NCBI RefSeq assembly: GCF_022569295.1
Contig: NZ_JAKFIA010000001.1
Span: forward strand, 821,001-885,000
DNA from: Pedomonas mirosovicensis
GTDB lineage: Bacteria; Pseudomonadota; Alphaproteobacteria; Sphingomonadales; Sphingomonadaceae
Direction of reading: 5' to 3'
Length of the DNA stretch: 64,000 nucleotides
Part shown: piece by piece, positions 1-64,000 of the stretch
Position numbering within the stretch: position 1 is the stretch's first letter
How the letters are laid out: each line of letters begins with the position of its first letter
The notes under the pieces: model-generated
Told to the model about the DNA's origin: nothing
The model's database searches: none
What the model saw: only the letters and a program-made list of their open reading frames with translations
Program-made: the position numbers and the translations under genes

Positions 1-90
1 GGCCACTTCGCCGCTGAGGAGGCCGAAGCCGCTATCGATGTAGCGGGTGAAGACCTTCAGGAAATGGTCGATGACGCCGGTGCCGCCCAT
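1..90 (-). CDS. trbL: TrbL, conjugal transfer inner-membrane protein (N-terminal fragment, cut by window edge)
   Basis: Only the first 30 codons are present. They read MGGTGVIDHFLKVFTRYIDS and then GFGLLSGEVA, which I recognise as the start of P-type TrbL. TrbL is a polytopic membrane protein of the mating-pair formation (type IV secretion) channel, related to VirB6. The start codon lies 4 bases downstream of the trbK stop, in the usual trbJ-K-L order. The rest of the gene, and presumably trbF, trbG and trbI, lie left of the window. Confidence 0.85.
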   Translation of the reverse strand, partial: MGGTGVIDHFLKVFTRYIDSGFGLLSGEVA

Positions 91-94
91 GATC

Positions 95-469
95 TCAACG
101 CGCCTCGTTCGTATGGAGGTCGATCGCCGGCGCGGTCTCGTTAGCGGCGGGGTCGAGCGCGGCCGGAGGGTTCTGAGGCCCCGGCGCTTGAGGCGCAGGC
201 TGCGGCTGCAAGGCCTGCGACGGTTTCAGGAAGCGGTCGCGGTTGTCCGCCCAGGCCTGAAGACAGGCGGGATCGCGGGTGCCGGCTTCCCCGAGCTGCT
301 GGCAACGCCGCAGCTCGGTCTTCAGCGGGTCGACGCCCGTTTCGGTCGCGGCGGCGACGCTGCGATAGAGTGTCGGTTCGTCTTTGCGGGAGAGTTCGAT
401 AGCCGTCGCCGTGATCGCAAAGGTCACGAAGCCGATGGCGCCGATGCGCGCGAGAATCTTTCCGTCCAT
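95..469 (-). CDS. trbK: TrbK-like entry-exclusion protein
   Basis: A 124-residue protein with one N-terminal membrane or signal segment (about residues 6-23, ARIGAIGFVTFAITATAIEL), then a hydrophilic region with two cysteines, ending in a proline- and alanine-rich tail. Size, layout and position between trbJ and trbL fit the alternative TrbK family of alphaproteobacterial trb operons. This family is thought to block redundant transfer into cells that already carry the element. I chose the internal start MDGKIL because it matches the usual TrbK beginning and places the membrane segment at the N-terminus; a longer reading would add 13 arginine-rich residues. Confidence 0.75.
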   Translation of the reverse strand: MDGKILARIGAIGFVTFAITATAIELSRKDEPTLYRSVAAATETGVDPLKTELRRCQQLGEAGTRDPACLQAWADNRDRFLKPSQALQPQPAPQAPGPQNPPAALDPAANETAPAIDLHTNEAR

Positions 470-479
470 CGCCGCGCCC

Positions 480-1244
480 TCAGTTGCTGCCCGGGAACAT
501 CTGCGCATTGCCGGGCTGGTATCCAGCGCCCGGTGTCAGGAAGCGGCGGCGCTGCTCGCGGCCCTGTTCGGCCGCGGCCGACCGCTCGGCCTCGGCGAGC
601 GCCTGGGCGCGGCCGTTGGCGGAGACGACGGCGGTGAGATCGGCGAGCTGCTGCGCCTGAAGGGCGAGGAGCTGGTTGCCGGCCTGCGTCGCCTGCAGGG
701 CGCCGGTCGCGCCCTGGCTCTGACCGACCAGCGCCGACATCTGCGTCCTATTGGTGTCGATGTTGCCGACGACGCCGGCCTGGACGCGCATCGCGTCCTG
801 GAGTCCCGAGACCGTATTGTTCCAGCGTTCCTTCGCCTGGGCGATGAGCTGCTGGTCGGAGGCGCTCATCGAGGCGCTTCCGGCCCCGTAATTGGTCTGG
901 AACGCCCGGTCGATGTTCTGGACATTGTAGGCGATGCCCTGCGCCTGGCTGAGGAGTTGCTGGGTGCGCTGGACAGACTGCTGGAGCTGCTGAAGGGAGG
1001 AGAACGGCAGGCTCGTGAGGTTGCGCGCCTGATTGATCAGCATCTGCGCTTCGTTCTGTAGCGACGTGATCTGGTTGTTGATCTGCTGCAGGGCGCGGGT
1101 CGCCGACAGCAGATTCTGGGCGTAGTTGGTCGGATCGTAGACGATCCATTGGGCGGAGGCCGGCGCGATCAGCACCGGTGATATTGACAGCGGCGCGGCT
1201 AGAATGGCGGCGGCGAACGCCGCGCGGGGGACACGCAGTTTCAT
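480..1244 (-). CDS. trbJ: TrbJ, P-type conjugal transfer protein
   Basis: A 254-residue protein with a clear Sec signal peptide ending near PASAQW (about residue 33), then a long glutamine-, asparagine- and alanine-rich helical region typical of TrbJ/VirB5 proteins. These are periplasmic minor pilus or adhesion components of the mating apparatus. The motif WIVYDPTNYAQN after the signal peptide is characteristic of TrbJ. The ATG overlaps the trbE stop codon by 4 bases (ATGA), so the two are translationally coupled in the trb operon. Confidence 0.93.
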   Translation of the reverse strand: MKLRVPRAAFAAAILAAPLSISPVLIAPASAQWIVYDPTNYAQNLLSATRALQQINNQITSLQNEAQMLINQARNLTSLPFSSLQQLQQSVQRTQQLLSQAQGIAYNVQNIDRAFQTNYGAGSASMSASDQQLIAQAKERWNNTVSGLQDAMRVQAGVVGNIDTNRTQMSALVGQSQGATGALQATQAGNQLLALQAQQLADLTAVVSANGRAQALAEAERSAAAEQGREQRRRFLTPGAGYQPGNAQMFPGSN

Positions 1245-3678
1245 GGCTGGCTCTCCAGGTTGGGGAGGTTGGGAATGAGGTCGGCCGCCCAGTCGACACC
1301 GCGATGGCGCAGCCACGCCGCGAGGAAGCCCTCGCGCCCGTGCTCGACGACGATGCGGTCGATGGCGGCCTGGTCGGTCTTGGAGGACGCCGCGCAGAGC
1401 GCGAGCGCGACGTCGGCGAGGCCTAGCTCGAACAGCCGGTTGCCGCGGCGGCTCTGGCAGTAATAGTCCCGCTTGGGCATCGCCTGCGCGAGGATCTCGA
1501 TCTGCCGGTCGTTGAGACCGAAGCGTCGGTAGATCGCGGTGATCTGCGGCTCGATCGCCCGCTCGTTCGGCAGCAGCAATCGCGTCTGGCAGCTCTCGAT
1601 GATGGCCGGCGCGATCGCCGAGCCATCGATGTCGGAGAGCGACTGCGTGGCGAAGACGACGCTGGCGTTCTTCTTGCGCAGCGTCTTCAGCCACTCGCGG
1701 AGCTGGCCGGCAAAGCCTTCGTCGTCGAGGGCAAGCCAGCCTTCGTCGACGATGATCAGGGTCGGCTCGCCGTTCAGCCGGTCCTCGATGCGGTGGAAGA
1801 GATAGGAGAGCACCGCCGGGGCCGCGGCCGTCCCGATGAGCCCCTCGGTTTCGAAGGCCTGGACGGTGGCAACGCCGAGATGCTCGCTCTCGGCGTCGAG
1901 CAGCCGGCCATAGGGTCCGCCGACGCAATATGGCCGGAGCGCCTGCTTCAGGTCGTTCGACTGCAGGAGCACCGACAGGCCGGTCATGGTGCGCTCGGCC
2001 GCGGGCGCGCTCGCCAGCGAGGACAGCGCCGCCCAGATCAGCTCCTTGACCTCGGGCGTGACCTGAATGCTCTCGCGCATGAGGATGGCGACAATCCAGT
2101 CGGCGGCCCAGGCGCGTTCGGCCGCCTCATCGATCCGGGAGAGCGGCTGAAGCGCGACGCTGTCGGCCGAGCCCTCGGTAAGGCCGCCGCCGAGATCGTG
2201 CCAGTCGCCGCCCATGGCGATGGCGGCGGCGCGGATCGAGCCGCCGAAGTCGAAGGCGAAGACCTGCGCGCCGGCGTAGCGGCGAAACTGCAGCGCCATC
2301 AGCGCCAGCAGCACGGACTTGCCCGCGCCGGTCGGGCCGACCACCAGGGTGTGGCCGACGTCGCCGACGTGAATGGAGAACCGGAACGGGGTGGACCCTT
2401 CGGTCTTGCCGTACAGCAAGGGGGTGCACCAAAGTGCTCATCCCGTTCCGGCCCCGCCCACACGGCGCTCAGGGGAATCATGTGGGCGAGATTGAGCGTC
2501 GAGATCGGAGGCTGACGGACATTGGCGTAGACGTGACCCGGCAGCGAACCGAGCCACGCGTCGGCGGCATTGATCGTCTCAGGCATCGCGGTGAAATCGC
2601 GGCCCTGGATCACCTTCTCGACCAGACGAAGCTTTTCCGCCGCGACGCGGGGATCGTTGTCCCACACGGCAATGGTCGCGGTGACATAGGCCTGGCCGGC
2701 ATAGTCGGCGCCGAGTTCCTGCAACGCCAGATCGGCGTCGGCGGCCTTGTTGGCGGCGTCGGTGTCGACCAGGGCGCTGGCCTCGTTGGTCATCGCCTCC
2801 TTGAGGATCGCGGCGATCGACTTGCGCTTGGCGAACCACTGCCGGCGGATCTTGGTCAGCAGCTTGGTCGCGTCGGTCTTGTCGAGCAGGATCGCCCGCG
2901 TCGACCAGCGATACGGAAAGGCGAGCCGGTTGAGATCGTCGAGGATGCCGGGGGTCGTCGCGGTCGGAAATCCGACGATCGTTAGGATGCGCAGATGCGC
3001 GTCGGCGAGGCGCGGCTCCAGCCCGCCGGTGAACGGCTGGTCGGAGATCAGCGCGTCGAGATACATCGGTGTCTCGGGAACGCGCAGCCGGTAGCGTTTC
3101 GTCGAGATGGTCGAGTGCAGATAGGTCAGCGTCTCGACGTCATCGAGCCACGCGCATTCCGGCATGAAGGCTTCGACGAGCTGCAGGATGCGGTCGGTGC
3201 GGTCGATGAAGCTGCGCAGAGCTTCCCACGCATCGACACCGCGCTCGGCCTTGCCCTCGTAGAGCCAGCTCTCGGCGCGGGCCGCATCCTCGGCCGGCGG
3301 CAGGAAGGTGAAGGTCAGGAAATAGCTCGACTCGTAATGGACGGCGTCCTCTTCAAAGTCGGCCTTGCGCTCGGCATCGACCATGGCCGAGGCAGCGTCG
3401 GGAAACCGGCTCGCCGGATAGGTGCCGACGGCATGGCGCTGAGCCTCAACGAAGATCGCCCAGCCGCTGCCGAGGCGGCGGAAGGCGCTGTTGAGGCGAC
3501 CTGCGACGGCGACCAGCTCGGCCTGCACGGCGGAGTCTAGGTCGGGTCCGCGAAAGCGCGCGCTGCGTTGGAAGCTGCCGTCCTTGTTGAGGACGACGCC
3601 GGGGGCGACCAGCGCCGCCCAGGGCAGGAAGTCCGCGAGCCGGGTCGAGGTGCGGCGATATTCGGCGAGGTTCATCAT
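1241..3678 (-). pseudogene. trbE: TrbE, conjugal transfer ATPase (VirB4 family), broken by a one-base frameshift
   Basis: The two halves together form a full-length TrbE of roughly 810 residues. The first half starts MMNLAEYRRT and carries the CagE/TrbE/VirB4 N-terminal domain. The second carries Walker A (GPTGAGKS) and Walker B (LIIVDEGW). TrbE is the cytoplasmic ATPase that powers pilus assembly and DNA transfer. The frame breaks at positions 2420-2424, a run of five G (C on the coding strand); one further base restores a natural reading of GAPPLLYGKTEG. With the run as given, translation leaves the frame before the ATPase domain. Every neighbouring trb gene is intact, so a homopolymer sequencing error is as likely as a real mutation. 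Confidence 0.9.
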
Positions 3679-3686
3679 GGCGCGCC

Positions 3687-3968
3687 TCAGACGTTCAGGT
3701 GACCGGGAATGCGGAGGTGCCGGCGGCCGACGTCGACGAATTGCGGGTCGCGCTTGGCCGCCCAGACGGCGGCGAAATGGCCGATGGCCCAGAGACCGAG
3801 GCCGACCAGCCAGAGGCGAAGACCGAGACCGAGAGCGGCGGCGAGCGTACCGTTGAGGATGGCGATGGCGCGAGGCGCACCGCCGAGCAGGATGTGCTCG
3901 GTGAGTGCGCGGTGAACGGGAACGCTGTAACCCGGCACGTCGCCTCCGTTGTCGGTGAGGCCCATCAT
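3687..3968 (-). CDS. trbD: TrbD, conjugal transfer membrane protein (VirB3 family)
   Basis: A 93-residue protein with the TrbD pattern: a short polar N-terminus with PGYSVPVHRALTE, one or two hydrophobic segments (about residues 33-62) and a basic C-terminal tail. It is an inner-membrane component that works with TrbE; in other type IV systems VirB3 and VirB4 are sometimes fused. Its ATG shares one base with the trbC stop codon (TGATG), and it ends 8 bases before trbE. The order trbB-C-D-E-J-K-L is the standard one. Confidence 0.92.
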   Translation of the reverse strand: MMGLTDNGGDVPGYSVPVHRALTEHILLGGAPRAIAILNGTLAAALGLGLRLWLVGLGLWAIGHFAAVWAAKRDPQFVDVGRRHLRIPGHLNV

Positions 3969-4300
3969 CAGACGAGCGCTCCGCCGCCGAACGAGAAGAA
4001 CGACAGGAAGAAGCTCGATGCCGCGAAGGCGATCGACAGGCCGAAGACGATCTGGATGAGACGGCGGAAACCGCCCGAGGTGTCGCCGAAGGCAAGCGTC
4101 AGGCCAGTGACGATGATGATGATCACCGCGATGATCTTGGCGACCGGCCCCTCGATGGATTCGAGGATCGATTGCAGCGGCGCTTCCCACGGCATCGAGG
4201 AGCCGGAAGCGTGGGCGGCCGGGGCCAGCAGGACACTGGCCAGGAGGACGGATGCGGCTGTCGCCATATGGCGACGAAAATGCAGGGCACGGCGGATCAT
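3968..4300 (-). CDS. trbC: TrbC, conjugative pilin subunit (VirB2 family)
   Basis: A 110-residue prepilin. A basic N-terminus ([11 protein letters not shown]) and hydrophobic core end in a signal-peptidase-like site near AAHASGSS. Two further hydrophobic segments follow (about residues 55-70 and 85-105), the standard layout of TrbC/VirB2 pilins. In the RP4 paradigm TrbC is trimmed and cyclised, with TraF as the peptidase; traF is present at 12516-13061. The start overlaps the trbB stop by 4 bases. Confidence 0.92.
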   Translation of the reverse strand: MIRRALHFRRHMATAASVLLASVLLAPAAHASGSSMPWEAPLQSILESIEGPVAKIIAVIIIIVTGLTLAFGDTSGGFRRLIQIVFGLSIAFAASSFFLSFFSFGGGALV

Positions 4301-5280
4301 GCGGGTTCTCCTTCGGCGGGCTGGGTTGCGGGGCGGACGTGGTAGTCGCCGTCGGGGCTGAGCCCTTCGATGCGACCGAGTTCGGCCAGGCGCCGGGTCG
4401 AGCCGCGGCCCGAGAGGACCGCGACAAGATCAATCGTCTCCGCGATCAGCGCGCGCGGGACAGTGATGACGGCTTCCTGGATGAGCTGCTCGAGGCGGCG
4501 GAGCGCGCCGAGCGCAGTGCCGGCATGGATGGTCCCGATCCCTCCGGGGTGGCCGGTGCCCCAGGCTTTGAGCAGGTCGAGCGCCTCGGCGCCGCGCACC
4601 TCGCCGATCGGGATGCGGTCGGGCCGCAGGCGCAGCGAGGAGCGGACCAGATCGGAAAGCGTGGCGACGCCGTCCTTGGTGCGCATGGCGACCAGGTTCG
4701 GCGCGGAACATTGCAGCTCGCGGGTGTCCTCGATCAGCACCACGCGGTCGGAGGTTTTCGACACCTCGGCGAGCAGCGCATTGGTGAGCGTCGTCTTGCC
4801 GGTCGAGGTGCCGCCGGCCACGAGGATGTTGCGGCGATCGGCGACGGCCTGGCGCAGGATCTCGGCCTGGTCGGCGGTCATGGTGCCGGCGACGACGTAG
4901 TCCTGCAGCGTGAAGACGGCGACGGCGGGCTTGCGGATCGCGAAGGCCGGCGCCGCCACGACCGGGGGCAGAAGCCCCTCGAACCGCTCCCCCGTTTCCG
5001 GCAGCTCGGCCGAGACGCGGGGATTGCCGGCATGGACCTCCGCGCCGACATGGTGGGCGACCAGGCGCACGATGCGCTCGCCGTCGGCGGCCGAGAGCCG
5101 CTCGCCCGTGTCCGACAATCCCTCGGAAAGACGGTCGACCCAGAGACGGCCGTCGGGGTTGAGCATCACCTCGACTACGCTGGCGTCTCCAAGGAAACCG
5201 GCGATGGCGGGGCCGAGAGCAGTCCGCAGCATGCGGGCGCCTCGAAGTATCGCCTCAGATTTCTCGGAAGTGGCGGCCAC
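4297..5280 (-). CDS. trbB: TrbB, conjugal transfer ATPase (VirB11 family)
   Basis: A 327-residue secretion ATPase with Walker A (GGTSTGKT, residues 156-163), an aspartate box ([11 protein letters not shown]) and Walker B/His box motifs ([14 protein letters not shown]). VirB11-type hexamers sit at the cytoplasmic base of the channel and switch it between pilus assembly and substrate transfer. This is the first gene of the trb operon. The 169-base gap upstream, to the CopG gene, is the likely place for a promoter, although the strand and spacing would also allow read-through from traG. Confidence 0.95.
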
Positions 5281-5449
5281 GTTGTCCCCGTTTTTTGCGG
5301 GACCGCGTCAGGCCGCCCCTGGATCGGGGATGATTAAGAGAACCGGAAATCGGCCCTCGGCAACAGGTCTCAGGGCGTAGTAGTAGCCTAGCGTGCAAAG
5401 ACAGGTGGTCGGCGGGATCGGCGATTACTTGAGTTGCCGCAATCGCTGC

Positions 5450-5884
5450 TTATTGCGCGTCGCGCGCGGGATCGATGTCCTCGGAAATCTCCTGCCGCAG
5501 CTTCGGGCCTTTGGCGAGTCTGCGCCCCAACGCGGCGACGAAGGCGTCGTAGCGCTCACCGGCCTGAGCCCGGGCGGCGGCTTGCGCCGGCTCGGGCAAA
5601 GGCGGGTTGGTGGTCAGCCAGAAGCGCACGAAGACGGCGAGCATCTCGACGGCGATACCGACATCGCGCTCCATGCGTGTGATGCGCCGGTCGAGCTGGT
5701 CGAGGCGCTTGGTCGTCGCCGCTTCCTGGCGCTCGGCGGCATCCGGCGACAGGAAGGAAGCGATCGCCGCCTCGGCGATCAGCGAGCGGGATTGATCGCG
5801 CCTTGCCGCATAAGCGGCGAGCGCCTTCATCACGTCGGGTTCGAGATAGACCGACAGGCGTTGTTTCTTCGATGGATTGGCCAT
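5450..5884 (-). CDS. CopG-family ribbon-helix-helix protein
   Basis: A 144-residue protein. Its first 50 residues (KKQRLSVYLEPDVMKALAAY) have the ribbon-helix-helix pattern of CopG/Arc DNA-binding proteins. The remainder is helical with a hydrophobic stretch near residues 80-92 (IAVEMLAVFVRFW). It starts 7 bases downstream of traG, the position where trb-type elements regularly carry a CopG-like gene. It probably represses or tunes the transfer genes or assists at oriT; the specific role is inference. Confidence 0.85.
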   Translation of the reverse strand: MANPSKKQRLSVYLEPDVMKALAAYAARRDQSRSLIAEAAIASFLSPDAAERQEAATTKRLDQLDRRITRMERDVGIAVEMLAVFVRFWLTTNPPLPEPAQAAARAQAGERYDAFVAALGRRLAKGPKLRQEISEDIDPARDAQ

Positions 5885-5891
5885 GGGCGCG

Positions 5892-7886
5892 TCACAGCTC
5901 CATGCCGTCGTTCGGATCGAGCGAGACCTGGCGCGCCACGCCCTGCATGATCTGGTTGGCGCGGCTGATCCGAGCCGTGTCGTCATCGGCCTCGTCATCG
6001 AGCCCAACTTCGAACTCGTTCTCGATCGGCGCCTTCTTCTCGACAGGCGCGGCGCGATCCAGCTCCGGCTGGTGACGCCGTTCCGATCCGGTCGGATCTT
6101 CGTCGCTGGCGTCCTCAACGATGGCCGTGCCTGCCGATACCACGCTGACCGGCCGGGCCGGAAGCGGCAGACGGCTCCAGTCGTCCATTCCCGGCTGCGA
6201 CGGCCTACTGAGCGCCGGCGGCGCCATAATCCGATCCTTGAAGCGGCGATCCTCGTAATAGCGCGCCTTCTTGGCGCGGATCGGCGGTGTGCCTGCGACC
6301 ATGACGATCTCATCGGCGGGCGGGAGCTGCATGATCTCGCCCGGGGTCAGCAGCGGCCTGGCCGTCTCTGAGCGGGACACCATCAGGTGGCCGAGCCAAG
6401 GCGAGAGACGATGGCCCGCATAGTTGCGCATGGCGCGCATCTCGGTCGCGGTGCCGAGCGCATCGGAGACGCGCTTGGCGGTCCGCTCGTCGTTGGTCGC
6501 GAAGCTGACGCGGACATGGCAGTTGTCGAGGATCGAATTGTTCGGGCCGTAAGCCTTCTCGATCTGGTTCAGCGACTGCGCGATCAGGAACGCCTTCAAC
6601 CCATAGCCCGCCATGAAGGCGAGCGCGGATTCGAAGAAGTCGAGCCGGCCGAGTGCGGGGAACTCGTCGAGCATCAGCAGCAGCCGATGCCGGTTGCCCT
6701 TGGCGTTGAGATCCTCGGTCAGACGCCGGCCGATCTGGTTGAGGATGAGGCGAATGAGCGGCTTGGTCCGGGCAATGTCCGACGGCGGCACGACCAGGTA
6801 AAGGCTGGTCGGCTGGCGGGCACCGACGATATCGGCGATACGCCAGTCGCAGCGGCGCGTCACCTCGGCGACGACGGGATCGCGATAGAGGCCGAGGAAG
6901 GACATGGCGGTCGAGAGCACGCCGGAGCGTTCGTTGTCGGACTTGTTCAGCAGCTCGCGCGCGGCCGACGCGATCACCGGATGCGGTCCGCTCTCCCCGA
7001 GATGGGCGGTCTTCATCATCGCCGCCAAGGTGGCTTCGATCGGCCGCTTCGGATCGGAGAGAAAGGCGGCGACACCGGCGAGCGTCTTGTCCTCCTCGGC
7101 GTAGAGGACATGCAGGATCGCGCCGACCAGGAGCGCGTGGCTGGTCTTCTCCCAGTGGTTCCGCTTTTCGAGGCTGCCCTCCGGATCGACCAGGATGTTG
7201 GCGATGTTCTGCACATCGCGGACTTCCCATTCGCCGCGGCGCACCTCGAGCAACGGATTGTAGGCGGCCGACTTCGCATTGGTCGGGTCGAAGAGGAGCA
7301 CGCGGCCATGGCGGGCGCGGAAGCCGGCGGTCAGCGTCCAGTTCTCGCCCTTGATGTCGTGGACGATCGCCGAGCCCGGCCAGGTCAGCAGCGACGGGAC
7401 AACCAGGCCGACGCCCTTGCCGGAGCGGGTGGGCGCGAAGCACAGGACATGTTCAGGCCCATCGTGTCGGAGATAGGCGCGGTCATACTTGCCGAGCACC
7501 ACGCCGTCCTCGCCGAGCAGGCCGGCGCCGCGCACCTCATCATCATGTGCCCAACGCGCCGACCCGAAGGTCTCGGCGTTCTTCGCCTCGCGGGCCCGCC
7601 AGACCGACATGCCGATCGCGACCGCGATCGAGATGAATCCGCCGGATGCGGCGATATAGGCGCCCTCGACGAAGATCGGCGGCGCGTAGGCGTCGTAGAA
7701 ATACCACCACGGAAAGAAGGACCATGGATAGTAGATCGGCCAGTCGCCGAGCATGAACCATGGAGCTCCGAGCTGGGGCTGGAAGCCGAGCCGGTAGGCT
7801 GCCCACTCGGTGGCGGCCCAGGTGGTCAACAGGACGATGGCGAAGACGGTGAGGATCTGGCCCCAGAGGATCTTGGTGGCGGACAT
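5892..7886 (-). CDS. traG: TraG, type IV coupling protein (VirD4 family)
   Basis: A 664-residue coupling protein. Two N-terminal membrane segments (about residues 10-30 and 78-97) are followed by a cytoplasmic ATPase with Walker A (APTRSGKG, residues 151-158) and Walker B (LLMLDEFPALG, near residue 400). Coupling proteins recruit the relaxase-DNA complex and pump it into the channel. The gene lies between the relaxase (27 bases upstream) and the CopG gene (7 bases downstream) on the same strand. Full length with all motifs in place. Confidence 0.96.
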   Translation of the reverse strand: MSATKILWGQILTVFAIVLLTTWAATEWAAYRLGFQPQLGAPWFMLGDWPIYYPWSFFPWWYFYDAYAPPIFVEGAYIAASGGFISIAVAIGMSVWRAREAKNAETFGSARWAHDDEVRGAGLLGEDGVVLGKYDRAYLRHDGPEHVLCFAPTRSGKGVGLVVPSLLTWPGSAIVHDIKGENWTLTAGFRARHGRVLLFDPTNAKSAAYNPLLEVRRGEWEVRDVQNIANILVDPEGSLEKRNHWEKTSHALLVGAILHVLYAEEDKTLAGVAAFLSDPKRPIEATLAAMMKTAHLGESGPHPVIASAARELLNKSDNERSGVLSTAMSFLGLYRDPVVAEVTRRCDWRIADIVGARQPTSLYLVVPPSDIARTKPLIRLILNQIGRRLTEDLNAKGNRHRLLLMLDEFPALGRLDFFESALAFMAGYGLKAFLIAQSLNQIEKAYGPNNSILDNCHVRVSFATNDERTAKRVSDALGTATEMRAMRNYAGHRLSPWLGHLMVSRSETARPLLTPGEIMQLPPADEIVMVAGTPPIRAKKARYYEDRRFKDRIMAPPALSRPSQPGMDDWSRLPLPARPVSVVSAGTAIVEDASDEDPTGSERRHQPELDRAAPVEKKAPIENEFEVGLDDEADDDTARISRANQIMQGVARQVSLDPNDGMEL

Positions 7887-7913
7887 GGCGGGTCCTTTCG
7901 CTTGGGATGGTGG

Positions 7914-9650
7914 TCACAGGCCGAGCCCCCGCTGGCGGCCGAAGCTCCAGTCGACGCCGCCATCGCTTCGGGCGACGCCGGAGACGTGACGGCCGAGCTG
8001 CTTTTCGATTGATGGCGTCCAGGGCACGAGGCTAAAGCCGAGCCCGTCGTCGATCATGGCGAAGCGGCCGCTCGCAAGCGTCAGCCGTCGCTGATAGGTG
8101 CCGGTGACATATTCGCCGGATTCAGGTTTGACCTGCGGCCGTCCCATTTCGGCGGCGATGCGTTCGGCAACAGCGTCCAGCTCGCGACGCCGCAGCGTGT
8201 CGACCAGGCCGGGCTGGAAGCTGACGCCGCGCTTCTGGCGTTCGGCAAGGCCCTGGCCAACAAGATGCTCGGCCCGCCGGTCCATGGCGTCGCGCACCTC
8301 GGCCCCGAAGCCCCCGCCGAGCGCCGCCGGCTCGCGGGCGATATTCTGCCGGTCGAGCCAGGTCGCGCCGGTCGCGGTGACCTGCCGCTCGAGATCGAGA
8401 TCGGACCGCACCGCGATCGCCACCCGGCGCTGGCCGCGCGCATCGTCGAATTTGCGAAGCTCGACGATTGAACCGGGCGCGCTGTCGCCGGCTGCTTCGA
8501 GGTCGGGAAGCTTGATGTGGTGGGTCCGGCCGTCGATGCCGTCGACGACGGCGAAGGCGGTGCCTTTCAGCTCGTCGTCGAGGCCGCGGGCGACCAGGCG
8601 GCCGACAACCGGATCGTTGAGGCTTTCGGACGCCAGCACATAGCTCGCCGCGCCGCGCTCGATGCCGCGCTCGGTCAGGCCGTGGTGGATGCGCTTGATG
8701 ATGTCGCCGCGCTCGCCGAGCTCGCGCAGCGTCGCCTCGGCCTTGTCCGAGATGGACCATTGTCCAGGGCCGATCTCGTCGGCGAGCCCAAGGCCTTCGA
8801 GCTTGCGCAGCCGCCCGATCTTCAGGGCATGGAATTCGTCGGGCTGCCGATCGGGTCGCGGCGCGAGATCGATGACGCCGGTCCGATAGGCGTCGCGGGC
8901 GAGCTGGCGATCGAGGTTGGTCCAGCGGTCGGCGTCGACCTGGCGCTCCAGCGTCTGCCGGATCTCCTGATCGGTGCGCGGCCCCAGCTCCTGGGTGATC
9001 AGGTCGCGCGCCCGATCGCGCATGCCCTCCTTTATGTAGTCGCGCGAGATGACCAGGTTCTCGCCGTCGTCGCGCACGCCGCGCACGATAAGGTGGACAT
9101 GCGGATGCTCGGTGTTCCAGTGATCGACCGCGACCCATTCGAGCCGCGTGCCGAGATCCTTCTCCATCTGGCCGACCAGCTCACGGGTGAAGCCCTTGAG
9201 GTCGGACATTTCCAGCGCGTCGTCCGGCGAGACGATGAAGCGGAAATGGTGGCGGTCGTCCTCGGACCGCTCCGCGAAATCCTTGGCGTCGACATTATCG
9301 CCGCCTGGACCGAACAGCCGGGCTTTCTCCCCGTCACGGGTGACGCCGTCGCGGCGCAGATAGTCGAGATGCGTCGAGAGCGGCGCTGACCGCCCGCCGT
9401 GGCGAACGACGCGCGCCTTGATGACCGCGCCGCGCGAGCGCGCGGTGATGAGGCGGTTCGCCTGGATCGAGGCGCGCTGGCCGCGCCCGAACCGGGACCG
9501 CGCGCCGGACCCGATCTTCCCTTGCCGGGAGACGCTGCCGCCCGCGCGCTGGGCGGCCGCCAGCGCCTGGGCGATGAAGGGCCGCGCCCGCTGCGCCCTG
9601 GTCGAGCGGATGCGGCCTGGCCGGATGCGGAATTCGTGGTCCTCGGTCAT
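7914..9650 (-). CDS. Relaxase / mobilisation nuclease (VirD2/TraI type, with DUF3363 region)
   Basis: A 578-residue relaxase. The N-terminal domain has a candidate nicking tyrosine (HLDYLRRDG, Tyr97) and the three-histidine metal motif (EHPHVHLIVRG, His182/184/186). The C-terminal half matches the DUF3363 type of alphaproteobacterial relaxases. It nicks oriT, stays bound to the 5' end and is piloted into the recipient by TraG. I chose the start MTEDHEF, which matches the family and lies six codons into the longest reading. The intergenic region directly upstream holds a nic-like sequence that suits this relaxase class. Confidence 0.93.
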   Translation of the reverse strand: MTEDHEFRIRPGRIRSTRAQRARPFIAQALAAAQRAGGSVSRQGKIGSGARSRFGRGQRASIQANRLITARSRGAVIKARVVRHGGRSAPLSTHLDYLRRDGVTRDGEKARLFGPGGDNVDAKDFAERSEDDRHHFRFIVSPDDALEMSDLKGFTRELVGQMEKDLGTRLEWVAVDHWNTEHPHVHLIVRGVRDDGENLVISRDYIKEGMRDRARDLITQELGPRTDQEIRQTLERQVDADRWTNLDRQLARDAYRTGVIDLAPRPDRQPDEFHALKIGRLRKLEGLGLADEIGPGQWSISDKAEATLRELGERGDIIKRIHHGLTERGIERGAASYVLASESLNDPVVGRLVARGLDDELKGTAFAVVDGIDGRTHHIKLPDLEAAGDSAPGSIVELRKFDDARGQRRVAIAVRSDLDLERQVTATGATWLDRQNIAREPAALGGGFGAEVRDAMDRRAEHLVGQGLAERQKRGVSFQPGLVDTLRRRELDAVAERIAAEMGRPQVKPESGEYVTGTYQRRLTLASGRFAMIDDGLGFSLVPWTPSIEKQLGRHVSGVARSDGGVDWSFGRQRGLGL

Positions 9651-9894
9651 GCCCGACGCTCCGCACATCGCGCCAACGCGATGATTTTGCTTACGAATGC
9701 GCCGGTGCGCAGGCTGCGCCGATCAGGCGCACCTCGCGAAACCGCGCCATAACCCCTTGAAAAAGCACAACCGAACTGAAGCGCACATCGCGCCCCTTTA
9801 TCCTGCCATCGTGCGGTTGTGTTTGCGGTCCTTCCTCCCAATGCCCTCCAATCTGCGCTGGGGTTCGCCATGCTGCGATGGACGGGCGAGACGG
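9651..9894. other. Candidate origin of transfer (oriT) with IncP/Ti-type nic core
   Basis: A 244-base non-coding gap between the relaxase and the transglycosylase genes. It contains TATCCTGC at 9799-9806, which fits the YATCCTG|Y nic consensus of the RP4 and Ti relaxase families. An 8-base inverted repeat flanks it (CACAACCG 9766-9773, CGGTTGTG 9814-9821). A second inverted repeat lies further left (GGTGCGC 9704-9710, GCGCACC 9727-9733). GCACATCGCGCC occurs twice as a direct repeat (9663-9674, 9783-9794). Position, repeats and nic core support an oriT; the cut site itself is inference. Confidence 0.7.
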
Positions 9895-10671
9895 TCATCG
9901 CGGGCCTGCAGCCTCTCGCCGGGAGACGAACAGGCCGCCGGTCGGGTTCGCATCGGCGGCCGCATCGCGCGGTGGAGCCGCAGTCCCGCCGTCACGCGAC
10001 TGTGCGTCCGCTTGCGCCGGACCTGCGCCCGGACCGCGTTCCGCAGCGCCGATGAAGAGCGGTGCGCGTGTCCAAGCCAGCGGGTCGGCGGCAGCCACTG
10101 TGACGACGATCAGAGGCGCTTCGCCGCCGACAAGGGGCGCGAGCTGAGCGACATAGGCGCGCGTCTCGGCCGGCAGCGGGCGGCCTTTCGCAAGGTATTC
10201 GTCGTAGCGGCCGGGCCCCGCATTATAGGCCGCGAGAAAGCCCGGTGCGCCGTAGCGATCGTAGAGTTCGCGCATATAGGCGGTGCCCGCGATGATGTTG
10301 TCGCGGGGATCGAATGGGTCGCTGCCGAGCCGATGGCGGGCGCGCAGATAGGCCCAGGTATCGGGCATGAGCTGCATCAGTCCCATCGCGCCCTTGGGCG
10401 AGACGGCGCGCACGTCGTTGGCGCTCTCGATACGCATGAGCGCGCGTATCCACGCGACCGGGATGCCGAACCGCTGCGACGCCTCCGCCACGAGGGCAGC
10501 GAACGGTGCGCTCGCCTCAGCCGGAACCGGCGGCACTGTCTGAGCCAGCACCGGCGACATTGGCGAAGCGGCGATAGGCAGGCCGGAAAGAAGAAGGAGG
10601 AGCAGCCGGTAGGCGGCACGGGACTTCCACGTGCCGCCCCGATGATGCTGCGATCGATGCGGGGTGCGCAC
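9895..10671 (-). CDS. Lytic transglycosylase, conjugation-associated
   Basis: A 258-residue protein. A hydrophobic signal segment (about residues 18-43) is followed by an SLT/GEWL domain with the catalytic glutamate in RIESANDVRAVSPKGAMG (Glu82), MQLMPDTW and the AAYNAGPG motif. It cuts peptidoglycan in the periplasm so that the mating channel can cross the wall, as VirB1 and TrbN do. The frame opens with GTG just after the DUF736 stop, so the two genes nearly abut. The C-terminal 60 residues are low-complexity and specific to this protein. Confidence 0.9.
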   Translation of the reverse strand: MRTPHRSQHHRGGTWKSRAAYRLLLLLLSGLPIAASPMSPVLAQTVPPVPAEASAPFAALVAEASQRFGIPVAWIRALMRIESANDVRAVSPKGAMGLMQLMPDTWAYLRARHRLGSDPFDPRDNIIAGTAYMRELYDRYGAPGFLAAYNAGPGRYDEYLAKGRPLPAETRAYVAQLAPLVGGEAPLIVVTVAAADPLAWTRAPLFIGAAERGPGAGPAQADAQSRDGGTAAPPRDAAADANPTGGLFVSRREAAGPR

Positions 10672-10674
10672 CGA

Positions 10675-11010
10675 TCAGTCCTCCTTGCACGGCTTGGCGG
10701 GCCGCGACCAGTGCAGGCGCCATGCGGCAGTGTCGTCGCCGGAACGGAAGAGATTGGCGCGCAGCGGACGCGAGAACAGCGGGCTGTCGAGCTGCACGGA
10801 GACATAGTCGCCGGCACGTTCGCCGACATGCTTCCAGCCGGCGCCGATCTCGATGCCGTCGTCCCCGCCGAGCAGGACACGGTAGTCCGGCGCGTTCTCG
10901 GCCTCGGACGGCTCGGCCGGAACGAAGGCGAGTTCGGCGTCGATGCCGAGCGCGGTGAGCTGCCCGGAATAGCCGGACTTGGTGCGGGTGAATTGGCCGA
11001 TCTGTGTCAT
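10675..11010 (-). CDS. DUF736 protein (copy 1)
   Basis: A 111-residue protein of the DUF736 family, common on alphaproteobacterial plasmids and integrative elements, with no established function. It starts MTQIGQFTRTKSGYSG and ends in a WRLHWSRP motif near the C-terminus, both typical. The start codon was chosen at MTQIG, which follows a GGAGACGACC ribosome-binding region. It lies immediately upstream of the transglycosylase gene. A second, diverged member of the family is encoded at 17682-18008 in the same element. Confidence 0.88.
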   Translation of the reverse strand: MTQIGQFTRTKSGYSGQLTALGIDAELAFVPAEPSEAENAPDYRVLLGGDDGIEIGAGWKHVGERAGDYVSVQLDSPLFSRPLRANLFRSGDDTAAWRLHWSRPAKPCKED

Positions 11011-11279
11011 GGTCGTCTCCAATGAAAGAACACAAGGGGCAAAACGCCTTCAATCGGTGGCTTGTCCTTGGGTTCGGTTGGGTTTTGACCGGCGTATCGA
11101 CCGATCGGCTAAATCCTTTGCTTCCGCTGGGCAGGTGTTTTCCCGCCCCTCGGTTCTTGAACCATTCTCCAATTCGTGACCTGATGCTTTGGCCTCGGTC
11201 ACAGAATGGCGTTCGGCTCCCGGTTTCCCATTCTCCTTGACGAGCGCAGCCCAGACCTGCCGGGCTCGCTAAACGACCA

Positions 11280-12350
11280 TCAGGACAACCGGGATATCGT
11301 CGACGCGCCCTGCCTGGTGGTGTCGGTGCCGCGCGGCTCGTAAGCGCGCTGGTCCCGCAGGATCTGGAAGGCGATCGTCAAAAGCTTGCGCGCAATCGCC
11401 ACACGCGCCTTGTTGGTTCCTCTGAACTTCAGTTGCTCGTATTGGGCCCGAAGCTGCGCATCACTGGCGATCGCAGGGGCTACCGCTTCGACGAAGGCCC
11501 AGCGCAGCCACTTGTTGCCCTGCCTGATGATCTTGCCGTGGAAGGTCTTGCCGCCGGAGGAATAGGTCGAGGGTACCAGACCCGCATATGCGGCAAGCTT
11601 CTTCGGGTTGCGGAACCGCGCTATGTCGTCGATCTCCGCATCGATCAGCCTTGCAAAGAACTCGCCGATGCCAGGGATCGTCTTCAACAGCTTCACATTG
11701 CCATTGGCCCTGGTCATCACCCGGATCGTCGCTTCCGCCTGCTTGATGCGCTGATCGATGTCGCCGATGAAATCGAGGCCGCGGTCGATCTGGATGCGAT
11801 CGATTTCCGAGAACTTCACCTGCGCCAGCTGGACGCGTCCGGCCTTACCGAACAGATCCCCAAGCTTCTTCAACTGCGCCGTCTGTTCCGGATACCGATC
11901 AAACACCGTCACGATCCGGTTCTTCGTCATCGTCCGCAGCCGCACGTAAAACATCCGCTCGCGTAGCGCGACGCGCAGTTCGCGGGCCCTGTCGGTCGGA
12001 GCCCAGGCTTGCGGTACAAGATCGGCGCGCAGCAGATGCGCCAGCACCGTCGCATCGATCTTGTCGGTCTTGATCTTGGCATCGGCAATCGCCTTAACCT
12101 TCAACGGATGGGCGAGAACGACATCATCACAAATGTCGTCGAGCCAGTCGTACATCACCATCCAGTTGCGGGTCGCCTCGACAACCGCATGGCTGTTCTG
12201 GCGGTAGCGCTCAAGGAAGCCGCCAAGCGACTGGCGGTCGTTCTTCACCCGACCGGATCTGAGCGTCTTGCCGGCCGAATCCTGCACCACCAGATGGCTA
12301 TAGGATTTGTGGTAATCGACCCCGATGTGGTAATCATAGGAGGCAGTCAT
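11280..12350 (-). mobile_element. IS110-family transposase
   Basis: A 356-residue transposase with the two IS110 domains. The N-terminal DEDD catalytic domain begins YDYHIGVDYHKSYSHLVV (Asp12), with an acidic continuation in HAVVEATRNW and TDKIDATVLAHLLRADL. The C-terminal IS116/IS110/IS902 domain carries the helix-hairpin-helix KTIPGIGEFFARLIDAEI and NPKKLAAYAGLVP, with the usual late serine in PSTYSSGGKTF. IS110 elements generally lack long terminal inverted repeats; I saw none and cannot place exact ends. The insertion separates DUF736 from traF, which I expect to lie close together in this module. The start was taken at MTASYDY because longer readings add unrelated sequence. Confidence 0.9.
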
Positions 12351-12515
12351 GCTTCCAACTCCCTTGTTGAGATCGTCGAAACCCCAACAGGATAAGCCGA
12401 AAGGCTGGAAGTGTGACTGTCCCTCGATCATCACCTGCATCTCAGTGATCCGTTCTCGCAGCGGACGTGGCATCTTTCATGCCATCTCCTTCGATTGAGG
12501 GTTGGAAGCGGCGGT

Positions 12516-13061
12516 TCATCGGGTCGGCGCGCGCCAGACGTAGCGGCCGTCGCCGTGCTCATCGGTCCAGAGCGGCGTCGCCCTGCCGATCACGTCGCTG
12601 GTCGGCAGCGGCCCGAAATAGCGGCCGTCGAGGCTGTCGCGGACCGACCAGTTCATCAGGAAAAGCTCGCCCTCCGCGATGCGGCGGCAGCCCTGCCAGG
12701 TTGGCAACGGGCGACCGAGATGGTCGCGGTCGAGCGCGTCGCCCATCGGCACGCCATCGACGGTGATGGCATGGTCGCGGCGGCAGACCTGTTGCCCAGG
12801 CACGCCCGCGACACGCTTCATCAAGGGTACGCCGCGGCCGATATAGCCGCGCTCGACCATGAAGGCGGCGAACGGTTCGGGCGCGCGCACGGCCACGAGA
12901 TCGGTGACCTCGAAGCGGTCGGCCGGCGTGATGCTGTAAAGGCCGATCGGCGTGCTGGCCGACGCGTTCCAGATGAGCTTTGTCGGGAAGTCGACGAACG
13001 AGCCGGTCGCCGTCCCCATCACCGTGAAGTAGGTGACCATGACGTAGCCGAAGCGCCTCAT
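12516..13061 (-). CDS. traF: TraF, S26-family conjugative transfer peptidase
   Basis: A 181-residue signal-peptidase-like enzyme. It has an N-terminal hydrophobic segment, the nucleophile Ser36 in SASTPIGLY and the general-base lysine in MKRVAGVPG (Lys82), followed by the conserved GRPLP and RDSLDGRYFGPLP regions. In RP4 TraF matures and cyclises the TrbC pilin, and trbC is present here at 3968-4300. The ATG overlaps the DUF2840 stop by 4 bases, so it is the last coupled gene of the parA - RHH - DUF2840 - traF run. Confidence 0.92.
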   Translation of the reverse strand: MRRFGYVMVTYFTVMGTATGSFVDFPTKLIWNASASTPIGLYSITPADRFEVTDLVAVRAPEPFAAFMVERGYIGRGVPLMKRVAGVPGQQVCRRDHAITVDGVPMGDALDRDHLGRPLPTWQGCRRIAEGELFLMNWSVRDSLDGRYFGPLPTSDVIGRATPLWTDEHGDGRYVWRAPTR

Positions 13062-13579
13062 GATCCGGCCTTCCGACGCAGGAGGAAGGCCTTGTGGTGC
13101 TGGGCCGTGTAGGCTCGCGGCTGTTCGCCGGCGCTCATCCGATTATGGACGTGCCGCCAATGATCGGGTGAGACCTCGCTTGGATCGATGCCGATCGCCT
13201 CGATCGCATCGATCATCTGCAGCACGCGCTCGACCTTGGGCCAGCCTTCGACCTTGAGCAGGATGTCGCCGCCGGGACGCACGAAGGGCACGGTCTGCTG
13301 CCGCTCGCCGGCACGGACGGTGCGCAGCACGTCGAGATGCGAGGCGATGGTGCCGTAGTCATTGGCGGTCCAGCGGACGAAGCCAAAGACACTGTTCGGC
13401 GCGAAGCGGAGTACGCGCCGGCGGCGGTCGAGGATCTGTTCGCCGACCTCGCGGCCGAACCTGATCCAGTTCTCGATCCGCTTCTCGATCCAGGTGAGTT
13501 CGACTTCGGTCAGGTCGCTTGGCGGCGGCGCGGCCGGTCTCGGTTCGCCGCGCGCATGGATGGCGGCGGCGCCGGTCAT
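13058..13579 (-). CDS. DUF2840 protein
   Basis: A 173-residue protein of the DUF2840 family, a marker of this class of alphaproteobacterial conjugative elements with no known function. Typical stretches are LTWIEKRIENWIRFGR, VRWTANDYGT, VPFVRPGGDILLKVEGWP and DPSEVSPDHWRHVHNRM. I placed the start at the internal ATG because it has its own ribosome-binding site (GGAGA, 6 bases upstream) and matches the family. In the sequence as given the frame stays open upstream, joining this protein to the RHH gene; I attribute that to an indel in the C run at 13600-13604. Confidence 0.85.
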   Translation of the reverse strand: MTGAAAIHARGEPRPAAPPPSDLTEVELTWIEKRIENWIRFGREVGEQILDRRRRVLRFAPNSVFGFVRWTANDYGTIASHLDVLRTVRAGERQQTVPFVRPGGDILLKVEGWPKVERVLQMIDAIEAIGIDPSEVSPDHWRHVHNRMSAGEQPRAYTAQHHKAFLLRRKAGS

Positions 13580-13831
13580 GTCGCGTCTCCAGTGCTTGAG
13601 GGGGAATTCGCGCGCGAGCAGCTCGCGCAGCATGTCGGCAACGGTGACGCCGCGCTGAAAGGCGGCGATCTTGATCCGGGCGCGCTGGTCCGGCGTGACG
13701 TCGATCGTCAGCCGTGCCGAGTAGATCGTGGCGTCGGGCACGCGCGGCGTGGGCGCGTCGGCGGCCCTGATCCAGGTCTCCGCGTCGCCCGGCCGGGTGG
13801 CGAAGCCGCGCTTTGGAGGCGTCGCGGTCAT
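13576..13831 (-). pseudogene. Ribbon-helix-helix partition-like protein, stop codon lost by frameshift
   Basis: The first 75 or so residues (MTATPPKRGFATRPGDAETW onward, with ARLTIDVTPDQRARIKIAAF and GVTVADMLRELLAREFP) form a small RHH DNA-binding protein of the type that follows parA in these elements. As given, the frame runs through the next start into DUF2840. If the run of five G at 13600-13604 had four (or seven), the protein would instead end SSTGDAT and stop at a TGA overlapping the DUF2840 ATG. That is the expected arrangement of coupled genes, so either a real fusion or a homopolymer error is present. Confidence 0.7.
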
Positions 13832-14466
13832 GGCACGACCCTCCCGATCTCGCTGACCAGCGCGGCGATCTCGCGGGCGGCGGCGCTGTCGCTGTCGAGT
13901 TCGCCGACAAGCCGACCAGTCTGCGCGGTATCGGCGAAGGCGACGCGCTGGCCGATCTTGGCGGAGAGCAGCGGCGGATCATGGTCGGCCAGCGTCTCGA
14001 CGGTCTCGCGGGCGATGACGGTGCGCGCGGCGCAGCGATTGAGGACGAAGCGCGCCACGAGCTGCGGCCGGTAGATGCGGGCTTCGCCGAGCAGCGACAG
14101 CATCTCGGCCGACGCCCAGCCGTCGAAGGGCGACGGCTGCACGGGGATCAGTACCAGGTCGGCGGCGAGCAGCGCCGAGCGCATCAGCCCGGCGACGCGC
14201 GGCGGTCCGTCGATGACGACGTGATCAACGTCGCGAGCGATCTCCGGCGCCTCGCGGTGCAGCGTGTCGCGCGCCAGGCCGACGACACCGAAGAGCCGAG
14301 GCAGACTTTCGCGGGCCCGCTGCTGCGACCAGTCGAGCGCCGAACCTTGCGGATCGGCGTCGATCAGCGTGACACGCTGGCCGCGCTGAGCCCATTCGCC
14401 GGCGAGATGAAGCGCGATCGTCGTTTTGCCGACGCCGCCTTTCTGGTTGAGCAGCGCGACGATCAT
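13828..14466 (-). CDS. parA: ParA-family partition ATPase
   Basis: A 212-residue Walker-type ATPase with the deviant Walker A motif at its extreme N-terminus (QKGGVGKTT, residues 8-16), IDADPQGSALDW and VVIDGPP. Short ParAs of this kind lack an HTH and drive segregation with a partner, here presumably the RHH protein whose start overlaps the parA stop by 4 bases. Together with repA it implies that the excised element can replicate and be partitioned as a plasmid. The upstream gap (14467-14674) contains the iteron-like repeats. Confidence 0.93.
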   Translation of the reverse strand: MIVALLNQKGGVGKTTIALHLAGEWAQRGQRVTLIDADPQGSALDWSQQRARESLPRLFGVVGLARDTLHREAPEIARDVDHVVIDGPPRVAGLMRSALLAADLVLIPVQPSPFDGWASAEMLSLLGEARIYRPQLVARFVLNRCAARTVIARETVETLADHDPPLLSAKIGQRVAFADTAQTGRLVGELDSDSAAAREIAALVSEIGRVVP

Positions 14467-14604
14467 GACGGTCTCCCGGCGATGGAGGACTCGTCCACAC
14501 GCGGCGAAAATGCGGTTCGCGTTAGAAAGATTCCGAAGGAATCTAGGTTAGATAAGTTACGGGGCTCGCAAGTTGCTGATTCAACGAGCGGATTCGACGA
14601 TTCC

Positions 14605-14669
14605 GGTCCCCGATAGCACGAGGATCGGGTCCCCGATGGCACGATGGGTCCGGTCCCCGATAGCACGAG
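14605..14669. repeat. Three iteron-like direct repeats between parA and repA
   Basis: The unit GGTCCCCGATAGCACGAG occurs at 14605-14622 and 14652-14669. A variant, GGTCCCCGATGGCACGA, lies at 14628-14644. The starts are 23 and 24 bases apart, about two helical turns, so a protein could bind all three on one face. They end 5 bases short of the repA stop codon. Regular spacing beside a replication-initiator gene suggests iterons (a replication origin or copy-control site), or an operator for parA. I see no companion AT-rich stretch long enough to be sure of an origin. Confidence 0.7.
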
Positions 14670-14674
14670 ACGAT

Positions 14675-15559
14675 TCACAGCTTATCCCCAGGGCGCTTGG
14701 TCGAGCATCGGCGCTGGTGCGGGATGCCGAGCGCGTTCGGATCGATGGGTTTGAAGGAGAGGATTTCGGGACCGCCGAGGCACTGCTCGATGGTCAGGCG
14801 ATAGCCCGGCAGCGGCTGCCGGCGGACGATGTCCCGCAGGTCGTAGGCGAAATGCTTGAGTGGCGAGAGCGAGCCCGACTTGGCGTGGAGATGCGGAAAA
14901 TCGAAGCTCCAGCCGAACTCTTGGCGGCCGCCATGCTTGCGGACGAGGCGATAGAGCCAGCGCTCCAGGCCACCGGTCAGGCCGAAATAATCGCGGTCGA
15001 TGGTCAGCACGAGCGCGTCGTCGAGGACGGCGGCATAGAACCAATCCGGCACGATCAGCTCGAGACCGAGCGGCCGGCCTCTTCCGTCGGCGCGCTCCCT
15101 CCACTCGTTGATCCAGGAGAAGCGATGCAGCCGCCGCTCGGTCGGCTGGCGGATCGATGTCGCCACTGTCGTCGACTGGAGCCGGTCGAGCGCGGCCTTC
15201 AATCGGTCATAATCGCGCAAGGAAACGCCGCGACCGATGAACTGCAGAATCTCGTAAGGTGTCGTCGCCATCAGGCGCGAGGGCCGCAGGCCGTGATCGC
15301 GCGCCTCGACGATTTGGGAGGCGGCCCAGATCAGCACGTCTGCGTCCCAGATGGTGGCCATGCCGTGCTCAGGGACGGCTTCGACGCGGATGACTATGGA
15401 GCCGGCCTTGAAGTTAATCGGCGCCAGTCGCTTCGACTTGCCGAGCGCGAAGAACGGGTACGCCATCAGGTCCTGCGCGTCGCGCGGTGCCAGATCGCCG
15501 GGCAACGCCCGGAAGAGATCGAGTTGCTCGCGTTCGCTGCTGTGATGGCGCGCTGACAT
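14675..15559 (-). CDS. repA: RepA-type replication initiator
   Basis: A 294-residue protein of the plasmid replication initiator RPA family. It contains DAQDLMAYPFFALGKSKR, IWDADVLIWAASQI, TPYEILQFIGRG and the region around RFSWINEW, RKHGGRQEFGW and PLPGYRLTIE that I associate with alphaproteobacterial RepA proteins. It would open the origin during plasmid-like replication of the excised element. The start MSARHHSSERE was preferred over a longer reading with an arginine-rich, unrelated prefix. It follows the HTH gene by 11 bases and precedes the direct repeats. Confidence 0.88.
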   Translation of the reverse strand: MSARHHSSEREQLDLFRALPGDLAPRDAQDLMAYPFFALGKSKRLAPINFKAGSIVIRVEAVPEHGMATIWDADVLIWAASQIVEARDHGLRPSRLMATTPYEILQFIGRGVSLRDYDRLKAALDRLQSTTVATSIRQPTERRLHRFSWINEWRERADGRGRPLGLELIVPDWFYAAVLDDALVLTIDRDYFGLTGGLERWLYRLVRKHGGRQEFGWSFDFPHLHAKSGSLSPLKHFAYDLRDIVRRQPLPGYRLTIEQCLGGPEILSFKPIDPNALGIPHQRRCSTKRPGDKL

Positions 15560-15570
15560 CCGCTGGTCGC

Positions 15571-15852
15571 TCAGCGCTGCGGCGCAGAGTTGCCTGCCGT
15601 GCCGGTGGTTTGGTGACGCTTCGCAGGCAGGACGGTGTTGGCGTCGGCGGTCGAGTTCTTGGTGCCGCGATTGGCCCAAGCCTGCAGGTCGGCGATCGAA
15701 TAGACGACGCGCCCGCCAAGCTTTTTAAAGGCCGGGCCGGTGCCATAGGTGCGATGCTTTTCCAGCGTGCGGCCCGACAGGCCGAGGAAGCGCGCGGCCT
15801 CCGGCGTGCGCAAAAAGCGTGGGGGAGCGTGGAGTGTCGCACTTTCGGCCAT
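15571..15852 (-). CDS. AlpA/MerR-like helix-turn-helix protein
   Basis: A 93-residue DNA-binding protein with a winged HTH of the excisionase/AlpA kind: FLRTPEAARFLGLSGRTLEK, then GPAFKKLGGRVVYSIADLQAW. Such proteins act as excision factors or small regulators; next to repA it is probably a regulator of replication or excision. The start at MAESATLHAPP was chosen because the HTH begins shortly after it. The 40-residue tail is hydrophilic and of no recognised type. Confidence 0.85.
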   Translation of the reverse strand: MAESATLHAPPRFLRTPEAARFLGLSGRTLEKHRTYGTGPAFKKLGGRVVYSIADLQAWANRGTKNSTADANTVLPAKRHQTTGTAGNSAPQR

Positions 15853-15988
15853 GATCGAAGCTCCGTGTGGTGCTGGCGGGCTGCCGGCTGTCGGCGGCGG
15901 TTCCAGCGCACGGTCGTTCGCTCGGGCGCGATCCACGATGTCGAAGATTTGCGGGAATAATCGACACCCCTTGCGGGCATCGGTGCGG

Positions 15989-16745
15989 CTAGGGTTTGCG
16001 CGGCCGTTTAAGGAGGTCGCGATAGCCGCCATGGACGAGCTTCATGCCGTCACGGGCGAGACGGATGGTCGTCTCGCGGAGCGCGTCGCCTGCCCAGGAC
16101 GCCGCCTCGATGTGATGCTTCGGAAAGAGCGCGGTTGCGATGGCGCGATAGCTTTCCTGTTCGAGCCGGGCATCGACCGCGCGCAGCATCTGGCGCAGGC
16201 GCTGCCGCCGCTGCGGCGTCACGCGTGGATCCGGCGCCGCCGGCGGTGCGCGCAGGCCGCGCCAATAGCGGGCGAGAGCCTCCAGGCGATCTGGTGTGGC
16301 CTCGTCGAGCAGCACGATTGCAGCAGCCGGTGGCTGCGCACTGCCCAGGCCGAGACTGCGCGCGCGCATCACCTCGTCGCCGACGCGGATGCGCGTGTCG
16401 GCGACGTCTTGGGACGTGGACGTCGCTATCCCGTCAGCAGCAGGTACAGGTGCAAGCCAGGCCGGGAGCGCCTGCAGGATCAGCATCCACGGATCGGCCA
16501 TCGGCGACCAGGCTGCGTTCGCGCTGGGTGCCGGAAGGGCGGGGTCGGCCGCGAAAGGATAACCCCCATTTGGCCGAGAGAGCTGCTGCAGCCTGGCCTT
16601 CTCCAAGACCTCTTTGCTTAAGTCGGTTGTAGTCTTGCTGATACTCGGGATTGCGCCTCAGAAATTCCCAGGCCAAGTCCGGAGCGTCCAATTCGTTTAC
16701 ATAGTCGTAGGCGGTTGAGATCCGCCATGTGCCTTGCTCGGGCAT
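15989..16745 (-). pseudogene. DUF6499/DUF2285-type DNA-binding-like protein, split by a one-base frameshift
   Basis: The N-terminal part (ISTAYDYVNELDAPDLAWEF, then LRRNPEYQQDYNRL) is the conserved opening of a family annotated DUF6499 next to DUF2285 in rhizobial and sphingomonad elements. The C-terminal part (from FAADPALPAP through LARYWRGL to the end) lies in another frame. The break is in the run of five C at 16563-16567 (G on the coding strand). With four or seven, the sequence reads on as KWGYPFAADP, as family members do. Function is unknown; the proteins are thought to be regulators of the element. Decay or a homopolymer error are both possible. Confidence 0.75.
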
Positions 16746-16874
16746 CCTTGGCCTCCCGCTGCGTCGCTCGACGCGAGAACTGCAAGCCGAAACGATTCTC
16801 GGTTGAGCGGCAATTTGGGAAGCCCGAAGGGTCGCGCGGGTGATGCAATATATGCATCACCGAGGGCTAAAAGG

Positions 16875-17141
16875 TTAATGAAAGCTGGATCGTATGAGGT
16901 CGCGAAAGCCGTTGTCGGTCATCCAATGCGCCCGGGCCAGATGATTTTGATATACAGCTTCCGCGCGCAATTGATCGGTCTGCGGATCGATGCCGAAAAT
17001 GATCTTTGTCACTTCTTCCCAAGGCGCGCCTTCACTTTCCGCGTCGAGCAGGCGCAGGTAGGTCGCGAGATGTGCGCGGTCATAGTCGGTGAGCCGCGCA
17101 TCCGTCGGTGGCTGGTCTAGAAAGTCGGATTTACCGCTCAT
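16875..17141 (-). CDS. DUF2285-like protein
   Basis: An 88-residue protein of a small family found next to the DUF6499-type gene in these elements. Diagnostic stretches are LTDYDRAHLATYLRLLDAES, WEEVTKIIFGIDP and HLARAHWMTDNGFRDLI. Proposed to bind DNA, but no function is established. The start MSGKSDFLDQPP matches the family and was preferred over one six codons upstream. The gap to the preceding pseudogene is about 130 bases and contains nothing I recognise. Confidence 0.78.
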   Translation of the reverse strand: MSGKSDFLDQPPTDARLTDYDRAHLATYLRLLDAESEGAPWEEVTKIIFGIDPQTDQLRAEAVYQNHLARAHWMTDNGFRDLIRSSFH

Positions 17142-17237
17142 AGTTAACCTTTTCCCCACCGCGTCATATCCGAAACGGTGGGAGTTTGCACGACGGCCAT
17201 AGCGTAGAAATGACGGCGCAATGCGGCAATGTTGAGC

Positions 17238-17495
17238 TTAGGCGCGCCGCGCAGGCCGCTGGCGATGTTGCCTGACAATCATCACTCCTTCGCCCTGATC
17301 GGAGTTGAGGAAGACGATGCCGTTCTCCTCAAGCGCTCGGCGGACCTGGTCGCGCGTCGACTCGTGCACGGCGAGCCCGTTCTCGGACTCGACGCGTTTC
17401 AGAGCAGTCAGCGATACCAGGGCCTTGTCAGCGAGCGTCTCCTGATTCCAACCAAGTAACGCGCGGGCGGCCCGTGACTGTCGGGCGGTGATCAT
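17238..17495 (-). CDS. XRE-family HTH regulator
   Basis: An 85-residue protein with a Cro/C1-type helix-turn-helix (ITARQSRAARALLGWNQETL, then ADKALVSLTALKRVES) and the short tail ENGIVFLNS common in XRE regulators of alphaproteobacteria. The start MITARQ was chosen because it begins the HTH and follows AGGAGGTGGTC. A perfect 17-base palindrome lies 43 bases upstream (17538-17554) and overlaps a plausible -10 region. This suggests autorepression and control of the element's leading genes. Confidence 0.87.
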   Translation of the reverse strand: MITARQSRAARALLGWNQETLADKALVSLTALKRVESENGLAVHESTRDQVRRALEENGIVFLNSDQGEGVMIVRQHRQRPARRA

Positions 17496-17537
17496 GCATG
17501 ACCACCTCCTACAGTCCGGACTCCGCACGCCACGAAA

Positions 17538-17554
17538 ACGACTATAATAGTCGT
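17538..17554. promoter_or_regulatory. Perfect palindrome, likely operator of the XRE regulator
   Basis: ACGACTATAATAGTCGT is a perfect palindrome with 8-base arms around one central base. It contains TATAAT/TATTAT-like hexamers in both directions. It sits 43-59 bases upstream of the XRE start codon. A dimeric repressor bound here would cover the -10 box of its own promoter, and possibly of a promoter facing the other way. Confidence 0.6.
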
Positions 17555-17644
17555 CCTTGTATGGTTTGGCGAGCCGAAAGCCGCTCTTCCGCCGGATACC
17601 GGTGACCTCACCGGGCGAACTGATTCGGTCGCCCTGAATTCCGA

Positions 17645-17670
17645 AGGCCCCGGCCTTCCGGCTGGGGCCT
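17645..17670 (-). terminator. GC-rich hairpin after DUF736 copy 2
   Basis: An 11-base stem (AGGCCCCGGCC against GGCTGGGGCCT, one G-T pair) with a TTCC loop, beginning 12 bases after the DUF736 stop codon. Stem strength and position suit a terminator of DUF736 transcription. There is no U-run on the minus strand, so it may instead be an mRNA 3' end or processing structure. Confidence 0.5.
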
Positions 17671-17681
17671 CGCGCGGGGCC

Positions 17682-18008
17682 TCAGTCGCCGCGCCGCCCG
17701 TTGGGACGGGACCAGATCAGTGAGAAGGTGTCGCCGTCCTCGTCATCGAAGAGGTTGGCGTAGATCGGGGCGTTGAAGCTCGGATCGTCGAGCTTGAGGC
17801 CCAGATAGTCGCGGCCCTCGTTGGAGCGCTTGGACCAGGCGGCGCCGATCTCGGCGCGGCCGACCAGGACCCGGTGGCTGGGGGCGTTCTCGCCGGTGGC
17901 GCGCTGATCGGGGACGATGCGCACGTTCTTGGCCTGGACGCTGAGGGTGACGATTTCGCCGGTGAACTCGTTCGAGCCGGTCTTCTTGAAGGTGCCGATG
18001 GTCGCCAT
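17682..18008 (-). CDS. DUF736 protein (copy 2)
   Basis: A 108-residue DUF736 protein, the more canonical of the two in this window: MATIGTFKKTGSNEFTGEIV, then LGLKLDDPSFNAPIYANLF and SLIWSRPNGRRGD. Function is unknown; these proteins are abundant on alphaproteobacterial plasmids and elements. It is a single gene rather than part of the transfer operon, followed by a GC-rich hairpin. About 100 bases upstream lies a structured element (18106-18180) that resembles one upstream of the DUF2493 gene. Confidence 0.92.
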   Translation of the reverse strand: MATIGTFKKTGSNEFTGEIVTLSVQAKNVRIVPDQRATGENAPSHRVLVGRAEIGAAWSKRSNEGRDYLGLKLDDPSFNAPIYANLFDDEDGDTFSLIWSRPNGRRGD

Positions 18009-18105
18009 TGTAAGTCTCCGTTTTCCGTTCCCGAGCCCGCACCATTGCGGCCTCGATGGCGATCGACAGGCCGGAGGCGATCGACGGCGCACCCCGAAGG
18101 GGCCT

Positions 18106-18180
18106 GACAGCTAAGGAGGGCTTTCTTGTCCCGCGAGGAAGGACGGCTTGAGCCGGCAGGGGAAGAAAGTTTGACGCGGC
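18106..18180 (-). ncRNA. Structured intergenic element, copy 1 (upstream of DUF736)
   Basis: On the plus strand the core reads CTTTCTT (18121-18127), an internal segment containing CCCGCGAGGAAGG, a CGGC-TTGA-GCCG hairpin (18144-18155), and AAGAAAG (18163-18169), which pairs with the first arm. A GCTAAGG box precedes it. The same layout, with different but still pairing stem sequences, occurs at 21825-21900. Both copies lie upstream of minus-strand genes. This could be a 5' leader RNA or a protein-binding cruciform; I do not recognise it. Confidence 0.6.
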
Positions 18181-18572
18181 TGTTGCGTCATAGGCGATCG
18201 AGGCACAGCCGGCCTTCGGCCAGATCAGGCCATTGAAGAGGCCGTTTGGAGCGGTCGAGGCACGGTCAGGTAACGGAGAAGATGGCGGCCATCCCGCAAC
18301 GGCAAACCGGCGTCATGGCGGGCTCACCGGCTTCGTCTCCTACCGACAGGCCGACCCTGCTGCATCCCGGCCTCCCACCGCCACCACGGAGATCGCAGCG
18401 CCCGATGTCCGACGCGCGCCAAGACACGGCTCTGCTCCCGCAGGGCTCCAACGAGGACCGCCTTTCCGGACCGGCGTCGATCCGCGTCGCACACGCCCAT
18501 CGTTCCGATATGAGACGACGGGAGCGACCACGGTCACGGCTGCCTTGATCCTCCTGACGGCGATGACGAAGA
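18181..18572. other. Stretch without a supported gene
   Basis: Some 390 bases between the structured element and the membrane-protein gene. Open frames exist on both strands, but none has a plausible start, ribosome-binding site or recognisable composition. I see no repeats or RNA genes here. It may hold the 3' untranslated region of the membrane gene. Confidence 0.4.
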
Positions 18573-19016
18573 TCAAGCCCGTGCAAGATCCCGGCCGGAC
18601 GGGGCAGGAGCCGCCGCCATCCCAGCGACCCGTACGAAGGCGGTGATACCGACCGCGACCGCGCCGATGACGGAGAACGTGATCTGCCAGGCGTCGGACG
18701 GCATGAGGTGCTTCACGATGCCATGGGTGGCATGGAAGCCGGCGAGCGCCGCCGGCGTGACGAAGGCTGCGGCCACGATCAGCTTCAGCCACATCGGCCG
18801 GACGAAAGTGATGAGGAGACGGCCGGCCGCGAGCGTGATCGCCGCCGCGACGGCGCCGACCAGGATGGCCCCGGGGATGCCGGCGCCCGTGCCGTGCGCC
18901 CAGGCGCCCGCGGTCACGCCGACGAACGCCGGAAGCGCGAAGACTGCCAGCGTGAACAGCAGCCAGCAAAGCAGGCCTATCGCTGCGAGGGATGCAAGTA
19001 TTGCGAGGATGATCAT
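18573..19016 (-). CDS. Small multi-pass membrane protein, unknown function
   Basis: A 147-residue hydrophobic protein with four to five predicted membrane segments (about residues 2-20, 24-40, 46-66, 75-96 and 108-128). One motif-like stretch is GAWAHGTGAGIPGAILVG. The start MIILAILASL was chosen because it begins the first membrane helix and follows a weak purine-rich site. I recognise no family. Comparable small membrane proteins are common cargo next to DUF736 genes on these elements, but that is context only. Confidence 0.65.
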   Translation of the reverse strand: MIILAILASLAAIGLLCWLLFTLAVFALPAFVGVTAGAWAHGTGAGIPGAILVGAVAAAITLAAGRLLITFVRPMWLKLIVAAAFVTPAALAGFHATHGIVKHLMPSDAWQITFSVIGAVAVGITAFVRVAGMAAAPAPSGRDLARA

Positions 19017-19157
19017 GGTGGTGGCCTCCGCATGGACAAGGTCTGACGGTCGCGCCTTCCACCACCACCACGGCGCTGCTGAACTATAGCGCAAGAGCGC
19101 GCGTGCCGGGAGCGGAAATCGGCGTCGATTTCCGCACCAGCGACATGGTCGACCCGG

Positions 19158-19325
19158 TCAGGGGGCGAAGGGGTCGATCTCATGGACGATGGCGGCGGTG
19201 TCGCCGTCATATTCGCTGGCGGGTGTTACCGACAGCGTGCCGTCGCCGGCCTGGAAGATGATGATGGCGGCCATCAGCGTGGTGGCGAGGCTGAAGGCGA
19301 AGGCATGGGCGTCATTGAGGGACAT
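19158..19325 (-). CDS. Small single-pass protein, unknown
   Basis: A 55-residue frame, MSLNDAHAFAFSLATTLMAA followed by IIIFQAGDGTLSV, with one hydrophobic segment (about residues 9-24) and an acidic C-terminal tail. It is preceded by GGACCCGGATCG on the minus strand, a weak ribosome-binding site. It lies 140 bases upstream of the membrane gene on the same strand. No family recognised; kept because the composition looks like a real short membrane peptide. Confidence 0.45.
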   Translation of the reverse strand: MSLNDAHAFAFSLATTLMAAIIIFQAGDGTLSVTPASEYDGDTAAIVHEIDPFAP

Positions 19326-19730
19326 CGATCCGGGTCCTGTTCGCGCGGAGGACCATCCCCCGCTGACAGGCGCCCGAAGAGTCGGGCTGAGCGCTGCAAT
19401 CACCGCGAAGGCGCAGTCGGAGCGGCGGCATGCTCGCATAGCCGACCCTTTACGGGTTGATGGCGACAAGCGATCAGTCAGACCAAGGATCAGCGCGGAT
19501 AAGCGGGGGTGCGCCGTCACGCCACGGAGACGGTTTGGATCCGAGGGCTTGCAGCTATCGACCGGACGTCTGAGGCTCGCATCCGGCCGGCAATCTGTGG
19601 CAAAGTAGACAGCATGCGACTCGATGCATTTGTCAGGCGCCATGCAAGTAGTCCGCCAAATCGGCGGTTGCGGCCATTTATCTGAAATCGCGCCCGGGAT
19701 TTGTAACTCAGGCGCAGGGGAGTCTCCCGA
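19326..19730. other. Intergenic stretch between divergent genes
   Basis: About 400 bases separating the minus-strand small genes from the plus-strand HEPN-like gene. It must contain promoters for both directions, but I could not identify a convincing -35/-10 pair. No RNA gene, repeat or further coding region is supported. Confidence 0.4.
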
Positions 19731-20795
19731 GTGCCTGGATTTACTAAGCGCCATACTAAACGCGACTACGGTCGGGCATTTCCCGCCAGCCACTACAACG
19801 ACCCTCGCGGTGGTCGACCGTCAGCCCTTGAGCGCAACATCCTGCGCTATCGCGCTATTGAGGCCGCTCTGTATCTTTTCTATGCCGACGAAGTCCGCAC
19901 ATTCCTGCTGACAGACGTCTATCGTGCGGCCGTCCGTCAGCCCGGCCAGTCGATGTGGGAACAGCCCGAGCAGCGGCGACTACAAGGAGTGTTCACCGGG
20001 CTTTTGCGTGATGCGGAGAGCCAGAAGAAGATCCGCCAGGAAGATGTAGAGGCGCTTCGCCGCGCATTTGAATACGATCGCCAGCAAGGCAAGAAGCTGA
20101 AAACAGCCTTTGCTTTCGCCATCACGGCCGGCCTGTTCACGGAGGCCGAAGCCTCCGATCTTCAAGATCTGCTCGAATATCGAAACGACATCGCGCATCG
20201 GATTCACTTGGTGATGTCTGATATCAGTCGGAACGTGTGGACTAGCGACCATCTCACATACACCGCGCCCACTTACAAAGGCGACGCATTGGAACGCCTC
20301 CGCGTGTACCGGCGTTCGCTGTGGGAGCGCGCGCGTGGTCAGCTCATACTAACGCTTTCCATGGACAGCATGCTGTTCGAGCTTGCAGAGCATGTCTTCG
20401 AGCAGGACCTGCGGCGCCTGGACCGGATTATCGCTAAGCAAATCGCCCAGGACGAAGAGCGCGTCACGGCGATCAATGCGGAACTTGATTTGCGAGGCGC
20501 GGAATTAGTAGGTGATCTTGCGCCACGATTTCCTGCCAATCATCGGCCCAGCCGCAGCTATGGCGACGACTACATTCCCGCAAGCGGCCATCTCACAAAA
20601 CGCGGCGTTGAGATCTGCTACCGTCTTTTCGACCTCGGTAAGAGCCCGATTGCGGTTGCCTACCTTATGGGGATAACTTTGCGTTCGGCAGAACGGCGCC
20701 AGCGAAGCTGGATCAAAGCTGGCGGGCTTCGGCGCGTTCGCTCCGATGTCGAGCGCTATGATCTGCGGTCGCTCCAGCGACTGCCATCGGGCTAG
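19731..20795 (+). CDS. HEPN-like protein with C-terminal HTH-like region
   Basis: A 354-residue protein, alone on the plus strand amid minus-strand genes. The middle is helical and contains LLEYRNDIAHRIH (Arg151 to His156), matching the R-x4-H signature of HEPN nucleases. The last 60 residues (CYRLFDLGKSPIAVAYLMGI, then TLRSAERRQRSWIKAGG) look like a helix-turn-helix. It opens with GTG after a GGGGAG box. Many HEPN proteins are toxins or phage-defence RNases, so this may be one. The family is not recognised and the HEPN call rests on one motif. Confidence 0.6.
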   Translation: MPGFTKRHTKRDYGRAFPASHYNDPRGGRPSALERNILRYRAIEAALYLFYADEVRTFLLTDVYRAAVRQPGQSMWEQPEQRRLQGVFTGLLRDAESQKKIRQEDVEALRRAFEYDRQQGKKLKTAFAFAITAGLFTEAEASDLQDLLEYRNDIAHRIHLVMSDISRNVWTSDHLTYTAPTYKGDALERLRVYRRSLWERARGQLILTLSMDSMLFELAEHVFEQDLRRLDRIIAKQIAQDEERVTAINAELDLRGAELVGDLAPRFPANHRPSRSYGDDYIPASGHLTKRGVEICYRLFDLGKSPIAVAYLMGITLRSAERRQRSWIKAGGLRRVRSDVERYDLRSLQRLPSG

Positions 20796-20802
20796 GCGGC
20801 GC

Positions 20803-21726
20803 TCACGCGCCGCCGAACTTCCAGACCGGGATGCCGAGCTTCTTGGCTTTGTCGGCAAGGTTGTCGTGAATACCGGTGCCGGGGAAGTGCATCACGCCTT
20901 TGGGCACGATCTCCAGTATTTCGTCGTTGCGCTTGAACGGCGCTGCGCGGCCGTGCTTCGTCCAGTCGGGCGCGAAGCCGATCTGCGGGACGTTGCGGTT
21001 CTTCGCCCAGAGCGAGGCGATTTTCTCGGCGCCTTTCGGCGACTTGCCGTGGATCAGCACCATGTCGGGATGCTTCTCGTGGACCTGGTCGAGCTTGGCC
21101 CAGATCAGCCGATGGTCGTCATAGTCGAGCCCGCCGGTGACGACGATCTTCGGGCCGGGAGGAAGGAGCACCTCCTGGTCGGCACGCTTCTTCGCCATCA
21201 GGAAATCGCGGCTGTCGATCATCGCCGAGGTCAGGTTGCGATGGTTGACCTTCGATCCGCTGCGGGGGAGCCAGGGCTTGCCGACGTGGCGTTCGTAGTG
21301 CTCGGCGGCCTGGTCGCGCATCAGTTCGAAGGCGTTCTGCCGTTCGATCAGCGTCATGCCCTCGGCGATCAGGCGCTCCAGTTCGACGGACTTCACCTCG
21401 CTGCCGTCCTGTTCACGCTGCGCCCGCTTCTGGGCCTGCTCGTTGTCGTCCAGTTCCCGGCCGATCCGGTCGGTGGCGCGATGGAAGACATTGACAGTCG
21501 ACCACAGGAGATCGTCGAGATCGGGTTCGAGGCGCGTGTCCTCCAGGGTGCCGATCAGGGCGTCGAAGATGTCGGCGACGGCGCCTGCGACCTGGTTGCC
21601 GTCGGGCAGAAGCCGCTGGTCGGGCTCTTCGGCGAAGGGACGGTAGCCATGGAGTTGCAGTTCGTTGAGGACATGGTCGGTGGGTGAGGATTCGTGGTGC
21701 GGTTCGTAGTCGTCGTGATCGCGCAT
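20803..21726 (-). CDS. DUF2493 protein, cpYpsA-related SLOG family
   Basis: A 307-residue protein. The C-terminal third carries the YspA/cpYpsA-related SLOG domain: KIVVTGGLDYDDHRLIW, MVLIHGKSPKGAEKIASLWA and the closing VMHFPGTGIHDNLADKAKKL. SLOG domains bind nucleotides or nucleic-acid-related ligands, and some act in conflict systems; for plasmid-borne DUF2493 proteins the role is unknown. The N-terminal 190 residues are helical and conserved in alphaproteobacterial plasmid versions. It converges on the HEPN-like gene with 7 bases between stops and has a structured element upstream. Confidence 0.88.
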   Translation of the reverse strand: MRDHDDYEPHHESSPTDHVLNELQLHGYRPFAEEPDQRLLPDGNQVAGAVADIFDALIGTLEDTRLEPDLDDLLWSTVNVFHRATDRIGRELDDNEQAQKRAQREQDGSEVKSVELERLIAEGMTLIERQNAFELMRDQAAEHYERHVGKPWLPRSGSKVNHRNLTSAMIDSRDFLMAKKRADQEVLLPPGPKIVVTGGLDYDDHRLIWAKLDQVHEKHPDMVLIHGKSPKGAEKIASLWAKNRNVPQIGFAPDWTKHGRAAPFKRNDEILEIVPKGVMHFPGTGIHDNLADKAKKLGIPVWKFGGA

Positions 21727-21824
21727 GAGATGCTCCGTCGGTTGGACCGCGAACCGTCGCGGCCTTCATGGCGACGAAGCCCACGGGCCGGACGGCCGGG
21801 CACCCGGAGCGCAAGCGTAGGGCC

Positions 21825-21900
21825 CGATGGCTAAGGCCGGCTATTTTGCCTCGCGATGGAAAGCGGCCTTCAGGCCGCGCCGGAAAATAGTCGGCCGCCG
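21825..21900 (-). ncRNA. Structured intergenic element, copy 2 (upstream of DUF2493)
   Basis: On the plus strand a 13-base outer stem (GGCCGGCTATTTT 21834-21846 with AAAATAGTCGGCC 21883-21895; one G-T pair) encloses the internal segment GCCTCGCGATGGAAA and a GCGGCC-TTCA-GGCCGC hairpin (21862-21877). It is preceded by GGCTAAGG. The layout and internal segment match copy 1 at 18106-18180, while the stem sequences differ but still pair. Compensatory change of this kind points to a conserved structure, RNA or DNA, ahead of the DUF2493 gene. Confidence 0.65.
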
Positions 21901-22025
21901 CCATTGCCCGGCTGGCCGGCTTGTGGGCCGATCGCCCTCTCGAAGGCCGAGGCGCGGTCCCCATCCGATGGATTGACGTATCCGCCGAGCACGGCGGCGA
22001 CCCCGCAGATCCGTCCTCCTGCCTG

Positions 22026-23060
22026 CTATGCCGCCAGCGCCATGAAGCGGGCGACGTCCTGCGGCGCGACCTGCGACCGGGCCTCCACGCGCAGTGCGTT
22101 CAGGCCGAGGGTGCGCAGATCCTCGTTGAAGTCGCCCAGGTTCGGCGAGATGACGATCGCCTCGATCCCGGCAGCGCTCGCTCGTTCGATGAGGATGTCG
22201 CGCGCGCCGTCACCGGCTGGATCGTTGTCGCGGACGATGTAGAGCCGCTGCAGCGTGTCGGGGAACAGAATGGCGGCGAGATGGGCCGCCGAGAGCGCCG
22301 CCAGCATCGGCATGTCGGGAAGGACCTGCCGGAGCGACAGGACGGTCTCGATGCCTTCGCCGGCCGCCATCACATCGCTTGCCGTTCCGAAGCGCACGGC
22401 GTTGCCGAGAAGATCGCCCATTGCCCGCCTCGGCGTGTCGATCGGCGCCTTGTCGCGGCGGCGGGGATCGAGCCAGGTGCGATGCGCCCCGGTGATCTTG
22501 CCGTCGAGGTTGGTGACTTCAGCGATCATCGCCGGCCAGGTTTCGGTCGGCGAATGCTCGTCGGGGAGATAGTAGCAGCGCGGGTGGAAATGCAGGCTTC
22601 CGGTTCCGCGTAAATCCGTAATGCCGCGTTCCCGTAAATACCCCTCTACGAGCGTGCCGTAGATCGGCTGGGACATGCGAACGAGGCGGCGCGCCGCTTC
22701 GGGCGAGCCATGCGGCGCCGGGCTCTGCCGCTTGTATTCATGCGGTTCCGGCTCCGGTGGCGGCATGCTGAGGAACGTCCGGGCCTCGTCGGCGACGTCC
22801 TTGAAGTCGACCAGGCCGCAGCTTTCCCGGATGACGTCGAGAAGATCGCCATGTTCGCCCGTCGCCGCGTCGGTCCATTTGCCGGCTGGACCCTTCGGCG
22901 AGTCCTTCAGCCGGATGTACATCGAGCGGCCCGGAGTGTTGCGGACGTCGCCCACCAGCCAGTAGCCGCCTTCGCGGCGACCGCTGGAGAGATAGTGCCG
23001 GCACACCGCCTCGGTACGATCGGCGAGACGGCGTGCAAGATCATGCGGATTTTGCGCCAT
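22026..23060 (-). CDS. Toprim-domain protein (DUF7146-like, primase-related)
   Basis: A 344-residue protein. The N-terminal part has a degenerate primase or zinc-ribbon-like region with GGYWLVGDVRNTPGRSMYIR and GKWTDAATGEHGDLLDVI. The C-terminal part is a Toprim fold with VMAAGEGIETVLSLRQ (glutamate motif) and LYIVRDNDPAGDGARDIL (DxD motif). Proteins like this on alphaproteobacterial plasmids and phages are annotated Toprim/primase-related. It probably helps replicate or process the element's DNA. It follows the long ParB-family gene, separated by a strong hairpin, on the same strand. Confidence 0.9.
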   Translation of the reverse strand: MAQNPHDLARRLADRTEAVCRHYLSSGRREGGYWLVGDVRNTPGRSMYIRLKDSPKGPAGKWTDAATGEHGDLLDVIRESCGLVDFKDVADEARTFLSMPPPEPEPHEYKRQSPAPHGSPEAARRLVRMSQPIYGTLVEGYLRERGITDLRGTGSLHFHPRCYYLPDEHSPTETWPAMIAEVTNLDGKITGAHRTWLDPRRRDKAPIDTPRRAMGDLLGNAVRFGTASDVMAAGEGIETVLSLRQVLPDMPMLAALSAAHLAAILFPDTLQRLYIVRDNDPAGDGARDILIERASAAGIEAIVISPNLGDFNEDLRTLGLNALRVEARSQVAPQDVARFMALAA

Positions 23061-23080
23061 GGTCGTTTCCCATGCGAAAA

Positions 23081-23102
23081 GGCCCGCCGTCGCCGGCGGG
23101 CC
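23081..23102 (-). terminator. Rho-independent terminator-like hairpin between parB-like and Toprim genes
   Basis: GGCCCGCC-GTCGCC-GGCGGGCC forms a perfect 8-base stem, followed on the minus strand by TTTTCGC. It lies 21 bases after the ParB-family stop and 20 bases before the Toprim start. It should therefore cut read-through from parB or act as an attenuator for the Toprim gene. Confidence 0.7.
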
Positions 23103-23123
23103 AATCTCGCAAGTCGTTGATGG

Positions 23124-25232
23124 TTATTCGGCCGCGACCGCGTGGGGAGCGGCGTTGGCGATCTCATCTTCTGCGAGCGGCTCGTCTTCGACCATGGCCG
23201 TTTCGCCGCCGATTGCCGTCGATTGTTCGACCGCCTCAACAGATTCGTTGCTCACGGTGGGCTCGACATTCGACGCGCCCCGATCGGCGGTGCGCAACGG
23301 TTCGGGCAACCAGCCGGTATCGGCGAGCAGCGTCTGCGCTTCCGCTGCCATGTCGCCCTTCTTGAGATGCTCGATCCGATCGGCGGCGCGCTGCCCCTTC
23401 GCCTGGGAAACCGCCTGAAGGATGCGAGACTTCGTCACCCTTCCGAGGAAGTTGTCCACGGTCGGCTTCCACCCGGCCGCCGCCATGTCGAGGTCGACCG
23501 CGTGCGCCAGCCGGTCGGCATGGGCGGCAGAACGGGGCCGCCGGTTCCAGGGCTCGTACACGGCGTTCACCGAAAGGCTGACGATGTGGGCGAACAGGCC
23601 CGCCTGGCTGTCGCCGTCCCATTCCCGCAGCGCGTCCCAGAGATCGGCCGATTCCTTGGGAAGCGCCTTCGACCAGCTTTCGTGCCGCACGCGGATCGCC
23701 TCCGCCGACACGCTGTCGTTGAGCCCCGGCGCCTGCGTCCCGAAGCTGACGCTCTTCAGGTCGAGTTCGAGGCAGCTATCCGAGCCGTAGTGGTAGAAGG
23801 CCTTTAGCGTCAGGACGTGCAAGGCTGCGACGAAGGCAACGTCCGGTCGCTCGCCGAGCGCATTGCGCAGGCCGAGCGTCCGGTGCGAGGTCAGCTCGGT
23901 CATCAGGCGGTCGGAGATGGGTGAGAGACCCTCGTCCTCCTCCGGCTCGGCGTCTGGCTCCGCCGTCATGACAGCCTCGTCGCCTTCATAGCCGGCGGCC
24001 ACTGCGCGTTCATCGTCACCGTCCGTGTCCGGCTCGGACGCAGGTTCGACCGACAATTCATCTTCCGGGCGGACATAGCCGCGCTCGACGCGAAGCTGGC
24101 CATCAGCGCCAATGCTGACGAAAGCGCCGGCGCGCGCGATCTCGGCCGCGTCGAACACCGCGGGACGATTGTCGAAGCCCTCGATCAGCGTCTCCAGCTC
24201 CGACAGGCGCTCATCCACCTCGTCCGGCAGTTCGTCGGCGTCTTGGTATTCCTCGGACAGCCGATCGAACTCGGCCTGGAGCGCATCGCGGCTTGCGGCC
24301 TCTTCGGTAGTCAGCAGTACCGTCTCGCCGCGAAGCTGGCGGAGACCGAAGGCGTGGCCATAGGCGAAGTCGGGTGCGACCTCGATCCACTTCCAGCCTT
24401 CGGCAGCGATCGCCTCGGCGTCCGACTTCAGCTTGTCGGCGACCATCTGGTCGATCAGCGCCACGTCCTGTAGCCAGCCGCCATCGTCGCCCTGGAACAG
24501 GTCGCGCTGCACTGTGCCACCAGCCGCCACATAGGCGTCGAGGCCGACGAACTGCGCCCGCTTGTCGGAGGCGCGGACCGCGCCCTCGGTCAGCATGCGC
24601 CGGATGACGTAGGGCTGCTTGTCGTAGGAGGCCTTCAGCCGCTCGAATGCCTGCTCCTGACGTTCATGGTCGCCGGAGACGGTGAAGGCCATGAGCTGGT
24701 CGAGCGTCATGCCGTCCTCGGCATAAACGTCGAGCAAGGCCGGGGAGACCGCGGCCAGCTTCAGGCGCTGTTTCACCACGTTGACCGAGACAAAGAAAGC
24801 GGCCGCGATCTCTTCCTCGGATTGGCCCTTCTCGCGCAGCGCCAGGAAGGCCCGGAACTGGTCCAGGGGGTGCAACGGCGCACGCTGGACGTTCTCGGCG
24901 AGCGAGTCCTCCTCGGCGATGCCGCTGTCGCGGACGATGCACGGCACGGGCGCGGTCTTGGCGAGGCGCTTCCGCTTCACGAGCAGTTCCAGGGCCCGGT
25001 AGCGCCGGCCGCCAGCCGGGATCTCGAACATGCCGGTTTCGACACCGGCCTGGTCGACGACAGGGCGCACGCTGAGGCCCTGCAGGAGACCGCGGCGAGC
25101 GATGTCCTCGGCCAGCTCCTCGATCGAGACGCCGGCCTTCACGCGCCGGACGTTGGACTGGGAGAGCAAGAGCTTGTTGAAGGGGATGTCGCGCGAGGGC
25201 GAGAGGGTGATTTTTTGAACGGCAGTCGCCAT
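23124..25232 (-). CDS. ParB/RepB/Spo0J-family protein, long plasmid type
   Basis: A 702-residue protein. Residues 10-200 form a ParB N-terminal nuclease/CTPase-like and HTH unit: IPFNKLLLSQSNVRRVKAGV, FEIPAGGRRYRALELLVK, AENVQRAPLHPLDQFRAF and the HTH IAAAFFVSVNVVKQRLKLA. The remaining 500 residues are specific to the long alphaproteobacterial plasmid version and include an acidic region near residues 400-430. Genuine partition ParBs are much shorter, so this one may act in gene control or DNA processing. The start codon follows a hairpin whose 3' arm abuts the ribosome-binding site. Confidence 0.9.
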   Translation of the reverse strand: MATAVQKITLSPSRDIPFNKLLLSQSNVRRVKAGVSIEELAEDIARRGLLQGLSVRPVVDQAGVETGMFEIPAGGRRYRALELLVKRKRLAKTAPVPCIVRDSGIAEEDSLAENVQRAPLHPLDQFRAFLALREKGQSEEEIAAAFFVSVNVVKQRLKLAAVSPALLDVYAEDGMTLDQLMAFTVSGDHERQEQAFERLKASYDKQPYVIRRMLTEGAVRASDKRAQFVGLDAYVAAGGTVQRDLFQGDDGGWLQDVALIDQMVADKLKSDAEAIAAEGWKWIEVAPDFAYGHAFGLRQLRGETVLLTTEEAASRDALQAEFDRLSEEYQDADELPDEVDERLSELETLIEGFDNRPAVFDAAEIARAGAFVSIGADGQLRVERGYVRPEDELSVEPASEPDTDGDDERAVAAGYEGDEAVMTAEPDAEPEEDEGLSPISDRLMTELTSHRTLGLRNALGERPDVAFVAALHVLTLKAFYHYGSDSCLELDLKSVSFGTQAPGLNDSVSAEAIRVRHESWSKALPKESADLWDALREWDGDSQAGLFAHIVSLSVNAVYEPWNRRPRSAAHADRLAHAVDLDMAAAGWKPTVDNFLGRVTKSRILQAVSQAKGQRAADRIEHLKKGDMAAEAQTLLADTGWLPEPLRTADRGASNVEPTVSNESVEAVEQSTAIGGETAMVEDEPLAEDEIANAAPHAVAAE

Positions 25233-25406
25233 GGGATGATACTCCGTGACGGGCGGCCGAAAGACTCTCTCTCGACCTCCAACCCGTCACGAAGCGCAGC
25301 GCCGCCCTCTCACTCTGGAGGGCAGCGCCGCAGAACCGACGATAAGAGAAGGCGGAAAGGCACGAAGCCGGAGATACGCAAAGCCGTGTCTCCGGCTTTC
25401 CGGGGG
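25233..25406 (-). promoter_or_regulatory. Structured 5' leader of the ParB-family gene (copy A)
   Basis: Read on the minus strand, a first hairpin uses the arms at 25364-25374 and 25389-25399 (GAAGCCGGAGA type). An AGAGTGAGAGGGC stretch follows, then a second stem from CGTGACGGG (25283-25291) pairing perfectly with CCCGTCACG (25245-25253), 13 bases before the start codon. The ribosome-binding GGAG begins at the foot of this stem. The spacer upstream of the DUF932 gene has the same order of elements. A translational control element is likely; the ligand or partner is unknown. Confidence 0.65.
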
Positions 25407-26603
25407 TCAGGCCGCCCGGTCGAGCAGCTTCTTGGCCCGTGCCTCCAGGTCGAGCCGCGCGTCCTGCTGGCTCTTATCGCGCGCGACCGCGGTGATGCCC
25501 TGCACGAAGTCGAACACGCTTTCCGGCTTGCGGCCCTCCTCGGCGAGCACCGTCTCGATGATCTTTGCCGTCTCGGTCTTCGAGAACCCGCGCTTGCGCA
25601 GGAACTCGCTGCGGTCATCGTCGGTGCGCGCCACGATCTTCTCGCGCGCGGCCTTGATGCCGTTGACGAAGGGCAGCGGTGAGGAATTGGCGAAGCGGGT
25701 CAACGCCGGCGCCGCCTCATGGGCGAAACGCGAAGCGGCGTATTTCGAGTGGCGGATGGTGATCTCCTCGAAATCCTCGACGCCCCAGAGATTTCGGTTC
25801 TGGCAAACAGCGCGGAGATAGAAGCTCGCCATGCCAAGCGTCTTCGCGCCCACCTCGGAATTCCAGCAATAGAAGCCGCGGAAATAGAGGTCGGGCGAGC
25901 CGTCGGGCAGTCGGCCGGCCTCGATAGGGTTGAGGTCGTCGACCAGGAAGAGGAAGACGTCCCGATCCGAGGCATAGAGGGTGGTCGTGTCCTGGGTGAT
26001 GTCGACGCGCGGATTGTAGACCCCCGTCGACCAGTCGAGGACGCCTGGCACCTTCCAGCGGGTGTCGCCGGTGCCATTGCCGGCAATGCGCTGCACGGCT
26101 GCGACCAGCTCGTGGTCGAAGATGCGGCCATAGTCGGGCCCGGTGACGGCGCGCAGCTCGACGCGGCCATCTTCGATCTCGAGGGTCTTCACCTGCTCGG
26201 CGCGATGGGAGGTCAGCCCATATTGCAGGTTGATTCCGGCGAGCGGCGCCGGAAGCCGGCGCAGATAGGCCGTCGGCGCGCCAACCAAACCGGCGAGCTG
26301 GCCGAAACTCCAATGGGTGGGCGCGATCGGCGCATCCGACCCGGGCAGCATTAGCGCCAGGCGCTCGGCATCGTCGCGGCTGGCGTCTACCCGGATCGCC
26401 GCGCTCTCGACGGTTCTGGTGCGGCTCCGCTCGGTCCGGCCCCGGACGGCGGCATAGAGGTCCGACAGGGATAGGTAGCGCTCGTCGGCCGGCCGCGAGA
26501 ACCATTCCGATGATACGCGGCCGATCCGCTCGCCGCGATTCACATCCACTTTGTAGCCGCCAGCGCGGTCGCGAGCGGCGTCCAGAATCTCCACATGCGT
26601 CAT
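25407..26603 (-). CDS. DUF932 protein (plasmid/phage type)
   Basis: A 398-residue DUF932 protein with the usual landmarks: IAPTHWSFGQLAGLVGAPTA, LRRLPAPLAGINLQYGL, LRAVTGPDYGRIFDHELVAA, DRDVFLFLVDD and YFRGFYCWNSEVGAKTLGMA. DUF932 proteins are common on plasmids and phages; no enzymatic role is established. It starts ATG with GGAGA upstream, at the foot of a leader hairpin shared with the ParB-family gene. The pair ParB-like/DUF932 is typical of large alphaproteobacterial plasmids. Confidence 0.92.
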   Translation of the reverse strand: MTHVEILDAARDRAGGYKVDVNRGERIGRVSSEWFSRPADERYLSLSDLYAAVRGRTERSRTRTVESAAIRVDASRDDAERLALMLPGSDAPIAPTHWSFGQLAGLVGAPTAYLRRLPAPLAGINLQYGLTSHRAEQVKTLEIEDGRVELRAVTGPDYGRIFDHELVAAVQRIAGNGTGDTRWKVPGVLDWSTGVYNPRVDITQDTTTLYASDRDVFLFLVDDLNPIEAGRLPDGSPDLYFRGFYCWNSEVGAKTLGMASFYLRAVCQNRNLWGVEDFEEITIRHSKYAASRFAHEAAPALTRFANSSPLPFVNGIKAAREKIVARTDDDRSEFLRKRGFSKTETAKIIETVLAEEGRKPESVFDFVQGITAVARDKSQQDARLDLEARAKKLLDRAA

Positions 26604-26811
26604 GGCTAGTCTCCACGACGGGCGCCGGAGGCCTCTCCTCCAACCCTCAACCCGTCACGGAAAACCCGTCCGCACTCTCACTCTCGGGGGCGTTGCGGGG
26701 TCTCCCCGCAGAAGTGGGCGGCCGAGACCTAGGACACGGCCGCAGGGGAAGGCTTTCCGCAAAGACGTGAAGCCGGAAATCAGGATGTCAGGATCGGCGA
26801 CGTTCCGGCTT
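26604..26811 (-). promoter_or_regulatory. Structured 5' leader of the DUF932 gene (copy B)
   Basis: Homologous in layout to the leader at 25233-25406. A GAAGCCGGAA/TTCCGGCTTTC hairpin (26769-26778 with 26803-26813) overlaps the preceding stop codon. It is followed by GAGAGTGAGAG, then CGTGACGGG (26651-26659) pairing with CCCGTCGTG (26614-26622). The two changed positions become G-U pairs, so the stem would hold in RNA but be imperfect in DNA. The GGAGA ribosome-binding site touches the stem, 5 bases from the start codon region. Confidence 0.62.
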
Positions 26812-27321
26812 TCAGGCCCAATCTTCCGGAGGCTCGTCGTGCGGATCGAGTTCAGAAAAGTCGGTCAGCGTGTCGCATCGGATGCAATGGTACATCTGCG
26901 AAGCTTCCTGGAAGTGCATGCCGCACAGGCATCCGCAAAAGGGGCAGCACTCGTCGATTTCCAGATCGGCCCATTCCCATACGCCGAGATATTCGGGGAT
27001 GGCGTCGCGGTCATATCCGACGATTTGGAAGGCGTCGGCGTTCTTGGCGACGAACCCGTCACGGCCCGCGCGCTGGAGAATGGGGAGAATGTCAGCCGGT
27101 TCGATGGCGAACCACTCACCGCGGACCTGAGTCGCTCCGAAGCGCTGGTGCAGGTGCCGCTCGAGCTGGAACGGATCGATCGTGTCGATCCACCCGAGCA
27201 GGCGCAGTTCCAGAGGATTGCCGGTCTGGAGGTTGCGCTTGCGCGCATCGATGTTCTTCGCCACGCCGATCTTGATCGGGGAGCATCCATTTTCGTCTTC
27301 ACCGATGAAATAGACCGGCAT
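26812..27321 (-). CDS. GIY-YIG-like (T5orf172/MUG113-type) protein with zinc-binding-like tail
   Basis: A 169-residue protein. Residues 1-80 read PVYFIGEDENGCSPIKIGVA, KNIDARKRNLQTGNPLELRL and FQLERHLHQRFGATQVRGEW, the pattern of T5orf172/MUG113 domains, a branch of the GIY-YIG endonuclease fold common in phages and mobile elements. The C-terminal part has a four-cysteine arrangement (CCPFCGCLCGMHF, then YHCIRCDTL) that could bind zinc. It may be a nuclease or an inactive DNA-binding derivative. It overlaps the leader of the DUF932 gene at its stop codon. Confidence 0.72.
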   Translation of the reverse strand: MPVYFIGEDENGCSPIKIGVAKNIDARKRNLQTGNPLELRLLGWIDTIDPFQLERHLHQRFGATQVRGEWFAIEPADILPILQRAGRDGFVAKNADAFQIVGYDRDAIPEYLGVWEWADLEIDECCPFCGCLCGMHFQEASQMYHCIRCDTLTDFSELDPHDEPPEDWA

Positions 27322-27346
27322 GCCTTCAGTTTCCTAGCGACAACGA

Positions 27347-28291
27347 TTAACGCAGATCGGCCAGAAGGGTCATAACGAAGTCGCGGAATGACGAGCCGGT
27401 GTAATCGAGCCGGCGGCCGTCCTGGCGCATGAGCGAAATGAGAAGGCAGGCGGTGAAGACCCAGAACGGTGACGCATCAGGCAAATTGTAGCCGCCGATC
27501 ATCGCTTCGAGCCGGTCTCCGATCGGCGGATAATCGTCGTTTCCCCAGTGCGCGTGGCGCGGCGTCATTGCATGAACCGTGACGGCCGCAAGCGCGATCC
27601 CCATCGCGCGTTTCTGTTCGACCTGCGCATAGGAGTAGCCATTGGACGCGGCGTAGGCGGCCACCCCGGTCGTCATGAACTCTCGTGCCCATGTGTCGCA
27701 GGCTATCTCTTCTTCGGCCGCTGCCTGCCGATCTTCCTCAGGTGTATGCTCAGCGGCTTCTAAGGCGCGGGCCTGTACGTGCTTAAACTCGTGGAGGAGG
27801 GCGAAGGCCACTGCGAGGGCGACCAGATCGAAAACCGCCATATCCTGGCCATTACCGAAGCTCTCCCGCTCGGCAGTCGGCTGCGGTATGTCTTCGGGCC
27901 AATCAATCTCGGATGTCTTGGCGGCGTTGAGGAGAGATTGGGCGCTCGCAATGCGGTGTCTGTAATCCTGCTCGAATTGACCGCGCTCCTCGTCGATGTT
28001 GAGCGCCGCTTCCAGCGTGACGCCCGTCGCCGTGGCAAGTGTGAGGGCCGGCGCGTAGACTTCGATCGCGCGCCATGCGCTGAAGCCGAGCAGCCAAAAG
28101 AAGTGGATCGTCTTAGTATCGAATTTGATGCGCTTGCTGGTGGCGTTCATTGTCGAGCCGGGGGCGCTTGGTGCGACCTCGACACCGTGCCCGTGTTCAA
28201 GCCACAAGCGGGAGAGATCGTCGGCACGCTCGGGCACCGCTCCACGCAGGAGATGGAGGACGATAGTCCGGTCGGTTGGCTCAGCCGTCAT
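27347..28291 (-). CDS. Lit-like phage-exclusion metalloprotease (peptidase U49 family)
   Basis: A 314-residue protein with the zinc-protease motif HExxH in ALLHEFKHVQA (His167-His171) and a third-ligand candidate in EEEIACDTWA (Glu193-195). The surrounding hydrophobic segments (residues 150-170 and about 280-292) and length agree with the Lit/U49 family. Escherichia coli Lit, encoded by a defective prophage, cleaves EF-Tu when it meets the T4 Gol peptide and stops translation. This protein is therefore a probable abortive-infection effector. The first 45 residues are not typical of the family; a later start (Met48) is possible. It lies 51 bases downstream of the next gene, on the same strand. 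Confidence 0.75.
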   Translation of the reverse strand: MTAEPTDRTIVLHLLRGAVPERADDLSRLWLEHGHGVEVAPSAPGSTMNATSKRIKFDTKTIHFFWLLGFSAWRAIEVYAPALTLATATGVTLEAALNIDEERGQFEQDYRHRIASAQSLLNAAKTSEIDWPEDIPQPTAERESFGNGQDMAVFDLVALAVAFALLHEFKHVQARALEAAEHTPEEDRQAAAEEEIACDTWAREFMTTGVAAYAASNGYSYAQVEQKRAMGIALAAVTVHAMTPRHAHWGNDDYPPIGDRLEAMIGGYNLPDASPFWVFTACLLISLMRQDGRRLDYTGSSFRDFVMTLLADLR

Positions 28292-28342
28292 GGTTTACGT
28301 TTCTCCTGTTTTTGGTGGGCTGCGGCGTAGATGACGTGTTGG

Positions 28343-29758
28343 TCATGACGCCCCGCCATCGTCAGGCGCGCCGCTCATCCGCCCAGCTTCGCCGGCCATA
28401 TGCAGACGGGTGACCGAGGAGAGGACCGAGTTCGCCCAGATGGTGCTGCACTCGATGTCGCCGTCGCGTTCGAACCAATGGGTCGCGCCCGGGATGAGAT
28501 CGAACGGGATGGGGTGGGTGGCCAGCGGATTGTGGAATACCTCCAACTCCTGGCACCAGGCTTCGCCCCAAGGCCAGAGCGCCTGATATTCGTCGCTGGT
28601 GACCGACAGCTTGAAGTCGATCGGCTCCAGCGCACCCGGGGTTCGGTCGAAGAGGATGCCGCTCCGGATCATCGTCAGCCCGGGAGGGCGCCAACCGGCA
28701 AGGAAGCCCATCCGGTTGAACTTGGCGAGCGTCGCCGCATTGCTGAAGATGACGGCGGACAGATGGGCGAAATCGGGATCGCGGAAGAGCCCCGCCGGGA
28801 TGCCATGCTTGCCCGTCAGGTTGGCGATCGGTGTCCCGACCGCGCGCCGTTCCGCGCCTTCTCCTTCGATATCGGCGCGCAGTCCGTAGAGGTATGTGGG
28901 CAACGCCTCGCGGCTCCAGACCATCGAACCGGACTCGTGGAAGTCCGCCAATGCGAGAGCGAAGGATTGGCCCTTCACGTGGTCCATCTCATGATAGTTG
29001 CGCTGGAGCTTGCCGCGCAGCGTTTTGGCGAAGCGCTCGGCCGGGTCTCCGGTCAGGCGTTCGTTGCGATCCTCCGGCGCATGCACCCAGTCGCCGATCC
29101 CTCCTGCACGTGGGGTCTCGGAGTTGGCCGTCACAGCCTCGATCCAGCACGTGTCGCCGTCCTTCTCGATGAAGAAGTCGGGCGAGACATGATCTTGCCG
29201 AACGCTCAGGCCCTGCTCGCGAAAGCAGGCGAGAAGGTAGAGTTCGAACAGCCGGGAGGCGAAGTTGCTGGTCTGAAAATCCGGGACGAAGTTGGCGTCG
29301 GGATTGGGAAGCGCGAGATAGCATTCGCCGACCGCCATGAGCGCTGGCAGATGGCTGATCGTGGTCGTCAGCAGATCGAATTCCGGCGATGTCCCGCGCG
29401 CTCCGAGTTTCACCAAAAGCGGGCGGCGCCTGGCCCCCGGCGGCAAGGGCTCCGGCGGATCGCCGGCGCGCATGGCAATGCTGAGGCGGTCGAGCGCGGC
29501 CTCGGGGTTGGAATAGGGGCCGTTTTCATCGACCTTGACCCAGCGGTGATCGACACGCCGGCGTAAGGCAAGGCTGGAGAAGATTCCTTGCTCCGGATCA
29601 ACGAGGATGCAGCCGCTCGTGCTGCCTCGCCCTGCCTGATAGGCGCTGAAGATACGGGCGGGGTCGAAATTGGGACCGCGTTCGAGCGACAGCGCATAGA
29701 GCTCGAACTGGCGCTGGCTGATCGGCGTGATCAGTCGCGGCTCATCGGTTGAGGCCAT
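28343..29758 (-). CDS. Unknown protein with nuclease-like core, paralogue of the neighbouring gene
   Basis: A 471-residue protein without a recognised family. The centre contains ASRLFELYLLACFREQG, then VSPDFFIEKDGDTCWIEAVT. The pattern Glu - about 25 residues - P-D - acidic - WIEA resembles the core of PD-(D/E)xK nucleases, although the expected lysine after the last glutamate is absent. The C-terminal half includes VFHNPLATHPIPFDLI, which recurs in the next gene (29810-30736). The start MASTDEPRL was chosen for a GAGG box 5 bases upstream. Its place between a Lit-like protease and two unknown genes in a defence island suggests a role in phage defence; this is inference. Confidence 0.75.
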   Translation of the reverse strand: MASTDEPRLITPISQRQFELYALSLERGPNFDPARIFSAYQAGRGSTSGCILVDPEQGIFSSLALRRRVDHRWVKVDENGPYSNPEAALDRLSIAMRAGDPPEPLPPGARRRPLLVKLGARGTSPEFDLLTTTISHLPALMAVGECYLALPNPDANFVPDFQTSNFASRLFELYLLACFREQGLSVRQDHVSPDFFIEKDGDTCWIEAVTANSETPRAGGIGDWVHAPEDRNERLTGDPAERFAKTLRGKLQRNYHEMDHVKGQSFALALADFHESGSMVWSREALPTYLYGLRADIEGEGAERRAVGTPIANLTGKHGIPAGLFRDPDFAHLSAVIFSNAATLAKFNRMGFLAGWRPPGLTMIRSGILFDRTPGALEPIDFKLSVTSDEYQALWPWGEAWCQELEVFHNPLATHPIPFDLIPGATHWFERDGDIECSTIWANSVLSSVTRLHMAGEAGRMSGAPDDGGAS

Positions 29759-29809
29759 GACCGGCCTCATGATCCCGCAGCCGGCCGATGCGTGCATGCG
29801 ACTCCATCA

Positions 29810-30736
29810 TTATGACGCCTCCGCCGCGGCCGCCGGAGCCAGAATATCGTTGGACTCCCATCCGTCGCCCTGCCGGACCGTCACGAACTCGCGATCCCAG
29901 ACGCCCCAGTTCGTGGGCAATGGAACCTGCGCCAAGGGATTGTGGACATAGGTGATCGGCCGGACCTGGCGCGAGAGATTGCCAAGGCCGACCCGCGACC
30001 AGATCACGCCCGAGATGTCGGCGAAGCGTTCGTCGAGGAAGGCCGTGCGCGGGATCGGATTGCGGTCGCGCTGGATCAACGGTGCGGCATGGAAGCCTTC
30101 TTCGAGAACATCGCCGGTGTCACGGTCGATGGTGATGTAAGCGTCGCCGATCGGGAACAGCGTCGTCATGATGAGCGGCAAGGGCTGTTCGGCGACATAG
30201 ACGCCGAAGCGGCTGGCGCTGATCGCGATGATGCGGGTGTCTTCCGGCGCGATCACCCCCTGTTCGATGTAGCGGGTGATCTTCTGCGCCTTGGTCCAGA
30301 ACGCGCTGGAGGTCCGAAGCTGTGCCTGGCGAATGGGTGCGGCGGCAAGGCCGCCGCCCTCGTTGATCGGCACGGGGCGCACGATCTGGTCAGGACCCGG
30401 CGCGCCTTCGTCGGGGGAGATGGCCTCGATCCAGATGCGGCGACCTCCTTCGAGGACGCACAGGTCCGGCTGGCCGCATTCGCGCTGACGGTCGACGACG
30501 GGCAACAACGTCCGCCCCGCCTCAAGCAGCGTGCAGCCCAGATACATTTCCCAGAAGCGCCCATCGACGTCGCGCGCGAAGCCCTGGCGGAAGTCGGGAT
30601 CAGCATAGGGCTCGTAGCGCGCCCACATCTCCTGCAGCAGGGCGCGAAGCTGCTGCTCGATCGGAAACTCCGCGATTTTCAGGTTCTCGAAGCCAAGATC
30701 GAGATTGGCGCCGTCAACGTCGAAAAGGTCGCTCAT
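29810..30736 (-). CDS. Unknown protein with nuclease-like core, shorter paralogue
   Basis: A 308-residue protein. It shares its layout with the preceding-in-window gene: FWEMYLGCTLLEAG, then GQPDLCVLEGGRRIWIEAIS, then a C-terminal ITYVHNPLAQVPLPTNW. The acidic/PD/WIEA arrangement is the same, so the two are diverged duplicates. A PD-(D/E)xK-like fold is plausible but the catalytic lysine is not evident. GAGGTGAG lies 6 bases before the ATG, and only 12 bases separate it from the gene upstream, so the cluster is one operon. Function unknown. Confidence 0.78.
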   Translation of the reverse strand: MSDLFDVDGANLDLGFENLKIAEFPIEQQLRALLQEMWARYEPYADPDFRQGFARDVDGRFWEMYLGCTLLEAGRTLLPVVDRQRECGQPDLCVLEGGRRIWIEAISPDEGAPGPDQIVRPVPINEGGGLAAAPIRQAQLRTSSAFWTKAQKITRYIEQGVIAPEDTRIIAISASRFGVYVAEQPLPLIMTTLFPIGDAYITIDRDTGDVLEEGFHAAPLIQRDRNPIPRTAFLDERFADISGVIWSRVGLGNLSRQVRPITYVHNPLAQVPLPTNWGVWDREFVTVRQGDGWESNDILAPAAAAEAS

Positions 30737-30748
30737 CGTCGGCTCACC

Positions 30749-31303
30749 TCATGCCCGGCGCAGCATCCGCGGGATCTGCACCCGGTGATAGCCGTGAGCG
30801 TGGACCTGCTGGCGGAGCTGTTTGGTGTCGTGGACGCCGAAAGCCACGGCGGCCTTCAGCGGGCTGGCGAAGGTCGCGTAGAAGGTCCAGCGTGCGCCGG
30901 CAGGAAGCGTCGGGTTCTGCCGCCGGTCGGTGATGACGACATCGCGCGGGTCGCTGCTGTTGCGGAAGGCGTGAAAGGTGAACCAGTCGGGCCGGCGATA
31001 GCGCGCGGCCTTGCTGAAGGGCACGGACTGGACCTTTACGTCGGTCTGGTCGAGCACCCAATCGCGTTGCTCCAGAATCTGCCGCACCATGTGGCCGACC
31101 ATCTGCTTGACCCGCTCGGCCAGAACCTCTTCGCGAAACTCGGCGAGAAGTTCTTCCTCGATGCCTTCGACCGCGGGCTTGCTCAATTGAGACGCGGTTT
31201 CGAGGCGGGCGACGTTGTCGTCGCGCGTGAGGAACACCCAGATGCGCTGCCCAAGCTCGGACGCATAGAGCGACGCAAATTTCTCGGGACTGTAGGCAAA
31301 CAT
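30749..31303 (-). CDS. Unknown protein, first gene of the minus-strand defence cluster
   Basis: A 184-residue protein, no recognised family. An early helix-rich region (LLAEFREEVLAERVKQMVGH) precedes VLDQTDVKVQSVPFSKAARY, RRPDWFTFHAFR and a C-terminal basic stretch ending RVQIPRMLRRA. It could be a DNA- or RNA-binding partner of the two nuclease-like proteins downstream. The start MFAYSPEKF follows a near-perfect ribosome-binding site (AAAGGAGG) and was preferred over one eight codons upstream. A promoter with TTGACA, 17-base spacing and ATATTT lies just upstream. Confidence 0.78.
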   Translation of the reverse strand: MFAYSPEKFASLYASELGQRIWVFLTRDDNVARLETASQLSKPAVEGIEEELLAEFREEVLAERVKQMVGHMVRQILEQRDWVLDQTDVKVQSVPFSKAARYRRPDWFTFHAFRNSSDPRDVVITDRRQNPTLPAGARWTFYATFASPLKAAVAFGVHDTKQLRQQVHAHGYHRVQIPRMLRRA

Positions 31304-31315
31304 GACAGGGCCTCC

Positions 31316-31354
31316 TTTACCGGGCAAATATGGACGGTTATAAGCCTATGTCAA
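31316..31354. promoter_or_regulatory. Overlapping divergent promoters between the two halves of the cluster
   Basis: Minus strand: TTGACA (31349-31354), 17-base spacer, ATATTT (31326-31331), serving the 30749-31303 gene. Plus strand: TTTACC (31316-31321), 17-base spacer, TATAAG (31339-31344), serving the 31398-34479 operon. The two promoters occupy the same 39 bases, so polymerase or a regulator at one must exclude the other. Confidence 0.5.
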
Positions 31355-31397
31355 TGGCGGGCGACCAGCGCCTGCTGATTCCGCCGGGGAGGCTGGA

Positions 31398-32033
31398 TTG
31401 GATTTCGAAGATCTCGTGACGGCCCTGGCGCCACCGCCAAACCGGGTGGGCAAATCGGACGGGCCTGACGAACATCATCTCTATGAGGGTGCGGTCATGC
31501 TTGCTTACGCGATGCATCTGCTCCGCACCCAACGCGCGCGGGACGTCCGTATCCATCCCGATGGCGAACACGGAAAGCAGTTCGACTTCGCGGCCTGGCT
31601 CGGGCGGCGCGACTTCGGGAAGGTCGCCAGCCTCGGCAGCACGACCTACGGCGGCGTTTATCGGAATCCCGCTGGTCAGACGATCACCGTCCATCCCAAG
31701 TCGGGCCTCAGCGACGTCGTCGCTGAGGTCGGCAGTCACGTCATTTCGGCTGAGTGCAAGGGCGGAATCATCAACACGCGGCATCCCGGTCAGGTCTCGC
31801 GGCTCTATCGCGGTCTGTGCGAGACGGTCGGGCTGCTGATGGCGACGCCGGCGCAGGGCCGCCAGGTCGCCGTGGTCCCGCTGACCGAAAGCACGCGGCG
31901 CCTGGCCGAGCGGCTTGCGCCGCGCTGTGCGTTGGCCGGCATTGAGATCGCTCTCGTCGGCAGCCGCGGCGAGGTCATGGACGTGCAACCGGCGGAGACC
32001 GCCGAACTGACGGCGGAAAGGATCGACGGATGA
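31398..32033 (+). CDS. PD-(D/E)xK-like (restriction-endonuclease-fold) protein
   Basis: A 211-residue protein. Its centre reads LSDVVAEVGSHVISAECKGG: Asp106, then Glu119-Cys-Lys121, the D...ExK arrangement of PD-(D/E)xK nucleases, with a supporting glutamate near residue 30 (HHLYEGAVM). Translation appears to start at TTG: a GGGGAGG site lies 5 bases upstream and no in-frame ATG or GTG is better. It is the first gene of a tight operon; the next gene (TIR) overlaps its stop by 4 bases. Likely a nuclease effector or DNA-sensing component of a defence system. Confidence 0.72.
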   Translation: MDFEDLVTALAPPPNRVGKSDGPDEHHLYEGAVMLAYAMHLLRTQRARDVRIHPDGEHGKQFDFAAWLGRRDFGKVASLGSTTYGGVYRNPAGQTITVHPKSGLSDVVAEVGSHVISAECKGGIINTRHPGQVSRLYRGLCETVGLLMATPAQGRQVAVVPLTESTRRLAERLAPRCALAGIEIALVGSRGEVMDVQPAETAELTAERIDG

Positions 32034-33142
32034 GAAGGGTATTGACGATCGGACTGAACTACACGGGCGACGCGATCGAAGGAGTCGAGATCGATAATCT
32101 CGGCCTTTGCCGGCCCGAGGTGGATCGCGACCGGGCCGCCTATCCGCTCTACGAGTATGACACGATCATCATCAACCCGCAGAGCTACACGCATTTCCTG
32201 TTTGGCAAGGCCGGCGAGTTTTCGAACGAACCCTATGAGCTGGGCAAGCTAAAGGGCGTGAACGACCGCTATGACCTCGACTCCGCCTTCGATAGCGAAG
32301 ATCGGCGCAAGGAAATGGAGGCGGCGATTGCAGACGGGGCAACCGTCGTCTGGTGTCTGTCAGAACCGAAGCGGGTGAACTTCTTCGGTTATCGCGAGAC
32401 CCATCTCGGCTATGTCGCGCCGAAGGTCGCGGGCTTCGTGAAGCGATCGGAGCTGCTCGTTAAGAAGGGACGCCGGATGGGTGCGATCGACCCCGACAGC
32501 CCCTTCACGCGCTATTTTGAGGTTTTGTCGCGAACCGGCGGGTGGACGCTGTGCCTCTCCGATCCCGGCGAAAGTTACGCGTCGATCGCCGCGACGCCCG
32601 AGGGCTACAGCCTCGGCGGCCACGTGACGCTTGGAACCACGACGGGCTGGCTGCTGACCCCGCCGACATCTGATGAAGCTCAGAACCAGCTCGTGCGCGA
32701 CAGCCTCGCGCTGGAGAAGGCCGATCCGGTGCACGAAAAATATCACGGCATCTTCCTCAGCCACACCGGCGTCGACAAACCGTTCGTGCGCCAGTTGCGC
32801 AAGGATCTGCTCGCCCATGGGGTGGAGCATGTGTGGCTGGACGAGGCCGAAATCGACATCGGCGACTCGCTAATCGCCAAGATCGAAGAGGGCATGAAGC
32901 TCAGCCGCTACATCGCCGTCGTCCTATCGAAGAAGTCGATTGGCGCGCCTTGGGTAAAGAAGGAACTTGATGTGGCCATGAACCGCGAGATCGCCAGCGG
33001 CGAGGTGGTCGTGCTGCCGCTGCTCTATGAAGATTGCGAGCTGCCGGAGTTCCTGAAGGGCAAGCTCTACGCCGATTTTTCGAAGCCCGAGGAGTATGAG
33101 GCGGTTCTCGGCAAGCTTCTGCGCCGGCTCCGGATTTCCTGA
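32030..33142 (+). CDS. TIR-domain protein with unrecognised N-terminal sensor-like domain
   Basis: A 370-residue protein. Residues 238-365 form a TIR domain: HGIFLSHTGVDKPFVRQLRK, VWLDEAEIDIGDSLIAKIEE, IAVVLSKKSIGAPWVKKELD and VVVLPLLYEDCELPEF. The catalytic-type glutamate (WxxxE, Glu312) is present, so NAD cleavage is plausible. Bacterial TIR proteins commonly kill infected cells by NAD depletion or make signal nucleotides. The first 235 residues (VLTIGLNYTGDAIEGVEIDN, EYDTIIINPQSYTHFLFG, GATVVWCLSEP) look like an alpha/beta fold I cannot assign. It overlaps the gene before by 4 bases and shares one base with the HEPN gene after it (TGATG). Confidence 0.85.
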   Translation: MRRVLTIGLNYTGDAIEGVEIDNLGLCRPEVDRDRAAYPLYEYDTIIINPQSYTHFLFGKAGEFSNEPYELGKLKGVNDRYDLDSAFDSEDRRKEMEAAIADGATVVWCLSEPKRVNFFGYRETHLGYVAPKVAGFVKRSELLVKKGRRMGAIDPDSPFTRYFEVLSRTGGWTLCLSDPGESYASIAATPEGYSLGGHVTLGTTTGWLLTPPTSDEAQNQLVRDSLALEKADPVHEKYHGIFLSHTGVDKPFVRQLRKDLLAHGVEHVWLDEAEIDIGDSLIAKIEEGMKLSRYIAVVLSKKSIGAPWVKKELDVAMNREIASGEVVVLPLLYEDCELPEFLKGKLYADFSKPEEYEAVLGKLLRRLRIS

Positions 33143-34479
33143 TGAGCGAAGCTGCGACGGGGCCGAGCAGTGCGATGATCTCCGCGATGTCGGACCTGTG
33201 GCGGCTGCATCCGCCGGGACCCGACAACATCCTCGCGCATCCGGCCTTCGAGCGACTGCGCGACGCCTGTCGTGATGGCTATCCGAACGCCGGCAAGAAG
33301 GGACCAGCTTTCGCGCTCTCGACCGCTTTGCGGGCTCTTGGCCTTCCCTGTGGCCTGCAAAAGGAGACGCTTCATCTTTCCTTGCCGGTAGAGGAGGCGG
33401 CAAAGGCGCTCGATGCTGCGATGCGGGCGACCCACGCCAAACGCGCCCACCTGGTGCCGCTCGATCTGGCCGCTGACCTGCCGTCGATCGCGTTCGGCCC
33501 GGCGAAGCTAGGCCGGCTGACCGCGGACGAACTGCTAGCCCTCGTCGATCATGCCAGGCTGAAGCGGCTCTATCTGCGGCAGGAATTCGATGCCGCGCGT
33601 TTTTCTGAGTTCCACTGGCTGGTTGTCGAGGAGACGGTAGCGCTCGAGCACGAACCCGAGGCACGCGCTGTCCCGGTACTGTTCATGGACCTCAGCCGGG
33701 ACCTGGGGCAGATCGAACCCCATAAGGGACGATTTCCTGGCGCGGTCGAAGAGGCGCTGTTCTTCCTGCTGCTGGCGCCGTGGGAAAGCTGGTCGGCCAT
33801 GGCGGAGGTTGACTGGCGCGGCTTCCGGGTCCCGTGGGTCTACACCGTCGACAGCGACATCTTCGTTCGCCCTAACACGCCCCCGTCGCCCGATACGCTG
33901 AGCTGGGAGGATCGGATCTACGACGACGGCTACGGCGGGACCTATGAGGAGGAACGACCGGTCGAGCTGCGCTTCGAAGACGACGTCGCAACCGAATTGC
34001 CGGTCTGGGACCAGAGCCGCTGGGCGATCGTCGAGCAGGCGAAGCAATCGGTTCTGTTCGAAACGCCGATCACGCACTTCCTGGTCCGCGCGTTCCTGGC
34101 GGAAGGCGTCGACGAATTCCTGGCGCATATCACGACGATTGAAGCGGCGCTGGGCCTGCGCGCCGACTATCAGAAGAGCTTCCGGGTGGCGCCCGACCGG
34201 CACAAGAGATTGCGCGCCACCGATAAGATGCGAGGCCGTGTCGCCGGTCTGCTGGGCGGTCGAAGCTATGCCGATCAATACGAGCGGCTGTTCGACCTGC
34301 GCAGCGCGTTCCTGCACGGCCGGGCGATGACGGCCATTTCGACCAAGGAACGGGTCATGGCCCGCTCGCTGGCTCGGCAGGTTGTGGAAGCGCTGATCCT
34401 CACCACCCAGGCCGGGCCTATCTCCTCGCGCGAGGACTTTCTCGACGGCCTGCTCGATAAGGGTGCACCTCTCCTCTAG
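33142..34479 (+). CDS. HEPN-domain protein (ApeA-like C-terminus)
   Basis: A 445-residue protein. The C-terminal region ends in ERLFDLRSAFLHGRAM, with Arg387-x4-His392 matching the HEPN RNase motif, and the preceding helix THFLVRAFLAEGVDEFLAHI supports a HEPN helical bundle of the ApeA/RiboL-PSP-like kind. The N-terminal 300 residues are unrecognised and may sense the trigger. It is the third gene of the PD-(D/E)xK - TIR - HEPN operon and is translationally coupled to the TIR gene. RNA cleavage as effector activity is inference from the motif. Confidence 0.75.
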   Translation: MSEAATGPSSAMISAMSDLWRLHPPGPDNILAHPAFERLRDACRDGYPNAGKKGPAFALSTALRALGLPCGLQKETLHLSLPVEEAAKALDAAMRATHAKRAHLVPLDLAADLPSIAFGPAKLGRLTADELLALVDHARLKRLYLRQEFDAARFSEFHWLVVEETVALEHEPEARAVPVLFMDLSRDLGQIEPHKGRFPGAVEEALFFLLLAPWESWSAMAEVDWRGFRVPWVYTVDSDIFVRPNTPPSPDTLSWEDRIYDDGYGGTYEEERPVELRFEDDVATELPVWDQSRWAIVEQAKQSVLFETPITHFLVRAFLAEGVDEFLAHITTIEAALGLRADYQKSFRVAPDRHKRLRATDKMRGRVAGLLGGRSYADQYERLFDLRSAFLHGRAMTAISTKERVMARSLARQVVEALILTTQAGPISSREDFLDGLLDKGAPLL

Positions 34480-34499
34480 CCCGCATCACCAGCTCCCGG

Positions 34500-34536
34500 T
34501 TGAAAACTGTCAGAAAATTGCGTATGTTTCTGACAG
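34500..34536 (+). promoter_or_regulatory. AbiE promoter with embedded inverted-repeat operator
   Basis: TTGAAA (34500-34505), 17-base spacer and TATGTT (34523-34528) form a promoter. A perfect 10-base inverted repeat, CTGTCAGAAA (34507-34516) and TTTCTGACAG (34527-34536), surrounds the -10 region with a 10-base spacer. AbiEi antitoxins of the type IV abortive-infection systems repress their own promoters at inverted repeats, which fits. The ribosome-binding AGGAGA follows directly. Confidence 0.7.
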
Positions 34537-34546
34537 GAGAATCGCG

Positions 34547-35140
34547 ATGGTGCGCTTGACCGAACAGATCCTTGAGCACGCGCAGCGGCTGCCGGAAGGC
34601 ACACCCGTCGCGGCTAAGAGCTTGCTCCACCTTGGCAATCGTGCCGCGGTGGATCAGGCCTTGTCGCGCCTTGCTGAGCGGGGGCAACTGATTCGAGCCG
34701 GACGCGGCGTGTATCTGCTGCCGGTCACGAGCCGGTTTGGCACCCGGGCGCCGTCTGTAGAACAGGCGGTCGAGGCGCTGGCCGCCCAGCGCGGCGAGGT
34801 CATCGTCTCAAGCGGTGCGGCCGCCGCCAACAGCCTCGGCCTTACGACGCAGGTGCCGGTCCGATCTGTCTATCTGACGTCGGGACGGACCCGTAAGATG
34901 AGCCTCGGCAAGCAGATCGTAGAGCTTCGCCACGCTCCCCGCTGGCAGCTCGCCATGGCGCATCGGCCAGCGGGACAGGCGGTGCGAGCATTGGCCTGGC
35001 TCGGCCCGGAAAGGGCCGAGTCGGCCCTCCAGACCCTGAAGCGCAAGCTTCCACCCGCCGCCTTCAGTGAGTTGGTGGCGGCCGCGCCTCAGCTTCCGAC
35101 CTGGCTCGCGCGCAGCGTGGGGAAGGTCGCGCATGGCTGA
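34547..35140 (+). CDS. abiEi: AbiEi-family antitoxin (type IV toxin-antitoxin), DUF6088-like
   Basis: A 197-residue antitoxin. The N-terminal winged HTH (LTEQILEHAQRLPEGTPVAA, KSLLHLGNRAAVDQALSRLA, LIRAGRGVYLLP) is followed by the AbiEi C-terminal domain (SSGAAAANSLGLTTQVP, VYLTSGRTRKMSLGKQIVEL). In the AbiE system it represses the operon and counters the toxin without direct contact. The start was set at MVRLTEQ, 6 bases after AGGAGA. The stop overlaps the toxin start by 8 bases. Upstream lies a promoter with a perfect inverted repeat. Confidence 0.88.
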   Translation: MVRLTEQILEHAQRLPEGTPVAAKSLLHLGNRAAVDQALSRLAERGQLIRAGRGVYLLPVTSRFGTRAPSVEQAVEALAAQRGEVIVSSGAAAANSLGLTTQVPVRSVYLTSGRTRKMSLGKQIVELRHAPRWQLAMAHRPAGQAVRALAWLGPERAESALQTLKRKLPPAAFSELVAAAPQLPTWLARSVGKVAHG

Positions 35141-36149
35141 CGCCTTCCTCCTCCTTCCGGCCGAGGATCGCCGGGAAGCCTTGAGCGTCGCTGCCGACCG
35201 CTCGGGCCGACCGGCGCATCTGCTGGAGAAGGATGCGTGGGTGGTGTGGGCGCTCTCGACGCTTTACGCCTCGCCGTTGGGCGAACACCTGGTCTTCAAG
35301 GGCGGCACTTCGCTGTCAAAGGCCTACGGTGTCATCCGGCGGTTTTCCGAAGACGTCGACCTGACATACGACATTCGTGCACTCGCCCCCGACCTCGTCG
35401 GAGACAACGGCGAGGCGCTGCCGAAGACGCGAAGCGAAGAAAAGCGCTGGACGAGCGAGGTACGCAAGCGCCTGCCGCAATGGGTGGCAGAGGCCGTTCA
35501 GCCGGTCGTCGCCGAGGCCTTGGCGGGCACCCCCCTCTCAGCGGCGATCCGAGTCGATGGCGAGAAGCTCTTTATCGACTACGAGGCGACGGCGATGGGC
35601 TCGGGCTATGTGTCGCCAAGCGTCATGCTCGAATTCGGCGCGCGTTCGACGGGCGAGCCAGCCAGCCTGCGGGATGTCGCCTGTGATGCTGCCGGGCTCG
35701 TGGATGGCGTGGTTTTTCCAACCGCTCGGCCAAAGGTCATGCATGCCGAGCGGACCTTCTGGGAGAAGGCGACGGCGATCCACGTCTTCTGCCTCCAGGA
35801 ACGACTCCGTGGTGATCGGTTCGCGCGGCACTGGCATGACGTTGTGCGTCTCGACGAAGCCGGCTTTGCCACCGCTGCCTTCGCTGATCGTGACCTGGCC
35901 CACTCCGTGGCCCGTCACAAGACGATGTTCTTCGCCGAGAAGGCCGCGGACGGCTCTCAGATTGACTACGCGGCAGCCGTGAACGGCGGCCTGCAGCTCG
36001 TCCCAGCCGGTGACGGCGCCAAAGCCCTCGCAGAAGATTACGTCCAGATGGTCGACGATGGGCTCCTCCTTGAGGAAGCCGAGCCTTTCGAGACGCTCAT
36101 GGAGCGCTGTGCAGACATAGCCGCGCGGGCCAACAGCGCGGCAGAATAA
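35133..36149 (+). CDS. abiEii: AbiEii-family nucleotidyltransferase toxin
   Basis: A 338-residue toxin with the nucleotidyltransferase signature VFKGGTSLSKAYGVIRRFSE (residues 54-73) followed by DVDL; Asp74 and Asp76 are the metal ligands. Later blocks are FIDYEATAMGSGYVSPSVML, PKVMHAERTFWEKATAIHVF and RFARHWHDVVRL, as expected for AbiEii. It is thought to transfer nucleotides to a cellular target and arrest growth in infected cells. MADAFLLLP was taken as the start because it begins the conserved domain and overlaps the antitoxin end. A 22-base gap separates it from the OLD-family gene. Confidence 0.9.
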   Translation: MADAFLLLPAEDRREALSVAADRSGRPAHLLEKDAWVVWALSTLYASPLGEHLVFKGGTSLSKAYGVIRRFSEDVDLTYDIRALAPDLVGDNGEALPKTRSEEKRWTSEVRKRLPQWVAEAVQPVVAEALAGTPLSAAIRVDGEKLFIDYEATAMGSGYVSPSVMLEFGARSTGEPASLRDVACDAAGLVDGVVFPTARPKVMHAERTFWEKATAIHVFCLQERLRGDRFARHWHDVVRLDEAGFATAAFADRDLAHSVARHKTMFFAEKAADGSQIDYAAAVNGGLQLVPAGDGAKALAEDYVQMVDDGLLLEEAEPFETLMERCADIAARANSAAE

Positions 36150-36171
36150 GAAACGGGGCTGGGGGGCAGCA

Positions 36172-38127
36172 GTGTATATTTCCGAGATCTACGCGAGCGG
36201 CTTCCGGTGCTTTGATCCGAATGCCCCATTGCAGTTGAAGCTCTCACCCGGTCTCAACATCCTCGTGGGGCCGAACGACGCCGGCAAGAGCGCGATCATC
36301 GACGCCGCCCGCTATGTCCTCTGGACACGCGGCGACGATTATATTCGCCCTGACGAAAACGACTTCCATGTCGGTGCGGACGGCGTTCGTGGATGCGACT
36401 TCATCGTGCGCTGCACCTTCGACAACCTCAACGCAGACGAAGAAGCCCGCTTTCTCGAATGGTGCACCAACGAAAAGGGAAAGCTTCGGCTGCACGTTTG
36501 CATGCGCGGCGCTCGGCGCGTCGGACCAGGCGGCGGCAGCATCATCTCCAGCCAGCATCGCGCTGGCGCCGAAGGCGAAGGACTGCCGCTAGACGGAGAG
36601 CTGCGGGAGTATCTGAAGGCTACGTACCTCAAGCCGTTGCGCGACGCGGAACGCGAAATGCGAGCGGGGCGCCGCTCGCGCCTCTCGCGCATCCTCGGCG
36701 CGATGCCCACGATGGGGCCACAAAGCAAGCCGGCGGCGCCGGGCGCCAACGCTACGCTGCACGATACGCTCGCTGCCGCGGATGCCGCGGTCCGAGGCAA
36801 CCCCGCCGTGGGAGGGGTCGCCAGCAGCGTGAACACCGATTTTCTCGACAAGCTGTCATTCGTCGAGGATCGCCTCGTCGCGACGCTGGACCTGGGCGCA
36901 GGTGGTTCCTTCGATCAGATCCTCGAACGGTTCGAGCTCTATCTCAACGCCAAGGCAGGCACCGAGCGCGTGCAGCGCGGATTGGGCTACAACAATCTTC
37001 TGTTCATGGCGGCCGAGCTGCTGCTGCTTCAGTCGCACCCCGACCAGGTTCCGTTCCTGCTGATCGAGGAGCCGGAAGCGCACCTGCATCCTCAGCACCA
37101 GACGCTGTTCATGGAGGTGCTTGCAGCCCGCGCCGCCAAACCGGACCTCAAGAAGGACGAAACGCATCAACAGGTCCAGGTCCTGCTCACCACTCATAGT
37201 CCGCAGCTCGCGGCGGGCGCCGAGCTTGAGACCATGACGATGATCGTCGGTCACCGCGCCTTCCCGCTGGCGGCGGCGCACACCCGCCTCGAAGTGGACG
37301 ATTACGAGTTTCTGCGCCGGTTCCTTGATGCGACCAAGGCCAACCTCTTCTTCGCCCGCGCGCTCATCGTCGTCGAGGGTGACGGTGAACATCTGTTGCT
37401 GCCCGCGATCGCCGAGAAGCTCGGACGTCCGCTCAGCCGATATGGCGTCTCGCTCGTCAATGTCGGCCACCGTGGCCTGTTCCGATACAGTCGGATTCTG
37501 CAGCGCAGAACCGGGAGCGCGATCCCGGTGCCTGTGGCGCTGATTCCTGACAGAGACATTCCACCGGCTGAGGCGAAGGCCCTCGTCGGTGATCGGAAGA
37601 CCGAAAACGAGCTGACGGAGGACGAGGTCGCTGCGCGGCTGAAGACGCTACGGCGTGACGTTGGCGACCCGGTCGACGCCTTTGTCGCCGACAGTTGGAC
37701 GCTCGAGTTCGATCTCGCGCTGCGGCCCGAGCTTGCCGCGAGCGTCCACCAGGCGGTCCAGCTCGCAAAGACCAGCAGCCGCAAGCCCGAGCGGCTTGCG
37801 AAGATCGTGCAGAAGGCCAGCGAAACCTACGCGGGCTGGAAAGAGGCTGGGCTCTCTGCGACCGAGGTCGCCGTGAAGATTTACCAGCCAGTCCATGACA
37901 AGGAGGCCTCCAAAGCCGAGGTCGCCGAGCAGCTTGCCGCCATACTGCGCCAGCGCACGGATACGCCGGAGCAGATGCGCGAGCTGCTCCCGCCCTATCT
38001 GGTGCGCGCGATCGACTACGTGACGGGTGGCTATATCCCCGGAGTGCCGGTCATCGCCGAGCCCGAGGCCGAAGACGAGGACACCGGTGTCGTCGGGTCG
38101 GACGGCGCGGCGGTGGCGAAGGCGTAG
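36172..38127 (+). CDS. OLD-family ATP-dependent nuclease (Gabija GajA / class 2 OLD)
   Basis: A 651-residue protein. It has an ABC-type ATPase with Walker A (LVGPNDAGKS, residues 31-40) and a Walker B region (LLIEEPEAHLHPQHQTLF), then a Toprim nuclease domain with FARALIVVEGDGEHLLLPAI (glutamate) and ALIPDRDIPPAEA (DxD). This is the OLD architecture used by Gabija GajA, which degrades DNA when nucleotide pools fall during infection. Start is GTG at VYISEIYASGF. The 4-base gap to a UvrD-like helicase gene completes the pair. GajA is usually shorter, so class 2 OLD is an equally good name. Confidence 0.88.
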   Translation: MYISEIYASGFRCFDPNAPLQLKLSPGLNILVGPNDAGKSAIIDAARYVLWTRGDDYIRPDENDFHVGADGVRGCDFIVRCTFDNLNADEEARFLEWCTNEKGKLRLHVCMRGARRVGPGGGSIISSQHRAGAEGEGLPLDGELREYLKATYLKPLRDAEREMRAGRRSRLSRILGAMPTMGPQSKPAAPGANATLHDTLAAADAAVRGNPAVGGVASSVNTDFLDKLSFVEDRLVATLDLGAGGSFDQILERFELYLNAKAGTERVQRGLGYNNLLFMAAELLLLQSHPDQVPFLLIEEPEAHLHPQHQTLFMEVLAARAAKPDLKKDETHQQVQVLLTTHSPQLAAGAELETMTMIVGHRAFPLAAAHTRLEVDDYEFLRRFLDATKANLFFARALIVVEGDGEHLLLPAIAEKLGRPLSRYGVSLVNVGHRGLFRYSRILQRRTGSAIPVPVALIPDRDIPPAEAKALVGDRKTENELTEDEVAARLKTLRRDVGDPVDAFVADSWTLEFDLALRPELAASVHQAVQLAKTSSRKPERLAKIVQKASETYAGWKEAGLSATEVAVKIYQPVHDKEASKAEVAEQLAAILRQRTDTPEQMRELLPPYLVRAIDYVTGGYIPGVPVIAEPEAEDEDTGVVGSDGAAVAKA

Positions 38128-38131
38128 CGGC

Positions 38132-40122
38132 ATGTTCGAGATCTTGCCGCTCACGCCCGAACTGCTGGCCGAGCTTGGTGACGAGCTGGGCGGCTGTGAT
38201 TTCACCGATGCGAGCCAGATCGACTTCCTGGCGAAGGCCGCTCCCTGTGACGTGCAGGCGGCGCCCGGCAACGGCAAGACCACGCTGCTGGCGGCGAAGC
38301 TCGCGCTGCTCTCGCGCAACTGGACGACCCGGAGGCGCGGCGTCTGCGTCATCTCGCATACCAACGCCGCGCGGACCGAGGTCGAAGACTTGATCGCCCG
38401 TCATCCGACTGCAGCGCGGCTGATGACCTATCCCCATTTCACCGGCACGGTCACAGCCTTCATAAACCAGTATCTCGCCTTGCCCTATCTTCGGGGCTTG
38501 GGCTGGCACGCGCGCCAGATCGATGACGATGCCTTCGCCGCTGAGGCGCTGCGGCGGTATCCGGGTTGGCGCGTCCTCGACAACCTCGCCAAAAACCAAA
38601 AGCTCAAGCTGAAGCGCAGGCTCGAGGAGTGGATTGCGCTTCTCGATCTGGACCCAGCCTTTACGGACACCGCGACGGAGCCCAGCGCGCTGGCCGTGCG
38701 CTGCCGGAAAGGGCAATGGGGTGCCCACACCGATTGTGGGAAGGCGCTCGAATCCCTCAAGGCCTCGATGGTCAAGAGTGGGTTCTATCGCTACGCCGAC
38801 ATGACCGCGCTCGCGTGGCGCGCGCTCCGCGAAAACCCGGCGCTCGCCGAGCGTCTTCGCGTCCGGTTTCCGCTCGTCATTCTTGATGAGGCGCAGGACA
38901 CACATGGCGACCAGCTCCGGCTGCTGGAGCATGTGTTCAAACATGGCGGGGCGGCATTCCAACGCCTCGGGGACAGCAATCAAACCTTGTACGAGGACGA
39001 TGGAGCGGCACCGAACTATTGGACGCCAGGGCCAGGTTGCATCCCTCTCGATACGAGCCGCAGGTTTGGCGGGGAGATCGCTGGCTTTGCAAGCCGGCTG
39101 ACCGCGCGCCAGGCTCAGACCATTGTCGGGCTGGGAGCACGCCCGGCGTCGCGCGTGATGTTCCTTTTCGATGAAGCTACGATCGGGGGGTTCTCGGGGC
39201 CTTCGCCAAAGAGGCACGCGCGCTGTGGGGCGCGGATTGCGGCACGCGCGACATTTGGGCGGTGGCGTCGCGCCACAACCTGGCTGGCAAGAAAGGGGCG
39301 TGGCAGCCCAAAAGTCTTGTCGACTATCATCCGGCGTATCGCAGCGAGGGCGGCTCTCGATCAAAAGCGAACCTCCTTTGCCGGCAGCTTCAGAAGGCTG
39401 CGGTCCACCATGCGGCGGCGCGCCCGCCCGCAGAGGTCGGCGAGATGCTCGCGGCTGCGGTGTCTGGGCTGGCGCGCGCTCATGGGTGGAAAGCGGCGAA
39501 TGACCGACCGATCACCGGGCACAATGTCTGGACGGCGCTGGCGTACCGCAATCTCGCGCTGCCGCGCACCATACGTCGGCTGTTGCGCGACCATGTGCTT
39601 GCCGGCGCTGCGGTGTGGGAAGAGGCGGCATGGCAGGCGTTCATGGAAGCGTTGCTTCCGCTCTTCAGTCCGCCTCCTCAGGGTTCCGAGGACGATATCG
39701 CCGATTTCTGCGCCTTCGTCGCCGAGCAGAAGGCCGATCTTGCCGACCCCAAACGCCGCTCCACGAAACAGGTTCAGTTCGACGATCTCACGTTGCGGCT
39801 GGGATCGATCCATTCGGTCAAGGGCAAGAGCGTAGATGGCATCCTCGTCGTTGAGAGCGAGGTTTGGAAAGGCAGTGGTGTAGACGAGCGGTGCATCGAC
39901 CTGAGCGCGGTGCTTCCACACGCGTTCGGCGTTACCGACGAGCTCTTTTCAGGGGTAAGGCTTACCGCCGCGACGAATGTCTTTGTGGGCGTGACCAGGC
40001 CTCGCGAGTTGCTGGGCCTCGCGATGCGCAAATCCGAAGCAACGGTCCTGATAGGCGCCGCCACGGATCAAGGGTGGAGGGTTATCGACCTGGTTGCGCT
40101 GGCTGCGGAGTTGAAGGGTTGA
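38132..40122 (+). pseudogene. UvrD/Rep-like helicase (GajB / OLD partner), broken by a frameshift
   Basis: Read across the break it is about 663 residues of superfamily 1 helicase. Motif I is QAAPGNGKTTLLAAK, motif II VILDEAQDTHGDQ and motif III QRLGDSNQTLY. The second frame supplies motif V (IHSVKGKSVDGILVVES) and motif VI (NVFVGVTRPRELL). The frame is lost in a run of six G at 39185-39190; seven (or four) would give GVLGAFAKEARALWGADCG and continue smoothly. UvrD-like partners act with OLD nucleases in Gabija. As given, the protein would end about 200 residues early in non-homologous sequence. A homopolymer error or true inactivation are both possible. Confidence 0.82.
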
Positions 40123-40459
40123 GTGGGCCTGTATCGACAACGGGATTGGGAACCTCGGCCAAGTTGATCGGTCTGACGAAGCACACCAAGCATGGACACG
40201 TACCTAGCCCTGTCTTTCCGCACGTCGTAGCGCCGTCGGTTCATCCGACCTTGTCCTTCACTTCGATTGCCTTGGCTGCCGCGGTCGCGAGGACGGCGAC
40301 GGCTTGGGAAGATGCGCCCTTATCCTACTCGAAGCCGGTGGCACCACCCGGGACCGGCGCGCGGAATCTGACAACTGACTTGTGCGGGCCGCGCTATAGC
40401 GTAACCATCTACAGATTCGATCGAGCGAGGGCGCAGTTAGAATTAAGGGGGCGCGACAT
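40123..40459 (+). other. Intergenic region ahead of the ABC-3C genes
   Basis: 337 bases with no supported coding region. It should hold the promoter of the three-gene ABC system; a TATAGC hexamer near 40395 is a candidate -10 box but I see no well-spaced -35. It ends with AAGGGGG, 10 bases before the TTG start. Confidence 0.4.
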
Positions 40460-41629
40460 TTGAACGCCGAGATAAAACCAACGAAGCATGGTGCTCCGGG
40501 GCAATATCTCGGCTTTGCGCTTCAGCCCGTACGAGCGTTCTATCACCTGCTTACCGCGCCTAAAGGCGCCAAGGTTGCTCTTGAGCTGCAAGACGATGTG
40601 TCAGTCCATTACGCCGATGGCAGTGTTTGTCTTGAGCAGACGAAGAGCGCCCTGAAGCAAAATCCCATCTCGGACTGGGACGAAGACCTTTGGAAGGCCT
40701 TCGATAACTGGCGGGTTATGCTTGATGCCGGGCAATGCCAGGCGGCATCCGCCACTTTTCGGCTGTACGTGACGCCCGCGAAGAAAGGGGCCTTCGCGGA
40801 GGCGCTCTCCGCGGCCGCGTCCGACGAAGAGGTTGATGCCGCACTCGCCGTCATCAAGGCGAAGCTCCATAAGAAGAAGACTCCGCCAGCTAGCGCGGCC
40901 AAGGTGTTGGCGTTGCTCGATGCGCCCGAGGACCATCGCCATGGTCTCTTTGGGAATTTCGAACTGGAGGCGGATGCGGACGATCCACTGGAAAGCATCA
41001 GGGATCGTCTTCGGCCGTCGATTGCTGAGGCCCATATCGACATCATCGTCCGCTCAGGTATCGGCCAAGCGAAACAAGCAATGGATCGACTGATCCAGCG
41101 GGGCGAAAAGCCCATCCTCGACGCGGAGGCCTTCCGCCGCAATTTCCATGCCTTCATACGCCAAAACAACCTGCCTGGCCTGCTGGCGTCGCTCAGCGAG
41201 TCGCCCGATGACACGCTGATCGCTGGCATGGCCGCGGCCCGGCCGGTGTTCGTCCGGCAGCTCGAACTCATCGAGGCGACCGAAGAGGACCGGCTTCGCG
41301 CCGTCAGCGACTATCTTCGCGCCTCGGCAGACAAGGCCGATTGGGCCGAGCGAGGCGAGATATTTTCCGGCAGCCTGGACGGTTGGGACGAAGATCTCCT
41401 CAAGAAGTACGGCATGGCTAAAGGCGACGTCGCCGATCTGCACGGGGAGAAGTCGGCGGCGCTCCAGGGCCGGCTGATTTACCGTCAGTGTGCTCAGCAT
41501 GTCGCCCCCCTCGAAGGTCGGGCGGTTCCCAGTCATTTCGTTCACGGCAGCTTCAACGACCTAGCCGATCGCCGCCGCCTTGGCTGGCACAGCGATTATC
41601 TGACGCTGCTCGAAGGGGATGGCAAATGA
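40460..41629 (+). CDS. ABC-3C system effector with DUF4297/Cap4-like nuclease N-terminus
   Basis: A 389-residue protein. The first 70 residues, ending LELQDDVSVHYADGSVCLEQ then TKSAL, fit the DUF4297/Cap4-type PD-(D/E)xK nuclease: acidic Asp45/Asp46 and the QxK variant (Gln60-Thr-Lys62). The rest is helical and unrecognised. It opens the operon effector - middle component - DUF3732 ATPase, the architecture described computationally as ABC three-component conflict systems. A TTG start is used; an AAGGGGG site lies 10 bases upstream and no in-frame ATG precedes the conserved segment. Its stop overlaps the next start by 4 bases. Confidence 0.8.
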   Translation: MNAEIKPTKHGAPGQYLGFALQPVRAFYHLLTAPKGAKVALELQDDVSVHYADGSVCLEQTKSALKQNPISDWDEDLWKAFDNWRVMLDAGQCQAASATFRLYVTPAKKGAFAEALSAAASDEEVDAALAVIKAKLHKKKTPPASAAKVLALLDAPEDHRHGLFGNFELEADADDPLESIRDRLRPSIAEAHIDIIVRSGIGQAKQAMDRLIQRGEKPILDAEAFRRNFHAFIRQNNLPGLLASLSESPDDTLIAGMAAARPVFVRQLELIEATEEDRLRAVSDYLRASADKADWAERGEIFSGSLDGWDEDLLKKYGMAKGDVADLHGEKSAALQGRLIYRQCAQHVAPLEGRAVPSHFVHGSFNDLADRRRLGWHSDYLTLLEGDGK

Positions 41630-42135
41630 CGGCCTTATCTACCTTGGGGCTCACCGAACTCGATATCGTGCAGAACCCTGCGATCGGCGCTTATCTGATT
41701 TGGCAGTTCACGCTGGGCTATCAGGAAGACGGGGCCGAAGCGGCGCCGATCCCATTGGCGTTCCTGGTGCTGCCGATGCTTCTGCACCGGCAGACGTTCG
41801 ACGAAGTGGCATCAACGCGAAAGGCGTCAGGCCTGGCGCTGTTCGCGGCGAAGTTCGACAAGGAGCGGGAAATCCTGATGGGCATTCATGGGCGCGCGGT
41901 CCAACTGCGGCCTCTCAGCCTTCAGTCGATCGGCGTGGCCGCGACATCGAAGCTCGTTCGGATCGATTACGATACCGCCCAGCTCCGCGGATATCCGCTC
42001 GATCTTCTCAACGCCGCCAAACCGAGACTGCCCGAACGACTGAAAGGCTTCGCGGCGGCGGCCGACAAGCTCGGCTACTGGTTTTCCAAGCTCGGTTTGG
42101 CGCAGGTGGCCTCCACGCTGAGGGTGGACTTCTAA
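41626..42135 (+). CDS. ABC-3C system middle component
   Basis: A 169-residue protein: LTELDIVQNPAIGAYLIWQF, IPLAFLVLPMLLHRQTFDEV, ALFAAKFDKEREILMGIHGR. This is the small 'middle component' family that is always coded between an effector and a DUF3732 or related ABC ATPase. Proposed to couple ATPase and effector; there is no biochemical assignment that I know of. ATG overlaps the effector stop (ATGA) and its own stop shares a base with the ATPase start (TAATG), so all three are coupled. Confidence 0.85.
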   Translation: MTALSTLGLTELDIVQNPAIGAYLIWQFTLGYQEDGAEAAPIPLAFLVLPMLLHRQTFDEVASTRKASGLALFAAKFDKEREILMGIHGRAVQLRPLSLQSIGVAATSKLVRIDYDTAQLRGYPLDLLNAAKPRLPERLKGFAAAADKLGYWFSKLGLAQVASTLRVDF

Positions 42136-44099
42136 TGTATTTTCAACTGCGCAAACTCATTCTCTGGCCCCGGCACGATGGCGAACCGCGCATTGTCGAG
42201 TTCCACCCAGGTGTCGTGAACGTCATTAGCGGCGCCTCGAAGACCGGCAAGTCCGCCGTGATCCCCATTATCGATTATTGCCTGGCGTCCGATAAATGCG
42301 CCATCCCGGTCGGTGTCATCCGAGAGAATTGTAGCTGGTTCGGCGTGCTCATCGACACGGTCGAGGGGCAGAAGCTGCTGGCGCGGCGCGAACCCGGTGA
42401 CAAGCAAAGCACCAGCGACATGGTCATGATAGAGGGGCCCGAGGTCCAAATCCCGGCGCGCATTGAGGACAAGGGAACCACCACCCAGGTTGTCAAGGCG
42501 ATGCTCAACCGGCTCGCGGGTCTGACCAACCTCGATTTCGAGCCGGAGGCGGATTCGAACTTTAAGTCGCGGCCGAGCTTCCGCGACCTCATGGCCTTCA
42601 CCTTTCAGCCGCAAAACATCGTCGCCAATCCCGACGTCATGTTTTTCAAGGCTGATACAACCGAGCACCGTGAGAAGCTCAAGACAATCTTCCCCTACAT
42701 CCTACAGGCTGTGACGGCGGACATCCTTCAGGCCCGGTATGAGCTGGACCGGCTGTCGCGTATCCTCCGCCGGCGGGAGAACGATCTGAGGGCTTTGGTG
42801 ACCGCCGCCAACACATGGCGGATGGAAGCACAATCCTGGCTCCGGCAGGCGATCGAGTTCGGATTGCTACCGCCCGACCAGGTCATCCCGTCGGATTGGC
42901 CGGAAATCCTCGATCTGCTCCGCAGAGTCGTCGAAGCCAATGGGGATGCCGCGCATCCGACTCTTGCCGGTGTCGATACCGCGCTCGACCGGCTCCAAGC
43001 GCTTCGAGCCGAAGAGACCGTGGTTGCCACCGAGCTGACACGGCATCGTCAGCGTCTCAGCGAACTGCGCCGCCTGTTGGAAAGCAGCGACATCTACGGC
43101 AGCTCGCTCCGTATTCAGCGCGACCGCCTCGCCCTGTCCGACTGGTTGCAAAAGCTTTCCGCGGACGCTGAAGCGAGCGAGCCGGTCGCGCTTATATCGG
43201 ACGGCGGCAAGCAGAAAATCGACCAGCTCACGGACGCACTAGCCTCGATCGAGGTTCGGCTTCGAACCCATCCGAGTGTGTCCGACACGCTGGATCGCGA
43301 AGTGCTTCGTCTCCGAGCGGCGGCAGAAACGCAGCTCGTCCGGCTCAACGAGATCCGCCGGGAGATCGGCGTGCTCGAGCGGGATTCGAAGGCAGCCAAG
43401 CAGGCGATCGACCGGTTTGACCGTATGGAGCGCTTCCTTGGCCGTCTGGAACAGGCGCTCGAGCTATACGACCGCACCGACCAGTCCGCCGGTCTGCGGC
43501 AGGAGATCGACGCGCTCAAGGCGCAGATCGCTGAGCTACAGCGAAAGGTTTCCGAGACCGAAATCGGGCGAAAGCTCCGCAACGCGATCGATAGCATCGA
43601 GGCAACAACGGGGCGACTGATACCCCGCCTGGATGCCGAGTGGCCGCATGCGCCGGTGCGGCTCATGATTCCGGATCTCACGGTCAAGGTTATTCGAGGC
43701 ACGCGCGACGACTACCTCTGGGAAATCGGTAGCGGCGCCAACTGGCTGGCTTACCATGTCGCGCTAACGCTCGCCCTTCAGATCTTCTTCCTGGACCTTC
43801 CGTATCATCCCGTCCCGGGTCTCCTCATTTACGACCAACCCAGTCAGGTCTATTTCCCGCGGCGGACTGCCGGGGATAGCGATGCCGATCCCGTAACTTG
43901 GCGCGATGAAGATGTGGTTGCGGTGCGGAAAGTCTTCGCGCTTCTAGGCGAGCAGGTCGGTGCTGCACGGGATCGACTGCAGGTCATTGTGCTCGACCAC
44001 GCAGATGAGGATGTTTGGGGCGACCTGCCCAACGTCATTTTGGCCGAGGAATGGCGCGAACGCGCACTGGTGCCATTCGAGTGGCTGGAAGAGGAGTGA
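42135..44099 (+). CDS. DUF3732 ABC ATPase of an ABC-3C system
   Basis: A 654-residue SMC/Rad50-like ATPase. Walker A is VISGASKTGKSAVIPIIDYC (residues 31-50). A long coiled-coil occupies roughly residues 195-520, and the C-terminal half-site includes LTLALQIFFLDLPYHPVPGL and LIYDQPSQVYFPR (Walker B-like), then VIVLDHADEDVW. DUF3732 proteins are the ATPase of three-component ABC conflict systems and likely sense invading DNA or replication. It is the last gene of the island; the element's probable end follows. Confidence 0.9.
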   Translation: MYFQLRKLILWPRHDGEPRIVEFHPGVVNVISGASKTGKSAVIPIIDYCLASDKCAIPVGVIRENCSWFGVLIDTVEGQKLLARREPGDKQSTSDMVMIEGPEVQIPARIEDKGTTTQVVKAMLNRLAGLTNLDFEPEADSNFKSRPSFRDLMAFTFQPQNIVANPDVMFFKADTTEHREKLKTIFPYILQAVTADILQARYELDRLSRILRRRENDLRALVTAANTWRMEAQSWLRQAIEFGLLPPDQVIPSDWPEILDLLRRVVEANGDAAHPTLAGVDTALDRLQALRAEETVVATELTRHRQRLSELRRLLESSDIYGSSLRIQRDRLALSDWLQKLSADAEASEPVALISDGGKQKIDQLTDALASIEVRLRTHPSVSDTLDREVLRLRAAAETQLVRLNEIRREIGVLERDSKAAKQAIDRFDRMERFLGRLEQALELYDRTDQSAGLRQEIDALKAQIAELQRKVSETEIGRKLRNAIDSIEATTGRLIPRLDAEWPHAPVRLMIPDLTVKVIRGTRDDYLWEIGSGANWLAYHVALTLALQIFFLDLPYHPVPGLLIYDQPSQVYFPRRTAGDSDADPVTWRDEDVVAVRKVFALLGEQVGAARDRLQVIVLDHADEDVWGDLPNVILAEEWRERALVPFEWLEEE

Positions 44100-44130
44100 T
44101 TTCGGAACCAGTTCGATATTGAGCCGACTG

Positions 44131-44397
44131 ATGGCTAGGCAGTCAGCGGCGGCGCCTCGCGGGCCTGACGCGGATACATTAGCGCTTGCGATTCAAGCGG
44201 AAAGGGAAGTCCGGCAGCGATTAAGTATCGCTGCTCTGCGAACCGTGATAGGAATTGATCGACGGTACTTTTTTGAGGTGCGTTGCGTGCACCGCCGACC
44301 CTTGATAGGCATCTGTCGGGCGATCGATCTCGATAGATGTCGAAACCCTGCAAAAAAATTTGCACGGAAATCTCCCTTTAAAATCAATACGGTATGA
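44131..44397 (+). CDS. Possible small basic protein at the island edge
   Basis: An 88-codon frame starting MARQSAAAPRGP and ending in a lysine-rich tail (KKFARKSPFKINTV). It follows the ATPase gene by 31 bases and ends in AT-rich DNA. No family is recognised and no good ribosome-binding site is visible. It could be a remnant or a chance frame; kept because element ends often carry small DNA-binding genes. Confidence 0.25.
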   Translation: MARQSAAAPRGPDADTLALAIQAEREVRQRLSIAALRTVIGIDRRYFFEVRCVHRRPLIGICRAIDLDRCRNPAKKFARKSPFKINTV

Positions 44398-44542
44398 TTT
44401 TGACGGCCCGTGGGTCGGCCCTCTGGTCTGAGGGCAAGAAAAAACTAAGCTAGATCAATGACCTATTTGGGTTTTGAACAATTGAGTGGGAGTGATCTGA
44501 GGTCTGGCACTGGCCGGTATCCAGAGGCACCAAAACACAATC

Positions 44543-44568
44543 AAGCCCGCGTAAAAGCGGGCTTTTTT
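44543..44568. terminator. Bidirectional rho-independent terminator
   Basis: AAGCCCGC-GTAAAA-GCGGGCTT forms an 8-base stem followed by TTTT on the plus strand. On the minus strand the transcript would run into AAGCCCGC preceded by an A-rich stretch, giving only a short U-run. It is a textbook intrinsic terminator in a 700-base region without firm genes. It probably marks old chromosomal sequence just outside the element, because intrinsic terminators like this follow tRNA and housekeeping genes. Confidence 0.8.
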
Positions 44569-44816
44569 GTTTCTGGGTCTGGCATCGGCTGGCACATTTG
44601 GGCATCGCCAGGTGCCGCTTCGGCGTATCCATACAGAACGACGACGCAACACCGCCTGGCCGCTGGTGGTCGCGGCATGGCGATGGTGCGTTGCGGCTTC
44701 GCGCGCGCGGGGGTGTCGCCCAATATCGAAAGCTTATAACCTGACTTGCTACCACCACCGGGCGCGCTCGGCACGATGCGCTATGCTGCGTCGGCCATTC
44801 AAGTTCTCGAGGTCCT

Positions 44817-45773
44817 ATGTCTCAAGTCGACTGGTTGAGCCATCTCCTGCAAATCATCACCGTTACCGGCCAGCTCGAGGTCCGCTGCGTCTACGGCGCG
44901 CCATGGCGTGTTGTCTGGGCCAGGGTGGCGGCGAACGAGATCCCCTACCATGTCATCGTCAAGGGCCGGGCCATTTTCGAGGACCCGGAATCAAGAACCG
45001 TGCAGGAGCTTGTGAGCGGGGATATCGTGCTGCTCCCCCATGGTTCGGCGCATGTGCTGCACGACGGGAGCGGGCAATCGCCAGTCCGCACGCACGAAAG
45101 CCGGGGCGCCGCAGGATGGATGCTGAGCGAGAACGATGGGCAGGGTGAGCAACTGGACCTGCTGTGCGGACGGTTTTTCGTTGCGCCGCCCCATGATCGG
45201 CTGATCCGGAACTACCTGCCCGCAAATCTGGTCGTGCGGGCCATGGAGCATCAGGCAGAGGAGGGCATCGGATCGGCATCGCGCCAGCTCTCCGGTCTCG
45301 TCGGGCTAATGCGAATGGAGGCCGCCGGTGACAGGGCGGGAGGACGCGCCATTCTCAACGCGCTTTCTTCGGTCCTGTTCACTCTGGTCCTACGCGCCGC
45401 GAGCGAAACCGGAAAATCCACCGAGGGCTTGTTGGCCCTGGCCGGCAATCCGCGGCTGGCGCCAGCCATTGCGGCGATGTTCGCCGACCCGGCGCGGCCC
45501 TGGAAGCTTCCCGATCTGGCCGATTTGTGCGGCATGTCGCGGGCGACGTTCATGCGCCAGTTCCAAGACAAGTTAGGCCGCTCCGCCCTCGACCTGTTGA
45601 CCGATCTCCGCATGAGCGTGGCCGCCAACGAGCTTAAAAAGCCGAGGATCAGCACGGAAGTCGTGGCCGAGACGGTCGGGTATCAATCGGTTTCCGCGTT
45701 TCGGCGCGTCTTTACCGACAGGATGGGGATGACGCCAGGGGATTGGCGCCGACTGGCGCTCAAGAGCGAGTAG
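44817..45773 (+). CDS. AraC-family transcriptional regulator with N-terminal cupin
   Basis: A 318-residue regulator. Residues 1-180 form an AraC-type cupin ligand domain (EIPYHVIVKGRAIFEDPESR, SGDIVLLPHGSAHVLHDGSG). Residues 210-318 carry two HTH units: WKLPDLADLCGMSRATFMRQ and TEVVAETVGYQSVSAFRRVF, then MGMTPGDWRR. It is probably the activator of the three oxidoreductase-type genes that follow. The nitroreductase begins 135 bases downstream on the same strand, leaving room for a promoter. Confidence 0.92.
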   Translation: MSQVDWLSHLLQIITVTGQLEVRCVYGAPWRVVWARVAANEIPYHVIVKGRAIFEDPESRTVQELVSGDIVLLPHGSAHVLHDGSGQSPVRTHESRGAAGWMLSENDGQGEQLDLLCGRFFVAPPHDRLIRNYLPANLVVRAMEHQAEEGIGSASRQLSGLVGLMRMEAAGDRAGGRAILNALSSVLFTLVLRAASETGKSTEGLLALAGNPRLAPAIAAMFADPARPWKLPDLADLCGMSRATFMRQFQDKLGRSALDLLTDLRMSVAANELKKPRISTEVVAETVGYQSVSAFRRVFTDRMGMTPGDWRRLALKSE

Positions 45774-45908
45774 CCCCCCCTCGCGGCTTGGCATTGGGTG
45801 ATTGTCAGTTTGATCCTTTTGAGCATCATATTGATCTGATACAGTCTCGAAAATATCTCTCTTGCCCGTAAATTGGCTTCCGTCATCACTTGATGAGGGA
45901 GCCACCCA

Positions 45909-46616
45909 ATGACCTGTATCAGCGTCGCCGCTACCGAACCTGTCCCCGGTGCAGTCGGCGAAATCCATGCGCGGACCGCAAGGCGCAAGAGCAATTCCGC
46001 GACGAATGCGGTCATCGAAACAATCCTGAGCCGTAGCGCCGCCAAGTACTACGACCCGACCGCCATCCTGAGCGACGAGCAAATCCGCGATCTGGTGCGG
46101 ATCGGCACTTCCGCGCCGACATCCTTCCACCTGCAGAACTGGCGCTTCATCGCCGTGCGCTCGCCTGAAGCGAAGGCGCGTCTGCGTCCGATCGCCTGGA
46201 ATCAGCCGCCGATCACCGAAGCTGCCGTTACCTTCATCATCATCGGTCAGTTGGCCGATGCCAGCACCATCCCCGAGCGCCTGGCGTCGGTGGTGGAAGC
46301 CGGAATCATGCCGGCACACATGGTGCCGGAGTGGGAAAGCCCCGCTCGCGGTCTTTATGACAATCAGCCCCAAAGGCAACGCGACGAGGCCGTACGCTCC
46401 GCGACCTTCGGCACCGCGGCGATCATCTATGCGGCCCGCTCGCTGGGCCTGGGCTCGACGCCGATGATCGGTTTCGACGCAGAGGCCGTGCACAAAGAGT
46501 TCGGCCTGGCCGAAGACGAGATCCCGGTCATGCTGCTGACCGTCGGGCCGGAGCGGGCTGGCAACTGGCCGCAGAAGCCCCGCATGCCCGTGGCCGACGT
46601 GCTTGACTTCGCATAA
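45909..46616 (+). CDS. Nitroreductase-family FMN oxidoreductase
   Basis: A 235-residue nitroreductase: RSAAKYYDPTAILSDEQIRD, RIGTSAPTSFHLQNWRFIAV and AIIYAARSLGLGSTPMIGFD are the classic blocks that bind FMN and shape the dimer interface. Such enzymes reduce nitro compounds or quinones with NAD(P)H. The first 25 residues are extra, and the start could be the later Met if the ATG at 45909 is not used. It lies next to an AhpD-like protein and an azoreductase, so a response to quinone-, azo- or nitro-type chemicals is likely. Confidence 0.88.
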   Translation: MTCISVAATEPVPGAVGEIHARTARRKSNSATNAVIETILSRSAAKYYDPTAILSDEQIRDLVRIGTSAPTSFHLQNWRFIAVRSPEAKARLRPIAWNQPPITEAAVTFIIIGQLADASTIPERLASVVEAGIMPAHMVPEWESPARGLYDNQPQRQRDEAVRSATFGTAAIIYAARSLGLGSTPMIGFDAEAVHKEFGLAEDEIPVMLLTVGPERAGNWPQKPRMPVADVLDFA

Positions 46617-46650
46617 TCCCCAAACATCTCAAAAACTTATGGAGACTAAG

Positions 46651-47196
46651 ATGACGAGAACTATTGTCCTGAAGCCGGAACACGTGCCGGCTGAATCGAA
46701 GCCGACCCTCGATGCGTTCACCAAGAACATCGGGTTCACCCCGAATATGATGGCGGCCTTCGCGCAAAGTCCTATCGCGTTCAATGCGTGGGCCACGCTG
46801 CTCGGCTCCCTGAGCAAAGCGCTCGACGTGAGGACACGCGACAGTATCGGCCTGGCTGTCTCCGAAGTGAACGGCTGCAACTACTGCCTGGCGGTTCACA
46901 GCTTCACTGCCGAGCATATGGCCAAGCTGCCGGCCGATGACATCATCCTCGCCCGAAAGGGTCATGCCAACGACCCGAAGCGGGACGCCGCCGTCCAGTT
47001 TGCACGCAAAGTCATCGAGGCCCGCGGCCAAGTCGGCGACGCTGATTTGAAGGCCGTCCGCGATGCTGGCTACACCGATGCGAACATCATCGAGATCGTT
47101 GCGCTTGTCGCCATGTACTCCCTGACGAATTTCTTCAACAACGTGTTTGATCCCGACAAGGACTTTCCCGCAGTGGCGCCGGCCGGCTCGATCTGA
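46651..47196 (+). CDS. Carboxymuconolactone decarboxylase-family (AhpD-like) protein
   Basis: A 181-residue protein with the AhpD/CMD core: IGFTPNMMAAFAQSPIAFNA, then LAVSEVNGCNYCLAVHSFTA, which contains the redox CxxC pair (Cys-Asn-Tyr-Cys) and the histidine three residues later. Members are alkylhydroperoxidase-type peroxidases or uncharacterised antioxidant enzymes. The start MTRTIV follows GGAGA by 5 bases; an upstream in-frame extension is unlikely. It sits 34 bases after the nitroreductase stop. Confidence 0.9.
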   Translation: MTRTIVLKPEHVPAESKPTLDAFTKNIGFTPNMMAAFAQSPIAFNAWATLLGSLSKALDVRTRDSIGLAVSEVNGCNYCLAVHSFTAEHMAKLPADDIILARKGHANDPKRDAAVQFARKVIEARGQVGDADLKAVRDAGYTDANIIEIVALVAMYSLTNFFNNVFDPDKDFPAVAPAGSI

Positions 47197-47278
47197 GCCC
47201 TGCCAGTGGCATCAGCCGCCTCCGAGGAACCTTGGAGGCGGTTGATGCGGGAGCGTCCTAGCCATTGGGATCGGTCGC

Positions 47279-48028
47279 ATGAACATCCTCCATATTGATA
47301 GCAGTCCTCGCCCGGAATCGCATAGCCGCGAGCTTTCGGCGGCAATCGTTGAAAAGCTGCTTGAGGCTGCGCCGGGGGCGAGCATCAGCCGGCGTGATCT
47401 TGGGGCCGATCCCTTGCCCCACGCCGTGGCCGACTATGCGGATACGCTGTCGTCGCCGGCCACCTTGGCGGCTCCGCTAAAGGGCGCTTTGGATCTGTCC
47501 GAAACGCTTATTCGGGAAGTCGAAGCGGCTGATGCGATTGTCATCGGAACGCCCATGCACAACTTCACCATTCCCTCGGTCCTCAAGGCGTGGATCGACC
47601 AGATCCTGCGCGTTGGCCGCACGATGAAATCAACGCCCGCCGGGAAGGTGGGAATGCTTCGGGATCGTCCGGTTTTTATCGGCGTCGCTTCCGGCGGCGT
47701 CTTCATCGGCGACCGCGCAAATCAGCCTGACTTTCTGACGCCTTACCTGACGCTGGCGCTCAACTCCATTGGGCTGAGCACGCTGCAATTCCTCCCTTTG
47801 CAGGCCACCGCCTTTATCGAGGGGGACCGAGCCCCATTGGCCAGGGAGAAGGCACTTGCCGCCATCGACTTGACGGTTATGGAAAAGCTTCGAGCCGTCG
47901 ATGATTGCCCTGCAGTGTTCTCAGGTATCGGTAGACCGTATCGCGATGCGCGCCCCCTGCTCCTGGGAGCGTCGCGCTGGAAGCATTCTGAGGGCGCGCC
48001 GCAAGGCCTTGGCACGTCCGCATCATAA
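47279..48028 (+). CDS. FMN-dependent NADH-azoreductase (AzoR-like)
   Basis: A 249-residue flavodoxin-fold protein: MNILHIDSSPRPESHSRELS, IVIGTPMHNFTIPSVLKAWI and RPVFIGVASGGVFIGDRANQ are the phosphate-binding and flavin-binding loops of AzoR/NQO-type enzymes. It reduces azo dyes or quinones by two electrons using NADH. The C-terminal 30 residues (after about 215) have no match that I recognise and may be an extension. It closes the AraC-controlled group, 82 bases after the AhpD-like gene. Confidence 0.9.
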   Translation: MNILHIDSSPRPESHSRELSAAIVEKLLEAAPGASISRRDLGADPLPHAVADYADTLSSPATLAAPLKGALDLSETLIREVEAADAIVIGTPMHNFTIPSVLKAWIDQILRVGRTMKSTPAGKVGMLRDRPVFIGVASGGVFIGDRANQPDFLTPYLTLALNSIGLSTLQFLPLQATAFIEGDRAPLAREKALAAIDLTVMEKLRAVDDCPAVFSGIGRPYRDARPLLLGASRWKHSEGAPQGLGTSAS

Positions 48029-48068
48029 CCCTCCGGCCTTCGCCGGACTAAAACCTGGGGGTCCCTTG

Positions 48069-48536
48069 ATGATGTCACCTACCGGTACGCTTCCCCAAAT
48101 CGGCGACAGGATCACCGACAAATCAGCACCGCCCGATGACAGCGCCATCCGCGAATGGATCGGGGCAGACGCGTTCGAACACTGGGCCGAGCTGCGGAAC
48201 TGGATTGACGAATTTTACCCTGGGATTTTCGCGCCGGACTGGCTCTACGGTGGTAAGAACCGCGGTTGGTCCTTGCGCTACAAGAAAACCAAGGCGTTCT
48301 GCACGTTGGTGCCAGAATACCGGCGGCTTTCGGCTGTCGTGGTCATGGGCGGCGCGGAACGAGAGAAGTTTGAGGAGCGACGTTCTGTCTGGCGCCCGCA
48401 ATTGGTCAAACTCTACGATGAAGCCAGAACATACATAGACGGGAAATGGCTGACACTTGCCATCGCATCGGCAGATGATCTGCATGATGTGATGGAGCTT
48501 CTGATTATGAAGCGCCCGCAAAAGTCGCGTGGTTGA
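48069..48536 (+). CDS. DUF3788 protein
   Basis: A 155-residue protein of the DUF3788 family: LRNWIDEFYPGIFAPDWLYG, GWSLRYKKTKAFCTLVPEYR, GAEREKFEERRSVWRPQLVK. No function is established; the fold is thought to be small alpha/beta. The start is one of two adjacent ATG codons. It lies 40 bases after the azoreductase gene, perhaps as the last gene of that group. Confidence 0.82.
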   Translation: MMSPTGTLPQIGDRITDKSAPPDDSAIREWIGADAFEHWAELRNWIDEFYPGIFAPDWLYGGKNRGWSLRYKKTKAFCTLVPEYRRLSAVVVMGGAEREKFEERRSVWRPQLVKLYDEARTYIDGKWLTLAIASADDLHDVMELLIMKRPQKSRG

Positions 48537-48692
48537 GGGCCACAAGAATCCCGGATTTGCCGGGCGATGGCTCCAAGGACGCGAGCCGCGGTCCGGTCCC
48601 GTTCAGCGGCTGGAGGAATGGCCGGGGTCCAGTCAAAGCGGCCCGGCCGCAATCAGGGCTCGCCGCCTGTGGTTTTTTGAGGGGGGGTATTC

Positions 48693-49112
48693 ATGACCAT
48701 ACCGATGGAACTGCAACACGCCGGGGAAGCCTTCGAGGCCTTCCTGCGGGATGCGCGCGATGAAGCGGGCCTGCCCACCCGTAACCCCACCTACACCATG
48801 GTGCAGGGCGTATTTCAGGTGTTCCGCCGGCGCTTGTCGCTCAAGGACGCCATCCGCTTCGCCAGCGTGCTGCCGCCGTTGCTCCGCGCCATTTTCGTGG
48901 ACGAGTGGGACGTGGATGAGCCCCAACGCCCCTTTACGGACCGGGAGGCGATGACCCAGGAGGCGCAGGATCTTCGCCGGGACCACAACATCGCGCCCGA
49001 TAGCTGCATCCGCGACGTGGCCGTTGCCCTGCGTCGCCATGTGGACGAGGCACGGTTCGACCGGCTGCTGGCCACGCTTCCCGAAGGCGCGGCCGATTTC
49101 TGGCGGGTGTAA
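48693..49112 (+). CDS. DUF2267 protein
   Basis: A 139-residue DUF2267 protein: AFEAFLRDARDEAGLPTRNP, TMVQGVFQVFRRRLSLKDAI, ASVLPPLLRAIFVDEWD and a C-terminal LATLPEGAADFWRV. The family resembles two tandem helical domains of unknown role, sometimes linked to stress-response genes. GAGGGGGGG lies close to the ATG as ribosome-binding site. It stands alone between DUF3788 and the hydrolase promoter. Confidence 0.85.
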   Translation: MTIPMELQHAGEAFEAFLRDARDEAGLPTRNPTYTMVQGVFQVFRRRLSLKDAIRFASVLPPLLRAIFVDEWDVDEPQRPFTDREAMTQEAQDLRRDHNIAPDSCIRDVAVALRRHVDEARFDRLLATLPEGAADFWRV

Positions 49113-49177
49113 CGCCCCGCCGCCGCCTTCCGCCTCTGCTCTCTGCCGTTCTCCGATATTCGCCTTCGCAAAAATAT

Positions 49178-49239
49178 ATCGTGCGCGATTAAATCGCTGT
49201 TGACATGGTGCGACCCAGCTCATAAATATCGCACACGAT
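49178..49239 (+). promoter_or_regulatory. Hydrolase promoter flanked by two MarR-type operators
   Basis: TTGACA (49200-49205), 17-base spacer and TAAATA (49223-49228) form a strong promoter. ATCGTGCGCGAT (49178-49189) and ATCGCACACGAT (49228-49239) are related imperfect palindromes on either side, the second overlapping the -10. They are probably bound by the MarR/OhrR-type regulator coded at 50394-50888. Confidence 0.65.
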
Positions 49240-49303
49240 CTAAACGCAAACGATGAAAAACGCCCCACCGCCGGGCGGCGGCAAAGGCCTCAAGGAGACG
49301 GAA

Positions 49304-50314
49304 ATGCACCGCACCCAGAAAAACACGGACCGGATGGATCGCCGCGAACTGCTCGGCGTAGCGATCGGCGCGACGGCGGCCACGGCAGCCGCCGTCGGCG
49401 TCATCGGCGGACATGACGCGCAGGCGCGTCCCTCAACCAACCCCACCCCCCAGGCAAAGGAGCCCGTTGCCATGAAGACCAGCCCCAACACCATCATCAC
49501 CAAGGACGGCGTTAGCCTCTACTACAAGGACTGGGGCCCGAAGGACGGCCCGGTCGTCACCCTCAGCCACGGCTGGCCACTGAGCGCCGACAGCTGGGAG
49601 AACCAGGCCTTCTTCCTCGCCAATCACGGCTTCCGCGTCGTCGCGCACGATCGCCGCGGCCACGGCCGGTCCAGCCAGCCGTGGGACGGCAACGACATGG
49701 ACCACTACGCCGACGATCTGGCGGCGGTGATCGAAGCGCTGGACCTGCGCGATGTCTCCATGTTCGGCTTCTCCACCGGCGGCGGCGAAGTGGCCCGCTA
49801 CGTCGGCCGCCACGGCACCTCGCGCGTCGCCCGCATCGGCCTGATCTCGGCGGTGCCGCCGCTCATGGTGCAAACGCCCGATAACCCCGGCGGCCTGCCC
49901 GTCAAGGTGTTCGACGACATCCGTGCGGCGTTTGTCGAAAACCGCTCCAAGCTGTTCCGCGACATTCCCAGCGGCCCGTTCTACAACTTCAACCGCCCGG
50001 GCGCGACGCTCGACCCCGGCCTGGTCGAGTTCTGGTGGGCGCAGGGCATGCAGGGCGGTTTCAAGAACACCTACGACTCCATCAAGGCGTTTTCCGAAAC
50101 CGACTTCCGCGAGGACCTGAAGAAGTTCGACCGGCCCACGCTGATCGTCCACGGCAGCGACGATCAGGTCGTGCCCATCGATGCGGCAGGCCGCGCCTCC
50201 AAGACCCTCGTGCCCCATGCTGTGCTCAAGGTGTATGAAGGCGCCCCCCACGGCCTCACCGATACCCATAAGGACCGGCTGAACCGCGATATGCTGGAGT
50301 TCCTGCAAAGCTAG
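49304..50314 (+). CDS. Alpha/beta hydrolase (non-haem chloroperoxidase/arylesterase type), exported
   Basis: A 336-residue protein with a signal region containing [20 protein letters not shown] (a weak twin-arginine motif followed by a hydrophobic core), so it is likely exported. The hydrolase domain has [20 protein letters not shown] (oxyanion side), the nucleophile elbow [14 protein letters not shown], the aspartate in [12 protein letters not shown] and the histidine in [11 protein letters not shown], all of the catalytic triad. Relatives hydrolyse esters or act as perhydrolases. The start was chosen at the ATG 8 bases after AGGAGA. A MarR regulator follows; its probable operators flank the promoter. 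Confidence 0.9.
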
Positions 50315-50393
50315 GCCCGGCAGGGCGGCGGGCGGCGGCAATCCTTCGGAAGGGCCGCCGCCTCTTGTCGTCATCCCGCGGCAAGCTTGCGAT

Positions 50394-50888
50394 ATGAGCG
50401 CACGCGATTATATCAGTTTTATGAGCAAGACCGACCCCTCCGCCGAATTCGCACCCAGCGGGCTGGACCGCTTCCTGTGCTTCGGCATCTATTCCACCGG
50501 CCTCGCCTTCAACCGGGTCTACAAGCCGCTGCTGGACAAGCTGGGCCTCACCTATCCCCAATATCTGGCGATGGTGGTGCTGTGGCAGCGCGACGGCCAG
50601 ACCGTGGGGGAGCTGGGCGAGAAGCTGTTCCTCGAATCCAACACCATCACGCCGCTCATCAAGCGGCTGGAAGCCGCCGGTTACCTGACGCGGCGGCGCG
50701 ACACGGCCGACGAGCGCGTGGTGCGCGTGTTCCTCACCGAAACCGGACGTGGCCTCGCCCAGCAGGCGGCCTGCGTGCCGGAGCAGATCCTCACTGCCAG
50801 CGGCATCACGCAGGAAAAACTCGACGAGATCCAGACCGCCCTCATCACCCTGCGCCGCAACCTGCGCGCCAGCGCAGGCGAGGACTGA
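50394..50888 (+). CDS. MarR-family regulator, OhrR-like
   Basis: A 164-residue winged-helix regulator: [58 protein letters not shown] and [20 protein letters not shown]. The single reactive-type cysteine (Cys29 in RFLCFGIYS) and the tyrosines expected around it indicate an organic-hydroperoxide-sensing OhrR. It probably controls the hydrolase upstream through the paired palindromes there. The true start may be the Met ten codons in (position 50421); the region between the two starts resembles an operator. Confidence 0.9.
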
Positions 50889-50946
50889 ACGGCGGGATAG
50901 GGTTTGTTGTTTGGAGGAGGGTCATGGACCCTCTTGGCAGGTCTAC

Positions 50947-52206
50947 CTAAGGCTGGATCTTCCCCGCAGCCGCGCCGTAGACCGCATCGCGCACCTCCGT
51001 CACGAACGGGCCGCCCATGCCTTCGGGCGTGGTGTTGGTGAGCGCGACGACGGTCAGCTTCTTTTCCGGATCGACGAACCAGCTGTGGCCGTAGACGCCG
51101 CCCCACTGGAAGGTGCCCTTGGACTGGGGCGTGTTGGCGGCGGCGGGGTCGAGCAGCAGCGCCCAGCCGAGGCCGAAGCCCCAGCCGGGGCCCTGGGTTC
51201 TTGCCTCCGGGCCGGTCTGGTCGGTTATCATCTGCGCCACGGTTTCCGGCTTCAGCAGGCCGTTGCCGCCGGTGCGGATGGCCTCGAGCAGCGTGAGCAC
51301 ATCACCGGCCGTGCCCACCATCCCTGCGCCGCCGGAAGGGTAGGCCTGCGCGTTCAATGCGCGGCTGGGGTCGAACTCCAGGCGGCCGTCGCCCATGGGC
51401 ATGATGGTGTCGTCCGTCATGCGGGCGGGGCCCTCTTCGCCGTTCAGGTAGGGCGGCACGAGGCGGGCAAGGTCAGTGACGGCAAAGCCGGTGTCCGCAA
51501 TGCCGAGCGGGGCGGTGACGAGGCGTTGCACCGCGTCCTGCAGCGGCTGGCTGGTGGCCTTCTCGATCACCGCGCCGAGCACGTCGGTCGCCAGCGAATA
51601 GTGGAAGGACGTGCCGGGCTTGAAGGCGAGCGGCGTCTGCGCCAGCCGCTTGAGGTTGCCGGCGAGGTCCGTATCCGGCTGCTCCATGCCGTCGAGCACG
51701 TTGAGGCGGATGTAGGCGCTGTCCTGCGGTTCGATGAACCGGTAGCTGAGGCCGGAGGTGTGGCTGAGCAGCTGGCGCACGGTGATGTCGGGCGCAGTGC
51801 CGTCCGGCAGGCGCGGGCGGAAGTCCGGCAGCCAGCGGGTGATGGGCGCGTCCAGCGCCAAAGTGCCGTCCTCCACCAGCCGCATGGCGGCGACGGAGAC
51901 GAACGGCTTGGAGACGGAGGCGAGGCGGAAGATGGCGTCCTCCCGCATCGGCACGGATTTTTCCCGGTCCGCAAGGCCAGCCGCGCGCCGGTAGACGATC
52001 TTGCCGTCCTGCGCCACGAGCACCACCGCGCCGACGATGCGGTTCTCCTCGATGGCCTTGTCGATGGCGGCATCGAGGCGGGCGGAGAGGGCGTCCGGCT
52101 TCGCTGCGGTGATCTCGGACTGGGCAGGCTCAGGCCGGTCGCAGGCGGAGACGAGCTGGACGGCGGCCAGCAGGGCAAGGGCGGGCGCAAGGCGGGATGG
52201 GCGCAT
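50947..52206 (-). CDS. Serine hydrolase, beta-lactamase class C family, lipoprotein
   Basis: A 419-residue protein with a lipoprotein signal (LLAAVQLVSACDRP, lipobox cysteine at 22) and a beta-lactamase/esterase domain. The SxxK motif is in RLASVSKPFVSVAAM, the YxN position is near SFHYSLATDVLG, and GVYGHSWFVDP lies near the end. Class C-fold proteins like this are usually esterases or peptidases rather than resistance enzymes. The start at MRPSRL follows AGGGGA by 9 bases; one three codons upstream is also possible. Divergent neighbours on the plus strand leave it as a single gene. Confidence 0.88.
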   Translation of the reverse strand: MRPSRLAPALALLAAVQLVSACDRPEPAQSEITAAKPDALSARLDAAIDKAIEENRIVGAVVLVAQDGKIVYRRAAGLADREKSVPMREDAIFRLASVSKPFVSVAAMRLVEDGTLALDAPITRWLPDFRPRLPDGTAPDITVRQLLSHTSGLSYRFIEPQDSAYIRLNVLDGMEQPDTDLAGNLKRLAQTPLAFKPGTSFHYSLATDVLGAVIEKATSQPLQDAVQRLVTAPLGIADTGFAVTDLARLVPPYLNGEEGPARMTDDTIMPMGDGRLEFDPSRALNAQAYPSGGAGMVGTAGDVLTLLEAIRTGGNGLLKPETVAQMITDQTGPEARTQGPGWGFGLGWALLLDPAAANTPQSKGTFQWGGVYGHSWFVDPEKKLTVVALTNTTPEGMGGPFVTEVRDAVYGAAAGKIQP

Positions 52207-52287
52207 GAAGAACATTCCCCTGTATCAGCGGATTAGCCGGTTGAGCATAGAAGCTGGCCCGCCCGCTTTCCAGAGGCGGGCATGGCT

Positions 52288-53040
52288 TCAGAAATGCGCC
52301 AGATAGCCGCCGTCGACGGGGAGCACGTGCCCGGTGATGTAGGAGGCGAGCGGGGAGGCGAGGAACACCACCGCCCCGGCGATCTCCTCAGGGTTTCCCC
52401 AGCGGCCGAGCGAGGTGCGCTTGCCGAGCCAGTCGTTGATGGCTTCATCCGCCGTCATCTCCGCGTTGGCTTGCGTAGCGAAGAAGCCGGGGGCAACGCC
52501 GTTGACCGTGATGCCGCGCGGGCCGAACTCGGCGGCCATGGCGCGGGTGAGCGCCGCCAGCCCGCCCTTGGCGGCGGTGTAGGCGGCATCGCCTGACCGG
52601 GCGATCGGCCCGGCGATGGAGGTGATGTTGATGATGCGCCCGCCCGCCGGCATGTGGCGGGCAAGGAGGCGGGAGAGGTGGAGAGGCGCGACCAGATCAA
52701 CCTCGATCAGGCCTTGAATGTCGGCAAGCGGCAGATCGTCCAGTTTGCCACGGGCGCGTGCTCCGGCGTTGTTGACGAGAATATCCACCGGGCCGTGGTT
52801 TGCCACCAGCGCTTCCACGGCGGGCGCGAAGGCGTTGAGATCAGCAAGGTCGAGCCGCCATGTCAGCACGCGGGTGCCGGAGGGGTCGAGCGCGGCGGCG
52901 GCCTCATCGAGCGCCGTCTGGTCCCGCCCGTGCAGGATCACCCGCGCACCCGCTTGCACAAGCCCCCGCGCCATCTCAAACCCCAGCCCCCGGCTCGCGC
53001 CGGTCACCAAGGCCAGCCTGTCTTGCAATTCCAGTTTCAT
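52288..53040 (-). CDS. Short-chain dehydrogenase/reductase (gluconate 5-dehydrogenase-like)
   Basis: A 250-residue SDR. The Rossmann start is ALVTGASRGLGFEMARGLVQ, with NNAGARA, the catalytic serine in IINITSIAGPIARSGD and the Tyr-Lys pair in AAYTAAKGGLAALTRAMA. PVDGGYLAHF closes the protein as in the FabG-like branch. The arginine in ILHGRDQ suggests NADP preference. The substrate is unknown; the nearest match in my judgement is the gluconate 5-dehydrogenase group. Start MKLELQD; longer readings add non-SDR sequence. Confidence 0.9.
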   Translation of the reverse strand: MKLELQDRLALVTGASRGLGFEMARGLVQAGARVILHGRDQTALDEAAAALDPSGTRVLTWRLDLADLNAFAPAVEALVANHGPVDILVNNAGARARGKLDDLPLADIQGLIEVDLVAPLHLSRLLARHMPAGGRIINITSIAGPIARSGDAAYTAAKGGLAALTRAMAAEFGPRGITVNGVAPGFFATQANAEMTADEAINDWLGKRTSLGRWGNPEEIAGAVVFLASPLASYITGHVLPVDGGYLAHF

Positions 53041-53189
53041 GCGGGAGCCTTGGCATATCCGCGCGCCGCCGGACAAGAGGCATGAACCCGCGCCTTGAGC
53101 TTTGGGGGCCCCCACGGCTATGGTCTGGCTCCGCGCGGGAGGCTGGGCTATGCAGCCGCTTGTCCGCCAAGCGGTGACGGGAGAACGCC

Positions 53190-54071
53190 ATGTCCACCAC
53201 CTACACCCTCGATACCTCGACCTCGCGGGCCAACCCGACGCCAACGCCGGTGCGGCGGCTCTCCGTGCCCGCCATCGCGGCGCGCAAGGGCAAGGAGCCG
53301 GTGGTGATGCTCACCGCCTACACGGCGCGCAACGCCCAGCTGCTCGACCCGCACTGCGACATGCTGCTGGTGGGCGACAGCCTGGGGCAGGTGATCTACG
53401 GCCTGCCCTCCACCGTGCCGGTGACGCTGGAGATGATGATCAATCACGGCGCGGCGGTGGTGCGCGGCTCCTATCATTCGGTCGTCATCATCGACCTGCC
53501 GTTCGGCAGCTACGAGGCCAGCCCCGAGCAGGCCTTTGCCACCGCCTCGCGCGTGCTCAAGGAAACCGGCGCGGCGGGCGTGAAGCTGGAAGGCGGCGAG
53601 GCCATGGCCCCGACCGTGCGGTTTCTGGTGGAGCGCGGCATTCCGGTGGTGGGGCATGTGGGGCTGACCCCGCAGGCGGTCAACACGCTGGGCGGCTACG
53701 GGGCGCGCGGCAAGTCGGAGGCGGAACGGGCGAAAATTCTGCGCGACGCCAAGGAAATCTCGGAGGCGGGGGCGTTCTGCATCGTCATCGAGGGCGTGGT
53801 CGAGCCGCTGGCGGTGGAGATCACCCGGTCGGTGGCGGCGGTGACCATCGGCATCGGCGCGAGCGCGGCCTGCGACGGGCAGGTGCTGGTAACGGAAGAC
53901 ATGCTCGGCCTGTTCGACCGGGTTCCCCGGTTCGTGCGGCGGTTCTATAATCTGGGCGAGCAGATCGACGCGGCGGCGCGCAGCTTTGCCGAGGCCGTGC
54001 GCGACCGGTCGTTCCCCGGCGAGGATAACCTGTACCAGATCCCCGCCGAATCGCTTGCGCGAAAGTCATGA
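53190..54071 (+). CDS. panB: 3-methyl-2-oxobutanoate hydroxymethyltransferase (PanB)
   Basis: A 293-residue PanB barrel enzyme. It makes ketopantoate from 2-ketoisovalerate with methylene-tetrahydrofolate, the first step of pantothenate and CoA synthesis. Hallmarks are [40 protein letters not shown] (metal-binding aspartate), [20 protein letters not shown] (catalytic lysine and glutamate) and [13 protein letters not shown]. Full length; its first 20 residues are a short extension. It heads the run panB - TPR protein - bamB - der. Confidence 0.96.
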
Positions 54072-54118
54072 GCCGCTACTAATCTGCAACGGAATATTCT
54101 TGAGATCAGGGGACACGC

Positions 54119-54919
54119 GTGGCCAAGGACGAAACGGGCGATCAAGGCGAAGCCTTTCTGCGCGAGGTGGACGAAGAACTCCGCCGCGATCAAATGGCCG
54201 GCCTGTGGCGGCGTTACGGCCGCTGGCTGCTCATCGGCATCGGCGCGTTCCTGATCGCGCTGGCGGCCTTCCTCTATTGGCAGGAAGAGCGGCGGGAGAA
54301 GGTCAACCAGCAGTCCGACCGGCTGGCGCGGGCGCTGACGGAACTGGACGCGGGCAATACGGACAAGGCCCTGCCGGAGCTGAAGGCGCTGGCGGGCAGC
54401 GGGACGGACGGCATCAAGGCGCTGGCCCGGCTGGCCGAGGCCGCCCAGCTGGTGCGCGGCGACGAGAAGCCGGAAGCCATCAAGGCCTATGAGGCGATCG
54501 CCGCCGACCAGTCCCTCGCCAAGCCGTTCCGCGATCTGGCCGCTTTCCGCGCCGTGCAGCTCCAGTATGATTCGATGAAGCCGGAGGAGGCCGTCGAGAA
54601 GCTGAAGCCGCTGGCGCAGGACGGCACGCCCTGGTTCGGCCCGGCGGGCGAGCTGCTGGCCGTGGCCTACATCGACTCCGGCCAGCCGCAGCTGGCCCGG
54701 GCCCTGTTCGAGGCCATCGCGGGCAACGAGGACGTGGCCCCCTCGCTGCGCGGCCGCGCCTCGCAGATGCTGACCATGCTGCCGGAAACCGCCGCCGAGG
54801 CGGCCAGCGCCGCCGCGACGGAGGCGGCCCCCGAGAAGGCGGCTTCTGAGAAGGCGGCCCCCGAGAAGGCGGCTCCTGCCGCCGCCCCGTCTGTATCTGG
54901 CGCGCCGGAGTCCAAGTGA
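54119..54919 (+). CDS. YfgM-like tetratricopeptide-repeat membrane protein
   Basis: A 266-residue protein. A cytoplasmic N-terminus is followed by one membrane helix (WLLIGIGAFLIALAAFLYW, about residues 39-57), then helical TPR-like repeats and an alanine/glutamate-rich tail (EAAPEKAASEKAAPEKAAP). YfgM anchors in the inner membrane and works with periplasmic chaperones and the Sec machinery. GTG start. Its position directly before bamB is the usual one in Proteobacteria, and the stop shares a base with bamB. Confidence 0.88.
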   Translation: MAKDETGDQGEAFLREVDEELRRDQMAGLWRRYGRWLLIGIGAFLIALAAFLYWQEERREKVNQQSDRLARALTELDAGNTDKALPELKALAGSGTDGIKALARLAEAAQLVRGDEKPEAIKAYEAIAADQSLAKPFRDLAAFRAVQLQYDSMKPEEAVEKLKPLAQDGTPWFGPAGELLAVAYIDSGQPQLARALFEAIAGNEDVAPSLRGRASQMLTMLPETAAEAASAAATEAAPEKAASEKAAPEKAAPAAAPSVSGAPESK

Positions 54920-56229
54920 TGAAGTTTCGTACCGCCGTTTCCCTGCTGGCGCTCGCGGCGCTGGCCGCCTGCTCGGGCAGCAACAAGGACAAGCACCGCC
55001 TGCCGGGCGAGCGCATCCCCGTGCTGGCCTTCGAGCAGCAGCTCGAAGCCGATGCCACCGTCGCCGATCTCAAGGTGACGCTGCCCGCGCCCTACACCAA
55101 CAAGGACTGGGCGCAGCCCGGCGGCGCGCCCGCCAAGGCCATGCACCACCTCTCCCTGCCGGAGACGCTGACCAAGGACTGGACGGTGAGCGTGGGCGAG
55201 GGCGGCAGCCGCACCGCCTATCTGCTGTCCCCGCCCATCGTGGCGGACGGCAAGCTGTTCACCATCGACACCGAGGCGACCATCCAGGCGCTGGACGCCG
55301 AGACCGGCCGCAAGCTGTGGAGCTTTACCTTCCCCAAGAAGGAGAGCAAGCGGCTCGCCTTCGGCGGCGGCGTCGCTTACGACAACGGCAAGCTCATCGC
55401 CACCTCCGGCTACGGGTTCGTGGCCGCCATCGATGCGGGCAGCGGCGAGAAGCTGTGGCAGGTGGATATGCAGGCCCCGTTCCGCGGCGCGCCCACGGTG
55501 GTGGGCGACCGGGCCTATGTGCTCACCTTCGACAACCAGCTGTTCGCGCTCTCGACCGAGAACGGCGATGTGCAGTGGGATGCCACCGGCATCGTCGAGA
55601 ACGCCAGCATCCTCGGCACCGCCGCGCCCGCGGTTTCCGCCGACACGCTGGTGGTGGGCTACTCCTCGGGCGAGCTGACCGCCCTGCGCGTGGAGAACGG
55701 CCGCGTCACCTGGCAGGAACTGCTGTCCCGCACGGGCCGCACCACCGCCATCGGCGCGCTGCTCGACATCGACGCCTCGCCGGTCATCGACCGCGGCCGC
55801 GTGTTCGCCATCGGCAACGGCGGGCGCATGGTGTCGCTGGAGCTGACCACCGGCCAGCGCGTGTGGGAAATCAACCTGGGCGGCGTGCATACGCCGTGGG
55901 TCGCGGGGGACTTCATCTATGCCGTCACCAGCGAGGGCGAGCTGGTGTGCGTCACCCGCAACGAGGGGCGCATCCGCTGGCTGACCCAGTTGCAGCGCTA
56001 CAAGGATGTGGAGGACAAGGAAGGCCTGGTGAGCTGGGCGGGGCCCGTTCTGGCGGGCGACCGGCTGATTCTCACCTCCTCCAACGGCTATGTGGCGACA
56101 GTCTCCCCCTACACGGGCGAGCTGATTTCGGTCGAGAAACTGGGCGAGGACACCTACCTCCAGCCGGTGGTGGCGGGCAATCGCCTCTACATTATGACGA
56201 ACGACGGTCGAATTACGGCGTTTCGCTGA
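54919..56229 (+). CDS. bamB: Outer-membrane assembly lipoprotein BamB
   Basis: A 436-residue beta-propeller lipoprotein. The signal peptide ends in the lipobox LALAALAACSGS (Cys18). Repeats of the PQQ-like propeller follow, for example IQALDAETGRKLWSFTFPKK, VAAIDAGSGEKLWQVDMQAP, LFALSTENGDVQWDATG, RMVSLELTTGQRVWEINLGG and VATVSPYTGELISVEKLGED. BamB is part of the BAM complex that inserts outer-membrane proteins. The ATG overlaps the yfgM-like stop (TGATG). It lies just upstream of der, the conserved order. Confidence 0.95.
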   Translation: MKFRTAVSLLALAALAACSGSNKDKHRLPGERIPVLAFEQQLEADATVADLKVTLPAPYTNKDWAQPGGAPAKAMHHLSLPETLTKDWTVSVGEGGSRTAYLLSPPIVADGKLFTIDTEATIQALDAETGRKLWSFTFPKKESKRLAFGGGVAYDNGKLIATSGYGFVAAIDAGSGEKLWQVDMQAPFRGAPTVVGDRAYVLTFDNQLFALSTENGDVQWDATGIVENASILGTAAPAVSADTLVVGYSSGELTALRVENGRVTWQELLSRTGRTTAIGALLDIDASPVIDRGRVFAIGNGGRMVSLELTTGQRVWEINLGGVHTPWVAGDFIYAVTSEGELVCVTRNEGRIRWLTQLQRYKDVEDKEGLVSWAGPVLAGDRLILTSSNGYVATVSPYTGELISVEKLGEDTYLQPVVAGNRLYIMTNDGRITAFR

Positions 56230-56274
56230 TTGGGCGCGATTGCTCTTGTGGCCGCGCCCGGTTAAGCACGGGCC

Positions 56275-57663
56275 ATGAAAGAGCGTCATAAACCCACGAT
56301 CGTCATTATCGGCCGTCCGAACGTCGGCAAGTCCACCTTGTTCAACCGTCTGGTTGGCAAGCGGCTGGCGCTTGTCGACGACACGCCGGGCGTCACCCGC
56401 GACCGGCGCGAAGGCGACGGCACGCTGTTCGACCTGGAATTCACCATCGTCGACACGGCAGGCCTGGAGGACGCGGAGGCGGCCTCGCTCGCCGGGCGGA
56501 TGCGCGCCCAGACCGAGGCCGCGCTCGACACGGCGGATTTGGCTCTGATGGTCATCGATGCCCGCGCGGGGCTGACCCCGCTCGACCGGCACTTCGCCGC
56601 ATGGCTGCGGGCGCAGGACACGCCGGTCGTGTTGCTGGCCAACAAGGCCGAAGGCAAGATGGCCGAGGCGGGCTATTACGAATCCTATGCGCTGGGGCTG
56701 GGCGAGCCCATCGCCATCTCCGCCGAGCACGGCGAGGGCCTGGCGGACCTCTATCAGGCGATCGTCAAGCACGTCGGCCTGCCGCCCGAGGATGCCTTCG
56801 AGGAAGAAGACAAGTCCGAGCCCACGCCGGAGGAGGTGGCCGCCGCGCCGCTGAAGCTGGCGGTGGTGGGCCGCCCGAATGCGGGCAAGTCCACCCTCAT
56901 CAACCGGCTGCTGGGCGAGGACCGCCTCGTCACCGGGCCGGAGGCGGGCATCACCCGCGATCCGATCTCGGTCGGCTGGGAGTGGCAGGGGCGGCCCGTC
57001 CGCCTCATCGACACGGCGGGACTGCGCCGCCGCGCGCGGGTGACGACCAAGCTGGAGAAGCTCTCCGCCGCCGACACCCGCCGCGCCATCGACTTCGCCG
57101 AAGTCGTCGTGCTGCTGCTGGACGCCACGCTGGGGTTGGAGGCGCAGGACCTCAAGATCGCCGACCAGGTGCTCCAGGAAGGCCGGGCGCTGGTGATCGC
57201 GCTCAACAAGTGGGATTCGGTCGAGGACCACGGCAGCCTCTACCGGGGCGTTGCCCGCGCGCTGGAGGACGGCCTTTCCCAGGTGAAGGGCGTGCCGCTC
57301 ATCCCGGTCTCCGCCGCCACGGGCAAGAACCTCGACACGCTCATCAAGGCGGCGTTCGAGATCCGCGACCTGTGGAGCCGCCGCGTGCCCACCTCCCGCC
57401 TCAACGACTGGTTCGCGGCGGCGCTGGAGCGCAACCCGCCGCCCGCCCCGGGTGGCAAGCGCATCAAGCTGCGCTACATCACCCAGGCGCGCATTCGCCC
57501 GCCCTCGTTCATCGTGTTCGGCAACCGGCTGGAAGAGCTGCCCGACAGCTACCAGCGCTATCTGGTCAACCTGATGCGCGAGGAGTTGGGCTTCATGGGC
57601 GTGCCCATCCGCATCAACTTCCGCAGCCGGGAGAACCCGTTCGCCGGCAAGCCGAGGCGATAA
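56275..57663 (+). CDS. der: Ribosome biogenesis GTPase Der (EngA)
   Basis: A 462-residue protein with two tandem GTPase domains. The first has [33 protein letters not shown] and VDTAGLE. The second has [43 protein letters not shown] and NKWDS. The C-terminal KH-like domain (about residues 365-450: [20 protein letters not shown]) completes Der. It is essential for maturation of the large ribosomal subunit. Full length, all G motifs present; 45 bases after bamB. Confidence 0.97.
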
Positions 57664-57701
57664 AGGGGCGCGGGGCGTATCAGTCGCGAAAGGCGCGTTG
57701 C

Positions 57702-58711
57702 ATGCTGACGCTTTACAGGCTCGACAATGGCCGGTTGTCCCTCTGCGAGAACGAGGGAAGCGGCAGCGAAGCCCCGGCCCCCCTCGATGCCGGGCAGCTG
57801 GCCCGAGCCGCCTGGATCGACCTGCATGAGCCGACGGACGAGGAAGAGGTGTTCGTCGAGAAGCAGCTGGGCGTGAACATCCCCACCCGGCAGCAGATCT
57901 TCGGGCTGGAGATGGCCAACCGCATCGTCGAGGAAGACAATGCGATCTACGCGCCTGCCGCGATCCTGATCGGCAGCAGCACCGATACGCCATCGCTGAC
58001 GACCGTGTTCTTCATCTTCAAGGGGGCACGCTCATCACCGTGCGGCACAGCCCGGTGCGCGCGTTCGATGTGTTCGTGCAAGGGGCCTGCCGTCCCTCCG
58101 CGCCAAAATATGCGGATGGCTTCGACATTTACGTGGGGCTCATTGAACTCATCATCGACCGGCTGGCGGAGGTGCTGGGGCAGGCGGGCTCGGCGCTGGA
58201 TATCATGACCCAGAACATCTTCGAGGAAGAGAAGCGGTTCCGCCGGGGCGAGATCAAGGACTTCCGCCGGGTGCTGCGCCGCCTCGGCGCCAGGGGCGAC
58301 ATGCTCTCCAAGGCGCGGGAGAGCCTCCTCAGCCTGTCGCGCATCAACACCTTCCTCGGCTCGGGCGCCGGCTCCCACCCGCGCCGGAAGGCGCTGAAGG
58401 GGCACTTCGAGTCCATCTCCAGCGACATCCACGCGCTCACCGACCACGTGAACTACCTCTCCAGCCGCATCTCCCTGCTGCTGGACGCCACCGTCGGCCT
58501 CATCAACCTGGAGCAGAACGGCATCATCAAGATCTTCTCGGTGGCGTCCGTCGTCTTCCTGCCGCCGACGCTGATCGCCTCCATCTACGGCATGAATTTC
58601 GAGCACATGCCCGAGCTGGGGTGGCCGCTGGGCTATCCCTTCGCCGTCGGCCTGATGATCCTCTCCGCCGTGCTGCCGTATGTGTTCTTCAAGCGCAAGG
58701 GCTGGCTTTAG
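57702..58711 (+). pseudogene. corA: CorA/ZntB-family metal ion transporter, broken by a frameshift
   Basis: Read across the break it is a complete CorA of about 336 residues. The N-terminal cytoplasmic part is MLTLYRLDNGRLSLCENEG and IWIDLHEPTDEEEVFVEKQL-type sequence. The long helix is TQNIFEEEKRFRRGEIKDFR, and the two C-terminal membrane helices carry the selectivity motif IYGMNFEHMP and end in YVFFKRKGWL. The frame is lost in the run of five G at 58022-58026; six would give FIFKGGTLITVRHSPVRAFD. CorA carries magnesium or cobalt across the inner membrane. Location in housekeeping DNA makes an assembly error likely. Confidence 0.88.
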
Positions 58712-58876
58712 GGCGGGTTCAGGCAGGAAGATGAAAGGGTCACTCGGTCCCCCATTCGTCTTTCGGGTTGCGCCCGGTCGTGCCCTCGCGCCTTCAGCCG
58801 GATGCGGCAACTCACCGGCAGGGCCGGAAGGGCCCCGCCGCTTCCGCAAGGCGCGGCCCGGTAAAAGGAACGGGGT

Positions 58877-58896
58877 ACAGGGGACCCCAGTCCCCT
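58877..58896 (+). terminator. Perfect hairpin downstream of corA
   Basis: CAGGGGAC-CCCA-GTCCCCTG forms an 8-base perfect stem followed by CGAAAAATC. It lies in the 270-base gap between corA and the aldolase gene. Possibly a terminator or a dispersed palindrome; there is no U-run on the plus strand. No other feature was found in the gap. Confidence 0.4.
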
Positions 58897-58984
58897 GCGA
58901 AAAATCACCCTTCAAACCATCCCTCAAAACGAACCCCGCAAGGATCGTTTGACGAGAGGCATCGCGCCCGCTAGCAGCCGGATC

Positions 58985-60007
58985 ATGCGCTTTACATCCG
59001 ACAACACCGCCACCGTTTCTCCCGAAATCCTCTCGGCGATCGTCGAGGCCAATGCCGCGCCGACGACGCCTTACGACGGCGACCCGTGGTCATCGCGGCT
59101 GAGCGAGGTGTTCTCCAATTTCTTCGGCGCCGAGGTCGAGGCCTTCGCGGTGACGAGCGGCACGGCGGCCAATTCGCTGGCGCTCGCCTGCATGACGCCG
59201 CCGTTCGGCGCGGTGGTGTGCCACCGGGAAGCGCATATCAACGTGGACGAGTGCGGCGCGCCGGAGTTCTACACCGGCGGGGCCAAGCTGCTGCTGGCGG
59301 AAGGTCGCTGCGCCAAGATCACGCCGGAGAGCTTCGCTGCCGTGCTGGCGGACATGCGGGTGGGTGACGTGCACCAGGTGCAGCCCAAGGTTCTGTCGCT
59401 GACGCAGGCGACGGAGCTGGGCTGCGTCTACACGCCCGCCGAGGTGGCGGCGCTGGCCGGGGCGGCCAAGGCGCGGGGCATGACGGTGCATATGGACGGC
59501 GCGCGCTTCGCCAATGCGCTGGCGCATCTGGACTGCCACCCGGCGGACATCACCTGGAAGGCGGGCGTTGATGCGCTCAGCTTCGGCGCGACCAAGAACG
59601 GCGCGCTGGCCGCCGAGGCGGTGATCTTCTTCAACCGGGATCTGGCGGCGCAATTCCCGTTCCGGCGCAAGCGCGGCGGGCACCTGCTGTGCAAGGGGCG
59701 GTACATCAGCGCCCAGCTGCTGGCCTATATCGAGACCGGCCTGTGGCGGCGCAATGCGGAGCGGGCCAACGCCATGGCGCAGCGCCTCGCCCAGGCGGCG
59801 CGGGGGCGGCTGCTCTATCCGGTCGAGGCCAATGAGCTGTTCCTGAATGTCGGCATCGAGGGCGCGCGCCAGCTGCGGGCGGAAGGCTTCGAGTTCTACG
59901 ACTGGGGCGCGGAGGGCTCGGGCCAGATCCGGCTCGTGGTGTCGTGGGATCAGGTCGAGGTGCACGTGGAGGCGTTGGCCGCCGCGCTGGAAAGCCTGCC
60001 GGTTTAA
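58985..60007 (+). CDS. Threonine aldolase-family PLP enzyme
   Basis: A 340-residue fold-type I PLP protein of the low-specificity L-threonine aldolase family (LtaE/beta-eliminating lyase). The lysine that binds PLP is in LSFGATKNGALAAEAVIFFN. Other hallmarks are FAVTSGTAANSLALACMTPP, CHREAHINVDECGAPEF and GMTVHMDGARFANAL. It cleaves threonine-type beta-hydroxy amino acids to glycine and an aldehyde. The start was placed at MRFTSDNTATV because the family begins there; the upstream extension has no counterpart. Confidence 0.9.
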   Translation: MRFTSDNTATVSPEILSAIVEANAAPTTPYDGDPWSSRLSEVFSNFFGAEVEAFAVTSGTAANSLALACMTPPFGAVVCHREAHINVDECGAPEFYTGGAKLLLAEGRCAKITPESFAAVLADMRVGDVHQVQPKVLSLTQATELGCVYTPAEVAALAGAAKARGMTVHMDGARFANALAHLDCHPADITWKAGVDALSFGATKNGALAAEAVIFFNRDLAAQFPFRRKRGGHLLCKGRYISAQLLAYIETGLWRRNAERANAMAQRLAQAARGRLLYPVEANELFLNVGIEGARQLRAEGFEFYDWGAEGSGQIRLVVSWDQVEVHVEALAAALESLPV

Positions 60008-60114
60008 GGTCGCGCCCGGCTTCCGGGTAGCGCGGCCCCGACAGACGGGAAGAGAACTGTTTTCCTGACCGCAGCCGGGGCGGCTGTCGGCAGTCGGTGT
60101 TTTAGGGGGTCGTC

Positions 60115-61008
60115 ATGCCTGCGTGGCTTGCGTTTTCAACCATCGTTCTGATCTGGGGCAGCACCTGGCTCGCCATCACCACCCAGCTCGGCGAGGTGCC
60201 GGCGGCGTGGTCGGTCACCTACCGCTACATCATCGCGGCGCTGGTGATCTGGTGCATCTGCGTTGCCAAGCGCGAGCCGCTGAAGGTCTCCCCGCGCCAG
60301 CACCTGATGCTGGTGACGATGGGCCTGCTGCAGTTCTGCATCAACTACATCTTCGTCTACGAGGCGGAGCGGCACATCGCCTCCGGCCTGGTGGCGGTGG
60401 CCTTCGCCATGCTGGTCATCTTCAACCCCATTCTTGCCCGCATCGTCTTCAAGCAGCGGTTCACCCCAACCCTGCTCGTAGGTGCGGTGCTGGGCGTGGC
60501 GGGCATCGCGCTCCTGTTCTCCTCGCAGATTTCCGACTTCCAGTGGCAGGACCAGGGGGTGAAGGGGCTGGCGCTGTGCCTGGCGGGCGTGCTGTCCGCC
60601 TCGGCGGGCAACCTGTTCCCGGCCTCGCGGGGCTTGAGGGGGCTGTCCATCTACACCATGAACGCCTGGGCCATGGCCTATGGCGCGGCGGCGACGGCAA
60701 TGTGCGCCGTGTTCCTCGCCGGGCCGCCGGTTATCAAGCACGACCCGCTCTACTTCGGCGGGCTTCTCTATCTCGCCGTGCCGGGCTCGGTCATCGCCTT
60801 CCATCTCTACTATCAGACCATCCGCGCCTGGGGCGTGGCGCGCGCCGCCTATTCCAGCGTGCTCATCCCCGTGGTGGCGCTGGGCCTCTCCACGGTGTTC
60901 GAGGGGTACAGGTGGGGCGCCCTCGAGGTGCTGGGCGCGGCGCTGGCCATCGCCGGCACGCTGGTCGCCGTCATCAGCCGGGGGCAGGGGAAGCGCGCAA
61001 AGGGCTGA
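60115..61008 (+). CDS. EamA/DMT-family transporter (10 membrane helices)
   Basis: A 297-residue membrane protein with two EamA repeats. It starts AWLAFSTIVLIWGSTWLAIT (helix 1), and IVFKQRFTPTLLVGAVLGVA links helices near the middle. The second repeat begins GLALCLAGVLSASAGNLFPA, and IPVVALGLSTVFEGYRWGAL belongs to the last pair. Drug/metabolite exporters of this kind move small metabolites or amino acids out; the substrate cannot be told. Single gene in chromosomal context. Confidence 0.9.
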   Translation: MPAWLAFSTIVLIWGSTWLAITTQLGEVPAAWSVTYRYIIAALVIWCICVAKREPLKVSPRQHLMLVTMGLLQFCINYIFVYEAERHIASGLVAVAFAMLVIFNPILARIVFKQRFTPTLLVGAVLGVAGIALLFSSQISDFQWQDQGVKGLALCLAGVLSASAGNLFPASRGLRGLSIYTMNAWAMAYGAAATAMCAVFLAGPPVIKHDPLYFGGLLYLAVPGSVIAFHLYYQTIRAWGVARAAYSSVLIPVVALGLSTVFEGYRWGALEVLGAALAIAGTLVAVISRGQGKRAKG

Positions 61009-61121
61009 CCGCTCTCTGACGGGCGGATTTCCGGGAAAATTGCGGTCAATGGCAGGCCGTATCAATCAATGGTTAACCGTCCGTCAGTAGTGCTGCGCCT
61101 TCCCTCGTGTAAGGTTGCGGT

Positions 61122-62876
61122 ATGTCCCTCTCCAAGAAGTTGTTTATTCCCATCGCCATCCTCGCCGCGGTGTGCGTTGGCCTGGCGATGTGCGGCTTTT
61201 GGGCTCTCTCGGCGCTGGATGACGTCACGTCGGCGCGAAGGGTCGCCCAGCAGGAGCTTTACGAAATCAGCGAAATCCGCTCGCTCAGCCGCTCCTTGCA
61301 GCGCGACACGCTCAACCTGATTTTCGAGCCCGATGCGGGGGAGCGCCAGATTATCGCCGAGAAGCTGGAAACCCGCTTTCCCGCCATGCAGAAATCGGTG
61401 AAGCGCCTGGAGGATATGCTGAGCGAGGCGGACCGGGAGCGGCTGGGCAGCGACTTCGGCGCTCTGCAATCCGTGGTCATTGCCGAGCTTGAGGCCATCC
61501 AGCAGGCTTCGGCGCATAAAAGTGCCGACGCGCTGTTCGGCCAGTTCCGTCTGCGGGTGCGCCCGGCGGAGCGGGCCGCATCGGCGGCGACGGACACTTT
61601 TGACGCCTACAAGCGCCAGCAGTTTGAAAAGCTCGCGGCCGAAGCGAGGCGGGTGCGCGCGCTCTCCCGGCTGATCCTCATTGGCGCGAGCCTGCTGGGC
61701 CTGGGGCTCGCCCTGCCGTTGGCGGCGCGGATCACGTCTCGCGGGGTCAACCGGCCGCTGCGCGACCTGGCGGCGGCGATGGAGCGGCTGGCCAGGGGCG
61801 ACACCACCATGGGCGTGCCCATGGCGACGCGCGAGGACGAGATCGGCGCCATGGCCCGCGCCGTGGCCATCTTCCGCGATGCCACCCTTGAGCGCAATTC
61901 GCTCCAGGAACAGCAGGCGCAGTCCATGGCGGAGCAGAAGCGGCTGATGGAAGAGCAGACGGTGCTGCAGGCCGAGCGGATGGCCGAGCAGGAGCGCCAG
62001 CTGGAAGCGGCGCGCCAGCAGGAGGCGCGGGCAAAGCAGCTGAGCGCGCTGGTTGAGGCGTTCGAGCAGCAGGTGGCGCGTTCGCTTGGCGCCGTCGCCC
62101 AGTCGAGCGGGCACCTCCTCAAGACGGCCGACCTGATGACCGGCGCGGTGGACGACACCAACGCGCGGACCCAGGCCGTGGACAGCGCCTCCGCCGAGGC
62201 GTCCAGCAACGTGCAGATGGTGGCGGCGGCAACCGAGGAGATGACCGCCTCCATCGAGGAGATTTCCCGGCAGATCATGTCCGCCAAGGGCATCGTCGAC
62301 CAGGTGTCGGCGGAGGCGGTGGAGACAACGCAGAACATGCAGCGCCTCGTCTCGGTTTCCGAGCAGGTGGCCCAGATCGTCGGCATCATCGGCGCCATTG
62401 CCGAGCAGACCAACCTGCTCGCGCTGAACGCCACCATCGAGGCCGCCCGGGCGGGCGACAGCGGGCGCGGCTTCGCCGTGGTGGCAAGCGAGGTCAAGGG
62501 GCTGGCCAATCAGGTGGCGCGGGCAACCCAGGAAATCACCGCCAAGGTGGAGGCCATGCAGACGGAGGCCACCACGTCGGCAACCGCGCTCGACCGGATG
62601 GGCGAGACCATCGGCCGGATGACGGAGATTTCCGCCGTCATCGCCGCCGCCATGGAAGAGCAGAACGCCACCATGCGGGAGATCGCCCGCAGCGTGCAGA
62701 ACGCGGCGAACGGCACCGAGCAGGTGGCCCGCAACATTCGCGGCGTGACGGACGCGGCCAGCGCGACCGCCCAGGCGGCGCTGGAGGTGCGTGCGGCCTC
62801 TGAGACCCTGTCGCAGGAGGCGGAGGCGTTGCGCCAGGGGGTCGGCGCCTTCCTCGATCAGGTGCGGGTGGCCTGA
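61122..62876 (+). CDS. Methyl-accepting chemotaxis protein
   Basis: A 584-residue receptor. Membrane helix 1 is about residues 5-27 ([20 protein letters not shown]) and a four-helix periplasmic region follows. Helix 2 is near residues 184-206 ([20 protein letters not shown]). A HAMP domain comes next ([20 protein letters not shown]), then a cytoplasmic signalling domain whose hairpin tip [20 protein letters not shown] and [20 protein letters not shown] contact CheA and CheW. Methylation regions flank the tip. It senses an unknown ligand and feeds the flagellar switch. Confidence 0.94.
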
Positions 62877-63097
62877 GCCGGAAAATCGGGCGAAGCTGGT
62901 TGCGGGGCGAGACCAGCCTCGGCAATGCCCCGTAAAGGCGCATAGAGGCACCTTACAGCGCCAAGACAGACCTGTCCGCTACCACCCTAGCGGAGATAGG
63001 CAAAAACCTCTCAGCGGGCGTTTAAACCCCCGTAGCGTCGATTTCGTGTTTTGCGCGAAATTGGCCTGCGGGGGTTCTGCTATTGGGGGTGAAGCTG

Positions 63098-63955
63098 TCA
63101 TTCCCCGGCGGCGAGGCAGGCGCGCAGGCCTTCCCGGTAAGAGGGATAGAGAAGCCGGTAGCCGAGCCGCTGCTTCAGCCTGTCGTTCTTCACCTTCCGG
63201 CTTTCGGCATAGAAGCCGCGGGCCATGGGCGAAAGCCCCGCCTCCTCCAGCGTTTGCAGCGGCGGGCAGGGCACGCCCAGCAACTCGCAGGCGTATTTAA
63301 TCACCGCATGGCCGGGGGCGGGCTCGTCATCCGCCACGTTGTAGAGGCTGGCCTGCCCTGGCGCATCCGGCCGGGCGAGCGAGGCCATCAGCGCCCCGAC
63401 GATATCCTCCACATGGATGCGGCAGAACACGTGGCCGGGCGCATCGATGCGGTGGGCCTTGCCCGCCCGCACCCGGTCGAGCGCCGAGCGGCCGGGCCCG
63501 TAGATGCCGGGCAGGCGGAAGATGTGCACCGGAGCTTTCGATTCCCGCGCCAGCGCCTGCCAGCCGAGATCCGCCTCCACCCGCGCCGAGCGCCGTCCGC
63601 CGCCGAGCGGGGACGCTTCGTCCACCCAGCCGCCCTGCGTATCGCCGTAGACGCCGGTGGACGACAGGTAGCCGATCCACCGCGCCGGGGCCGCCCGCAG
63701 CGCCGCGCCGTATCGGCGCAGCACCGGGTCCGGCAGGCCCATGTCATCGTCCGGCGGTACGGAGGACAGAACGGCATCCGCCTCGCCAATCCAGCGCTCG
63801 ACCGCCGGGTCGTCGAACGCCAGCGCCTCGACGCTTTCCATGGCCCCAGGCGTGCGGCGCGTGCCCGCCACCCGCCAGCCCTCCGCAACCAGACGGGCGG
63901 CAAAGCGGCTGGCCGTGTAGCCAAGGCCGAAAATCAAACAGCTGCGGGTGCTCAT
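63098..63955 (-). CDS. NAD(P)-dependent epimerase/dehydratase-like protein (YeeZ family)
   Basis: A 285-residue extended SDR-like protein. The N-terminal glycine motif is CLIFGLGYTASRFAARLVAE, then IGYLSSTGVYGDTQGGWVDE (active-site-like Ser/Thr and Tyr region) and FRLPGIYGPGRSALDRVRAG, with HVEDIVGALMASLARPD near the substrate side. This layout matches the YeeZ/NAD-binding family, whose members have no settled reaction; some are linked to sugar-nucleotide chemistry. Complete, and convergent with the chemotaxis receptor, with 221 bases between the two stop codons. Confidence 0.87.
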   Translation of the reverse strand: MSTRSCLIFGLGYTASRFAARLVAEGWRVAGTRRTPGAMESVEALAFDDPAVERWIGEADAVLSSVPPDDDMGLPDPVLRRYGAALRAAPARWIGYLSSTGVYGDTQGGWVDEASPLGGGRRSARVEADLGWQALARESKAPVHIFRLPGIYGPGRSALDRVRAGKAHRIDAPGHVFCRIHVEDIVGALMASLARPDAPGQASLYNVADDEPAPGHAVIKYACELLGVPCPPLQTLEEAGLSPMARGFYAESRKVKNDRLKQRLGYRLLYPSYREGLRACLAAGE

Positions 63956-64000
63956 GGGGCGGGTTTAACGTGAATTGCCTGTTTTGGGCAGGAGAGACTT

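Follow-up and report, generated by a model that had tools for sequence, protein, structure and literature searches.

Origins of transfer (oriT) of the MOBP class usually contain a hairpin just 5' of the nick site (nic), and in the oriT of pMV158, the substrate of MobM, inverted repeats lie around nic. For MOBP relaxases the nick consensus (C/T)ATCCTG(C/T) has been described, which is required by VirD2, TraI, and Tfs4 VirD2 (PMC3772185). In the Mesorhizobium element ICEMlSym-R7A, oriT is located upstream of rlxS, and a plasmid carrying the cloned oriT was mobilized (PMC11963761; PMC8627217). The oriT of the Tn4371 family lies in the traF-traI gap, consists of an inverted repeat and a conserved 20 bp segment containing CAAAAGG, and 58 bp of it suffice for function; in the available text on this family nic is unmapped and merely suspected within the conserved 20 bp, and the oriT was missed by oriTfinder (PMC11448139). 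A first-pass annotation of the DNA analyzed here, made from its letters, had stated that relaxases of the DUF3363 type have few mapped nic sites, and the reports on these two oriTs agree with that; the literature searched, which lacks most subscription papers, yielded no DUF3363 relaxase with a mapped nic, so that absence is unproven.

Here, we have analyzed a stretch of 64,000 nucleotides from Pedomonas mirosovicensis (the window). Comparative evidence supports well the proposal of the first-pass annotation that the gap upstream of the relaxase gene is the oriT of a DUF3363 relaxase, with nic most likely at G9805|C9806. The oriT is genuine and belongs to a kind already known, and some of its details are without description in the literature searched. 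Judged from sequence comparison, we regard it as highly probable that 9660-9824 is the oriT of an ICE with a trb/tra system of the IncP/ICEMlSym type and that the adjacent relaxase cuts at G9805|C9806 and reads the letters at -3/-2.

Gene neighborhood and relaxase

The 244-bp gap at 9651-9894 is bounded by a DUF3363 MOBP relaxase gene on one side and a lytic transglycosylase gene on the other. These bounds had been placed correctly: the relaxase start in annotated relatives is the codon equivalent to 9650. The relaxase gene (7914-9650, minus strand) encodes 578 amino acids matching PF11843 (4.8e-91; 306.1 bits, Pfam cut-off 28.4) and PF03432 (2.2e-7; 31.6 bits, cut-off 24.6). The protein has a single motif I tyrosine (Y97) and three motif III histidines (H177, H184, H186); H94, Y97, D176, H177, and H184 are invariant in 102 sequences, H186 in 30. 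A structure was predicted for the whole relaxase (mean pLDDT 81.8). Over residues 73-225, approximately, the predicted structure matches the HUH relaxase fold of TrwC, pCU1 TraI, MobA, F TraI, and MobM with Z scores of 9.3-12.0; the next unrelated structures scored 7.7 and below. Several of the matching relaxase structures contain oriT DNA, and the best Foldseek row was MobA (E 1.1e-3). pMV158 MobM (Z 9.3-10.2 against the predicted structure) shares the HUH fold with the window's relaxase but is a MOBV protein, that is, of another relaxase family, and has another core. The C-terminal half of the whole-protein model gave no clear match in the structure comparison.

The transfer genes listed here are encoded on the minus strand. 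They comprise trbE (1241-4095), the TrbB ATPase gene of the mating-pair apparatus (4297-5280; TIGR02782), the TraG/VirD4 coupling protein gene (5892-7886; PF02534, NF010450), the lytic transglycosylase gene (9895-10671; SLT, PF01464) in an msi107-like position with the same order in annotated relatives, and the genes of a DUF736 protein (10675-11022; PF05284), a TraF-type S26 peptidase (12516-13061; PF10502), and a DUF2840 protein (13058-13831; PF11000). Genes for ParA and for a replication initiator lie in the neighborhood too, as do trb genes, and an HTH_17 match at 15571-16032 is the sole trace of an rdfS-like gene. The clustering of trb genes, traG, relaxase, transglycosylase, DUF736, traF, and rdfS-like gene is that of an ICEMlSym-R7A-like conjugation module. 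By layout, and as far as the available reports describe ICEMlSym-R7A, both have the trb/traG/rlxS/DUF736/transglycosylase/traF order, with the oriT separating the traF-msi107 operon from the relaxase gene. The window differs from ICEMlSym-R7A in its relaxase of 578 amino acids, which scored 585.9 with the RlxS model (NCBIfam NF041267; curated cut-off 850) and is therefore regarded as a relative of RlxS and not filed as RlxS, and in the separation of DUF736 from traF by IS110.

The latter is an IS110-family transposase gene (11280-12473) which splits the DUF736 gene from traF in an otherwise conserved transfer operon. Furthermore, trbE is frameshifted into two overlapping frames, with profile positions 1-428 in one and 422-808 in the other; the break is either a frameshift or an assembly error. 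Since trbE is broken, self-transfer of the window's own element is doubtful, and with IS110 in the operon as well it may not be capable of transferring on its own. Elsewhere in the window, positions 32030-44099 hold defence-like cargo genes. Among them are the gene of a TIR-domain protein (32030-33142), a Gabija-like arrangement in which an OLD-type ATPase precedes a UvrD-like helicase (36172-39835), and the gene of an ABC-three-component protein (40460-41629), which is accompanied by a DUF3732 protein.

Predicted nic core and repeats of the gap

The octamer TATCCTGC, which the first-pass annotation had named as nic core, occurs once in the window, at 9799-9806, and agrees with the RP4/Ti-class nick core (C/T)ATCCTG(C/T). 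As evidence by itself the octamer was rejected: shuffles give 0.92 expected occurrences per 64 kb (about 0.0035 for the 244-bp gap by our own arithmetic), and the longer core TTTATCCTGCC (9797-9807, plus strand) occurs three times in the 3.6-Mb genome. In the sequences compared, it is the position beside the relaxase, rather than the letters of the octamer, which decides that the site exceeds chance. The cut predicted between G9805 and C9806 is taken over from the RP4/VirD2-type ATCCTG|C.

We examined 106 relaxase loci whose upstream DNA was long enough, excluding the own-genome copies L001 and L082 and dropping L013, L090, and L092 for length. At 93 of them TATCNNGCC is present at one fixed place and distance beside the relaxase; ten of the remaining 13 have a looser or shifted match, and three, with the most distant relaxases, lack a core-like string. 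The core reads TATCCTGCC at 59 of the 93 loci, TATCTCGCC at 25, TATCTTGCC at four, TATCTGGCC at three, and TATCCCGCC at two. The family core is TTTATC-NN-G|CC with CT, TC, TT, TG, or CC as NN; TTTATC--GCC is invariant in 75 aligned loci and likewise in a set of 54. Information content within the gap is highest at 9798-9809 (1.79 bits) and amounts to 0.4-0.9 beyond 9822. Deep-branching DUF3363 relaxases carry ATCTTG (xxTCTTG or similar), others ATCTCG, ATCTGG, or ATCCCG; ATCCTG thus looks like the state of one lineage and not a signature of the DUF3363 relaxase family, as far as these sequences tell. The assignment of the core to the RP4/Ti class by the first-pass annotation holds letter for letter and fails as a family signature, ATCCTG not being kept across the family of the relaxase.

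The oriT is larger than described there: three iterons, a nic-proximal hairpin, and nic-spanning arms extend over 9660-9824, with the plus strand as T strand, on the evidence of conserved position and sequence, the iterons, a covariance model, and copies without a relaxase. The hairpin GCGC-ACATC-GCGC (9781-9793, plus strand; stem 9781-9784/9790-9793) is at the same time the third iteron and ends 12 nt from the predicted nic; it provides the inverted repeat of 4-5 bp just 5' of the nick core found in the RP4/Ti class of MOBP. Of 82 unique rows, 38 have G-C and 28 have C-G at its outermost pair, 9781/9793. The first-pass annotation had missed this hairpin and had seen the arms which span nic: CACAACCG (9766-9773) pairs with CGGTTGTG (9814-9821) on the far side of nic, both given for the plus strand.

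CGCACATCGCG is found in three near-identical copies starting at 9662, 9728, and 9782. The copy close to the relaxase start codon (9662-9672, plus strand) has at least 9 of 11 letters at 79 of 89 loci (shuffles 0.8%), and the middle iteron CGCACCTCGCG (9728-9738, plus strand) retains at least 9 of 11 letters of each locus's own hairpin unit, also at 79 of 89 (shuffles 1.3%). Both are mostly at one fixed offset; a control stretch gave 9 of 89 loci. The direct repeat CGCACATCGCGCC had been recognized at 9662-9674 and 9782-9794, and both copies are there; the third near-identical copy at 9727-9738, which makes it a conserved three-copy iteron, had gone unnoticed. Further inverted repeats claimed for the gap are present as well, including CATCGCG/CGCGATG at 9666-9672/9677-9683. 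The DUF2840 protein has a weak ribbon-helix-helix match (PF23807, 25.5 bits, below the Pfam cut-off of 27) and is a candidate accessory protein for the iterons.

Pairing was analyzed in 53 sequences of the window's clade. The outer arms are paired in 95.8% of cells; across clades they are retained with differing letters, for example CACAACCG, CACGACCG, and ACAACCGACCGA. In the 53 sequences, hairpin and arms together are paired in 91.3% of cells versus 24-55% when slid. Cells changed on both sides numbered 32 versus 18.3 in shuffles (0 of 500 shuffles), and, counted by pair, such double changes were not above shuffles (213 of 500). In a second clade of 22 sequences 80.4% of cells are paired, with pairs changed on both sides again not above shuffles (305 of 500). 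Mismatches in the outer arms, compared to tell single-strand from duplex function, are of both the G-T and the A-C kind. Energy-based folding alone was rejected as evidence, being unexceptional: for the window's 77 nt as a single strand z was -1.29 and 24 of 200 shuffles were as good, and RNAalifold returned two pairs for the window's clade.

Compared with RP4/Ti-type MOBP oriTs (TATCCTG|C), the window shares the core letters, the hairpin 5' of nic, and the MOBP motifs; it differs in a family core that varies at -3/-2, a short hairpin, nic-spanning arms, and three iterons. With the Tn4371 family (ICEKKS102Tn4677), as far as the available text describes it, the window shares the traF-traI gap, a DUF3363 relaxase, and an inverted repeat just 5' of the core. 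Tn4371-like relatives read CCTTTTGTCTTGCC, the complement of which contains CAAAAGG; with the comparison confined to this part of the reported 20 bp, the 20 bp and the REPT1-type repeat have a homologous layout with different letters. In contrast to the window, these relatives have the core TGTCTTG, a longer hairpin, and no intervening transglycosylase and DUF736 genes.

Core letters and the relaxase nuclease segment

Core and nuclease segment are inherited together. In the sequences compared, mosaics included, the two letters at -3/-2 follow the nuclease segment of the relaxase rather than the C-terminus of the enzyme or the DNA around the core. A tree of 102 relaxases requires 11 changes of core state, versus a shuffled mean of 42.2. 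For 83 crown rows, a tree of the nuclease segment (residues 61-240, fixed after the telling columns had been located) requires four changes, the minimum being three, and ATCCTG forms one branch with a support of 98; a tree of the rest of the protein requires eight. On the nuclease tree, TCG rows as a single clade were not rejected by the AU test (p 0.068). With only relatives of less than 80% whole-protein identity allowed, the nearest nuclease segment predicted the core in 77 of 83 rows, and other protein or DNA segments under the same limit in 15.5 to 30.9; with all relatives allowed, the values were 82 versus 70.6 to 78.2.

Two mosaic loci, L073 and L085, combine a TCG core and a nuclease nearest to TCG types with residues 241-578 that are nearest to CTG types, as is almost all of the oriT DNA at their flanks. 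Exceptions occur in L085, where the distal DNA is nearest to TCG types and the first 60 residues to CCG types. Columns 79, 143, 187, 193, 212, and 215 split CT from TC types without overlap, and L073 has TC-type letters at all six. Fifteen such columns gave the correct core for 22 of 22 unseen loci (13 CTG, 9 TCG); the relaxase had been obtained for 27 of 29 loci, of which four with an already-seen nuclease segment and one CCG locus were excluded. Two of the six columns are not needed by themselves, as R215 occurs with TCG in L147 and A215 in L149 and L165.

Matches across genomes and proposed transfer

A covariance model was built on 9754-9830. In the own 3.6-Mb genome it gave one real match (E 2e-22; next best 6.97). 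Among 385 genomes of the class, ten matches had E < 1e-6, nine of them beside an independently found relaxase and one not; a further match in this set (G355, E between 0.003 and 0.1) adjoins a relaxase. Among 397 genomes of the order of G361 there were 58 matches at E ≤ 1e-3: for 49 of them the distance to a relaxase start is 101-111 bp, another one lies at a contig end where the relaxase is cut off, and eight are in stretches where no relaxase was found. Conversely, 21 of 70 relaxases among those listed for this second genome set had no model match, mostly ones of less than 60% identity.

These eight and the one from the class set make up nine copies (L140, L141, L172-L175, L177-L179) in which core and hairpin are kept and no relaxase match was found in the surrounding 5.7-20 kb. 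The window's iterons lie at -71 and -137 from the core. L172, L174, L175, and L177 match both offsets (L175 one base off), the best hairpin-unit match is at -71 in L140 and L141 and at -137 in L178, and those of L173 and L179 do not fit; not all of these matches are individually beyond shuffles. A recombinase or integrase is near four of the nine copies, and a tRNA gene near four. L179 is accompanied by a serine recombinase, DUF2924, DUF3489, and tRNA-Ala; L177 by a recombinase and tRNA-Met; L175 by a phage-type integrase; L141 by a resolvase, a MazE/PemK pair, and tRNA-Thr; and L140 by MazE/MazF-like reading frames, so called by resemblance to L141 only, and tRNA-Ser. Neighbors of the others are ParB/DUF736, IS110 with a type I restriction gene, IS66, and TrbI. 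The core of the relaxase-less copy equals that of the resident element in all five readable copies, from four genomes (TGG in G334, CTG twice in G610, CTG in G419, TTG in G517); G070 and G493 showed no relaxase, and two G646 copies are outside this count. Shared ancestry could also be the cause of equal cores. The relaxase-less stretches are probably hitchhiking islands.

We infer nicking, the exact cut, the binding partners, and the order of transfer as follows. The adjacent HUH relaxase would bind the hairpin 9781-9793 of the plus strand as single strand, cut G9805|C9806 with Tyr97, and remain attached to the 5' end formed by C9806; the transglycosylase side would therefore enter the recipient first and the relaxase and trb genes last. 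The letters at -3/-2 (CT here) would be read by the nuclease domain as its type-specific part. A single protein probably binds at all three iterons; this could be the relaxase or an accessory protein, for instance the DUF2840 protein. The nic-spanning arms may serve duplex binding of an accessory protein or single-strand pairing that joins both cut ends. We see an even chance for a wider reading, namely that DUF3363 relaxases have a natural two-letter switch, in which the nuclease reads -3/-2, about 15 positions (among them 79, 143, 187, 212, 182, 189, and 192) set the type, and recombination exchanged nuclease domains with the two letters altered accordingly, and that relaxase-less islands keep the whole three-iteron oriT of about 160 bp with the resident core and ride on the resident element.

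The block could instead be the promoter or operator of the relaxase gene, its core a regulatory motif and its repeats operator sites, as its position is 100-160 bp upstream of the relaxase start, its iterons reach close to the start codon, and transfer genes of ICEs are reported to be tightly regulated. This is extremely unlikely given the nine stretches that keep core and hairpin with no relaxase gene, most with iterons at -71 and/or -137, the tracking of the nuclease domain by the core letters, and the report that the equivalent Tn4371-family region is sufficient in cis for transfer (PMC11448139). Because relaxase-less copies keep the iterons at the same offsets, a role of the iterons as relaxase-gene operators is disfavored, with L179 and, in part, L140, L141, L173, and L178 as exceptions. 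A true oriT cut at another place, for example elsewhere within TTTATCCTGCC, is very unlikely: the aligned loci show no variation at -1 (G) or at +1/+2 (CC), and the distance from the hairpin is constant in nearly all of them. What speaks for such a cut is that the ATCCTG hexamer, reported to be needed by VirD2, TraI, and Tfs4 VirD2, is not kept in the DUF3363 family, and the cut rule is therefore borrowed from the RP4/Ti class.

Core and nuclease type might also be linked by closeness on the DNA only, with an enzyme that does not read the two letters. With a distance of 300-700 bp between them, linkage accounts for some of their co-inheritance, and independent switches are few (4 to 11 changes on the trees). 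In the mosaics, which are few, the DNA flanking the core on both sides and, for the most part, the first 60 and last 340 residues are nearest to the other type, and core and nuclease agree nevertheless; relaxase-less copies match the resident core in each readable case, which relatedness could explain too. We hold linkage as the sole cause to be doubtful, though a serious alternative. That the gap is a non-working oriT remnant of a decayed element is unlikely in our view: trbE is broken and IS110 sits between DUF736 and traF, but the oriT is intact and typical, as are the relaxase and the coupling protein, and a helper can act on an oriT in trans.

With a working oriT cut at G9805|C9806 as the preferred reading, one predicted cut becomes a testable system with four or five core types that occur in nature, enzymes to match them, and few candidate residues, for which the mosaic relaxases are ready-made controls. 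The search model finds oriTs which lost or never had a relaxase gene; hence, mobilizable islands in Alphaproteobacteria can be listed.

Most of 2,551 matching plasmid records match through a C-terminal DUF3363 fragment only, and matches of this kind were not used; two of the plasmid fragments listed overlap features annotated as folP/sul1. In the own genome (G000), TTTATCNNGCC is an over-represented motif unrelated to oriT: its 54 occurrences, most of them as TTTATCGGGCC, compare with 15 of the reversed control.

Follow-up and report, generated by a model that had tools for sequence, protein, structure and literature searches.

The window, by which we mean the whole 64,000-nt stretch analysed here, comes from a 3.63-Mb genome in two contigs. 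Its minus strand carries a DUF932-family gene and, downstream of it, a ParB-like gene, each preceded by a structured leader that includes its Shine-Dalgarno (SD) sequence and start codon (Table 1). An AlphaFold model of the DUF932 protein had a mean pLDDT of 39 and was left unused. The coordinates, elements and minus-strand orientation that an earlier sequence-only reading had given for the two leaders were confirmed as a whole, the decisive evidence being comparative. The hairpins with GCCGGA arms that it had described are indeed found in both spacers; the outer GCCGGA hairpin lies outside the conserved core, being absent from many relatives of the ParB spacer. The copy directly 3' of the DUF932 stop codon is kept with changes in close relatives and missing in others, and is possibly a terminator or processing hairpin. 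A further hairpin (CTGCGGGGAGACCCCGCA) lies at 26694-26711, on the 5' side of the AGAG box in the DUF932 leader, and the pattern CTTCTGCGGGG..CCCCGCA was found upstream of 24 of 81 DUF932 leaders, nearly always immediately 5' of an AGAG sequence. Adjoining the gene pair, positions 26812-34479 hold a likely defence-gene cluster with a Lit-like peptidase U49 (27347-28291), a PD-T7-1-like gene (28343-29797; E 5.5e-85) with a weaker relative (29810-30736), and a TIR-domain protein with a ThsB-like match (32030-33142).

Table 1 Genes, leaders and leader elements in the window, and sites of the 172-aa family in other sampled loci.
Feature	Position	Strand	Sequence or remark
ParB-like gene (putatively controlled gene 1), 702 aa	23124..25232	-	PF02195, E 1.2e-6
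ParB-gene leader RNA element (P0, AGAG box, P1, P2, SD, start codon)	25230..25331	-	
ParB leader P1 3' arm	25242..25253	-	CCCGUCACGGAG (CCCGTCACGGAG), with SD GGAG at 25242-25245
ParB leader P2 hairpin, AGAG-type loop	25255..25277	-	GGUCGAGAGAGAGUCUUUCGGCC; both-side changes at 7/7 pairs
ParB leader P1 5' arm	25283..25294	-	CUUCGUGACGGG (CTTCGTGACGGG); CUUC pairs with SD
ParB leader P0 hairpin	25296..25331	-	GCGGCGCUGCCCUC (25318-25331) / GAGGGCGGCGCUGC (25296-25309)
ParB leader AGAG box	25307..25316	-	AGAGUGAGAG (AGAGTGAGAG)
GCCGGA hairpin, directly 3' of DUF932 stop codon	25365..25399	-	arms 25389-25399 and 25365-25374
DUF932-family gene (putatively controlled gene 2), 398 aa	25407..26603	-	PF06067, E 0.0025, under the curated cutoff; relatives annotated DUF932
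DUF932-gene leader RNA element (AGAG box, P1, P2, SD, start codon)	26601..26684	-	
DUF932 leader P1 3' arm	26611..26622	-	CCCGUCGUGGAG (CCCGTCGTGGAG), with SD GGAG at 26611-26614
DUF932 leader P2 hairpin, AGAGG pentaloop	26624..26644	-	GUUGGAGG-AGAGG-CCUCCGGC; both-side changes at 6/7 pairs
DUF932 leader P1 5' arm	26651..26664	-	UUUUCCGUGACGGG (TTTTCCGTGACGGG); UUUCC pairs with GGAGA
DUF932 leader AGAG box	26675..26684	-	AGAGUGAGAG (AGAGTGAGAG)
GCCGGA-arm hairpin, upstream of DUF932 leader core	26770..26811	-	arms 26803-26811 and 26770-26779
172-aa family sites (other loci)	L086:21810-22402, L112:12575, L115:271, L129:12174, L131:21375		

The two leaders present the same elements in the same order, namely the box AGAGUGAGAG, the hairpin P1 (GUGACGGG/CCCGUC) and P2 with an AGAG-type loop. 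ParB leaders, and only these, also have the hairpin P0, with the AGAG box within its loop and 3' arm and with pairing in 94.9% of cells over 61 ParB sequences. The box had been proposed for both leaders and is present in both, but the extra 5' G assigned to it occurs in the DUF932 copy only (the ParB copy reads CAGAGTGAGAG). An AGAG box alone is not rare, with 1.85 expected in the window, while the combination GTGACGGG N15-40 CCCGTC (0.05 expected) is confined, within the window, to these two leaders. Folding of the ParB leader gave z = -5.9 to -6.0 and that of the DUF932 core z = -2.5; the whole 221-nt DUF932 leader was unexceptional (z = -1.2). The stem that had been placed against the ribosome-binding site was confirmed, but it does not merely abut it: since the 3' arm as described ends on the first G of GGAG and pairing extends through GGAG, the SD lies within the stem. 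From first base to first base, GGAG and ATG are 13 (ParB) and 11 (DUF932) nucleotides apart, and the changes in the second copy are G-C to G-U and U-A to U-G, both as originally claimed.

Comparison with relatives was based on 80 loci with DUF932 relatives taken from genome contigs, which cover many alphaproteobacterial orders and, being the 80 most similar, are biased to close relatives. A fixed rule, applied with the window included, detected P1 and its terminal GGAG in 81/81 DUF932 leaders and 79/80 ParB leaders, and the sole ParB exception (locus L020) was still recovered by the covariance model described below. Homologues without the pairing, which had been named as grounds for dismissing the claim, were looked for; the pairing is near universal and the claim was not refuted. 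The AGAG box AGAGNNAGAG was present in 68/79 ParB leaders (78/79 in a relaxed form) and in 66/81 DUF932 leaders (77/81 in a relaxed form). Standard pairs filled 93.7% of pair cells over 64 DUF932 leaders and 96.3% over 61 ParB leaders, and structures slid by 1-3 columns were 30-54% (DUF932) and 40-48% (ParB) paired. Cells with changes on both sides of a pair numbered 74 for DUF932 versus 18.2 +/- 4.3 after shuffling, and 52 for ParB versus 11.7 +/- 2.9 (0/500 shuffles in each case). Covariation was found mostly within P2, with one pair occurring as GC 24, AU 22 and GU 16 times. Parsimony on the protein trees gave at least 40 (DUF932) and at least 30 (ParB) both-sided changes between Watson-Crick pair types, counts that assume that leaders follow the protein tree and that leader transfer between elements could inflate. 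In most relatives, the P1 3' arm of the DUF932 leader (CCCGUCAUGGAG) contains an AUG that overlaps the SD (CAUGGAG) and is out of frame with the gene where read; it is a possible decoy or upstream start.

A covariance model trained on DUF932 leaders only (R1) recovered the ParB leader of the window (25227-25316; 75.9 bits, E 1.7e-16) and ParB leaders throughout the sampled loci, which bears out the proposed homology of the two leaders. The DUF932 leader of the window, whose sequence was in the training set, matched at 26598-26684 with 97.7 bits, and these two leaders are the only R1 copies in their own genome. Matches were obtained in 20/289 sampled genomes of the class and in 25/299 genomes sampled from the phylum, all of the latter listed as the same class or family. 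The genes downstream encode ParB, DUF932, ArdC (PF08401 and PF18818) and a 172-aa protein. Among plasmid DNA, the DUF932 leader of the window was most closely matched by an ArdC leader of the Ketogulonicigenium vulgare plasmid pYP1 (93.8% over 81 nt), while BLASTP found no similarity between the DUF932 and ArdC proteins; a near-identical leader before unrelated proteins indicates that the same leader serves unrelated genes. The leader element is also carried by pNL1 of Novosphingobium aromaticivorans. Taken across relatives, comparison at the sequence level shows homologous leaders before a common gene set.

The 172-aa family has no Pfam match and is annotated as RadC-like in some plasmids; its genes have a shortened leader with a GAGNNAGAG box and a UUUGACGG stem. 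In locus L099 (2743, minus strand), a 150-aa protein without a Pfam match lies behind an R1-type leader and adjoins a divergent ParB gene that carries one as well. Genes for strawberry-notch helicase/methylase and DUF6878 proteins have a related leader, consisting of an AGAG box, a hairpin and a GAGAGAG loop with the SD outside P1. As R1 scores at these leaders are marginal (E about 0.01-0.5), they are related by motif (two AGAG motifs), with homology unproven. Individual folds of strawberry-notch leaders share the hairpin in most cases, and their joint alignment is poor. Across ten annotated plasmid loci, the strict AGAG box was found 82-99 nt upstream of 22/31 genes of the DUF932, ParB, strawberry-notch and DUF6878 classes. 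Some 100 other genes from these loci, a partial list entered by hand from tables, had no strict box within 160 nt; the 172-aa genes, having the shortened box, were not scored as hits. Genes for SSB (0/8), toprim (0/9) and DUF2493 (0/7) proteins in the same ten loci had no strict box. The leader was present at 20/21 ParB relatives whose identity reached 53%, and at 1/9 of the more distant ones. The only complete DUF932 relative without a leader (78% identity; genome G093) has a ParB gene likewise without one, as if the leaders of both genes had been lost, or never gained, together; one genome with DUF932 fragments only (G034) was excluded from this judgement.

The conserved structure belongs to RNA and to the coding strand. 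G.U cells outnumbered A.C cells by 203:22 in DUF932 and 345:17 in ParB leaders, and the sense strand of P1-P2 folded more stably than its antisense in 159/160 leaders with RNA parameters and in 157/160 with DNA parameters. The earlier preference for RNA over DNA was upheld by this G.U excess and by the better folding of the sense strand, which together indicate that the element acts as sense RNA. The covarying coding-strand helices that characterise RNA cis-regulatory leaders are present, so that RNA structure and action from the coding strand are likewise shown by sequence comparison. A double-stranded operator should show no strand asymmetry and a template-strand hairpin should show the opposite one, and both are disfavoured by this result.

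Occlusion of the ribosome-binding site by the hairpin is predicted from folding. When the folded segment spanned 110 nt upstream of GGAG and 60 nt counted from it, the mean unpaired probability of GGAG was predicted to be 0.165 for DUF932 and 0.057 for ParB leaders, compared to 0.378 and 0.269, respectively, when the upstream part only was shuffled. At 37 °C, the predicted unpaired probability of the SD in the window is <0.01 for the ParB leader and about 0.03 or less for the DUF932 leader. Full occlusion of the SD is not universal, as the A of GGAG is unpaired in 20/64 DUF932 leaders, and the SD falls within the conserved helix in leaders of the DUF932/ParB type but not in those of the strawberry-notch type. 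Control by temperature, one of the options originally raised, was disfavoured, because predicted SD pairing hardly shifts between 20 and 48 °C: the unpaired probability of GGAG goes from 0.135 to 0.170 (DUF932) and from 0.067 to 0.082 (ParB).

We consider it roughly 60% probable that these leaders form an undescribed family of cis-acting RNAs that sequester the SD and coordinate establishment genes of conjugative elements through a shared trans-acting factor. The element itself is real and apparently new. Its carriers would be alphaproteobacterial conjugative or integrative elements, and its architecture comprises a conserved purine box (AGAGNNAGAG), then hairpin P1 (GUGACGGG/CCCGUC) and P2, which closes an AGAGG-type pentaloop, the P1 3' arm containing or touching the GGAG SD in DUF932, ParB and ArdC leaders. 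By default, the hairpin would hold translation down by hiding the SD. The AGAG box and the loop motif may be read by a trans-acting factor common to these leaders, most probably an RNA-binding protein that the element itself encodes, and this factor would shift the balance. We infer translational regulation, the existence and nature of this factor, the sign of its effect and a role at entry. A trans-acting partner is favoured over a passive hairpin since the AGAG box and loop are kept as sequence while the P2 pairs vary freely. By co-occurrence, ParB, which is most regularly found behind the leader and would itself be controlled, comes first among candidate autoregulators. The SD lies outside P1 in strawberry-notch leaders, and the mechanism may therefore differ between classes.

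Of the earlier interpretation, homologous RNA leaders with a stem on the SD were retained and temperature was not, and the scope is wider than one gene pair. With the leader also found before ArdC and the 172-aa gene, and related ones before DUF6878 and strawberry-notch genes, joint control would cover a larger establishment set. The translation of DUF932, ParB, the ArdC antirestriction protein, the 172-aa gene, DUF6878 and the strawberry-notch methylase/helicase could thus be set jointly. This gene set suggests a role while the mobile element becomes established in a new cell, and the leader, placed before several unrelated mobile-element genes that include an anti-restriction gene, probably coordinates settling there. 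ArdC of R388 is reported to be required by the recipient cell in conjugation (PMC7213743). The polyvalent proteins of conjugative elements repeatedly contain ArdC, ParB-type and helicase domains (PMC5512222). A more specific and tentative version is an RNA-level regulon in which one element-encoded factor keeps the genes for establishment and antirestriction repressed once the host is settled, all of them being released together on entry into a factor-free cell, as a translational form of zygotic induction.

Two alternatives place the action in DNA. A transcription factor, for instance the ParB protein, that binds the element as an inverted repeat would account for the near-palindromic arms, and the adjacent gene codes for a DNA-binding protein of the ParB family; however, the variable P2 pairs, the G.U excess and the strand asymmetry fit RNA and not a fixed DNA site, and the arms are located on the SD, so that we regard a DNA operator as highly improbable. 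The Frpo hairpin is located on the strand serving as template. A hairpin in single-stranded DNA of the Frpo/ssi type, from which leading-region genes would be transcribed on the entering T-strand, is suggested by the ArdC, ParB and methylase/helicase set, which resembles the leading-region genes of conjugative plasmids, and by the multiple copies of Frpo elements before such genes (PMC11541004). Such a promoter would be expected to form its hairpin on the template strand, but the hairpin found favours the coding strand with G.U far above A.C, a comparison that assumes the T-strand to be the template here. A stem with the SD at 11-13 nt from the start codon also lies too near the gene behind it to be its promoter, and SSB genes, a classical position of Frpo, lack the box, making this explanation very unlikely.

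The remaining alternatives act at the RNA level. Opening or blocking of the leader by a base-pairing small RNA of CUCUC type would explain why the AGAG box and loop are kept as sequence, beyond structure, and CGCUCUC in many strawberry-notch leaders can pair with the loop GAGAGAGCG; but the window contains CTCTCTCTC only where it complements the ParB loop, and the CUCUC segment is not conserved in the strawberry-notch leaders of Rhodobacterales, and we think a small RNA unlikely. A pseudoknot between loop and CUCUC within strawberry-notch leaders was dropped as a candidate, as it is not conserved in Rhodobacterales. Binding of a small molecule by the conserved loops of a riboswitch would fit an SD-sequestering structure with conserved unpaired purines before several target genes. 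The targets, however, are mobile-element genes for DNA handling and antirestriction and not a metabolic pathway, and the core is a single simple hairpin with a linear box, without a multi-helix aptamer, and a riboswitch is rather improbable. P1/P2 are very stable and folding alone would lower translation, so that the hairpin could constitutively fix a low translation rate or shield the mRNA from decay with no trans-acting factor; we give this little weight because it leaves the sequence conservation of the AGAG box and loop across unrelated genes unexplained while P2 varies. An RNA thermometer would agree with an SD covered by a stem, but it was rejected in view of the near-flat predicted opening of GGAG, and we see next to no chance of it.

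Searches with Rfam 15 at the gathering score gave no matches in the window and five leader-bearing loci, and matches at E 5-10 included none of meaningful score overlapping the leader core. The radC motif (RF01754) had no match above cutoff, and none at the leaders, in six leader-bearing genomes. It is associated with DNA-handling genes such as radC. As a likewise candidate cis-regulatory RNA of Proteobacteria (RF01754; PMC2864571), it is comparable to the element described here, but its model misses these leaders. STAXI (RF01728, PMC2864571) keeps similar gene company, near genes for SSB, an antirestriction protein, integrase and topoisomerase, but differs in its tandem pseudoknots and occurrence in Enterobacteriales, these leaders being without an Rfam match. 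No description of such leaders before DUF932, ParB or ArdC genes was found in the open-access papers searched (including PMC11109978 and PMC6429828), a search whose scope excludes the 2017 motif catalogue (10.1093/nar/gkx699), of which Rfam 15 covers much, though not necessarily all.

Discussion of the early post-entry expression of conjugative elements has mostly concerned promoters, including single-stranded-DNA promoters, and a leader covering ribosome-binding sites in ArdC, ParB and DUF932 genes would add post-transcriptional control of establishment and anti-restriction. The shared leader also groups the poorly characterised DUF932, DUF6878 and 172-aa proteins with ArdC, which offers a handle on them, and as plasmids such as pNL1 carry it, direct testing is possible. 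SD-sequestering translational operators common to several genes are found in ribosomal-protein leaders and CsrA targets. These leaders resemble them in the SD-covering hairpin and in conserved unpaired purines suited to a protein, but CsrA targets typically present GGA in a loop and the AGAG motifs here are not that site. The Frpo/ssi elements (PMC11541004) are alike in being multi-copy hairpins before the establishment and anti-defence genes of conjugative plasmids, but whereas they provide a DNA promoter on the entering single strand, the leaders described here are coding-strand RNA over the SD.
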